NCBI GenBank assembly: GCA_021157525.1
Contig: JAGGWK010000008.1
Span: 1 to 38,195 of the forward strand
Length of the DNA stretch: 38,195 nucleotides
Origin: Candidatus Cloacimonadota bacterium
GTDB lineage: Bacteria; Cloacimonadota; Cloacimonadia; Cloacimonadales; TCS61
Direction of reading: 5' to 3'
Under the pieces are notes generated by a model, which was not told where the DNA came from, did no database searches, and saw only the letters and a list, made by a program, of their open reading frames with translations. The first letter of the stretch is position 1. Every line of letters starts with the position of its first letter. Positions 1-38,195 of this stretch are shown here, one piece after another. Made by a program: the position numbers and the translations under genes.

Positions 1-1
1 G

Positions 2-121
2 AATTCTGTCGTTTGGAACGGCACGGATGATAATGGCAAACAGGTTGGTTCCGGTTTGTACTTATCCAAACTAACAACCAGTGAAAAGACAGTTTCTAAG
101 AAAATGCTGTTGCTGAAATAA
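2..121 (+). CDS. C-terminal fragment of a surface protein with FlgD-like/T9SS-type sorting domain
   Basis: Reading from base 2 gives 39 codons up to TAA at 119-121; the gene begins outside the window. The fragment holds the last part of a FlgD-like immunoglobulin/type IX sorting domain: VVWNGTDDNGKQVGSGLY, then a strand rich in Thr/Lys, then the end SKKMLLLK. The same pattern ends the next two genes (KKIMLLK and KKCLLLK), so this is the first of three neighbouring secreted proteins carrying the same tail. In related phyla such tails direct export through the outer membrane and are often removed or used as an anchor. The cargo domain of this protein is not visible. Confidence 0.8.
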   Translation, partial: NSVVWNGTDDNGKQVGSGLYLSKLTTSEKTVSKKMLLLK

Positions 122-182
122 ATTTAGCACATCTGAAAGTCCCTCTCCTCTCAGGAGATGGATTTAGGGTGAGGTAAAAAAA

Positions 183-2564
183 ATGAAAACAAAACTAAAA
201 ATTCTCTTGCTTTGCGTCTTCGCGATCTTAGCGGTTAACTCCTTCTCAGTAACCTGGCACATCAAACAAGATGGAACAGGTGACTTCACCACCATCCAGG
301 AAGGTATCAATGCTTCGGTGAACGCAGATACAGTTCTCGTCTATCCGGGAACCTATTTCGAAAATATTATCTACAATGGCAAAAATATATCCGTTGCCAG
401 TCTTGAATTAACTACAGGTGATCCATCATATATCCCACTAACGGTAATAGATGGTCAACAATTGGAGAGTTGTGTTCAAGTACGGGATCAGGAAACAACG
501 GCAAAAATTCAAGGTTTCACAATAACCAATGGTTGGGGAAGTCAAGCTTATGGTAGATCCGGTGGCGGTATTTATGTATTGGGTGAGTATCAAAGTCCTA
601 CATTTTTCAATATTAGGAATTGCAGAATAACAAATAATCATTCAGAAACAGGTGGAGGAATTTTTTCCTTTAGAGGTAACATGACGTTATCTGGTGTATC
701 AATTCATGATAACTATGCTTATATAACTGGTGGTGGTATTCATGTAAATGATACTGTCCTGAATTTCGATGCAGATAACAGGTGCAATATCTATAATAAC
801 CTGGCTGCTACAGGTGTGGATTTATATTCTTTTAGATGTCAGACTAATCATGTTATTGTAGACACCTTTACCGTGATAGATCCAACACGTTATTTTGCAA
901 ACCAATATGAGCTTATCTCCTGTCCAAACCCTCCTTTTTCTTTTGATATTCTGAACTATACATTAGAATCGGTAAATCACGATATCTATGTGTCTCCGTT
1001 TGGTAGCAATGATAATTCAGGATTATCTCCCGACGAACCAATGAAAACGATTGTTCTGGCTATTCGTAAGATTGCATCGGATAGTCTTAATCCCAAAACA
1101 GTTCATCTGGCTGCTGGTACTTACAGCAAAAGTTTAAATGATCAGTTCTTTGCCTTTGGTGGGAAAGATTATGTAAAGATCATTGGAGATAGTAAAACTA
1201 CTACGATCATTGATGGTGAAAATGATCAGTATTGTTTGTTTTATATGGGGTGCTCGGATAATTCGTTAGTAAAAAACATGACTTTTCAGAATATTACTTC
1301 TGAAAGTTGTATGGTAGGCTTACATGATTCAAATGATACAATTTTTGAAAGTGTAATTATACGAAACTATATAGGAGATTATATTAGTTCTGCTTTTGTT
1401 TCCAGCCCTACTGAAAGTATGTATTTAAAAAATGTTGATATCAAGAACTGTATAACTGAAAACATTGTAGCCGGAGCGTATTTATGTGAGATTGATCATT
1501 TAGAGTTAATTGATTGTACCATATCTGATAATACATGTTCCGGTTCAGGTCCGGATCCACAATTTTGTGCTGGACTTCAAACAACAACTTATGCAGAAGG
1601 CGATATTTTTATAAAGAATTCAAAATTCACTAACAATCTATTAGATGCTAGTGATATTTCATCAGCAACAGCTTTAGCATTAGGAACATTAAGTGGTGAA
1701 AGTGGAGATTTCACTATTACGAATTGTCTGTTTGCAAACAATCAATGTGCTGGAACTGCAAATAAAATAGTTACTATGACCGGTTCAGGTAATGTAAATA
1801 TTAACAATACTACTTTTGTTGATAATCAGGGAAATTACACATTAACGATTTTAAGAGAGCCGATAGAGTTTTATAATAACATTATGAGGAATAATTGTAA
1901 CTACGAAATCTTTCTTCCCGACAATTCAGCAAGTGGATATTTGGCAGAATTAAATGTATCACATTGTAACATCCAGGGTGGGCAAAGTGCAATCTATAAT
2001 GTGAATAATGCTAACATTGTAAACTGGGGTGAAGGTAACATTGACGAAGATCCCCTGTTTTTATTATCTGGTGATGATCCCTATCAACTTACTGAATACT
2101 CACCCTGCATTGATGCTGGCACACCTGATACGACAGGACTTTTCCTGCCTCCCTGGGATTTGCTTCATAATCAAAGAGTTTGGGATGGTGATGAAAATGG
2201 TATAGCAACAATCGATATGGGCTGTTATGAATTTGGGGCAGAACTGTTTGTGGGTATTGATGACTATGAAATTCCAGTCTCTTCTCCAGATAATACACGT
2301 TTGTCAAATTACCCCAATCCCTTCAATCCAACAACAACTATTAAGTTAGAACTTGCAGAAGCCGGAACAATCGAATTGGCAATTTATAATATCAAGGGAC
2401 AAAAAGTAAAAACACTTATGGATTGCACTACTGCTCCTGGAACGTACGAATGCAATTGGAATGGAAAAGACGAAACGGGAAAAGCTGTTTCCAGTGGACA
2501 GTATATTGTGAAATTGCAGCAGAATAGTGAAGAAACTGTGAAGAAAATTATGCTTTTGAAGTGA
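183..2564 (+). CDS. Secreted tandem right-handed beta-helix protein with C-terminal sorting domain
   Basis: This is a 793-residue exported protein. Residues 1-22 form a signal peptide (Lys-rich start, then a Leu/Ile core). A first parallel beta-helix starts at about residue 25 (WHIKQDGTGDFTTIQEGI, typical of pectate-lyase-like/DUF1565 proteins). A second module starts at about residue 268 (IYVSPFGSNDNSGLSPDEP, the DUF1565 signature). Both consist of short Asn-rich rungs. The FlgD-like sorting domain occupies about 710-793, with NYPNPFNPTTTI at its head and KKIMLLK at the end. No catalytic residues of a lyase can be identified, so adhesion or carbohydrate binding is as likely as enzymatic action. 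A GAGG Shine-Dalgarno lies before the ATG. The gene is AT-rich compared with the region after 4300, as is its neighbour. Confidence 0.85.
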   Translation: MKTKLKILLLCVFAILAVNSFSVTWHIKQDGTGDFTTIQEGINASVNADTVLVYPGTYFENIIYNGKNISVASLELTTGDPSYIPLTVIDGQQLESCVQVRDQETTAKIQGFTITNGWGSQAYGRSGGGIYVLGEYQSPTFFNIRNCRITNNHSETGGGIFSFRGNMTLSGVSIHDNYAYITGGGIHVNDTVLNFDADNRCNIYNNLAATGVDLYSFRCQTNHVIVDTFTVIDPTRYFANQYELISCPNPPFSFDILNYTLESVNHDIYVSPFGSNDNSGLSPDEPMKTIVLAIRKIASDSLNPKTVHLAAGTYSKSLNDQFFAFGGKDYVKIIGDSKTTTIIDGENDQYCLFYMGCSDNSLVKNMTFQNITSESCMVGLHDSNDTIFESVIIRNYIGDYISSAFVSSPTESMYLKNVDIKNCITENIVAGAYLCEIDHLELIDCTISDNTCSGSGPDPQFCAGLQTTTYAEGDIFIKNSKFTNNLLDASDISSATALALGTLSGESGDFTITNCLFANNQCAGTANKIVTMTGSGNVNINNTTFVDNQGNYTLTILREPIEFYNNIMRNNCNYEIFLPDNSASGYLAELNVSHCNIQGGQSAIYNVNNANIVNWGEGNIDEDPLFLLSGDDPYQLTEYSPCIDAGTPDTTGLFLPPWDLLHNQRVWDGDENGIATIDMGCYEFGAELFVGIDDYEIPVSSPDNTRLSNYPNPFNPTTTIKLELAEAGTIELAIYNIKGQKVKTLMDCTTAPGTYECNWNGKDETGKAVSSGQYIVKLQQNSEETVKKIMLLK

Positions 2565-2677
2565 ATTTGGAGATAGTTGCTTGTAACAAGCAGCTCCACT
2601 CTCGGAGTGAAAGTAAAGCAAGAAGAGCGTGGCAGCTGCCAACCATTAGCAGCAACTTAACAGAATATGGAGGAGAT

Positions 2678-4120
2678 GTGAGAAAAATAATATTATTTGC
2701 AATTATGCTTTGTTCTATTTGTTTATTTGCAGATGGAGTTCAACCTTTTGGTTCCGGAACAGAGACTGATCCATTCCAAATAGAATCTTTAGACAATCTT
2801 TTATGGTTGAGTACAACTAGCGAGTACTGGGGTTCTGAAGAAATTACCTTCTTTTATATTCAAACATCTGATATTGACGCTTCAGAAACACAAAACTGGA
2901 ATGATGGAGCTGGATTTAAACCTATTGGAGAATTTACACCAAGCCCTTGGGTTTATGAACCATTTCAAAGCGTTTATAATGGCCAAGGTTACATAATTGA
3001 TAGTCTCTATATAAACACTCCTGGAATGATGGTTCAAAATGGACTGTTCGGTTTTACTTATTTCGCAACAATTGAAAATCTAGGATTAACAAATGTCAAT
3101 ATTACAGGTGGTAGTATTGGGGGGATTGTTAGCCTATCTCAATATTCTTCTATAAATAATTGCTATTGTACCGGTAGCTTAAATACTACTTCTCATTTTT
3201 GCGGTGGTATAGTTGGTGAACATCTTAATTCAACTCTCACAAGTTGCTACAGTAATTGTGACATCACTGGCTATATGTATTGTGGGGGATTAATTGGAAA
3301 GAGTTCATATTCTACAATTATGAATTGCTACAGCTCTGGAAGTGTTGGTGGTGATTATTTTTGTGGTGGTGTGATAGGTGGAAATGAAAATCCAAGTACA
3401 GTTAGTGATAGTTACAGTACTTGTAATGTTGCAGGGACAAGTTTTATTGGTGGATTTGTAGGAAGTGCTTATACACCTCTAACTGTAATGAATTGTTATA
3501 GCATCGGAAATGTTACTGGTTCAGGCTGTCAAATTGGTGGTTTTGCTGGAGACTTTTCAGGAATAGCATTAAACTCATTTTGGTGTATAGAAACTTCTTC
3601 GCAATCCCAAAGTGCTTGTGGTACAGGAAAAACAATTTCTGAGATGCATGATGTAGCGACCTATACTTCACTTACAACAATTGGTTTGGATGATCCATGG
3701 GATTTCGTCGGTAATCCTTTTGATGATATTGGTAATGAAGACTATTGGGATATTGAATATCTCATTAATGATGGTTACCCTTTTTTAACAACAGCACCTG
3801 TTGTTAGTACTGATGATGAAGAAATAACTGAAATATTCTCAGCATCCAAATTAATTGGCAACTATCCCAACCCCTTCAATCCCACAACAACAATTGAGTT
3901 TTCAATCTCAAATGATTCTAAGGTCGAACTCTCGATTTTCAATATAAAAGGACAGAAAATCAAAACAATTGCTCACAATGAATTTACAAAAGGAAATCAT
4001 TCCATTATCTGGAACGGAGATGATGAAAGCGGAGAACCTGTTAGTTCAGGCATTTATCTGTATAAATTAAATGTTAACGGTAAAACTGAAGCAGTGAAAA
4101 AATGTTTGCTGTTGAAATAG
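2678..4120 (+). CDS. Secreted GLUG-repeat protein with C-terminal sorting domain
   Basis: The open frame reaches back to 2561, but I place the start at GTG 2678. It follows GGAGGA at 2669-2674 and opens a good signal peptide (RKIILFAIMLCSICLFA). This gives 480 residues. The middle carries at least five GLUG-type repeats, each a Gly-Gly-(I/L/F)-(V/I)-G turn followed by a Cys-Tyr strand (for example CGGIVGE, CGGLIGK, CGGVIGG, IGGFVG, IGGFAG), which build a beta-solenoid in adhesins and IgA-protease-like surface proteins. The last 85 residues are the FlgD-like sorting domain (NYPNPFNPTTTI, ending KKCLLLK). The repeats contain many Cys residues, unusual for an extracellular protein unless they form disulfides. 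It ends at a strong terminator and may be co-transcribed with the upstream gene (113 bases between them). Confidence 0.85.
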   Translation: MRKIILFAIMLCSICLFADGVQPFGSGTETDPFQIESLDNLLWLSTTSEYWGSEEITFFYIQTSDIDASETQNWNDGAGFKPIGEFTPSPWVYEPFQSVYNGQGYIIDSLYINTPGMMVQNGLFGFTYFATIENLGLTNVNITGGSIGGIVSLSQYSSINNCYCTGSLNTTSHFCGGIVGEHLNSTLTSCYSNCDITGYMYCGGLIGKSSYSTIMNCYSSGSVGGDYFCGGVIGGNENPSTVSDSYSTCNVAGTSFIGGFVGSAYTPLTVMNCYSIGNVTGSGCQIGGFAGDFSGIALNSFWCIETSSQSQSACGTGKTISEMHDVATYTSLTTIGLDDPWDFVGNPFDDIGNEDYWDIEYLINDGYPFLTTAPVVSTDDEEITEIFSASKLIGNYPNPFNPTTTIEFSISNDSKVELSIFNIKGQKIKTIAHNEFTKGNHSIIWNGDDESGEPVSSGIYLYKLNVNGKTEAVKKCLLLK

Positions 4121-4128
4121 TGTCATAT

Positions 4129-4166
4129 GACCAATCCGAGAGCAATCTCGGGCTGGTCTTGTTTTT
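4129..4166 (+). terminator. Intrinsic terminator after the surface-protein genes
   Basis: GACCA (4129-4133) and CCGAGA (4136-4141) pair with TCTCGG (4146-4151) and TGGTC (4154-4158) around a GCAA tetraloop, with a two-base internal loop. TTGTTTTT follows directly. The position eight bases after the GLUG-protein stop fits an end of transcription on the + strand. Confidence 0.88.
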
Positions 4167-4229
4167 ATGAAATGATGCTTGTAACGAATTAAAAGTTTCC
4201 AGGCTTTCCCATACCAGTAAACTCTGTTA

Positions 4230-4267
4230 CTAAAGAAAACAGTCCCCGGCAGCAAAAGCTGCCGGGG
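4230..4267 (-). terminator. Intrinsic terminator of the mutAB operon
   Basis: CCCCGGCAGC (4244-4253) and GCTGCCGGGG (4258-4267) form a perfect 10-bp GC-rich stem around AAAA. On the - strand it is followed by a T-rich tract (TGTTTTCTTT). It lies 27 bases beyond the mutB stop codon. Confidence 0.78.
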
Positions 4268-4294
4268 GCATCCGATAGTGTCAGTATGGCAAAT

Positions 4295-6475
4295 CTATTC
4301 GTAACCCAGGCGTTTGTTCAGTTCAACCATAATCTTGCGGGCAGCTACCGGTAATACGGTTCCCGGCCCAAAAATAGCGGCTGCGCCGTGCTGGTAGAGG
4401 AATTCATAGTCCTGAGCAGGTATCACGCCGCCACAGATAACCATGATGTCTTCACGTCCCAGCTTTGCCAGTTCATCGATAAGCTGAGGTAACAGGGTTT
4501 TGTGACCTGCGGCAAGAGAGCTCATGCCTATCACATGAACATCGTTTTCCACAGCGTCGCTGGCGGTTTCTTCTGGGGTTTGAAACAGTGGGCCGATATC
4601 TACATCAAAGCCCATATCCGCATAGGCGGTGGCCACTACTTTTGCGCCACGATCATGGCCATCCTGACCCATCTTGGCGATCATAATCCGTGGACGGCGA
4701 CCTTCATTCTCTTCGAATTTATCAGTCATGGCACGTACTGCTTCCACGTCTTCTTTGTTTGCATATTCGCCGCTGTACACACCGCTTATGGAGCGGATCA
4801 CGGCTTTGTGGCGTCCAAATACTTTTTCCATAGCGTCTGAGATTTCTCCTAAACTGGCCCGTTCACGGGCAGCATAAATAGCCAGTTCCAGCAAATTTCC
4901 TTCGCCGGTTTCTGCCGCTTTGGTAATGTCATTGAGGCATTGTTTTACCTTGGCTGCGTCCCGATTCTTACGCAGTTTTTCCAGACGTTTTATCTGGGAA
5001 ATGCGCACTGCGGAGTTATCGATATCCAAGATGTCCAACGCTTCTTCTTTTTCCAAACGATATTTATTCACACCCACAATAGTCTCGGCATTGGAGTCTA
5101 TGTGGGCTTGACGACGAGCTGATGCTTCTTCGATGCGCATTTTTGGAATGCCGGATTCGATAGCTTTGGCCATGCCTCCCAGTTTTTCTACTTCCAGGAT
5201 GTGTTCCCAGCCTCGGTGCAGCAGTGCATGGGTAAGGGATTCTACGTAGTAGGAGCCGCCCCAGGGGTCTATCACGTCGCAGATGCCGGTTTCGCTTTGC
5301 AGATACAGTTGGGTATTACGAGCGATGCGGGCGCTGAAGTCCGTGGGCAGAGCGATGGCTTCATCAAGAGCATTGGTATGCAGACTCTGGGTGTGCCCCA
5401 TGGTGGCCGCCAGTGCTTCGATGCAGGTGCGGGCAACATTGTTGTAAGGATCTTGCTCGGTAAGTGACCAGCCGGAGGTTTGGGAGTGGGTACGCAGGCT
5501 CATGGATTTGGGATTTTGCGGATTGAACTGCTTGATGATTTTGGCCCACAGCATACGTGCCGCCCGCAGTTTTGCCACTTCCATAAAGTAGTTCAGTCCT
5601 TCTCCCCAGAAGAATGACAGGCGGGGAGCAAATTTGTCTATCGGGATGCCTGCATTCACGCCTGCCCGAGCATATTCCAGCCCGTCGGCCAAAGTATAGG
5701 CCATCTCGATATCTGCTGTAGCACCGGCTTCCTGCATGTGATATCCGGAAATGGAGATACTGTTGAACTTCGGCATATTTTTGGATGTGAAGGCAAAGAT
5801 ATCTGAGATAATGCGCATGGATGGTGCCGGCGGGTAGATGTAAGTGTTGCGCACCATATATTCTTTCAGGATGTCGTTTTGTATGGTGCCGGCCAGCTGA
5901 TCCCATTTTACCCCCTGCTCTTCTGCGGTAACGATGTAGAAGGCCAGGATGGGAATCACTGCGCCGTTCATGGTCATAGACACCGAGATATCTTTCAGGG
6001 GGATTTTGTCGAAGAGGATTTTCATATCCAGGATGGAATCGATGGCCACCCCGGCTTTACCTACGTCTCCCACTACCCGTGGATGGTCGCTGTCATAGCC
6101 CCGATGTGTGGCCAGATCAAAGGCGACAGAGAGCCCTTTTTGGCCGGCAGCAAGATTACGACGATAGAAGGCATTTGATTCTTCGGCAGTGGAAAAGCCG
6201 GCATATTGCCGAACAGTCCAGGGACGCATCACATACATGGTGGCGTAGGGTCCGCGCAAAAATGGCGGGATGCCAGCAGCATAATCCAGGTGTTCCATCC
6301 CGGCCAGATCATCTTTGGTATAGAGGGGTTTTACGCCGATTTGTTCGTTGGTTTTCCACATCATATCATCCAGTATGCGTCCAGAATTTTCTTCGATACG
6401 CTTTTTCCACAGAGCCATATCGGGCGTAGTAGGTTTTACTCCAAAGGGTAAGGTGCTAAAATCAGGTTTTTTCAT
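4295..6475 (-). CDS. mutB: Methylmalonyl-CoA mutase large (catalytic) subunit
   Basis: This adenosylcobalamin-dependent enzyme interconverts succinyl-CoA and (R)-methylmalonyl-CoA, a step in propionate metabolism. The 726-residue protein has the full family length. A TIM-barrel substrate domain covers about 1-560 ([11 protein letters not shown], then [19 protein letters not shown], and [19 protein letters not shown] in the centre). The C-terminal B12-binding domain covers about 594-726. His607 in DGHDRG (605-610) is the lower axial cobalt ligand, so this is the catalytic chain. Its start overlaps the mutA stop in ATGA, giving translational coupling. No mutase chaperone (meaB) or epimerase gene is in the window. 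Confidence 0.97.
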
Positions 6476-8574
6476 AGTGTCACTCCTGCCTTTGCAGCGA
6501 TGCCCGTAAGGATAGTGAAGGCATTAGCGCGTACATGAATGTACTCATCCACGCCAGCTGCGGTAAATTCTGCGAGATGTGTTTTGGGGTAGCCAGCCAA
6601 TACAATCGTCATCTGCGGTTTTGCGGCTTTTATCCGTTGGCAGATGGTTGGAACCAACCGGGGATAGGTGGCATCCGTAGAGCAGATCACGGTAACGTCT
6701 GCACCGGATGCAAGTGCTGCATCTGCGGCTGCTTCTGCTGTGCCGTATCCGCCATTTTCTACCACAGAAAAACCTGCAACTTCAAAGAATTCACGGCTGA
6801 AATCGGCGCGGGCTTTGTACTGTAATACAGGGCCATTGTTTGCCAGGAAGACGGTTGGCCGTTTATCGGCAGCCTCCACAGCCCTGCGCAGCTTTTCAAA
6901 GATCTCACTTCGCCGCTTCTGTGGGACAGGCTCTATTCCGGTGACGGCCTCGGTTCCCCGCAGGGCTTCAACCATCTGTCCCAGAGTGGCGCCTGCTTCG
7001 CAGGCGGAAATTACGTCATCCATGCAAAGCTGAGCAAAGTCCAGGTTCAATGCATCATTGCGCACCACCATAGCTGCCCGTTGCTTCTGGATGGCATCAT
7101 AATCCCATTGCCGGGGCTCCAGAGGTTGCTCTGTCATATTAGCGTACATGTTTGTTCCCACTATCACATCCTTGCGAGTAGAGACGGCAGCAGTGCGTGC
7201 CTTGGCCACGGTTGCCACAGCTTTTTGGGCAGCGCCAGATTGCAGCATCTTCCAAAAGCCACCAGCATCCTGAGTAATCTGGAAGTTTTTCCACACCACG
7301 TCACAAAGTTTTGCCGTGAGGCTTTCTATGTACCAACTACCACCGGCAGGATCGATTACTGCATCCAAATGGGTTTCTTCCCGAAGGATGATCTGTTGGT
7401 TGCGAGCAATGCGCCGTGAAAATTCGTTTGGCACTCTGAACACTTCATCAAAGGCACCAACATGCATGCTGTCGGCACCGCCAACCACGCCACTAAAGGC
7501 TTCCGTGGTGGTGCGAAGCATGTTCACATAGGGGTCATAAATTGTTTTATTATAGGTTGATGTGCGCGCATGGATAAACATCTTCTGGGCATCTTCATTG
7601 CCGCCATAAGCCTGCACGATATGTTTCCACAGCATGCGGGCAGCGCGCAATTTTGCTATTTCCATAAAGAAATTGCTCCCCAGAGAAAGATCGAAACGTA
7701 TCCGTGAAGCGATAGTATTGATGTCCAAACCCCGTTCCAACAGTGCATCGATATAACAAACTGCGGTGCCAAAGGCAAAGGCCAATTCTTCTACAGCGCT
7801 GCCGCCACCATTGTGATATACGTGAGCATGCACGGCAATTGTACGAAGCTTGGGAGCATTTTCAGCCCCCCAGGCAGTAAGGGTGTACATCTCATCATAT
7901 GCCTGATTCAGGCTGCATCCCAGAGTACCCTCTTCTGCCAGAGTTCCCAGAGGATCTGCACCAATGGTTCCCGTCAGAGTTTCCAGCTTCAGTCCTTTTT
8001 TCCGGGCGGCAGCTGCCACCATGGCAGTATAGGGAAGCGCCAGATCATAGGCCTGAATGGTAACGTCGATGTATTCCTGCATGATGCCATCCAGCAGAGT
8101 TTGCATATCTTGAACTGTTGCCAGCGAAACACCGTCTTTCCCCACACTTCCCCGTGGCGCCATATCTGGGTCTAAGCCCATACGACTGGCTGCATCCAGC
8201 ACAATGTTTACGCCGGTTTGACCGCGATTGAGGTCGTGGAGCAACGTAGTATTGAGCATTGCCGGCGTTGGTTCGGTGATTTCCTGGGCCACTGTCCAGC
8301 CAGCCACACGAGCGCCCTCTGGTTTGGTACCCCGCACATAACTGCCACTACCCGGTAAATCTCTGATGTGGGCTAAACGTTCGCCATCTTCCCGACGATA
8401 CATCGGGTCAAGCGTAATACCTTCGTAGGTATGGGTTAACATGATTTTCTCGTAGGGTTTCCCCTTGAGAAGTTTGTCCACTGCTTCCCGCCATTCTGTG
8501 TACGTGTGAGGAGCAAATTCCGTCAGCAGCCGTTGATTTTCTTGCGGCCGCGTCCGGTTGGATTCCTGCGACAT
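6472..8574 (-). CDS. mutA: Methylmalonyl-CoA mutase small subunit
   Basis: This is the non-catalytic partner of MutB in the heterodimeric form of the enzyme, at 700 residues. The barrel domain is recognisable ([19 protein letters not shown] and [10 protein letters not shown] mirror the MutB barrel). The C-terminal flavodoxin-like domain (about 575-700) lacks the cobalamin-binding DxHxxG motif, as expected for the small subunit. The ATG follows GGAGGA. Upstream lies about 100 bases with only a weak promoter-like pair (TTGACG at 8645-8640, TTTGTA at 8622-8617, 17 bases apart). No cobalamin riboswitch is seen. Base composition is GC-richer than the surface-protein block. Confidence 0.95.
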
Positions 8575-8676
8575 GAAATGTCCTCCATCTCATTAATTTG
8601 GTTATTTTAACAAAGTTACAAAATTGAGCGCCACACAGCCGTCAAGCACAAACTCCGTGGTTTTCCCCTGTTACAT

Positions 8677-9411
8677 TTATTGGGATAATCTTCCGGAAAC
8701 GAGGATTATGGAAATGTCGTCATAAGAGCCGTTTTCCCTGGCAGTTTGATAGAGTTTTCGGGCACATTGTTTCAGACTGGTAGCCCGTTGCAGATGCTCG
8801 GCAATTTTCCCGTCGGTGGTTACATCAGAAAGGCCGTCGCTGCAAAGCAGGAGGATATCAGATTCATCCATATCTATTTCACTCATTTCCGGTTTCATGT
8901 CATAGTCCAGTCCAAGGGCTTTGGTCAACAGGCAGTTATCGGGATTGTTAACCAACTGGTCTTTGGTGAGTTCGCCATCCTTGTAGCGCGTCCACGCGAT
9001 GGTGTGATCTTCGGTGAGCTGTTTCATTTTGCCGTCGCGATAGAGATAAGCCCGGCTGTCTCCCAACTGCAATAGTCGTATTTTCTGGTTTTCAATACTG
9101 GCAACGAGGGCGGTGGTACTCATGCGATGCAAGCGGGGATGCTGCGCAGCATAGGTCAGGATGGAAAAATTGGCTTTGGTTATGGTAGCAAAAAGCTGTT
9201 CAGAAGTAATTTTATCGGGGCTATGAGCCAGATCATCCTGCAATACACGCAACGCCATAGCGCTGGCAACCTCTCCTCCCGGATACCCTCCAAGGCCATC
9301 AAATACAGCAAAAACCGGATCTTTCTGATGTGGTGGTGGCACCAGGATGCTGTCCTCGCATACGTGATCGGCAGAAAAGCTCTTGGATAATCCATACCAT
9401 CTGATATTCAT
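8677..9411 (-). CDS. PP2C-family Ser/Thr protein phosphatase
   Basis: This 244-residue stand-alone PP2C (PPM) catalytic domain removes phosphate from Ser/Thr residues using two Mn/Mg ions. Motifs seen in order are CEDS near residue 19, AVFDGLGGYPGGEVAS (about 34-50, metal-binding Asp and Gly pair), LLQLGDSRAYLYR, LLLCSDGLSD (about 199-208), and YDDISIILV near the end. It has no membrane segment and no regulatory domain, as in PrpC/Stp-type phosphatases that oppose Hanks kinases. No Ser/Thr kinase is adjacent. An AAGGAG site lies five bases before the ATG. It is followed by mutA with no obvious terminator, so read-through into mutAB is possible. Confidence 0.93.
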   Translation of the reverse strand: MNIRWYGLSKSFSADHVCEDSILVPPPHQKDPVFAVFDGLGGYPGGEVASAMALRVLQDDLAHSPDKITSEQLFATITKANFSILTYAAQHPRLHRMSTTALVASIENQKIRLLQLGDSRAYLYRDGKMKQLTEDHTIAWTRYKDGELTKDQLVNNPDNCLLTKALGLDYDMKPEMSEIDMDESDILLLCSDGLSDVTTDGKIAEHLQRATSLKQCARKLYQTARENGSYDDISIILVSGRLSQ

Positions 9412-9488
9412 AAGAACTCCTTGTCACAGAGATTGTGATGTGAAGATTTCCGGCAAGTTATTTCTCTATCCTGAAGGCATTGGCAGGC

Positions 9489-9519
9489 AAAACAGCCAAC
9501 GTGTTTCGCCGGCTGTTTT
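9489..9519 (-). terminator. Intrinsic terminator after clpX
   Basis: AAAACAGCC (9489-9497) pairs with GGCTGTTTT (9511-9519), and the stem can be extended by G-U pairs inside the loop. On the - strand the 3' arm ends in a T run. It lies 26 bases past the clpX stop. Confidence 0.75.
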
Positions 9520-9544
9520 GTTTATGTGTTTTTGCTCTTTGTAA

Positions 9545-10783
9545 TTATGCGCTTTGATCTTCGACTTTTTTGGTGTAGCTGAAAAACGGTTTTTCATCAC
9601 CGCCAACCACATCTTTAGAGATGAGGCAGGTTTTCACATTTTCCATCTCTGGTAGAGTGTACATGATGTCTAACATAAAACGTTCCATAATCGAGCGAAG
9701 CCCCCGGGCCCCGATTTTTTGTTTGATGGCTACTGATGCGATTTCCCGCAGAGCAGCTTCATCAAAATTCAATTCAACGTTTTCAATTTCAAAGAGCTTT
9801 TTGTATTGCTTCACGATGGCATTGCGAGGCTGGGTGAGAATCTCTACCAAGGCATCTTCATCCAGTTCATGCAGCGAAGTAGCTACAGGGAGACGTCCTA
9901 CCAGCTCGGGAATGAGGCCAAATTTTATCAGATCATCAGGAATAACCCTATCGAAAATATTGGCAGGTACATCATGGCGAGAAATGATATCTGCATCAAA
10001 GCCCACAGATTTTTTCTGCATGCGGTTTTGCACAATCTTTTCCAGTCCGAAGAATGAGCCTCCACCGATGAAGAGGATATTGCGGGTGTCGATCTCGATA
10101 AATTCCTGGTGCGGGTGTTTGCGCCCACCTTTGGGTGGCACGTTTACTTTTGCCCCTTCCAAAATCTTCAGCAATGCCTGTTGCACACCCTCACCCGAAA
10201 CGTCACGGGTGATGGACGGGGTCTCAGATTTGCGTCCGATTTTATCGATCTCGTCGATATAGATAATGCCTTTTTCTGCTTTTTCCACATCATAGTTGGC
10301 ATTTTGCAGCAACCGAACCAGGATGTTTTCCACATCCTCGCCCACGTAGCCAGCTTCGGTAAGGGTAGTAGCATCGGCTATGGCAAAGGGTACTTTGAGC
10401 AGATGAGCCAATGTTTGGGCAATGAGAGTCTTACCGGATCCCGTTGGTCCTATCATGAGGATATTGCTCTTTTCTATCTCTACATCGTCCTTGGGGCTTG
10501 TCTTGAAAATGCGCTTATAATGGTTATACACGGCAACTGAGATAACCTGTTTTGCCCTGTTTTGACCAATCACATATTGGTTCAGTTGCTCATGAATTTC
10601 CCGTGGTGTAGGCAATACAAAGTTATCCAGCTCTTCCCGCTGATAATCGGTCTCCAGGATGGTGGTGCACATTTTGATACACTCATCACAGATGTTTCCC
10701 GAAAGTCCTTTTATCAGATAGCGAGTCTCAGATTCCGGGCGTCCACAAAAAGAACACTCATGATCATGACGGTATTCACTCAC
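9545..10783 (-). CDS. clpX: ATP-dependent Clp protease ATP-binding subunit ClpX
   Basis: ClpX is the AAA+ unfoldase that feeds substrates to ClpP. The 412-residue protein has an N-terminal zinc-binding domain (Cys10, Cys13, Cys32, Cys35), Walker A GPTGSGKT at 112-119, Walker B with IIYIDEIDK, the pore and IGF-loop region, and the sensor-2 Arg in IGARGLRSI. The start is GTG at 10783, preceded by AAGGAG, and overlaps the last eight bases of clpP. Order and overlap with tig and clpP match the usual bacterial operon. A terminator follows. Confidence 0.98.
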
Positions 10784-11378
10784 CCTTAACTCCTTTACTG
10801 CGAGATGAAATTACTTCGTCGATGAGACCATAGGCCTGCGCTTCCGAAGCGTTCATGAAAAAATTGCGATCGGTATCTTTCATTATTTGGTCCATGGGCT
10901 GGCCGGTATGTTTATGCAGGATGGTATTCAAGATTTCCCGGGTTTTTACTATTTCTTTGGCATGAATCTCAATATCCGAAGCCTGTCCCTGCACGCCACC
11001 CAGTGGTTGATGAATCATCACACGGCTGTTTGGCAAAGCAAAGCGTTTACCTTTGGCGCCGCCGGCTAAGAGGATGGCTCCCATACTGGCAGCTTGGCCG
11101 ATGCAGATAGTACACACCGTTGGCCGTATATACTGCATGGTGTCATAAATGGCCAATCCTGCCGTAACAACGCCGCCGGGACTATTTACATACATAAAGA
11201 TGTCTTTATCCGGGTCTTCTGCTTCCAGGTGTAAAAGCTGCGCAATAATAACGTTTGCCACATTGTCATCGATAACAGATCCCACAAAAATGATGCGATC
11301 TTTGAGCAATCGGGAATAGATATCATACGCCCGCTCACCACGTCCGCTCTGTTCTACCACTATCGGTACATAAGCCAT
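10776..11378 (-). CDS. clpP: ATP-dependent Clp protease proteolytic subunit ClpP
   Basis: ClpP is a serine peptidase that forms a tetradecameric barrel and works with ClpX. The 200-residue protein has normal length. The catalytic triad is Ser98 (GQAASMGA), His123 (VMIHQPLGG) and probably Asp168 (KDTDRNFF). The oxyanion turn NSPGG is at 65-69. The ATG at 11378 is preceded by AAGGAG and lies three bases after the tig stop. A short N-terminal segment ([16 protein letters not shown]) fits the axial loop region. Confidence 0.98.
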
Positions 11379-11381
11379 GTA

Positions 11382-12680
11382 TTACTCCTTGTTTTGAGAA
11401 ACAGTTTCACCTTCTTCGGCATCCTTGGCAGGATAGGGAACAAAGGTGTTGTTTTCGGCAATGAAATCCAGTAATTTTTTCTCTTTGATAGCGCGATTGA
11501 AGTCTTCACTTTCGATCTGTTTTTTGTACAGCTCGCGATATTTTTCTTCATCTATCTGCAGGTTTGCAGCAGCTTCTTTGATAGCTGCATCTCTTTCTTC
11601 ATCGGTCACCTGTATGTTTTCCTGTTTGATAAGAGCATCCATCAGATAGTAACCCTTCATGTTATGCTCTGCCATTACGCGGAAGATGGGAATCAGCTGT
11701 TCTACGTCCATTTTATACTGTTTTGCCTGAGGTTCTGCGATGCTCTTGGCATAGTTTTCTATCATAGATTCCGGTAGATCGAAGGGGTTTGCTTCCAGCA
11801 GTGCTTTTACGATGTTTTCCCTGCGATTGTTTTCGTTATCCTGTTTCAGCTTGATCTGCAATTGCTCAGCAATCTTGGCACGCATATCTTCAAGGGTGTC
11901 ATATTCCATATCTTTGGCAAATTCATCGTTCAGCTCTGGCAGTACTTTTCGTTTTATTTCCAGTATCTTCATCTGCACTTCTCTATCGATCACATCGCTT
12001 CCCATCTCTTCTTCTTCTGCAGCAGCTTTGCTTTCTGCATCAAAGAGAACGGTTTTTACCAGGGCTCCAACTTTTTGACCGATAAGAGCAACATCCACCT
12101 GAGAGCTATAGATGTTGTCTCCAATCACAAAAGTGCGATGGAACTCGGTTGCTTCAGCATCATCTTCGGTAACAAACTGTATTTTGGCAGAGACGGTATC
12201 ACCCGTCTGCACTTCATCCGCATCTTCCTCAGTAGCCATTTGACGACGGAAATCTTCCAAGGTGTCATCTATCATGGTGTCGGTAAATTCCACTGCTTCA
12301 TAGGGAATTTCCAAACCTTTGAAATTGTCAACTTTCACTTCGGGCATCACCTCATATTTAAAAGTAACCACCAGATCTTCGCCTTTGTTCCACTCAAAAT
12401 CCTGAGCTTCACCCATATTTACCGGGTTTTCTTCTTTTTCATCCAGCGCCTGACGATAATAGCCGGTGAGTTTTTTGTTGTAAAACTCATCTTTGGCATA
12501 TTCCCCATACATGGTTTCTACCATTTTCATCGGGGCTTTGCCTTTACGGAAACCGGGGATGCTGGCCATTTTTTTAAAGCCACCCAGCACCGTCATGTAA
12601 TCTTTCGTTGCCGTTTCAGCATCTATCGTAAGGGTGAGCTCACGAAGAACACTGGATACTTCTTTTATCTCGATTTTCAC
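11382..12680 (-). CDS. tig: Trigger factor (ribosome-associated chaperone)
   Basis: This 432-residue chaperone binds nascent chains at the ribosome exit tunnel. The ribosome-docking signature GFRKGKAP is at about residues 43-50 in the N-terminal domain. The middle region (about 150-245) occupies the place of the FKBP-type prolyl isomerase domain but is poorly conserved, and isomerase residues cannot be recognised. The helical C-terminal domain is rich in Lys/Glu and Gln. The start is GTG with an AAGGAG site five bases upstream. It heads tig-clpP-clpX and lies 65 bases downstream of the tRNA-Leu gene on the same strand. Confidence 0.95.
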   Translation of the reverse strand: MKIEIKEVSSVLRELTLTIDAETATKDYMTVLGGFKKMASIPGFRKGKAPMKMVETMYGEYAKDEFYNKKLTGYYRQALDEKEENPVNMGEAQDFEWNKGEDLVVTFKYEVMPEVKVDNFKGLEIPYEAVEFTDTMIDDTLEDFRRQMATEEDADEVQTGDTVSAKIQFVTEDDAEATEFHRTFVIGDNIYSSQVDVALIGQKVGALVKTVLFDAESKAAAEEEEMGSDVIDREVQMKILEIKRKVLPELNDEFAKDMEYDTLEDMRAKIAEQLQIKLKQDNENNRRENIVKALLEANPFDLPESMIENYAKSIAEPQAKQYKMDVEQLIPIFRVMAEHNMKGYYLMDALIKQENIQVTDEERDAAIKEAAANLQIDEEKYRELYKKQIESEDFNRAIKEKKLLDFIAENNTFVPYPAKDAEEGETVSQNKE

Positions 12681-12745
12681 TGTATCTCCTTTTTAATGGT
12701 GAGCACCCACAATCGGTTGAGTGCGGGCGCTCAGTATATGCGATA

Positions 12746-12832
12746 TGGTGCGAAAGAGGGGACTCGAACCCCTATGAGAAAACTCCCACTGGATTCTAAG
12801 TCCAGCGCGTCTACCAGTTCCGCCACTTTCGC
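12746..12832 (-). tRNA. tRNA-Leu (anticodon UAG), CCA encoded
   Basis: Read on the - strand the gene is 87 bases long. The acceptor stem is GCGAAAG/CTTTCGC, with discriminator A and an encoded CCA (12746-12748). The anticodon stem CTGGA/TCCAG holds the loop CTTAGAA, giving anticodon TAG. A long variable arm (TGGGAGTTTTCTCA) marks a class II tRNA, and the T arm GGGGTTCGAGTCCCC is standard. Its 5' end is one base after the stop codon of the TPR gene, and tig follows on the same strand. It may therefore be cut from a longer transcript. Confidence 0.97.
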
Positions 12833-12833
12833 G

Positions 12834-13964
12834 TTAGTTCATTTTTTGCAGGATGCCTGTATATTTTTTTCTCAGCGGTTCATCATTCAGTTTGGATGCG
12901 GCAGCCACTATCAGCTGAACAGCAGCTTTGGATGTGGTATCGGCATTATACCATTTTACAGCGTAGGTCAGTACATCTTCGTACTTTTCCTGGCGCATGA
13001 GGTTCACACAGAGATATTGCAGGTTTGCAGTATCATCAGGATCCAGTTCAATGGCCTGTTTCAGCAGTTCGAGGGCTTCGGTGGTTTTGCCTAATTTGTC
13101 GGCATACACCGATGCATTTTTGTAGTTATCTGCATTCCCCGGTTCCAGGTCTTTTACCTTAATGAAGTATTCATAGGCTTTTTCATCATTTTTGAGCTTT
13201 GAATAAGCCACGGCAATGTTAAACAGAGGATCGATGCTTTGTGGTTTCAGCTGCTCTGCCTTTAAATACCAGGCAATAGCCTCTTGGTAATTTTCTTGCT
13301 CAAAATGAGTACCGGCAATGCGATTTACCAATTTATAATCCTGAGGTGTCTTCTCATAGGAAAGAATGAGATATTTCATTTCGTTTTCCGTATCACCCAT
13401 CTTGGCATAGGTATTTGCCAGCATTGAAATGGTTTTTACGCTATCCGGAGCAATAGCCAGTAATGCTTTAAACTGATCCAGTGCTTCCTGGGTTTTGTCT
13501 TCTTTATACGAGGTCAAAGCAACATTATAGAGCTTCACCCAGCAGCTACTGCGTAATTTAAGGATGAGCTCTTTCGTATCCTCCAATTTTGCTTTTACAA
13601 TATACTTTTTTTTGAATTTCTTTGCTGCTTTCGGGTCTGAACTCTCAAGCTCATGGTATTCGTCATATACTGCTTCAATAGCTTCAAGGGCACGTGTATA
13701 GAGATCAAAGGACTTTTGGTAATCCCCTTCGATCTGAAAATAGATACCACCAAGATCTCTTAAGGCATTGATGTTATCAGGATAATCTTCCAGAACCTTT
13801 TCAAAAAAGGACTGTGCCTTTTCATAGTTCTTTTGGCCCATATACATATTGGCAGAGCGTAAATTTGTTTTACCCATGCCCGCTACATCTTGTGAATAGC
13901 CATAAATCACACCGCCACAGAGCAATAACACCGTGAGTGAAAGAGTGATAATCTGCTTTTTCAT
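12834..13964 (-). CDS. Exported tetratricopeptide-repeat protein
   Basis: The open frame starts at 13988, but the ATG at 13964 is preceded by GGAGGA and opens a signal peptide (MKKQIITLSLTVLLLCGGVIYGYSQ), giving 376 residues. About seven or eight TPR units follow (Trp/Leu-Gly-Tyr-Ala-Phe-Ala-Pro spacing), for example ANMYMGQKNYEKAQSFFEKV, AVAYSKLKNDEKAYEYFIKV and ASVYADKLGKTTEALELLKQ. They should form a periplasmic superhelix for protein binding. No enzymatic domain is seen, and partners are unknown. The stop codon is one base from the 5' end of the tRNA-Leu gene. A 9-bp inverted repeat (14007-14050) sits upstream. Confidence 0.88.
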   Translation of the reverse strand: MKKQIITLSLTVLLLCGGVIYGYSQDVAGMGKTNLRSANMYMGQKNYEKAQSFFEKVLEDYPDNINALRDLGGIYFQIEGDYQKSFDLYTRALEAIEAVYDEYHELESSDPKAAKKFKKKYIVKAKLEDTKELILKLRSSCWVKLYNVALTSYKEDKTQEALDQFKALLAIAPDSVKTISMLANTYAKMGDTENEMKYLILSYEKTPQDYKLVNRIAGTHFEQENYQEAIAWYLKAEQLKPQSIDPLFNIAVAYSKLKNDEKAYEYFIKVKDLEPGNADNYKNASVYADKLGKTTEALELLKQAIELDPDDTANLQYLCVNLMRQEKYEDVLTYAVKWYNADTTSKAAVQLIVAAASKLNDEPLRKKYTGILQKMN

Positions 13965-14006
13965 TCTTCCTCCATTTCTAATTTTCATTTCTGTTAAGTA
14001 CGTTTT

Positions 14007-14050
14007 TGGGAGCTGTTTTTACGTCAAGACATTTTTCCTGCCAGCTCCCA
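14007..14050. repeat. Inverted repeat between sppA and the TPR gene
   Basis: TGGGAGCTG (14007-14015) is perfectly repeated in inverse orientation as CAGCTCCCA (14042-14050), with 26 bases between. No T run follows on either strand, so it is not a good intrinsic terminator. It could be an operator, a processing hairpin or an RNA stabiliser ahead of the TPR gene. Confidence 0.5.
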
Positions 14051-14073
14051 TTAACCTTTTGCCTGACAAATGG

Positions 14074-15819
14074 TTAGAGATCACAATCCCCAAACACCAC
14101 TTCATACAGTTCGGGGGTAATAATCATCTGGTTATTGTCTTCTTTGATGGATGCCAAAAAACGGCGCAATTGCTGAAGCTGGCGCGGCTCTCTATTCAAC
14201 ATCATTGCCACCGATGCCTTGGTAAAACTGAAATCTCTATCCAACAATAACTCTACCAGACCATGTTGCCTGGGATAGTAGATCGTGCTGTATCCCGTAA
14301 TGCCAGCCAGTTCAGCAGCTTTTGCCAACGCATCTTCCAAGGTGCCCGATGCATCGACTAATCCATACTCCACCGCCTTTTCATTACTCCAGATACGACC
14401 CTGAGCTACCGCTTCCACCTGCTCCATACTCAGTCCCCGGGCTGTGGCTACCCGCTGTTTAAACTCGGTATAGGTTCGCTGGCTCCCTTTTCTCAGTGCA
14501 TTGATCAAAGATTCTGATGGCGGCGCCCAAACATCGCTGATCACACTGAATTTCCCATACTTGATCTGTTCAGAATTCACACCGGCTTTTTGAGCTAATC
14601 CATGAAAGTTGGGAATCATGGAAACCACGCCGATGGAACCGGTAATCACGAAGGGATCGGCAAATACATAATCTGCGGTGCAAGAGATATAATATCCGCC
14701 AGAGGCGGCAACGTTGGCCATAGATACCACCACCGGCTTATAAATCCGTTTGAGTTGCTGATAGATCAGCTCACTCTCCAGGGCGCTGCCGCCAGGACTG
14801 TTTATGCGCAGCACCACCGCCCGCACATCAGCATCGGCATTAATGTCATCGATGATCTTTTCCATATCATGGGCCCGAATATTCATCTGAGTAATATTCC
14901 CCGATTGAGGGGAAATGGTACCCTCGGCATAAATCACCGCTATCTTGTGCGCCTTGGAAACCACTGGCGTCTTCACCGGATAATCTCGCCATGTCAGAAA
15001 GGAAACCTTTCCGTCAAACAGAGAAGATATTGCATCCTGTGTAACCAGCGTATCCACCAGTCCGGCCCGATAGGCCTGGCCTCCAGACACAGTGAGATCA
15101 GAGCGATCTTCATAAATCCGCCGTAGCATATCGTCAGAGATGTTTCGGTTTTCACTGATCTGATGAATCATGGAGCCATAGATGTTTTCAAATACGTCGC
15201 CTACGCTTTCCCGCATCTGGTCAGACATCTGGTTGCGGGTGTATTGCTCGCCCGTGGCCTTGTATTGTCCTGAGTGAATCACCTGCACATCCACACCCAG
15301 CTTGTCAAAAAGATCTTTGTAGTACAGGATGCTGGTGCCCACACCGCTGAGAAGAATTCCTCCGGATTCCGAAGAATTAAGCACTACCGTATCGGCATAG
15401 GATGCCAGAAAATAATCTTTGTTGCCGCACATTTCCATGTAGGCAATCACCGGTTTCCCCGATGTTTTAAAGTCTTCTATGGCTTCGCCGATTTCATGAA
15501 GCACTGCATATCCCGATTGAATCCACTGAGGTTTGAGCAAAACCCCCACGATGCGGTCATCGGTTTTTGCCTGCTTCAGCGCAGCCTTGATATCGTGAGC
15601 GGTGGTGATCTTTTTAAAAAGCGGATTAAACCGCTCGTTTTTGACCACAGAATATTCCTGAATCTGCCCACTGAGATCCAGGCTGAGAACACTTTGTTTC
15701 GATACGCTCACCACGTTGCCCTTCGACATGCGATAGACACTGCCAAAGGCAAACACAGAGAGCAGCACTACCACTGCCACAGAGGTAAGACATCCAAAAA
15801 CAAACCATCGGGTTTTCAT
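14074..15819 (-). CDS. sppA: Signal peptide peptidase SppA (protease IV), long form
   Basis: This is a membrane-bound serine protease that degrades cleaved signal peptides. The 581-residue protein is the long, two-domain form, anchored by one membrane segment (about 7-29). In the family the general base Lys comes from the N-terminal repeat and the nucleophile Ser from the C-terminal repeat. Here Lys187 (SGQYKA) and Ser373 (VAASGGYY) fit both, and RINSPGGSALESE marks the oxyanion region. The ATG follows AAGGAGAG. It lies 15 bases after the NtrX-like gene, suggesting co-transcription and a role of the two-component system in envelope upkeep (inference). Confidence 0.95.
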   Translation of the reverse strand: MKTRWFVFGCLTSVAVVVLLSVFAFGSVYRMSKGNVVSVSKQSVLSLDLSGQIQEYSVVKNERFNPLFKKITTAHDIKAALKQAKTDDRIVGVLLKPQWIQSGYAVLHEIGEAIEDFKTSGKPVIAYMEMCGNKDYFLASYADTVVLNSSESGGILLSGVGTSILYYKDLFDKLGVDVQVIHSGQYKATGEQYTRNQMSDQMRESVGDVFENIYGSMIHQISENRNISDDMLRRIYEDRSDLTVSGGQAYRAGLVDTLVTQDAISSLFDGKVSFLTWRDYPVKTPVVSKAHKIAVIYAEGTISPQSGNITQMNIRAHDMEKIIDDINADADVRAVVLRINSPGGSALESELIYQQLKRIYKPVVVSMANVAASGGYYISCTADYVFADPFVITGSIGVVSMIPNFHGLAQKAGVNSEQIKYGKFSVISDVWAPPSESLINALRKGSQRTYTEFKQRVATARGLSMEQVEAVAQGRIWSNEKAVEYGLVDASGTLEDALAKAAELAGITGYSTIYYPRQHGLVELLLDRDFSFTKASVAMMLNREPRQLQQLRRFLASIKEDNNQMIITPELYEVVFGDCDL

Positions 15820-15834
15820 TTTTCTCTCCTTAAT

Positions 15835-17172
15835 TTAAGATAATTCCAGCTCTTTTAGTTTGCGGGAAAGGTTGCTCACCTGCAGTCCCAGAGCTTCCGC
15901 AGTGCGAGACAGATTGCCGTTATTTATGCGGAGCTGGGTACTGAGATAGCGGATTTCAAACTCCCGCTTCTTCTCTTTAAATAGTTTTGTTTCATTCCAA
16001 AATGCGGTTCTGGGCGCTTCGGTAATGAGGGTGCAAAGGTGCCGTGGCTCGATCTGATCCTCTTCGATGATGATGTACAACCGCTCCACCAGATTTCGCA
16101 ACTGTCGTACATTCCCGGGAAATTCCCAGGATTGCAATTCCACCATCGATGCCGGGGTGAAGCTTTTGCGGGGGATATTGAGGTCTGAGGCAAAGAAATC
16201 GCAAAAATACTCTACCAGCACCGGGATATCTTCTGGATGCTGCCGAAGTGGCGGTGCAGCCACGGGAATCACATTGAGGCGATAAAAGAGGTCTTCCCGA
16301 AAGCTTCCCGCGACGACCATTTCTTCCAGGTTTTTGTGAGTTGCTGCAATGATGCGGGTGTTAATTTTCTGGGTTTTGTTACTGCCGACTCGTTCAAATT
16401 CACCTTCCTGAATCACCCGCAAAATCTTGGCTTGGGCATTGGGGTTCATATCACCGATTTCATCGAGAAACAGCGTGCCTCCATCTGCTTGCTCTATCTT
16501 TCCGCTTTTGCTTTTTACCGCACCGGTAAAAGCGCCTTTTTCAAAACCAAACAGCTCACTTTCCACCAATTCACTTGGGATGGCTGCGGAATTGAACTTG
16601 ATAAAAGGCTTATCAAAACGTTTGCTGCCATTGTGAATGGCATAGGCTATCAGCTCTTTTCCTGTGCCGCTTTCACCCCGGATAAGAACCTTGGAATCGG
16701 TAGGCGCTATCCGGGCAATGAGATTCTTCAAGGTTTCCAAAGAAGCGCTCTGCCCCACTATCCGATACCGTTCATCCACATCGTTTTTCAGCCGGTGATA
16801 CTCGGCAGAGATTGCTTTAAACTGAATCGCCTTGCTCACGGTAATCTTCACTTTGGGCAAACTGAGGGGTTTTTCCAAAAAATCAAAAGCTCCCAACTTG
16901 ATAGCCCGCACCGCTTCCCGAATGCCGCTGTGGCCTGAGATCATGATTACGGCCAACTGCGGAGCCGCCTTCATGGCCTTCTCCAGCAAATCCAGCCCGT
17001 TCATCCCATCCAACCGCACATCCAAAAGCAATACTGCAGGATGAAAGTTCCTTATCAATTCCAGTCCCGCTGCACCATCCTGAGAAAAGGCAACTTCATA
17101 TCCGTCGTCTTGCAAAATACTCTGCAATGTCAGGCAGATGTTCATTTCATCGTCAATTATCGCTATTTTCAT
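15835..17172 (-). CDS. NtrX/NtrC-family sigma-54-dependent response regulator
   Basis: The 445-residue protein has three domains. The receiver domain (1-120) has the acidic pocket IDDE and phospho-acceptor Asp51 (LLLDVRLDG). The AAA+ sigma-54 activation domain has Walker A GESGTGKE at 166-173, the sigma-54 contact loop GAFTGA at 213-218 and Walker B GTLFLDEIGD. A Fis-type helix-turn-helix lies at the C-terminus (NGNLSRTAEALGLQVSNLSRKL). It should activate sigma-54 promoters after phosphorylation by the adjacent kinase, whose gene overlaps by 20 bases. The pairing with an NtrY-like membrane kinase supports NtrX over NtrC. I did not find a convincing -24/-12 promoter in the window, so the targets are unknown. 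Confidence 0.93.
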   Translation of the reverse strand: MKIAIIDDEMNICLTLQSILQDDGYEVAFSQDGAAGLELIRNFHPAVLLLDVRLDGMNGLDLLEKAMKAAPQLAVIMISGHSGIREAVRAIKLGAFDFLEKPLSLPKVKITVSKAIQFKAISAEYHRLKNDVDERYRIVGQSASLETLKNLIARIAPTDSKVLIRGESGTGKELIAYAIHNGSKRFDKPFIKFNSAAIPSELVESELFGFEKGAFTGAVKSKSGKIEQADGGTLFLDEIGDMNPNAQAKILRVIQEGEFERVGSNKTQKINTRIIAATHKNLEEMVVAGSFREDLFYRLNVIPVAAPPLRQHPEDIPVLVEYFCDFFASDLNIPRKSFTPASMVELQSWEFPGNVRQLRNLVERLYIIIEEDQIEPRHLCTLITEAPRTAFWNETKLFKEKKREFEIRYLSTQLRINNGNLSRTAEALGLQVSNLSRKLKELELS

Positions 17173-18322
17173 CGCTACACTCCATGGTCAAAATAAAATT
17201 GCTGCCCTGGCCGATTTTGCTCTCTACCCGCAACTCTGTCCTGTTCACTTCGCAGAGCTTTTGCACCAGCGCCAGGCCAAGGCCGGTGCCTTTTTTCTTT
17301 TTAGTAAAATAGGGTTGAAAGATCTTTTCCATATCTTGTTCGTCTATACCCTTTCCGTGGTCTTTTATCTGGATGCATACCTTTTCTTCGTGATCAGTTA
17401 CCACTATCTCGATGGGTTCATATTCCCCGGATGCGTCAATAGCATTTTGCAGTAAATTGGTTATTACCTGATAAAAATGGGTGCGGTCCCAGGAAATCAT
17501 GCAGGTGGTGGATGCATCCAATGTGACAGGATAGTGGCTGATGTAGGGCCGCAATATCTCGGTTAAGGCATCTCGGGCAGAAAAGCGGGAAAAAGTAGGA
17601 TTGATGTTTTTGGCAAAATCGGAGAAGCTGGCGGCCAGCTTTTTGAGGTTACTCACCTCCTGGGTGATGATCTCTATGGCCTGAGGAAAAATCTCATCGA
17701 ATTTTTCCCGATCCAGCTCAAATTTCTCTTCCAGTCGTTGCACAGAAAGTTGGATGGGAGTGAGGGGGTTTTTTATTTCATGGGCCAATATTCGGGAGAG
17801 TTTTTTCCAGATAAGCTGTTTCTCCGCTTCAACCAGCTTTTTCTGCACCAGGTTCAGCTCTCCGGACATGCTGTTAAAGGAGTGTTTCAACTCCCGAATT
17901 TCCGGAATGCCTCCCGGCGGCAAGTTCACGGAAAAATCCCCCTGCCGAATTTTGGCGGTTGCATCCTGTAACTCTGTAAGCGGGCGGGTAACCTTATACA
18001 GCACAATGGAAAAGAGGGCGATAGAGATGAGCATGAGGATAAACAGTACCACCGATGAATATATCTGGGTTTCACTGTGAATCATCTGGGAGGCAGCTAA
18101 GGATTCTCGGAACCGGGTCATGATGTCACGGGCTTTCAGGCTGTCTGCCGCAGTGTTAAAAGACAACTCCGACAGGGCCTCATCAAGCTCGATATTTTGA
18201 AAAGCCTCATTGGTCTCGTTTTGTTTGGAGATAAAAAAGGAATTGAGCACTACCATACTGGTGATGTACAAGGCCACAAAAAGCAAAATCACGATAGCCC
18301 GAAGGCTGAATCTAATTTTCAT
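17153..18322 (-). CDS. NtrY-like membrane sensor histidine kinase
   Basis: The 389-residue protein has two membrane segments (about 9-30 and 88-110) flanking a short periplasmic loop of some 55 residues. A HAMP linker (about 110-163, TRPLTELQDATAKIRQGDF) follows. The H-box is LAHEIKNPLTPIQLS with phospho-acceptor His181, then come the N box (NLLQNAIDAS), G1 (IKDHGKGID) and G2 (KGTGLGLAL) of the ATPase domain. The NPLTPIQ form of the H-box is typical of NtrY/AtoS-type kinases. The gene overlaps its regulator by 20 bases and the upstream DUF4390-like gene by 11, so the three are one translational unit. Confidence 0.93.
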   Translation of the reverse strand: MKIRFSLRAIVILLFVALYITSMVVLNSFFISKQNETNEAFQNIELDEALSELSFNTAADSLKARDIMTRFRESLAASQMIHSETQIYSSVVLFILMLISIALFSIVLYKVTRPLTELQDATAKIRQGDFSVNLPPGGIPEIRELKHSFNSMSGELNLVQKKLVEAEKQLIWKKLSRILAHEIKNPLTPIQLSVQRLEEKFELDREKFDEIFPQAIEIITQEVSNLKKLAASFSDFAKNINPTFSRFSARDALTEILRPYISHYPVTLDASTTCMISWDRTHFYQVITNLLQNAIDASGEYEPIEIVVTDHEEKVCIQIKDHGKGIDEQDMEKIFQPYFTKKKKGTGLGLALVQKLCEVNRTELRVESKIGQGSNFILTMECSDENSDN

Positions 18323-18866
18323 ACTGCAATTTATCCAGATGCTGCGTCAAAGTCGGCTTTTTATATTTCCACAAAATCATCATATCATACTCTTTCCCCA
18401 AGGATTCCAGCGTCATCTTTTCCAAGTAACTGGTCATCTCCACATCCAGGTGTGGTGGAAATTCACCCTCCATCAGATAATCCACCTGGGAAATCGTCTC
18501 TATCATCTCCTGGTAATTTTCTATTACCACTCCGCTCATATGTTGGTCTTCGCAGCTGACGGTAAATTCCTGATTCATGGGATCGTATTGAACCAAGTGC
18601 TTAAAAGATGCCAGATAGACCACCTTGTTCCGCTGTTTTACCTGTAGATCAAAACAGATGGAAATTGTTTTGCCGGATTTAAATATTTCTTCAAAATCAT
18701 TTTCGAAGGCTTCCACCAGCTGCATCTCAAAGCGAATGCCGCTATCGGACATGTGCGCCCGGAAATTATCAAACCGTGCATCATTGCCTTTGTAGCTGGA
18801 AAGCAACAAAATGCTCAAACTTACCAATCCCGAAAAAAACCTTCCTGTTAATGCTTGAAACATCAT
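18312..18866 (-). CDS. Small exported protein, DUF4390-like, ahead of NtrY
   Basis: This 184-residue protein has a hydrophobic N-terminal segment (FFSGLVSLSILLLSS) that looks like a signal peptide or anchor. The body has the layout of DUF4390 proteins: an amphipathic segment (VEAFENDFEEIFKSGKTISI), a strand with Phe/Asp, then YLASFKHLVQYDPMNQEF. In proteobacteria DUF4390 genes are commonly found just before ntrY-like kinases. Both the fold and the position agree, but the match is by eye. GGAG lies just upstream; either of two successive ATG codons (18866 or 18863) may be used. The terminator of the PDZ gene ends only a few bases upstream, leaving no room for a separate promoter. Function is unknown. 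Confidence 0.7.
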   Translation of the reverse strand: MMFQALTGRFFSGLVSLSILLLSSYKGNDARFDNFRAHMSDSGIRFEMQLVEAFENDFEEIFKSGKTISICFDLQVKQRNKVVYLASFKHLVQYDPMNQEFTVSCEDQHMSGVVIENYQEMIETISQVDYLMEGEFPPHLDVEMTSYLEKMTLESLGKEYDMMILWKYKKPTLTQHLDKLQYEN

Positions 18867-18872
18867 CTACTC

Positions 18873-18909
18873 CATAAAAAAGTCTTCGACGATCACAGCC
18901 GAAGACTTT
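18873..18909 (-). terminator. Intrinsic terminator after the PDZ gene, abutting the next start
   Basis: On the - strand AAAGTCTTCG (18909-18900) pairs perfectly with CGAAGACTTT (18888-18879), followed by a TTTTTTA run. The run ends about four bases before the GGAG site of the DUF4390-like gene. Confidence 0.87.
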
Positions 18910-18934
18910 ATATACCGAAACTATCTGTCAACTC

Positions 18935-20221
18935 TTAAAATCCGAACCAGGGTCCTATACTTACAGTGAAACCATTCATATCAATATCAGGTTCGTTGAC
19001 AAAATCTACTTTTTCGCCGTTTTGGGTTACTTTCAAGCCATAGGGAGCATAACTGGCCACATATCCTGCTTCCAGACGGAGGCCAAGCCAATCGAGGAAA
19101 TGGTACATTACCATTGCTTTAGGCTGGAAGATCACAAAGGTCTGCTTCATCTTGAGTGTGGAAGTATAGTCATAATTGGTACCAAACTGAGGATCGTTGA
19201 AATCAAAGTTTGGAATATTGCCGTTATCAGCATTTTGTTTTACCTTTAACCATTCCTTTCCGCCGCCCAATGCAAAACCAAGGGAAGTAACGAATTTCTT
19301 AGAGATGGCATACCGTTTGTCCAGAGTCACACCCCAGTAATTCATTCCGTAGGTTAATTTGCGGGAAACATCAGGGATGATAGTACCGTCATCAAGAGTC
19401 CAGTCAACTTTGGTGGTTTTGTTGTTTTTGTAGCCCACACCCATGCCGCCAATAAACCAGCCGTGGCCCACGTTTCCTTTACCACCGCCACCTTGCAGAA
19501 GGATGCCATCTTCTGGTATCACTTCATCAGCAAAGCCCAGATTTGCCAGAGCCACATTGAGCTCTTCCACATCGGGATTGTACCACACCGGGATCCAGCT
19601 ACCGCCACCATAACCAACGGAAATTCTTTTCCTGGTTTTGAATTTTTCAGTTATCATTCCTTCGGCAGTTTTTTCTTCTTTTGGTGCAGCAAAGGTGAGG
19701 GTCGTTTCGTAGATATGTTCATCTCGGAAGTATTTTATAGTAACAGTATTGCCGATGGCCTGTTTGCGGATCAGGCGGGTGAGATGCTCTTTATGACGCA
19801 CCTTTGTGCCGTCGAAAGCCATAATGATGTCGCCTTTCATCAGGCCGGCTTTGTAGGCATTGCCGCCTCGAACCACGCCAGAGAGAAGCACACCATAATT
19901 GTAGTCATAGTGCATCTCATAAGCCGATTGAAAATCGAGGTTTTCCAGAAAAACGCCCATTTTGGGACGATTGGTTTCCGTGGACGTATTGGGAAGGGTA
20001 ATGTTTATGTTGGCTTCGTTCAGAGCTTCCTGGGCATCTTCCATCGCTTCCTGAATCTCTTCCTGGACATCTTCCATTGCTTCCTGAACCTCTTGCTGAG
20101 CATCTTGATACTCTTCCTGTTCATCTACAGAAATGTCTTTTTCAATCTCTGCATCTTGTGCAAACAGACTCATTCCCAGAATAATCATCAGTGCCAAAGT
20201 AAAAATCTTCATCTTTTTCAT
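18935..20221 (-). CDS. Exported PDZ-domain protein with acidic coiled coil and probable outer-membrane barrel
   Basis: The 428-residue protein starts with a signal peptide (about 1-21). An extremely acidic helical stretch follows (about 30-72, repeats such as QEAMEDVQEE and QEAMEDAQEA), predicted to form a coiled coil. A PDZ domain comes next (about 85-180, GVLLSGVVRGGNAYKAGL, GDIIMAFDG). The last 230 residues alternate in beta pattern with many Gly/Tyr/Lys and end in Phe (VSIGPWFGF), as in outer-membrane beta-barrels. No protease domain is present, so it is not DegP/HtrA. A strong AGGAGG lies six bases before the ATG. It is a single-gene unit between two terminators. A scaffold or envelope-sensing role is possible but unproven. 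Confidence 0.85.
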   Translation of the reverse strand: MKKMKIFTLALMIILGMSLFAQDAEIEKDISVDEQEEYQDAQQEVQEAMEDVQEEIQEAMEDAQEALNEANINITLPNTSTETNRPKMGVFLENLDFQSAYEMHYDYNYGVLLSGVVRGGNAYKAGLMKGDIIMAFDGTKVRHKEHLTRLIRKQAIGNTVTIKYFRDEHIYETTLTFAAPKEEKTAEGMITEKFKTRKRISVGYGGGSWIPVWYNPDVEELNVALANLGFADEVIPEDGILLQGGGGKGNVGHGWFIGGMGVGYKNNKTTKVDWTLDDGTIIPDVSRKLTYGMNYWGVTLDKRYAISKKFVTSLGFALGGGKEWLKVKQNADNGNIPNFDFNDPQFGTNYDYTSTLKMKQTFVIFQPKAMVMYHFLDWLGLRLEAGYVASYAPYGLKVTQNGEKVDFVNEPDIDMNGFTVSIGPWFGF

Positions 20222-20376
20222 GTTAACCTCCTATTTGCCTTAAGCAGATGCAAGGGCTGTGCCATTCCATGGTGCATTATCCATCTTACCATCCATAAAG
20301 TAGTTAACTCTCTTCTTGGTTTTTCTCTTCAGAAGAGCAATTATCCTTTTGATAAAATAGATAGGATGGATTTATC

Positions 20377-20403
20377 AAAAAAAGCCCTCCCGAAGGAAGG
20401 ACT
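20377..20403 (-). terminator. Intrinsic terminator after the ferredoxin-like gene
   Basis: On the - strand CCTTCC-TTCG-GGAGGG forms a 6-bp stem with one G-U pair closed by a stable C(UUCG)G tetraloop, then CTTTTTTT. It starts about seven bases after the stop at 20410. Confidence 0.87.
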
Positions 20404-20409
20404 AAACTG

Positions 20410-20952
20410 TTATTCAGCCTGTTTGATAGCTGATACCGGACACCCCTTAAATAGCTTTCCATCGCCCTTTTCACAAATTCCGCAGTTGATGCATTTATCA
20501 GCATCAATCACGGCTACACCGTTTTGCATAGAAATGGCGCCAACAGGACAGTTTTTCACGCACAATCTGCAGCCGATGCACTTTGATGATTCCACCACAT
20601 AATAGTTCTTTTCAGCGGTAGCAACTTCCCACAGAGGCTTGCCATCATCATCCCGCATCACAAGGGTGCTTTCTCCAATAGTACATTCATATACCAGAAT
20701 CACGTCGTCATCGCCCAAAAGGCCTTTCACCACTATCGGCAGCTTCTTTTTCAAAACCAGCTGGTTTTCGGTAAAATACTCAGCAGGAGCAATATCCAGT
20801 TGCAAAAAATCCTCCCCGGTGCTCAAAAACCAGTTTCCACCGATAAACTTCAGAGTTCCGGAAAACTCTTGAAGCTCAGCTTTGGGTTGAGAATATACAA
20901 ACAAGATTCCCATCATCAGGATGGCCAGAAACATCACCATCTTTTTTTTCAT
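20410..20952 (-). CDS. Exported 2x[4Fe-4S] ferredoxin-domain protein
   Basis: The 180-residue protein has a signal peptide (MKKKMVMFLAILMMGILFVYSQ). The middle domain (about 25-110) is beta-rich and not recognised. The C-terminus carries two 4Fe-4S motifs: Cys125, 128, 131, 135 (CIGCRLCVKNCP) and Cys154, 157, 160, 171 (CINCGICEKGDG then GCP). The second has ten residues between its third and fourth Cys where three is usual. A bacterial-type ferredoxin with a Sec-type signal is odd, because clusters are normally built in the cytoplasm. The cluster domain may be exported unfolded, or the N-terminal segment may anchor it with the domain inside. A terminator follows. It is divergent from the NlpC/P60 gene and shares its upstream region. 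Confidence 0.85.
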   Translation of the reverse strand: MKKKMVMFLAILMMGILFVYSQPKAELQEFSGTLKFIGGNWFLSTGEDFLQLDIAPAEYFTENQLVLKKKLPIVVKGLLGDDDVILVYECTIGESTLVMRDDDGKPLWEVATAEKNYYVVESSKCIGCRLCVKNCPVGAISMQNGVAVIDADKCINCGICEKGDGKLFKGCPVSAIKQAE

Positions 20953-21114
20953 TTTTATCCCCTTATATTACCTTTTCAAGTTCAGCAAACCTCTCTGCAA
21001 AAACAGATATGCTAATTACAAATCGGAGGGAGTAAGCCCTGATGTCAAGTGGAAAGAGCGTGCCGAAGGTTGACATCATGGCATCCGGCAAAAAAACTGC
21101 ATCAGGAGAAAATG

Positions 21115-22440
21115 ATGAAACAAACTGGATTGCTGGTACTTTTTGCCTTTTGGTTCTGCTGCCTGTCGGGTATGGAAAATCGTGGAAAGCTCGATGCCCT
21201 TTACCGGAAACTGGGTATTCCCGCCAGGATGCAAACTCCTGATTTCTGGATTGCAAGCCTGTCAGCTCCCGATGCAGTAATCATGGACAAAGAAACCATT
21301 GCCCGATTTAATGAACAGAACATCACAAAATCTGCATCCATGGCCGATATTTTCCAGCTACCACCCACACTGGATGCAGAGGAATTGAGCCGTCGCATCC
21401 AGAACATATCCCAGGTGCCCACATCACTCCGCTTCTACGCCCCGAAAAAGTCAATTACTCCGCAGCAATACCAGCAGCTGATGCAAAACACAGATTTGGA
21501 AAACCTGCCAGAAACCACAACGGTACGCTACGGTCTGGTTACCCGGCGCAGCTATTTCCGTACCTTTCCGTCGGAGCTGGCGGCACTTCGCAAAGGGGGT
21601 AAATTTGATTATTTTCTGGAAACTGCCATCTACTTCTGCGAGCCTCTGGCGCTGCTGCATCTCAGTAAGGATGGGAAATGGTATTTTGCCCAATCCTATA
21701 ATTACCAAGGATGGGTACCTGTGGCACATGTTGCGGTAGGCTCCAAAGCCGCCGTTGAGAAATATGCATCCAGCCCCCGATACCGCATCGTCACCACTTC
21801 CCGCTATTACCTCACCATTGACGATGCGCTGATTCAGGCGGATATGGGAACCAAAATCCCCTGCGACACTTCCGATAAATTCACAGAATACCTCATGGTT
21901 CCGTTGCGCAGCAATACTGGAGAATTGACGATCCGCCGATTGTCGGTACCCAAAACCCCCGACCTGGCTCGGGACTACCTTCCCTACACCCGGGGAAACA
22001 TCATCCGCCAGGGATTTCGTTTTGCCGGCGAAATATATGGTTGGGGAGGAATGCATAACACCCGGGACTGCTCCGGTTTTATCATGGACATTTACCGCAG
22101 CATGGGAGTGCTGCTTCCCCGTAACGCAGCACAGCAGGCATACTGCGCCAGCGGCGTATTTTATCCGATGGCATCGTCATTAAACGCTGCGGAGCGAGTT
22201 ACTTTGCTCTCCGCTTTGCCGGGACCCATGCCGGTTTATCTGGATGGCCACACTATGTTGTATCTGGGTATGGTAAATGGCACACCCTATATTTTGCACG
22301 ATTTCGTCTCCTTCAAGCTCACGCCAAAATCTGCCACAACCAATGCAGAAATCACAGCGGTAACGCCTCTTACCATCCTGCGTAACACGGGGAAAAGCTA
22401 CCTGCTGGAACTTTATGGTGCACGAGATTTCCGCTACTAG
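21115..22440 (+). CDS. Secreted SH3-NlpC/P60 peptidoglycan endopeptidase
   Basis: The 441-residue protein cleaves peptide stems of peptidoglycan (family role: gamma-D-Glu to diamino acid bond). The open frame extends to 21049, but the paired ATGs at 21112/21115 follow AGGAG (21104-21108) and open a signal peptide (MKQTGLLVLFAFWFCCLSG); I choose the second for spacing. A domain with helices and Pro-rich links is followed by an SH3-type module (about 180-235, KWYFAQSYNYQGWVPVAHV). The NlpC/P60 domain comes last, with catalytic Cys319 (TRDCSGF) and a His in LDGHTMLYLG. The order matches SH3b-NlpC/P60 proteins of the YkfC type. The gap of 240 bases to the next gene suggests a separate transcript. 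Confidence 0.9.
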   Translation: MKQTGLLVLFAFWFCCLSGMENRGKLDALYRKLGIPARMQTPDFWIASLSAPDAVIMDKETIARFNEQNITKSASMADIFQLPPTLDAEELSRRIQNISQVPTSLRFYAPKKSITPQQYQQLMQNTDLENLPETTTVRYGLVTRRSYFRTFPSELAALRKGGKFDYFLETAIYFCEPLALLHLSKDGKWYFAQSYNYQGWVPVAHVAVGSKAAVEKYASSPRYRIVTTSRYYLTIDDALIQADMGTKIPCDTSDKFTEYLMVPLRSNTGELTIRRLSVPKTPDLARDYLPYTRGNIIRQGFRFAGEIYGWGGMHNTRDCSGFIMDIYRSMGVLLPRNAAQQAYCASGVFYPMASSLNAAERVTLLSALPGPMPVYLDGHTMLYLGMVNGTPYILHDFVSFKLTPKSATTNAEITAVTPLTILRNTGKSYLLELYGARDFRY

Positions 22441-22494
22441 CATCCAAAAAAAAGAAAGCCACAGGAAGCAGAAAACTAAGATTCAGCCTTTCTC

Positions 22495-22500
22495 TTGACA
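22495..22500 (+). promoter_or_regulatory. Possible -35 element of the ECF/TonB operon
   Basis: A perfect TTGACA stands 185 bases before the first gene. The -10 region at about 22517-22523 (TTGTTTA) is a poor match to TATAAT. If used, transcription would begin near 22530, just before the hairpins of the leader. Confidence 0.35.
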
Positions 22501-22524
22501 AATAATTTCTACAAAATTGTTTAG

Positions 22525-22679
22525 CCCCATCGCTGAGCAGTGCTCTCTAAACCTCTGAAATCAGAGGCATGAGGATCTGCCAATGGGTAGCGCTGGAAAC
22601 GGCCCTGCCTTCCGTGTTTGAAAAGGCGAGAAGCTTCACTAAGTCGTTCTTGCCTTCAAAAAAATTTGGAGGTTTTTCT
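22525..22679 (+). promoter_or_regulatory. Structured 5' leader of the ECF/TonB operon
   Basis: About 150 non-coding bases hold several possible helices: GAGC/GCTC (22535-22538 with 22542-22545), CCTCTG/CAGAGG (22552-22557 with 22562-22567), CCCAT/ATGGG (22526-22530 with 22583-22587), and a 10-bp stem AAGGCGAGAA/TTCTTGCCTT (22623-22632 with 22647-22656, one G-U). CGCT (22531-22534) could also pair with AGCG (22589-22592), crossing the CCCAT pairing. The last hairpin sits just before the TTGGAGG ribosome site, where it could control translation. I do not recognise a known riboswitch class. Confidence 0.4.
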
Positions 22680-23477
22680 ATGAAACGTAGGTTACTCACT
22701 CTTCTCTTGGCTATGGTCTTGCTGTTTACCTTTGTGGCTTGCAGCGAAAATGACGACAACAACACCGACCCAAACGGCAATGACGCCGAACCACCGGCAT
22801 TGGCAACTGTTGCCGATCTAACTATCGCAATCCCAGACTCTGCATCTCTGGCAAATTACACCAGCGAAACCATCAGTTATGGAGGCGTAGATTACATCGC
22901 CTATAACCTTAATCAGTTCATCATGGATGCAATGAACGACACAACCGCTCTGGAATACAGCTTTGAGATCGTCTCGTCAGACGGATATTCTCCCCGCAAT
23001 GGTGGTAATCCTGACCTGGCATATGCCGATGTGGCTACCGGCTATCTGCTTCCTGCAAATAAGTATCGCACCTACTTTCCCAGTGATGACATTTTTACCG
23101 CATACAATGTAAAATATGCAGATCATTTCAATCTCTATTCCACCGTAACAGTAAAAGACGAAGATGGCGAAAGCATCCCCTTCGAGACCGGTGCCATCGA
23201 AACAGAAGAGGTATATCATCAGGCTGGCAATGGCAATTTCTACACCGATCCAGGATTCAAGCTCACGCAGTTCATCAGCGAATACGTAACCGAAGATGCT
23301 GAAGATTTCAGCTATTTCTTCACTGCATCCGATGGCTACACCATGACCTACACATGGGCGGAACTGCAAAGTGGCTGGTGGCTTCCCGACAACCATAAGG
23401 CGGTTTTCATAGATGAGAACGGCGTAGAGCTTTTGAGCAGCTTCAAGCATCTTATTTCTATCGAGCTGGTAGAGTAA
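22680..23477 (+). CDS. Lipoprotein with two SUOX-fold-like modules
   Basis: I start at ATG 22680 (after TTGGAGG), not at the upstream 22569 of the open frame. The 265-residue protein begins with a lipoprotein signal ending in lipobox FVAC (Cys21). Two halves look alike. Each has a helix (NQFIMDAM; TQFISEYV), then a strand with a Asp-Gly-Tyr turn (EIVSSDGYSP; FTASDGYTMTY), then a Leu-containing loop and a strand. This arrangement resembles the molybdopterin-binding/sulfite-oxidase (SUOX) fold. No molybdenum-binding Cys is visible in these modules, so a binding role is more likely than catalysis. It heads the ECF operon and may be the periplasmic substrate-binding lipoprotein. The fold call is by eye. 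Confidence 0.72.
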   Translation: MKRRLLTLLLAMVLLFTFVACSENDDNNTDPNGNDAEPPALATVADLTIAIPDSASLANYTSETISYGGVDYIAYNLNQFIMDAMNDTTALEYSFEIVSSDGYSPRNGGNPDLAYADVATGYLLPANKYRTYFPSDDIFTAYNVKYADHFNLYSTVTVKDEDGESIPFETGAIETEEVYHQAGNGNFYTDPGFKLTQFISEYVTEDAEDFSYFFTASDGYTMTYTWAELQSGWWLPDNHKAVFIDENGVELLSSFKHLISIELVE

Positions 23478-23484
23478 GACATCC

Positions 23485-24021
23485 ATGCGCTTTCTGCGGC
23501 GATTTTCTGCTCAGGATCTGCTCTATATTGCCATTTTGGCAGCCTTGGGGTTGGCAATCAAACCAATTGTCACCCCTCTTATTCATCTTATCTCAGCGCC
23601 TCTCATGATCCCCGGCGGGTCATTAGCCGGGGGATTTTATATGATGTGGCTGGTATTGGCAATTGCCCTGGTAAACAAGCCGGGAACCGCTATTTTAGTG
23701 GGCCTCACCCAGGCCATCGTGATGATTTCCCTGGGTTATTTTGGCAGCCATGGCGCCGTCTCCCTTATCAGCTACACCATGCCGGGCATTCTGGCCGAGT
23801 TTGCCGCCTTTTTTTTCCGGGATAAATCTACCCTTGCGGCTCACGTAGTATTGTGTACCGTAGCTAACTGCACCGGCGCTATCATCGTTACGGTATTGGT
23901 CATGCGCCTTGCTGCGATTCCTCTGATCATGTCTCTGGTAGCGGCGGTGATATCCGGCATTATCGGCGGCATTATGTCTCATTATGTGTTCAAACGTCTC
24001 AAAGCATATCGGGTAATTTAG
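23485..24021 (+). CDS. ECF transporter substrate-binding (S) component
   Basis: The 178-residue integral membrane protein has about five or six hydrophobic segments and a short basic start (MRFLRRFSAQDLLY). Features of ECF S components are the small size, the Ala/Gly-rich first helix (AILAALGLAI), the MIPGGSLAGGFYMMW loop and the NKPGTAILVGLTQ segment, which recalls the KPGAA segment of YkoE-like S components. The ATPases and T component in the same operon confirm the assignment. The substrate is unknown; I cannot place it in a characterised vitamin subfamily. It starts seven bases after the lipoprotein stop. Confidence 0.85.
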   Translation: MRFLRRFSAQDLLYIAILAALGLAIKPIVTPLIHLISAPLMIPGGSLAGGFYMMWLVLAIALVNKPGTAILVGLTQAIVMISLGYFGSHGAVSLISYTMPGILAEFAAFFFRDKSTLAAHVVLCTVANCTGAIIVTVLVMRLAAIPLIMSLVAAVISGIIGGIMSHYVFKRLKAYRVI

Positions 24022-24039
24022 TTTTTTTAAGGAGCATTT

Positions 24040-24951
24040 ATGCAACGCATTATTACCATTCTCGCCATTGTTTCATTTTTTCCCCTCGGTGCCATCATCA
24101 TTAACGACGGCGCAAACACCCACAATTTCAGTTATGATGACCTGCTTTCCTGGCAGCGGGGAGCCATAGAAACTCAGCGGGAGAAAAAAGGTGAAATGTG
24201 CAATGAAGTGTGGCGGGGACCCTACCTTCGGGAAATCCTGAAAACCTGCAATATCACCGACTACAACACCATCAAACTGGTGGCAGAAGACAACTATCTG
24301 GTGCGGCTCAGCGCTGAACAGATCACCGAAAACAATCCCATTATCGCTGTAGAGCGGGATGGAAACCTGCTGAAGCCGGAGAAAATCCGCCTTATCGTTC
24401 CGGGCATCCGAGATATGTTCTGGATTCAAAACATTGCCCGCATCCAGCTTGACCAAAGCACTCTTCCCACCATGCCAGCTACGGTTTACCGGGCGGAGTT
24501 GGCGCTGGCCCACACACCTCTTCGCACCTCGTTACCACCCTTTACCGATGCCCGGGGCTACTTTCTTAATGACCTCACCCTGGGAATTTTTCCAGCTCTT
24601 CAGGGTGATTTTGTGCTCATCGGCAAAGACGGCGTAAGCCACACTCTGGACTACGCAACCTATCTGCAACGTGCCGTTTTAGTAAAGGACGGCAACAGCT
24701 ACAACCTGAAAAGTCCGTCTATGCCCGCCGGTATGTGGATTAAAAATATCGCTTATATCCAATATTTCGACAGAGCTATCGTCTTTGATGCCGCCTTTTC
24801 GAATTGGAAAGAAGTGGCAACTCTGGCCGGATGGGACGCCATGAATGCTACCGTAGAAGCCCATAGTCCCACCAAAACCAAAACCCTTTCTGCCAGCATA
24901 CCGCTGAATGATGCCCAATGGACAGACGTCGAATTTATCTCGCTACCCTGA
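24040..24951 (+). CDS. Exported protein with two SUOX-fold-like modules
   Basis: This 303-residue protein has a signal peptide (about 1-20) and no lipobox. The first module (about 25-155) contains WRGPYLREILK, a strand/turn LVAEDNYLVRLSAEQI, and a closing segment LIVPGIRDMFWIQNIARIQL. This is the order seen in the oxidoreductase molybdopterin-binding domain (W-x-G-x-x-L, then D-x-Y, then P-G...W-hydrophobic-I). The second module (about 180-255) repeats the later part (LIGKDGVSHTLDYATYL, MPAGMWIKNIAYIQYFD). A Cys precedes the Trp (MCNEVW), but the spacing differs from YedY-like enzymes. It starts at AGGAG-spaced ATG between the S component and the next small exported gene. A binding or chaperone role in uptake is inferred. 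Confidence 0.75.
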   Translation: MQRIITILAIVSFFPLGAIIINDGANTHNFSYDDLLSWQRGAIETQREKKGEMCNEVWRGPYLREILKTCNITDYNTIKLVAEDNYLVRLSAEQITENNPIIAVERDGNLLKPEKIRLIVPGIRDMFWIQNIARIQLDQSTLPTMPATVYRAELALAHTPLRTSLPPFTDARGYFLNDLTLGIFPALQGDFVLIGKDGVSHTLDYATYLQRAVLVKDGNSYNLKSPSMPAGMWIKNIAYIQYFDRAIVFDAAFSNWKEVATLAGWDAMNATVEAHSPTKTKTLSASIPLNDAQWTDVEFISLP

Positions 24952-25550
24952 TATTGGCGGCAAGCCTGTGTCAGGCGGCGCCGTTGCCCCTGTGGGGCAA
25001 TCTGCCTGCCCCGTCACACATCGAGCACTCAGGGCGGTTAGATTCCCTCTTTGCGCAGCTGAATCTGGCACCGGATTATGTCATCGTTCTGGGGGCAGAC
25101 AGCACTGCATTTCAGGCAGGTTCGGCAGCATTTCCCCTGCTCTGGCTTGTTCAAGATTCTTTAGGGTGGCAATCCCGCGGGCCATTGCTTTCGCCGGTGT
25201 GCAACATCAAAAACATCCACTCCCTGATTCTGAATCTCCCCACATCACACTACCATCTGCTGATAGAAACCGCCGATGGATTTTCTACCAGAATAACACC
25301 CTATGCCGCCTTATTTGCAGAGTGTGATGTGCTGGGGATATCCAGTCGCAATGGCCACTCTGTGATGAAATGCAGACGGCGCCGCCAATTTCTTCCTCAG
25401 ATGAAAGAAGCAGATTATCTGATTACAACAAATCATGGGGCAGCCATAGTGCCCCGTGAAAAAATAGCTCATGCATTCACCCGGCAATCCTACTATTTTG
25501 CCATGGATGACGACACTCTTTTTGCCATACAGGAAATTCCTCAGAGGTAA
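24918..25550 (+). CDS. Small exported protein, SUOX-like remnant
   Basis: The 210-residue protein starts inside the previous gene (34-base overlap) with a clean signal peptide (MDRRRIYLATLILAASLCQA). Its centre reads like one more degenerate SUOX-type module: VIVLGADSTAFQAGSAAFPL, then a Gly-Pro-Leu segment (SRGPLLSPVCNIKNIHSLIL), then LIETADGFSTRITPYAAL. A Cys-containing basic stretch (MKCRRRRQF) follows at about residue 151. No known catalytic site is present. The overlap shows it belongs to the same operon. The family is not recognised with certainty. Confidence 0.68.
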   Translation: MDRRRIYLATLILAASLCQAAPLPLWGNLPAPSHIEHSGRLDSLFAQLNLAPDYVIVLGADSTAFQAGSAAFPLLWLVQDSLGWQSRGPLLSPVCNIKNIHSLILNLPTSHYHLLIETADGFSTRITPYAALFAECDVLGISSRNGHSVMKCRRRRQFLPQMKEADYLITTNHGAAIVPREKIAHAFTRQSYYFAMDDDTLFAIQEIPQR

Positions 25551-25551
25551 C

Positions 25552-25986
25552 ATGAAACCCATTAGTATCATTCTCCTTTCATTGATCGCCATTTTGCTGG
25601 CTCTGGTGTGGTATCAGCACGGTACTGCTCCAGAACAGCAGTATGATTTCACCATTATCACTCCCCGGCGAACCAGTGGTTTGCAATTCGATGCTATTGC
25701 AAATTTACCCCGAAACATCGTTCAGACCAACAGGGGCGACACGTTGGAGGTCTTTTCCATGGATGTGGTTTTTTCTGCTGCATCGCAGGATATGGCATCC
25801 TATACAACCTTCCGTTTTGCTTCGGAAGATGGTGGAAGTCTGAGCTTGTTACAGTCCGAGATGGAATCCGCCTATTTGCTTCTGAGTGAAAAAGATGGAA
25901 AGCCCTATCTCCGTTTGATTTTACCTGATGATGAGTTTCCCCAGCGTTGGATAAAATACATCACATCCATCACTGCTGAAAAATGA
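25552..25986 (+). CDS. Small membrane-anchored SUOX-like protein
   Basis: I use ATG 25552, two bases after the preceding TAA and after AGAGG; the longer frame from 25471 overlaps the previous gene without a good ribosome site. The 144-residue protein has an N-terminal membrane anchor (ISIILLSLIAILLALVW). The rest is a single module: RFASEDGGSLSLLQSEMESAYL, then KPYLRLILPDD and RWIKYITSI. The last two elements are close to the ending of the molybdopterin-binding SUOX fold (LR-x-x-x-P-x...RW-x-K-x-I). The Mo-ligand Cys is absent. The stop overlaps the EcfA start in ATGA. It could hold substrate at the inner membrane next to the S component (inference). Confidence 0.72.
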   Translation: MKPISIILLSLIAILLALVWYQHGTAPEQQYDFTIITPRRTSGLQFDAIANLPRNIVQTNRGDTLEVFSMDVVFSAASQDMASYTTFRFASEDGGSLSLLQSEMESAYLLLSEKDGKPYLRLILPDDEFPQRWIKYITSITAEK

Positions 25987-26636
25987 TATCACTTCACACC
26001 ATCTCATTCCGCTATCAGCCAACTACACCATGGATTTTCAAGGATCTTTCGGCCAACTATCAACCAGGCTCCATAATCGGTATTCAGGGGGCCAGCGGCA
26101 GCGGCAAAACCACTCTGCTCTATGCTCTTTGCGGCGTAATACCTGCTATGATTAAGGGAGATTTTACCGGTGAAGTAAAGATAAACAATGAAATTTTGAC
26201 AAACCTTACACTGCCGCAAATAGCACCTCTGGCATCCCTGTTGATGCAGCAGCCGGACTATCAACTTTTCTTTCCCACGGTAGAGCAGGAAATCGCCTTT
26301 GGCCCGGAAAATCTCTGTTTAGCACCTGCGGAAATCCAGGCGCGAGTGGACTCTGCTCTTGTGCGTCTGAGTATAGAAGAACTGCGCCACACTACATCGG
26401 CTCATCTCTCCTTTGGCCAAAAACGCCTGGTTACCTTGGCAGCGCTGCTGGCCCTCTCACCACAGGTGATGTTACTGGATGAGCCTCTGGGAGGCATCCA
26501 TCCCGGCCTCTACCCACTTCTGGCAAAAGCCATCACCCAGGAAGCCCAAAAAGGTAAAATCATCTTTGTTGCAGACCACCATCCGGCCTTACTGGAACTG
26601 GCAGATGTGCGTCTGCAGATGGAGGATTTACGATGA
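25983..26636 (+). CDS. ecfA1: ECF transporter ATPase (EcfA)
   Basis: The 217-residue ABC ATPase has Walker A GASGSGKTT (about 37-45), a Q-loop in LLMQQPDYQLFFPTVEQEI followed by AFGPENL, which is characteristic of ECF-type ATPases, the signature LSFGQKR, Walker B VMLLDEP, and a switch His in ADHH. The signature lacks the usual LSGGQ spelling but keeps the function-critical Ser-x-Gly-Gln. Start and stop overlap its neighbours by four bases each (ATGA). Compared with full-length EcfA proteins (about 270-280 residues) the C-terminal domain is missing, as in some dedicated ECF systems. The number in the symbol is only for distinction. Confidence 0.92.
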   Translation: MISLHTISFRYQPTTPWIFKDLSANYQPGSIIGIQGASGSGKTTLLYALCGVIPAMIKGDFTGEVKINNEILTNLTLPQIAPLASLLMQQPDYQLFFPTVEQEIAFGPENLCLAPAEIQARVDSALVRLSIEELRHTTSAHLSFGQKRLVTLAALLALSPQVMLLDEPLGGIHPGLYPLLAKAITQEAQKGKIIFVADHHPALLELADVRLQMEDLR

Positions 26637-27289
26637 GCAGTCACTACCTGCATCTGGTAAATATGGGATTTTCCTATGGCTCAAACAGGATTTTCACCAA
26701 CGTATCCCTCTCGGTGCCCCGAGACGCCGTCACCGTGCTTACCGGCAAAAATGGCTCTGGGAAAACCACTCTTTGCCGCATTCTCAGCGGATTGCAACCA
26801 CATTACGCCGGCAGCATCATCATCGATGGCAACGAGCTGAAAGATATCTCGCCCCAAATCCGCGCCAGGCAAATAGCCTACCACAAGCAAGAGCCCGAAG
26901 GCAACATCGTGGGGGCCACTGCCCAGGAAGATCTGGCAATGTGGCAACATCAGTTTTGTGGCTATGGACAAAATGACGACGCCATCGCCGCTGCCGCCAG
27001 AGAATTTGGTATCGAGAAATTGTTGCACACACCCACCTGGGAACTGAGCAACGGCCAGCGAAAACGCATCGGGCTGGCGGCCATGCTACTGCATCCTCAG
27101 CGCTACTGGCTGCTGGATGAGCCCACCACCGGCCTGGATACCATTAACCAGCAAGCTTTACTGCGGGCAATCGGCTCTCTTTCCGCCGCTGGTTCAGGAT
27201 GCATGATCATCACCCATGACCCCGAATGCTTTGCCCGGTTGGCAGACATCCGGCTCCATATTTTAGATAACAAAATCAAAACACTATGA
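26633..27289 (+). CDS. ecfA2: ECF transporter ATPase (EcfA')
   Basis: This 218-residue ABC ATPase is the partner of the preceding one. It has Walker A GKNGSGKTT (about 38-46), a Q-loop region QIAYHKQEPEGNIVGATAQE, signature LSNGQRKR, Walker B YWLLDEPTTGLD and switch His in ITHD. The two ATPases differ enough to form a heterodimer, as in group I ECF modules. It also lacks the C-terminal extension. It begins within the stop codon of the first ATPase and is followed after seven bases by the TonB-dependent receptor gene. Confidence 0.92.
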   Translation: MSSHYLHLVNMGFSYGSNRIFTNVSLSVPRDAVTVLTGKNGSGKTTLCRILSGLQPHYAGSIIIDGNELKDISPQIRARQIAYHKQEPEGNIVGATAQEDLAMWQHQFCGYGQNDDAIAAAAREFGIEKLLHTPTWELSNGQRKRIGLAAMLLHPQRYWLLDEPTTGLDTINQQALLRAIGSLSAAGSGCMIITHDPECFARLADIRLHILDNKIKTL

Positions 27290-27296
27290 GGGAACT

Positions 27297-29195
27297 ATGA
27301 AAAAAATACTTCTCATCTGCATCTGTCTGACCTGCATCATAGCCCTTGGGGCGCAAACAGCCGACACTCTTTCCACCGCAAAAAAACGCACCTACCAGCT
27401 GGAAGGCATTCGGGTGGTAGCCCAGCGGGAAACCCAGACCATCGGCTCCATTGCAGTGAAAGAATTTGATGCCGCATCCGCTGCTACAGACCTCAATGTA
27501 GCCCAAAGCATTGCCGATGTAAATGGTCTGGACATCATCACCGGTGGAAAATCCGGAAGCACGCTGAGCATCCGTGGCTTTGAAAATGATCAGATAAAGT
27601 TCTTCCTGGATGGACGCCCTCTGGGAGGCGGCTACTTTGGAAACGTGGACCTCAATACCATCCCGGTAAGCGAGATAAAAAATATCCAAATCCTCAAAGG
27701 TCCCATTTCGGCACTCTACGGCTCCGACACCATGGGAGGCGTGGTAAACATCGTTTCCCGCAGTGTGCAAGACCAGCCCCTCATCAAAGCAGGAAGCCAG
27801 TTTCGCCGTAATAACACCAACAAACAATATCTCTCGCTGGCAAAAGCCTTCCCTCTCTTTGATGTATCACTTTACGGATCCCGCTACCACACAGACGGCT
27901 TTGTGCTGTCCCGGGATTTTGCACCCACCTCTTTTGAAAACGGCGACATCCGCAACAACACAGCCCGCAACCAGTACGACATGCAGGCCAAAGTAAATGC
28001 CACCATCTTCGACTTCCATTCCATCGCCATTCAGGCAGGATACACCACCATGGATACCAAAGAAATCCCCGGCAACATTTATGAAAACCAGCTGCGAAAA
28101 TTCATCGACTGGAAACGGTATCAACTCTCTGGGAGCGGCGCATTTCAGCTCAACGACTTCCTCTCCTCCGACCTCACCATATACTATGATGGCTACGACA
28201 ACACCTACGCCGAGTACAATACAACTACCGGCGAGATGTATTCCACCTGGCCTTCTTATCTGGAAAGCTGGAAACTTGGGCTACGTAATAATTTCACCTG
28301 GCAACTGTCCAGCGCCTGGCAAACCCGGTTTGGCGGACGCTACGAAAAAGAGGCCTACAACCGCAAAGACAACGGCAATTACAAAAAATGGACAACCAAC
28401 GATCAGCAAATCATCAATATCTTCAATCAGCACGAGATTGATCTCCAGCCCCTTACCATCACGGTGGGAAGCGGGATGTCCTTTTTCTTGCCCAAAGGCG
28501 CGGATGCATGGGAAATGCACGTTGAACCATCGGCCAGCCTGCAGTACCGCTTTATTAACCGCTCCAGCGCAACCCTGTCTGCATCCAGAAATACCAAATA
28601 TCCGGTGATGCATGAGCTCTTTAGCGCCAGTTCGGGAAATCCTGACCTCAAGCCTGAACTGGCCACCAAAACCGAATTTACTCTGCAGTGGCCTCTTCAC
28701 TTTGCATTCCTGCAGGGAAATCTGAAGCAAGCTGTGTATTATAACTGGATAAAAAACCTTATCGACAAAGAAGATAACATCTATAAGAACATTGAAAATG
28801 CCGATACCTATGGCTACGAATGCTCATTAAACCTGCATTTGTGGTGGGATCATCAGTGGGAATATTCCCTGGTACGCTATGGTGCCAACAGCCATTATGC
28901 GGTTTTGGAAACCCCGCGACACGCTGTGAAAATCAAGGAATCGATGCTTCTGCCTTACGGGATACGGGTGAAATACAAGGCATCCTGGAAAGATGTGCGC
29001 TATTACGAAGACGGCCCAACTCACGTTACTCTGGCCCCCTATTGGCTCCATAACCTCTACCTCAGCAAATCCTTCGGAGCTGTTTCGGCTAAGCTGGGGG
29101 TGGAAAATATTTTGGATACCAATTACATGGAAAAATACGGTCAACCGGGCCCCGGTATAGATTTTTTAATTAACCTGGAATATCGGTATAAATAG
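27297..29195 (+). CDS. TonB-dependent outer-membrane receptor
   Basis: The 632-residue protein brings a scarce nutrient across the outer membrane using TonB energy. Signal peptide 1-20 is followed by a plug domain (about 40-150: STLSIRGFENDQIKFFLDGRP, ILKGPISALYGSDTMGGVVNIVS) with the usual plug motifs, then a 22-strand-type barrel. It ends in the C-terminal strand LINLEYRYK. The overall size fits BtuB-like receptors rather than the larger SusC type. A TonB box is not obvious; QLEGIRVVA near residue 32 may serve. It lies between the ATPase and T-component genes of the ECF system. This is strong contextual evidence that both membranes are served by one operon. Confidence 0.95.
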   Translation: MKKILLICICLTCIIALGAQTADTLSTAKKRTYQLEGIRVVAQRETQTIGSIAVKEFDAASAATDLNVAQSIADVNGLDIITGGKSGSTLSIRGFENDQIKFFLDGRPLGGGYFGNVDLNTIPVSEIKNIQILKGPISALYGSDTMGGVVNIVSRSVQDQPLIKAGSQFRRNNTNKQYLSLAKAFPLFDVSLYGSRYHTDGFVLSRDFAPTSFENGDIRNNTARNQYDMQAKVNATIFDFHSIAIQAGYTTMDTKEIPGNIYENQLRKFIDWKRYQLSGSGAFQLNDFLSSDLTIYYDGYDNTYAEYNTTTGEMYSTWPSYLESWKLGLRNNFTWQLSSAWQTRFGGRYEKEAYNRKDNGNYKKWTTNDQQIINIFNQHEIDLQPLTITVGSGMSFFLPKGADAWEMHVEPSASLQYRFINRSSATLSASRNTKYPVMHELFSASSGNPDLKPELATKTEFTLQWPLHFAFLQGNLKQAVYYNWIKNLIDKEDNIYKNIENADTYGYECSLNLHLWWDHQWEYSLVRYGANSHYAVLETPRHAVKIKESMLLPYGIRVKYKASWKDVRYYEDGPTHVTLAPYWLHNLYLSKSFGAVSAKLGVENILDTNYMEKYGQPGPGIDFLINLEYRYK

Positions 29196-29918
29196 ATGAA
29201 ACTCAATGTGCGCACCCTGCTGATTCTGGTTATCGGCATCACCACGATCTCGGTAGTGTATCAAACTATTTTGGCACAGCTTGGATGCATCGGCATCACG
29301 CTGCTACTGCTTTTTGCCCTGCACCCCACGCCTCAGCAGCAGAAGCGCATTCTACATCGCCTCACTTCGCTGGGACGCATCATTTTCACGGTGATGGTAT
29401 TTCAGATTCTTTTTCGTCGGGATGGAGCGGTCTTGTGGCAATGGCACAGCATCGTTATCACCGACATCGGAATTCAGTATGGTGTGGCGTCTTCATTACG
29501 TTTTTTCCTCATTATTCTGGTAGCGGGAATGCTTTTTGATATCCCCTATTACCGCTATCTGCAGGCATTTCATGCGTGGAAGTTACCCAACGAGATTTCC
29601 TTCCTGGCTGCCACCACCATTCACTTTATCCCTATTTTTCGCGGGCAGTTTATGCAAAGTATTGAGGCCCTTACCGTCCGTGGCATCGCCCTCAGGGAAT
29701 TGCCATTGCGGAAGCGTCCAAAGGTGTATACGTCGTTACTGTTCCCTGTGCTTGCCAAGGCCATCTCCGATGTGAAATACCGGGCTATGTCTCTGGAATT
29801 GCGTGGATTTCGTCTGTATCCCACCCGCACGCTCCTGCACAAAGCACCACTCACACCCTTGGATATCGCATTACAGATTATCACCGTCGTTACCGTGGTC
29901 ACCATTTTGGTGGCCTAG
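29196..29918 (+). CDS. ecfT: ECF transporter transmembrane (T) component
   Basis: The 240-residue membrane protein has about five hydrophobic helices and starts on the base after the receptor's stop codon. The cytoplasmic coupling helices carry two x-Arg-Gly motifs, EALTVRGI and LELRGF, equivalent to the Ala-Arg-Gly pair that docks the two ATPases. It joins the S component to EcfA/EcfA'. With it the operon contains every part of an ECF transporter. No clear own terminator follows; the bidirectional-looking hairpin at 30088-30114 may serve. Confidence 0.9.
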   Translation: MKLNVRTLLILVIGITTISVVYQTILAQLGCIGITLLLLFALHPTPQQQKRILHRLTSLGRIIFTVMVFQILFRRDGAVLWQWHSIVITDIGIQYGVASSLRFFLIILVAGMLFDIPYYRYLQAFHAWKLPNEISFLAATTIHFIPIFRGQFMQSIEALTVRGIALRELPLRKRPKVYTSLLFPVLAKAISDVKYRAMSLELRGFRLYPTRTLLHKAPLTPLDIALQIITVVTVVTILVA

Positions 29919-30087
29919 CGCCACCCTGACTCACAATCGCGCCACCCAGAAGCATACGGCAGGCAGAGACAACAAACGAAACGCTGTCACTTCGGCCAAG
30001 TCAGCTTGCTGACACGTAGATACCTCTGCGCTCCATTCCATTGCAGAACGGATATTCCCCTCGTCCCGACAGCACCATTGCATCCCA

Positions 30088-30114
30088 TAAAAAAACCGCC
30101 CAAAGGACGGCTTT
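30088..30114 (-). terminator. Intrinsic terminator after plsC, possibly bidirectional
   Basis: On the - strand CCGTCC-TTT-GGGCGG is followed by eight T. Read on the + strand the same stem (CCGCCC/GGACGG) is followed by CTTTTC, so it could also end the ECF operon transcript that converges here. Confidence 0.8.
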
Positions 30115-30123
30115 TCGCTATTT

Positions 30124-30840
30124 TCACAATGCGCTTTGTATTTGCTTTTGTACAATTCCCGCGAGATTCTCCAGAGTCTCTTTATCGCACTGGCGTACAT
30201 CTATGGGCGGATGCACCGTAAGGTAAACGTCGGCTTTTTTGATGTGCCCCGTTTCCTCATAGAGTTTGTAAGAGCCACTAATCGTGAGGGGGATTATCAT
30301 CGCCTCCGATTTAATCGCCAGCTTCAGGCTGCCTTTTTTAAAATCTGCCATCTGATTACTACGGCTGCGGGTACCTTCCGGGAAGATGCACAACGGCTTG
30401 CCATTTTTTATCTGTTTTATGCCTTCGATAATGGTTCGGCGGGCTTGACGAGGATTTTTCCTGTCTATCAGGATGCATCCCAACTCCTTCATCCAGCGGT
30501 GCACAATGGGAATCTTGCGCAATTCCTGCTTGGCAATGAAGCCGATATTGGGAGGCAGAAAGCCCAGCACTACCGGGATATCAAACATACTTTGATGATT
30601 TGAGATAAAGCACAACCGGTCACTGTCAGGGATGTTTTCCAGTCCCGAGACATGCATCCTTGCACCGGCAACTTTGAGCACAGTGCGACCCCAGCGGCTG
30701 GTGGTTCTTATCACATATCTATCCAGTGTCTTTTGGGATGCAAACAGTTTGAGCACAGCCAGAGGAATATACTCCAACAGAATGGTGAAGAGCGACAACA
30801 CCACAAAAACACCGTAGCTAATGGTCCAGATAATTTTCAT
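30124..30840 (-). CDS. plsC: 1-acyl-sn-glycerol-3-phosphate acyltransferase
   Basis: This enzyme adds the second acyl chain to form phosphatidic acid at the inner membrane. I use ATG 30840, which overlaps the stop of the upstream kinase gene in ATGA; the frame start at 30897 lies inside that gene. The 238-residue protein has one or two N-terminal hydrophobic helices, the acyltransferase box NHQSMFD (His and Asp catalytic), the glycerol-phosphate-binding box FPEGTRSR, and PLTISGSYKL. Being coupled to a phosphoglycerate-kinase-like gene is unusual but has no clear functional meaning. A terminator follows. Confidence 0.93.
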   Translation of the reverse strand: MKIIWTISYGVFVVLSLFTILLEYIPLAVLKLFASQKTLDRYVIRTTSRWGRTVLKVAGARMHVSGLENIPDSDRLCFISNHQSMFDIPVVLGFLPPNIGFIAKQELRKIPIVHRWMKELGCILIDRKNPRQARRTIIEGIKQIKNGKPLCIFPEGTRSRSNQMADFKKGSLKLAIKSEAMIIPLTISGSYKLYEETGHIKKADVYLTVHPPIDVRQCDKETLENLAGIVQKQIQSAL

Positions 30841-32135
30841 CGCAGCAACCCCGGTTGCTCGATGAGGGCCCGCACCGGAGCCAACCCTGTTACGCAACCT
30901 TCGTGAATCGCCTTGAGGATGGTTCCGCCACCAGAGAAGAAATAATATTGGGGATCATCCACTGCCTTGATGTAGGTGCCTGGCAATAGAGTACGAAGCT
31001 CTTGCAACGTGTCTCCGCCACCAAACATCTTGTTGGCTTCCGTGTTTTGATTGATCAGTAGATACATGGTTTTGGTTCCTTCAAAAAAGCGTGGTGTAAA
31101 ACCCATCACAGCATTCACAAAAATACTTTTCGCCTTCATTATGGGATCTTTGACAAAGGACTCTTTAAAGGAGTGCGGCGCCACATCCAGGATGTAATTC
31201 AGTTTGGTTCCCGGCTGCAATGTGCGTACATCCAGCTCACGGAATTTTCCCGGGACTTTGCCCTCCCGAGTTTCGGATTCTATAACATAGGGTGGCTCAA
31301 TTACCTTTCCGGGGTATTGTTTGCTGACTTCCAGAAATTCCCGTGCCACAGCCAGGTCGTCTTCCTGTATACCTTTGATCTCGACCCCGTATTTGGCGCA
31401 GAGGTAGGCATTATAAATCACTCCACCCATCATCAGGTAGTCCACGGTTTCCAGTAATGAACGCAAGGGACCGATTTTGGTATCAAATTTAGCACCGGCA
31501 ACTATCGCCAAAAAGGGACGAACCGGATGATAAATACGGTCGAGATTATGTATCTCATGTTGCATCAGGTAACCAGCATAGGATGGCAGATAGCGAGTGG
31601 GAGCGATGGTAGACGTGTGGGGTTGCCAGGAGCCGAAGGCGTCGTTTACATAGACGTCTGCCAGACCAGCCAGCTGCTCGCCAAACTTTGCGCCCTCCAT
31701 GCCTTTCTCTTCTTCTCCTCGAAACCAGCGGATATTGGGCAGGTAAATCCCCTGAATCTTCCCTTTTCGCAGTTCTTTTATCATCAGGTTCACTCCGGTA
31801 TCGATGCCCATATAGCCACCATGGACTTTGTCTTCCTTAAAATCCGGTACTTCAAATTTGGTAAACAGCTTGCGTTCCAGATACTTAACAATAGGCTTAA
31901 CATCATACTTGGGATCCATGTCTATCAATCCGGTCTTCTTATCCCGCGGACGCCCCACATGGGTCATCAAGATCAGTTTTCCGCCCTTTGACAAGATGTT
32001 AAACAGTGTCCCAAAGGTCATATCAATACGAAATGGGTCTTTGATCACATGCTCTTTTGCCACATTGTGATCCACTCGAACCAGTACGATTTTGTCACGC
32101 AGATCGGCATCTTGCAACTTCGGAATTTCGCGCAT
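30837..32135 (-). CDS. Divergent phosphoglycerate kinase, copy 1
   Basis: The 432-residue protein (start ATG 32135 after GGGAG) has the two-lobed PGK layout. Conserved are VRVDHNV (Asp and Asn of the substrate site), a DPFRID arginine, THVGRP, NIRWF, VNDAFG, AGAKFDTKI, GGGDT and SGGGT. Changes are RVDFN to RVDHN, the HRAHAS loop to SWQPHTS (the 3-phosphoglycerate-binding Arg and one residue are lost), WNGPMGVFE to VNAVMGFTP, and GLDIGPET to LDVAPHS. It may still be the glycolytic enzyme of this lineage or may have another acyl-phosphate substrate. Its start lies 115 T-rich bases from a second copy. Confidence 0.85.
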   Translation of the reverse strand: MREIPKLQDADLRDKIVLVRVDHNVAKEHVIKDPFRIDMTFGTLFNILSKGGKLILMTHVGRPRDKKTGLIDMDPKYDVKPIVKYLERKLFTKFEVPDFKEDKVHGGYMGIDTGVNLMIKELRKGKIQGIYLPNIRWFRGEEEKGMEGAKFGEQLAGLADVYVNDAFGSWQPHTSTIAPTRYLPSYAGYLMQHEIHNLDRIYHPVRPFLAIVAGAKFDTKIGPLRSLLETVDYLMMGGVIYNAYLCAKYGVEIKGIQEDDLAVAREFLEVSKQYPGKVIEPPYVIESETREGKVPGKFRELDVRTLQPGTKLNYILDVAPHSFKESFVKDPIMKAKSIFVNAVMGFTPRFFEGTKTMYLLINQNTEANKMFGGGDTLQELRTLLPGTYIKAVDDPQYYFFSGGGTILKAIHEGCVTGLAPVRALIEQPGLLR

Positions 32136-32250
32136 ACACACTCCCGTATGAAATCAACTATCTTTTTGGATTACCTGTTCTTTTTCTGCTTTTTTGGGCA
32201 ACCATTTTTTTCCTTTTTTTTGGATGCAGCCCTTTCTGCCGCGACACTTT

Positions 32251-33543
32251 TTACCCGTTATCTTTTTCACAAAGAGCAGTTATTGGCACCAATCCCAACG
32301 GTGATCCAGTCTCGATAGCTTTGAGCACAGCACCACCACCGGTAAATATGTAATATTTGGGGTGATCCAGCGCCATGATATAGAGCCCCGGTAACAGTCG
32401 CTTGAGCTCCTGCAACGTATCGCCGCCACCATACAGTTTAACCGCATCCCGGTTTGCATCAATGAGCTGATCCAACGCAATTGTACCGCTGTTGAAGTGC
32501 GGCGTAAAACCCATCACCGCATTGACGAAGATGGTGCGGGCGCGTCCGAAAATCTGCTGTACCTGAGGTTCGTCAAAGGATGCCGGGTCGATATCCAGCA
32601 CATATCCCAATTCATCGCCACGGTGCAGTTTCCGGATGTCATGGGTTCGGTGCTGACCATCAATGCGGCCCGCCAGAGTATCCGACTCCACGATAAGCGG
32701 CAGCTCGACGAGTTTGCCGGGGTACTTCTGAGCATAGGTAACAAAGCGGGATGCAGCCACCATATCCTTTTCAGAGATTCCTTTGATGGTGATGCCGTAT
32801 TTGGCGCAGAGGTAGGCGTTGTAAATCACACCTCCCAGGATGAGGTAATCGCTCCGCTTGAGCAGAGCAAAGAGAGAATCGATCTTGGTATCAAACTTCG
32901 AGCCGGCTACTACCGTTACGAAAGGACACTCGGCTTGATACACCCGTTGCAGATTCTGGATTTCCTGCTGCATCAAAAACCCGGCATAGGATGGCAGGTA
33001 GTGAGTGATGCCCACGGTGGAAGCGTGAGGCTGCCACGAGCCAAAGGCGTCATTTACAAAGATGTCTGCCAGCCCGGCCAATTGATGGGCAAAGCGATCG
33101 GCTGCATCTCCCCCGGCTTCTTCCCCGAAAAACCAGCGGGTATTGGGCAGATAAATGCCGTCAATGGTGCCAGCCTGAAGGTCTTTGATCATGTGATTGA
33201 TGGAGGTTTCTACTCCCAGATAGCCACGGGTATCCTGAGGCAAAAAGTCTGGCACCTGCATCCTGATGTGCAACTTGTGCTGCAAATAGTCCACAATAGG
33301 CCGCACCGAAGTATCGGGCGAGATGGTGATTTCACCGGTTTTTTTATTTTTTGGTCGTCCTACATGGGTCATCAGAATGATCTTCCCGCCCTTGGCATTG
33401 ATGTAGTAAAGGGTGCCAAGAGTGGCATCAATGCGATATGGATCGTGGATAATGCCCTGTTTTACAACATTGTGATCTACCCGTACCAGCACTATTTTCC
33501 CGGCCAGATCGGCGTCTTGCAATCGTGGAAGTGTTTCAAGCAT
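32251..33543 (-). CDS. Divergent phosphoglycerate kinase, copy 2
   Basis: This 430-residue paralogue of the next gene downstream has the same unusual motif set: VRVDHNV, DPYRID, THVGRP, NTRWFFGEE, VNDAFGSWQPHAS, AGSKFDTKI, VNAVMGFTP, GGGDT, TGGGA. Since both copies share the loss of the HRAHAS Arg and the changed nucleotide-side motifs, the changes predate the duplication. The ATG follows GGGGGAGG. In canonical PGK the reaction is 1,3-bisphosphoglycerate plus ADP to 3-phosphoglycerate plus ATP. Which copy, if either, does this is not decidable here. It lies 124 bases downstream of the gcvT-like gene. Confidence 0.85.
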   Translation of the reverse strand: MLETLPRLQDADLAGKIVLVRVDHNVVKQGIIHDPYRIDATLGTLYYINAKGGKIILMTHVGRPKNKKTGEITISPDTSVRPIVDYLQHKLHIRMQVPDFLPQDTRGYLGVETSINHMIKDLQAGTIDGIYLPNTRWFFGEEAGGDAADRFAHQLAGLADIFVNDAFGSWQPHASTVGITHYLPSYAGFLMQQEIQNLQRVYQAECPFVTVVAGSKFDTKIDSLFALLKRSDYLILGGVIYNAYLCAKYGITIKGISEKDMVAASRFVTYAQKYPGKLVELPLIVESDTLAGRIDGQHRTHDIRKLHRGDELGYVLDIDPASFDEPQVQQIFGRARTIFVNAVMGFTPHFNSGTIALDQLIDANRDAVKLYGGGDTLQELKRLLPGLYIMALDHPKYYIFTGGGAVLKAIETGSPLGLVPITALCEKDNG

Positions 33544-33618
33544 GAAGCCTCCCCCTCGTTTTTTAGAGTGAGATTGGAAAAAGGGGAAAGATTGGCAATG
33601 AATTTTTATATACGCACT

Positions 33619-33651
33619 GCGCTTCCACCGTCAGAACGAAGATGGAAGCGC
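33619..33651. repeat. Inverted repeat between the gcvT-like and PGK genes
   Basis: GCGCTTCCA (33619-33627) is inversely repeated as TGGAAGCGC (33643-33651) around a 15-base loop, 17 bases after the gcvT-like stop on the - strand. No T run follows on that strand. It may be a weak or factor-assisted terminator or a processing signal. Confidence 0.5.
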
Positions 33652-33667
33652 TGTTAATTTATGGAAA

Positions 33668-35032
33668 TCAGAGGTTCTCGATATTTTTCAATGGCCGGGG
33701 AGCGGTAGCAGGCATCACGCCATCACCACTGATAAATCCTAAAACCGGTTTTCCCTTGGGATGTTTGTCTGCATCTTCCCGATAAAATTCCACGGGAATC
33801 CGCACCGGTTCGCCATCCACTGCCAGGATGTCCTTGCCATCTGCATCTACCCCAAAGGGATTGTTATAACACCAGGCCAGACCAATAGCTGCTGTGCCGT
33901 GTTCCTCATTCACCCCTTTCCGTTTGGAGCCGATGAATTGTCGTTTTTCCAGACTCACGTTGGGAGAATTTATGCTGGACGTCACCGTGCCGAGGCGTTT
34001 GCCGTCTTTGTACATGCCTCTACCTACCACGATGCCTTCGCTTATCACCAACGCCATGTGCTTGGTTGCATCCTGCACTTTTACCAATGCCTCTTTTCCC
34101 ACAAATGTGGCTTTGGACATATCGATGGCTGCACCAAAGAGAGGAGCATTGATGGGAGTGTGCTGCTGGTCGTATTCACTGCCATTTAAAGGCAAACCGA
34201 AATTACCGGCAGAAATACGGTTTTCGTCCCGTCCACCCAGGCCTACCAGCAAACCGTTCAGGCTGATGGCCTTTTTGATGATGCGGGTAAACTGAGCCGC
34301 AGCCACTTCTACGGGAATATAGAGCTCCCAACCCCAGCGACTGGTATAGCCAGTACGACTGATGATGTAGTGATGCTCTTCATAATCAAATTCGTTGAAG
34401 GTGAAATAGCGCATATTTTTCGTTGGTTTGTCGCGATTTTTTACTACCTCTGCGCCATAGAGCCCGGTAACCAATTTGTAGGAGTAAGGACCCTGGATGT
34501 CGATTTTCACAAATTGATCCGATACATCTTGGGCTGTGACATCTTCCCCTTCTTGCAGGTGATCCATAATGTGATCGATATCGGCTTTGAGACCTCGTCG
34601 GGAATCGGTGAGGTCGTGACCGGCATTTATCACCAGGATGTAATCATCTTCTGCCATGCGCATAGCGATCATATCATCTACCACACCACCGGTTTTATTG
34701 AGAAGCAGGGTGTATTTGCATTGGCCAATCTTCATTTGTGCTATGTTTGTGGGCAACACCCTGTCCAGCAAGGTTGCAGCATCAGAGCCTGTAAACCGTA
34801 TCTGCGCCATGTGATCGATGTTGAAAACTGCAACGTTTTCGATAGCTTTGGCTTCTTCAAAAACCGAAGTGATGTAATTCACCGCCATTGCATATTCGCC
34901 AAAATTACTTCGCTTTATCGGAGTTAGCTCCCGATTCAGCCGTTCTGCCATCATACCCTGGTACCACTCCTCAACCTCATATACTGCCGTTTTCCGTGGT
35001 TCAGCAGGAAACTTAAATCCATACGTTGCCAT
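33668..35032 (-). CDS. GcvT-like aminomethyltransferase (tetrahydrofolate-dependent)
   Basis: The 454-residue protein belongs to the GcvT/T-protein fold. In the glycine cleavage system the family moves the methylene group from the lipoylated H protein to tetrahydrofolate. The signature NKTGGVVDDMIA (about 112-123) includes the catalytic Asp, and DIQGPYSYKLV, TGYTSRWGWELYIP and GLGGRDENRISAG follow in the expected order. The C-terminal barrel domain is present, but the protein is some 80 residues longer than typical GcvT (about 365). Extra length lies in the N-terminus and in the tail around AWCYNNPFGVDADGKDILA. No gcvH or gcvP is adjacent. AAGGAG precedes the ATG. A different methyl donor is possible. 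Confidence 0.85.
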   Translation of the reverse strand: MATYGFKFPAEPRKTAVYEVEEWYQGMMAERLNRELTPIKRSNFGEYAMAVNYITSVFEEAKAIENVAVFNIDHMAQIRFTGSDAATLLDRVLPTNIAQMKIGQCKYTLLLNKTGGVVDDMIAMRMAEDDYILVINAGHDLTDSRRGLKADIDHIMDHLQEGEDVTAQDVSDQFVKIDIQGPYSYKLVTGLYGAEVVKNRDKPTKNMRYFTFNEFDYEEHHYIISRTGYTSRWGWELYIPVEVAAAQFTRIIKKAISLNGLLVGLGGRDENRISAGNFGLPLNGSEYDQQHTPINAPLFGAAIDMSKATFVGKEALVKVQDATKHMALVISEGIVVGRGMYKDGKRLGTVTSSINSPNVSLEKRQFIGSKRKGVNEEHGTAAIGLAWCYNNPFGVDADGKDILAVDGEPVRIPVEFYREDADKHPKGKPVLGFISGDGVMPATAPRPLKNIENL

Positions 35033-35167
35033 AAGTATCTCCTTATAACGTGATATTTTTTACCGAGATTTTTCCTCACTCCTTTTTTGTAAAGCAGATT
35101 ATCCCTTGACAGCATACTCTGTAATCCTGGTTTTCTAAAACATAGATTCATCGATTGAGGAGGATAG

Positions 35168-35584
35168 ATGGCGATTCGTTTTTCCAACGACTGTTCTACC
35201 CTTTCATTATCCCAACTATCGGGATTTTTTCAAGAGTGGCCAAGTCCGCCACCCGCAGAAACATTGCTCAGGATTTTACAACGGAGTAGTTATTCTGTGA
35301 TAGCGACGGAGGACTCTACGTTTCAGGTTGTTGGCTATATCGTTGCCCTCAGTGACGGCATGATTTCGGCATTTGTGCCTATGCTGGAAGTGTTACCACC
35401 TTATAGACATCAAGGTATCGGTTCTGCACTGGTTCGCAGGATGATGAACAATTTGAAATCTTTACCGGTGATAGACTTGGTCTGCAATGTAACTCTCAGT
35501 AGTTTTTATCGGGGACAGGATTTTTCCCGTTACCTTGCTAAGGTTCAATATCAATATTGCCCAAACTCATTCTTGGCGCAATAA
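35168..35584 (+). CDS. GNAT-family N-acetyltransferase
   Basis: The 138-residue protein is a single GNAT domain. Motif A, which binds acetyl-CoA pyrophosphate, reads VLPPYRHQGIGSALVRRM (about 75-92, the R-x-x-G-I-G/A form). Before it come the typical strands SVIATEDSTFQVVGYIVAL and FVPMLEVL. The C-terminal part with FYRGQDF corresponds to the usual FY-x-x-x-GF segment. The acceptor substrate is unknown. GAGGAGG lies four bases before the ATG. It stands alone, divergent from the gcvT-like gene. Confidence 0.88.
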   Translation: MAIRFSNDCSTLSLSQLSGFFQEWPSPPPAETLLRILQRSSYSVIATEDSTFQVVGYIVALSDGMISAFVPMLEVLPPYRHQGIGSALVRRMMNNLKSLPVIDLVCNVTLSSFYRGQDFSRYLAKVQYQYCPNSFLAQ

Positions 35585-35721
35585 CTTCTACCATCACCTG
35601 CACCATCTCTGCTCAACCCCTTGCCTGTGGTGTTGGCACCCTGCTGCATCTATACAGAACCACGCACAAAACATTTCTGCATCCAGAGTAAATATCCGCA
35701 TACTGAGGATTTTTGTTGGAT

Positions 35722-35774
35722 AAAAAAACTCCCCAAAGGAAGAAAAGTGTTGTTCTCTTCTCACCTTCAGGGAG
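35722..35774 (-). terminator. Intrinsic terminator after the small unknown gene
   Basis: On the - strand CTCCCTGAAGG (35774-35764) pairs with CCTTTGGGGAG (35739-35729) over 11 bp with two G-U pairs, followed by TTTTTTT (35728-35722). The loop is 24 bases long. Confidence 0.8.
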
Positions 35775-35850
35775 ATAATCTTATTGGCAGTTAATTATTC
35801 AATCTTCTTAAAAAGCTCATTCTCAAGACAATGCTCTACAGGGAAGCATT

Positions 35851-36219
35851 CTAAACGGATCGTATTTTTTTGTTTGTTTTTTCTGTGTGCTTGCTTAAAT
35901 AGAGAAAATGTTTATCCACGGTTTCGGCAAATCGACGTACAATGTCTGGTAAATCTGAATGATCCCAGACCTGCGAAAATTCTTCGTGTTTTCTCAGCTC
36001 ATCTTTTATGAGGTATTTGTCTTTCTTTTGATGATCGTACTGGATTGCATCGGTGGCGATTTCCAGATTACTGTCGCTGAAAACCTTCATAAACAACTCT
36101 GCTATGGTGTAGGTAAAAAGTTGTTTCAGCCCTTCGATACTCTCGGCCCGATTGATTTTACTGCGGAACTCATGCAGTAATTCCCGTTCGAACAGGGTAA
36201 AAGACATGTGTCCTTTCAT
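35851..36219 (-). CDS. Small helical protein of unknown function
   Basis: The frame opens at 36288, but the ATG at 36219 follows AAGGAGG with good spacing, giving 122 residues. The protein is charged and mostly helical (FERELLHEFRSKINRAESIE, KHEEFSQVWDHSDLPDIVRR, FLYLSKHTEKTNKKIRSV), soluble, with no signal peptide or recognised motif. A strong terminator follows 77 bases later. I do not recognise the family and assign no function. Confidence 0.6.
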   Translation of the reverse strand: MKGHMSFTLFERELLHEFRSKINRAESIEGLKQLFTYTIAELFMKVFSDSNLEIATDAIQYDHQKKDKYLIKDELRKHEEFSQVWDHSDLPDIVRRFAETVDKHFLYLSKHTEKTNKKIRSV

Positions 36220-36415
36220 GAAAAGACCTCCTTTTTTAAGCATGGGTACAATATAGTCACATCCACTATTCTTGGCAATGAACTTCACTCTTTTTTTTTC
36301 TCATTCAGGATGCAAACAGCAAAAGCCCTCAGCTACAGCAAAATGTTCCGTAAAAAGTGCTTGCCTTAATCTGGAGCAATCATAAATGTAGGTTTGTTTA
36401 TAAAAGGGAGGAAGA

Positions 36416-36748
36416 ATGTTTTGTCCAAAGTGCAGATCAGAATTCAAGCAAGGTATCGATCGGTGCCCCGATTGTGGCGTTATGCTTGTTGCTGCTCTCG
36501 AGCCACTTGAGCAGTATGAAACGGGGAACTTTCTAACAGTGTACCAAACATCAAATCCCGGCATGATGTCTATAGCAAAATCTCTGTTGGAAAATGCAGG
36601 AATCTATTTTGCCACCAAAGGCGAAGCCTTCGAAGAAATATTCAAAAGTGGTACGGTTGAACTTCAGGTTTTACTCGAAGATGCAGAGCCTGCTACCGAG
36701 CTCCTGAAAGACCTTGAAGAGATGCCGGATTTCCAGCAGACAGACTAA
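36416..36748 (+). CDS. Zinc-ribbon plus DUF2007-like small protein
   Basis: The 110-residue protein has a short N-terminal zinc ribbon (Cys3, Cys6, Cys17, Cys20: CPKC and CPDCG) joined to a DUF2007-type alpha/beta domain (about 38-102: FLTVYQTSNPGMMSIAKSLL, ENAGIYFATKGEAF, VELQVLLEDAEPATELLKDL). DUF2007 proteins are annotated as putative prokaryotic signal-transducing proteins with a GlnB-like ferredoxin fold; no ligand is established. GGGAGGAAGA precedes the ATG. Its stop codon overlaps by four bases the stop of the convergent HD-GYP gene, so each transcript is antisense to the other's end. Confidence 0.83.
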   Translation: MFCPKCRSEFKQGIDRCPDCGVMLVAALEPLEQYETGNFLTVYQTSNPGMMSIAKSLLENAGIYFATKGEAFEEIFKSGTVELQVLLEDAEPATELLKDLEEMPDFQQTD

Positions 36749-37977
36749 AAGGCCTTACTAAAGGTAAATCCTTGGGCAACAACCCGTTCGCAGGCCTCTA
36801 CCACCTCCGCATCATATCGCACGCCCTTAAATTCGTTTATCGCTTTCATGGCGACGTCGATGCCCAATGAGGGCCGGTATGGACGGTGAGAATTGATTGC
36901 TTCCACAATATCTGCAACAGTAATTACCCGAGATTCCATGCATATCTCATCACCTTTCAATCCCAGCGGATATCCGGTTCCATCCAGATGCTCATGATGC
37001 TGACGTACAATGTCTGCAATAGGCCACTGAGATTTGATATTCTTCAGAATATTGTATCCCACATCACAATGCTGCTTAATAACGCTGTACTCCATCTCCG
37101 TGATTTTCCCCGGTCTGGTGAGAATCTCTGACGGTACGGCCACCTTTCCGATGTCATGGATTTTTGCCGTTATCTCGATGCCATGCAGCATGTGGGCATC
37201 CAGCTTCATCTCTTTTCCTATGGCCACGGCCAGCTCACTCACACGCTTTTGATGACCCGCTGTATAGGGATCACGTACACCAGAGATGGCAATGATGGTA
37301 GAGATCATATCATCCAGAGAACTTTTCTGCATTATGATAGCCTGATGCAGTTTCTCCTCAGCCCGGATCTGGCTGGTTACGTCTGAAATAAGAAGATAGG
37401 CCCCGGTAAATTTCTCTTTCATATTGAGGTTATAAGATTCGATGTGCAACACCCGTTTCCGCTCAAGATTATCTTTGATTTCTACATCGATAGCGATTTT
37501 ACGGTTTTTGTACAATGATGCCATCCCGATGATGATATCGGTACCTTGGAAAAGGGGGAAAGTCCTTATGCTATACCCCACAATGTAGGGAATTTTGCGG
37601 GATGGAACTCCCAGAATTCGCCGCACCCTTTGATTGGCATAGATAATGTTCAGGTCTCTATCGATCTCCAATATCCCTGTGGCGCTGTGTTCGGTGACAA
37701 TATCATCACGCACTTTCAAGAGATCAAATTGGTTTTGAACGAGCTCCATCCTCTTCTGAGATTCTTCAGCAGAATGGGTGAAGGCCTTTTCCGCTTTTTG
37801 TATAATACTATCCTTAGACACAACAAGAGAATGCAAATTTACTAATTCTTGAGCCTGCTTAGATTCGTTGTGCTTATGCTTTTCTACCATTTTCCGCAGT
37901 TGCCCCAGCTCACGATACGCCCGCGCTAACACATATACAACAATACCCGAAATGATAACAATGAACAAAATGTGCAT
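36745..37977 (-). CDS. Membrane-anchored PAS-HD-GYP phosphodiesterase
   Basis: The open frame begins with TTG at 38043, but ATG 37977 is preceded by AAGGA at five bases and opens directly into a membrane segment (MHILFIVIISGIVVYVLA), giving 410 residues. A coiled coil (about 25-80) is followed by a PAS domain (about 90-195, GILEIDRDLNIIYANQRVRR to LLISDVTSQIRAEEKL). The HD-GYP domain comes last, with HDIGKVAVP (metal-binding His-Asp), HHEHLDGTGYP (the GYP signature) and ITVADIVEAI. The predicted activity is cleavage of cyclic di-GMP (or a related dinucleotide). A signal sensed by PAS would control it. Nine G followed upstream by seven T lie about 48 bases before the start. Confidence 0.9.
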   Translation of the reverse strand: MHILFIVIISGIVVYVLARAYRELGQLRKMVEKHKHNESKQAQELVNLHSLVVSKDSIIQKAEKAFTHSAEESQKRMELVQNQFDLLKVRDDIVTEHSATGILEIDRDLNIIYANQRVRRILGVPSRKIPYIVGYSIRTFPLFQGTDIIIGMASLYKNRKIAIDVEIKDNLERKRVLHIESYNLNMKEKFTGAYLLISDVTSQIRAEEKLHQAIIMQKSSLDDMISTIIAISGVRDPYTAGHQKRVSELAVAIGKEMKLDAHMLHGIEITAKIHDIGKVAVPSEILTRPGKITEMEYSVIKQHCDVGYNILKNIKSQWPIADIVRQHHEHLDGTGYPLGLKGDEICMESRVITVADIVEAINSHRPYRPSLGIDVAMKAINEFKGVRYDAEVVEACERVVAQGFTFSKAF

Positions 37978-38024
37978 GGAAATCCTTGGCATCAAGAGAA
38001 TTGACGCAAAAATATCTTTCAAAT

Positions 38025-38040
38025 CCCCCCCCCAAAAAAA
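38025..38040. repeat. Homopolymer tract C9A7 (G9 after T7 on the - strand)
   Basis: Bases 38025-38033 are nine C, directly followed by seven A (38034-38040). The tract lies in the 5' region of the HD-GYP gene, about 48 bases upstream of its likely start. Confidence 0.9.
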
Positions 38041-38165
38041 CAATCATTACATGTCTAAACCATAAAATGCAAAATTATTGGCAAGTATTTTATTGGATAG
38101 GAAAATCTATTCGCAATAACCGCCTCCCGTCCACGTTGTCTCTGATTTTAAGGGAAGAGGTACCG

Positions 38166-38195
38166 ATGAAATCAATAATCACATGTATCCTGTTA
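38166..38195 (+). CDS. Start of an exported protein (partial)
   Basis: ATG 38166 follows AGAGG (38156-38160) at five bases and reads MKSIITCILL to the window edge. The basic start and hydrophobic run look like a signal peptide, but ten codons are too few to name the product. Confidence 0.5.
   Translation, partial: MKSIITCILL

Follow-up and report, generated by a model that had tools for sequence, protein, structure and literature searches.

Results

A nine-gene transporter operon behind a Moco/Tuco riboswitch

The window, by which we mean the whole 38,195-nucleotide stretch of Candidatus Cloacimonadota DNA analysed here (host genome G000), contains a nine-gene operon at 22680–29918 in the order lipoprotein–S–SUOX-like–P4–P5–A–A'–TonB receptor–T (Table 1). 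All nine ORFs are open and on the plus strand, with intergenic gaps of 7, 18, -34, 1, -4, -4, 7 and 0 bases along the operon. Pfam and NCBIfam domain calls recovered an S component (PF09819), two ECF-type ATPases, a plug domain (PF07715), a T component (PF02361) and one PF00174 protein. This agrees with an earlier note on this DNA, which had placed S, EcfA, EcfA', a TonB receptor and T in a one-strand operon whose last four junctions are ATGA, ATGA, 7 bases and direct abutment. Since S, T and the ATPases all have dedicated genes within this operon, the transporter belongs to the group I ECF type; its T component is the only CbiQ match in the host genome. The TonB-dependent receptor combines the plug with an outer-membrane barrel: it is similar over its full length to TIGR01779, scoring well below the cut-off of that model, and its relatives in the PDB are CirA and BtuB.

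Table 1. Features of the locus, with positions in the window.
Feature	Position	Strand	Evidence
Moco/Tuco riboswitch aptamer RF01055, P3-lacking, Tuco-like type	22519..22644	+	cmscan 63.9 bits, E 2.9e-13
Possible expression platform (tentative): hairpin, 3' side over GGAGG ribosome-binding site of first gene	22652..22679	+	hairpin scan match 22652–22673
Lipoprotein, 265 aa, lipobox Cys21, PruR/SUOX-like fold	22680..23477	+	model pLDDT 90.8; alignment A4
ECF S component, 178 aa, YkoE-like	23485..24021	+	PF09819 E 7e-15; model pLDDT 90
Exported SUOX-like protein, 303 aa, without Mo-ligating Cys	24040..24951	+	PF00174 E 4e-8
P4, exported, 210 aa, fold unassigned	24918..25550	+	place in operon conserved
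P5, membrane-anchored SUOX-like protein, 144 aa	25552..25986	+	profile-profile match to 24040 protein
EcfA ATPase	25983..26636	+	ABC_tran, ECF_ATPase models
EcfA' ATPase	26633..27289	+	ABC_tran, cbiO/ECF models
TonB-dependent outer-membrane receptor, 632 aa, BtuB-like	27297..29195	+	Plug PF07715 E 2e-20
ECF T component, CbiQ family	29196..29918	+	PF02361 E 5e-15

Upstream of the first gene lies an RF01055 aptamer that scores above the gathering score of the family (36 bits). The columns of the P3 stem are deleted in this copy and in all ten RNAs displayed from relatives, and the P3-lacking type has been tied to the tungsten cofactor, Tuco (PMC2408646). The interval of the earlier note included this RNA, which was overlooked there. 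The window contains no TPP riboswitch. As for a possible expression platform, terminator-like and hairpin matches around 22652–22673 were no more numerous than in shuffled sequences, and the promoter/terminator scan was uninformative.

Comparing the profile of the S component with PDB sequences gave no match, and a fold search alone yielded relatives: its model is closest to YkoE (5edl; TM 0.76, Foldseek E 0.025), followed by RibU and ThiT. YkoE is under thiamin (THI box) riboswitch control, in whose place the present operon has RF01055. We propose S as a Moco/Tuco-binding subunit.

Exported proteins with similarity to PruR

The earlier note had counted four exported SUOX-like proteins, of which two are supported by sequence and a third, the lipoprotein, mainly by its predicted fold. 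The PF00174 protein is assigned by Pfam, and its profile matches structures of sulfite dehydrogenases and, weakly, of PruR. P5 is linked to it by profile-profile comparison (98.9%, E 2e-17); a clostridial homologue of P5 falls just under the PF00174 cut-off (E 8e-5). Against the PDB, the P5 profile itself gave chance matches only, and a clostridial P5 homologue no more than a weak sulfite dehydrogenase match. For the lipoprotein the profile evidence is weak (57.6%), and the assignment comes from the predicted fold, whose best PDB match is PruR (7kom; probability 1.00, E 0.017). For the fourth protein, P4, a SUOX-like nature is not supported (profile 3.4%), and the Pfam search gave no match.

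Molybdo-enzymes of the sulfite oxidase family hold Mo through a cysteine ligand, and no cysteine is conserved in the alignment of the PF00174 protein (A2, 27 sequences) or in alignment A3; in that of the lipoprotein (A4), the lipobox cysteine is the only one. Judged by sequence and fold, the lipoprotein, the PF00174 protein and P5 appear to share PruR/SUOX ancestry, with none keeping the Mo-ligating cysteine. PruR itself is a SUOX-fold periplasmic pterin binder of the PruR–DcpA system that has no Mo cysteine (PMC13259868). Similarity to PruR is weak at the sequence level (E 0.0085–0.06) and otherwise one of fold. Pfam and NCBIfam found no gene for a DcpA/DTB regulator, the companion of PruR in its two-gene operon, among the nine. 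The idea of the earlier note that the exported proteins serve as binding proteins gains support from fold and homology only, the best structural match being a pterin binder. We propose the PF00174 protein as a putative pterin carrier and the lipoprotein as an outer-membrane partner of the TonB receptor.

Conservation across genomes

The earlier note would have been refuted by a gene set that fails to recur in related genomes, or by an S component from a family with a known, unrelated substrate. Neither outcome was observed: the same genes in the same order occur in about 20 relatives, far above chance, and S does not fall in such a family. Of 22 S-positive relatives, 18 have the S gene directly behind RF01055, and the riboswitch precedes S genes across families and phyla. 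A receptor gene between the ATPase and T genes, as in the window, is found in part of the relatives and is not a general arrangement. The partnership of receptor and ECF transporter proposed in the earlier note is supported: the two are conserved together and, when apart, receptor and lipoprotein lie behind the same riboswitch class: in split operons, the lipoprotein–TonB pair, the TonB gene alone or the lipoprotein gene alone each have their own RF01055. Copies of the ECF operon in Clostridia often run on into MobB; the MobB gene follows T in several phyla, in Clostridia and others and also in two Cloacimonadota.

Cofactor-using enzymes without a recognised cofactor pathway

The host encodes a Sec-type formate dehydrogenase (FDH), a tungsten-type aldehyde oxidoreductase (AOR) and MobA. 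Targeted profile searches of its genome detected none of MoaA, MoaC and MoeA, the three proteins that made up the pathway test, and gave no candidates for MoaC or MoeA. As the MoaA model PF06463 is insensitive on its own, with the two maker genomes below its cut-off, it is MoaC and MoeA that carry the argument. The host has the makeup of a Moco/Tuco auxotroph, with AOR and FDH yet without MoaC or MoeA. Within the lineage, MoaC is missing from all S-positive genomes (28/28), and the two relatives with MoeA and a complete MoaC both lack S. Four good-quality relatives (G004, G013, G023 and G027) have AOR and neither S nor MoeA; in a fifth genome, G017, S is present and AOR, FDH and the riboswitch were not found. 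Outside the lineage, MoaC is present in 14 of 17 S-positive genomes, where salvage would therefore be dispensable for survival; the three without MoaC all have RF01055 upstream of the operon. Neither the host nor its S-positive relatives have a clear ModA, WtpA or TupA. Here PF13531 was noisy as a test for ModA, and we counted only matches below about 1e-25 (G027, G030 and G034).

Discussion

What does this operon import? The earlier note had left the substrate open, with tetrapyrroles, corrinoids, metal complexes and thiamin-like compounds as candidates. Three findings point instead to a Mo/W pterin cofactor: the Moco/Tuco riboswitch, the linkage to MobB and a Moco pathway that is missing. 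With a probability of roughly two in three, the operon is an importer that salvages ready-made Moco/Tuco or a close derivative, for example a dephosphorylated form. Outside cofactor would be captured by the lipoprotein and the TonB receptor and carried across the outer membrane, where exported SUOX/PruR-fold proteins devoid of the Mo ligand might bind its pterin part and pass it on to the group I ECF transporter formed by S, T, A and A', which would deliver it to the cytoplasm. There, MobA/MobB would finish the cofactor for formate dehydrogenase, and the aldehyde oxidoreductase would use the bis-pterin form. Plentiful cofactor would presumably lead the riboswitch to turn the operon down. Several observations count against this reading: MoaC is present in most S-positive genomes outside the lineage, four relatives have AOR with neither S nor MoeA, G017 has S with no AOR, FDH or riboswitch found, free Moco is regarded as unstable, and the matches to PruR are weak in sequence or confined to the fold.

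Alternatively, the system might import metal only, as tungstate/molybdate or a metallophore complex, under the riboswitch control known for TupABC/ModABC elsewhere. RF01055 is indeed found ahead of TupABC (G002) and of a Mod/Wtp-like transporter (G030), S-positive relatives without a clear ModA, WtpA or TupA could use another metal route, and TonB receptors often transport metal chelates. Metal alone, however, is of no use to a cell without MoaC and MoeA, the S fold is of the vitamin rather than the metal type, and the operon encodes pterin-binding-like proteins; we consider this reading unlikely. Slightly less probable is uptake of an intermediate, cPMP or metal-free molybdopterin, followed by unrecognised metal insertion in the cell. 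The riboswitch logic would apply equally, the MobA/MobB linkage would fit, and cPMP, which serves as a supplement in human deficiency, is the more stable of the intermediates (PMC9793310), but the host offers no candidate MoeA and no clear Mo/W importer was found in it.

That YkoE is the closest S fold, and CirA and BtuB are closest to the receptor, might suggest a transporter for thiamin, a corrinoid or another vitamin with an incidental riboswitch link; recurrence of the Moco/Tuco riboswitch ahead of S genes and of MobB after T, each across phyla, renders this improbable, and thiamin and corrinoids are rejected as substrates on riboswitch type and MobB linkage. Least credible is a reading of the SUOX-like proteins as exported Mo/W enzymes that the transporter serves or is unrelated to: despite the PF00174 similarity, and although Regulski et al. 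interpreted Syntrophomonas wolfei genes downstream of RNAs that lack P3 as coding for sulphite oxidases (PMC2408646), no metal-ligating cysteine is conserved among 27 sequences and the lipoprotein fold is closest to PruR, a non-enzymatic binder.

The prevailing view is that cells in need of Moco make their own, C. elegans being a noted exception by a route yet unknown, and free Moco is regarded as unstable (PMC9793310). On grounds of instability, sharing of the cofactor between cells is generally doubted; the operon, read as an importer, points the other way. We found no published account of such a system in the open-access journal literature, and it may well be the first bacterial system dedicated to taking up an intact metal–pterin cofactor. 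Many Cloacimonadota would then rely on finished W/Mo cofactor from other cells, brought in by a TonB receptor, PruR-like pterin carriers and an ECF importer. If true, Moco/Tuco would count as a vitamin for some microorganisms, and the importer would explain how many Cloacimonadota keep tungsten-type AOR and FDH without a recognisable pathway. It might also account for the S. wolfei genes behind P3-lacking riboswitches that remained an exception in the 2008 work (PMC2408646). Present in Clostridia too, the importer would turn the cofactor into a shared public nutrient of anoxic communities, like vitamin B12. The operon would also offer a genetic handle for asking whether the cofactor moves between cells, and its proteins might stabilise the cofactor outside enzymes.

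How does the operon compare with known systems? C. elegans likewise uses finished Moco from another organism, its food, but is an animal, and the mechanism is reported as unknown, with no dedicated transporter identified (PMC9793310). The RF01055-controlled TupABC/ModABC and moa operons (PMC2408646) share the riboswitch family and the P3-lacking type; their products import metal or synthesise the cofactor, whereas the window operon encodes neither a metal transporter nor a biosynthetic enzyme. Like PruR (PMC13259868), its SUOX-like proteins have the SUOX fold, are exported and have lost the Mo-ligating cysteine, but PruR consists of one domain and signals together with DcpA, while they are multi-domain or anchored and belong to a transporter operon. 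YkoEDC of Bacillus subtilis, a group I ECF transporter for thiamin (PMC5037267), also has S, T and ATPase genes of its own, all within an operon under a cofactor riboswitch; it has a THI box in place of the Moco/Tuco riboswitch, and the window operon differs further in its separate ATPases, additional exported proteins and outer-membrane receptor. BtuB–BtuCDF, which imports cobalamin, likewise couples a TonB receptor to an ATP-driven inner-membrane importer for a large metal cofactor under riboswitch control; here, an ECF transporter stands in for the BtuCD-type importer, SUOX-like proteins for BtuF, and a different riboswitch is used.

A Mo/W-cofactor riboswitch at the head of the operon

What does this operon import? 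Its nine genes are encoded on one strand in the order lipoprotein, S component, SUOX-like protein, P4, P5, EcfA, EcfA', TonB receptor and T component, with intergenic gaps of 7, 18, -34, 1, -4, -4, 7 and 0 bases. Domain searches confirmed the transporter parts and the receptor, so the gene reading of the earlier note was correct. Unnoticed there was an RF01055 riboswitch ending 35 bases upstream of the first start codon. The host genome (2.2 Mb, 98.5% complete; the window is its contig C43) has Candidatus Cloacimonadota as its closest named relatives, and an S-component tree places the window protein among those of this lineage.

The P3 stem is missing from this RNA and from all ten relatives' copies displayed. 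P3-lacking RNAs are almost exclusively tied to tungsten-cofactor (Tuco) metabolism (Regulski et al. 2008, PMC2408646); exceptions include two from Syntrophomonas wolfei, located upstream of 'putative sulphite oxidase' genes (PMC2408646). At L127, a Syntrophomonadaceae locus other than those published genes, RF01055 is followed first by exported proteins with weak SUOX similarity and then by the same ECF operon, and an ApbE gene lies inside the operon that the riboswitch heads.

Features and their coordinates
Feature	Location	Positions	Strand	Remark
RF01055 Mo/W-cofactor riboswitch	window	22519-22644	+	63.9 bits (gathering score 36)
Nine-gene operon	window	22680-29918	+	
Lipoprotein	window	22680-23477	+	
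SUOX-like (24040) protein	window	24040-24951	+	
P4	window	24918-25550	+	
P5	window	25552-25986	+	
Phosphoglycerate-kinase-like genes	window	30837-33543	-	two, tandem, diverged
Exported-looking protein	window	20410-20952	-	C-terminal half ferredoxin-like 2[4Fe-4S]
Formate dehydrogenase	L158 (G000:C53)	about 3969-8366		host genome
ApbE	L127	8778-9758		flavin transferase
APH/kinase-like gene	L127	13787-14446		directly after MobB
APH/kinase-like gene	L135	9702-10427		directly after MobB
APH/kinase-like gene	L146	11553-12137		directly after MobB
RF01055	L162 (G016:C167)	1010-1136		directly before the next
NAD-type aldehyde dehydrogenase	L162	1211-2842		PF00171
RF01055	L163 (G039:C23)	9242-9360	-	
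NAD-type aldehyde dehydrogenase	L163	7540-9264	-	PF00171

Conservation among relatives

The comparison covered 40 genomes from the host's own family and order, counting the host itself. RF01055 was detected in 24 of them and the S component in 22, and one more gave a weak S match. In 18 of the 22, counting one (G022) whose RNA scores just below the cut-off, the S gene follows a same-strand RF01055 within ~2 kb; with one to three copies per 1-4 Mb genome, chance predicts well under one case. Most relatives share the arrangement lipoprotein-S-SUOX-P4-P5-A-A'-(TonB)-T. In split operons the separate parts are still riboswitch-headed: RF01055 precedes lipoprotein and TonB genes in G028, G032, G036 and G039, TonB and T in G025, and a lone lipoprotein gene in G029. 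Receptor and lipoprotein are thereby tied to the same cofactor, adjacency aside.

Seven relatives have additional RF01055 copies immediately upstream of aldehyde:ferredoxin oxidoreductase (AOR) genes; others precede TupABC-MoeA-MoaA-MoaC in G002 and a Mod/Wtp-like transporter in G030. RF01055 also heads a P5C-dehydrogenase-like gene in members of two separate families of the order (L162, L163), perhaps a cofactor-independent stand-in for AOR. An operon from an Armatimonadetes-labelled genome (L115, JABMPU010000011.1) clusters, with its S component, among Cloacimonadota; this assembly is probably mislabelled.

Cofactor enzymes without the pathway

The AOR of the host is full-length, and its formate dehydrogenase (FDH) gene contains one in-frame TGA, probably selenocysteine, and adjoins genes for a formate/nitrite transporter and a MobA-like protein. 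Our pathway check, based on MoaA, MoaC and MoeA, yielded no candidate for MoaC or MoeA in the host genome and no match to the MoaA model. Among the 40 genomes, MoeA is confined to G002 and G030, and MoaC to these two plus a partial match in the 61%-complete G015; neither G002 nor G030 has the S component. The 28 S-positive genomes of the lineage that a separate route reached, a set overlapping the first and including one Armatimonadetes-labelled genome that groups here, likewise all lack MoaC. Strong ModA/WtpA matches are missing from every clearly S-positive relative, and clear TupA is found in G002 only. AOR or FDH is present in 21/22 S-positive versus 12/18 S-negative genomes (Fisher p 0.03, uncorrected for relatedness); four genomes (G004, G013, G023, G027) have AOR and neither S nor MoeA, and in G017 the S component is present and no known user enzyme was found. 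S-positive cells lacking the pathway would gain no obvious benefit from the metal by itself or from a precursor without it; the finished cofactor is their simplest need.

The operon in other bacteria

Scanning GTDB genomes for the S component also returned loci from Clostridia and two from bacteria of other groups. RF01055 heads 7/19 loci outside the lineage, and the operon often extends into MobB (PF03205), which also lies immediately downstream of T in two Cloacimonadota (L105, L112). Pathway and transporter occur together here, with MoaC in 14/17 S-positive genomes; in all three MoaC-less ones RF01055 lies upstream of the operon, and one of these three has AOR, the other two lacking it. Several operons also carry genes for small APH-like kinases behind MobB, none of which were seen beside Cloacimonadota operons. 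These candidate Moco/Tuco kinases hint that a dephosphorylated cofactor form may be imported and then rephosphorylated.

A putative import route and its relation to known proteins

We infer the substrate, the hand-over steps and the direction of control as follows: the TonB receptor and lipoprotein would capture Tuco/Moco, SUOX/PruR-like proteins would hand it onward, the dedicated ECF transporter would bring it into the cell, MobA/MobB would complete it for FDH, and the riboswitch would lower the system once cofactor suffices. In the open-access library that we searched, we found no earlier description of a comparable system.

The S-component model (pLDDT 90) most resembles YkoE, the S component for thiamin (TM 0.76). 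The lipoprotein model (pLDDT 91) has PruR 7kom as its top fold match (probability 1.00, E 0.017), which is evidence at the level of the fold. The 24040 protein is a PF00174 member with a profile that retrieves sulfite dehydrogenase and, as weak matches, three PruR structures; profile comparison relates P5 to it. PruR is a pterin-binding periplasmic protein of SUOX fold without a Mo-ligating cysteine (PMC13259868), and the alignments of lipoprotein, 24040 protein and P5 likewise contain no conserved cysteine beyond that of the lipobox. The earlier proposal that SUOX-like proteins stand in for a periplasmic binding protein thus narrows, on modelled and sequence likeness to PruR, to putative pterin carriers.
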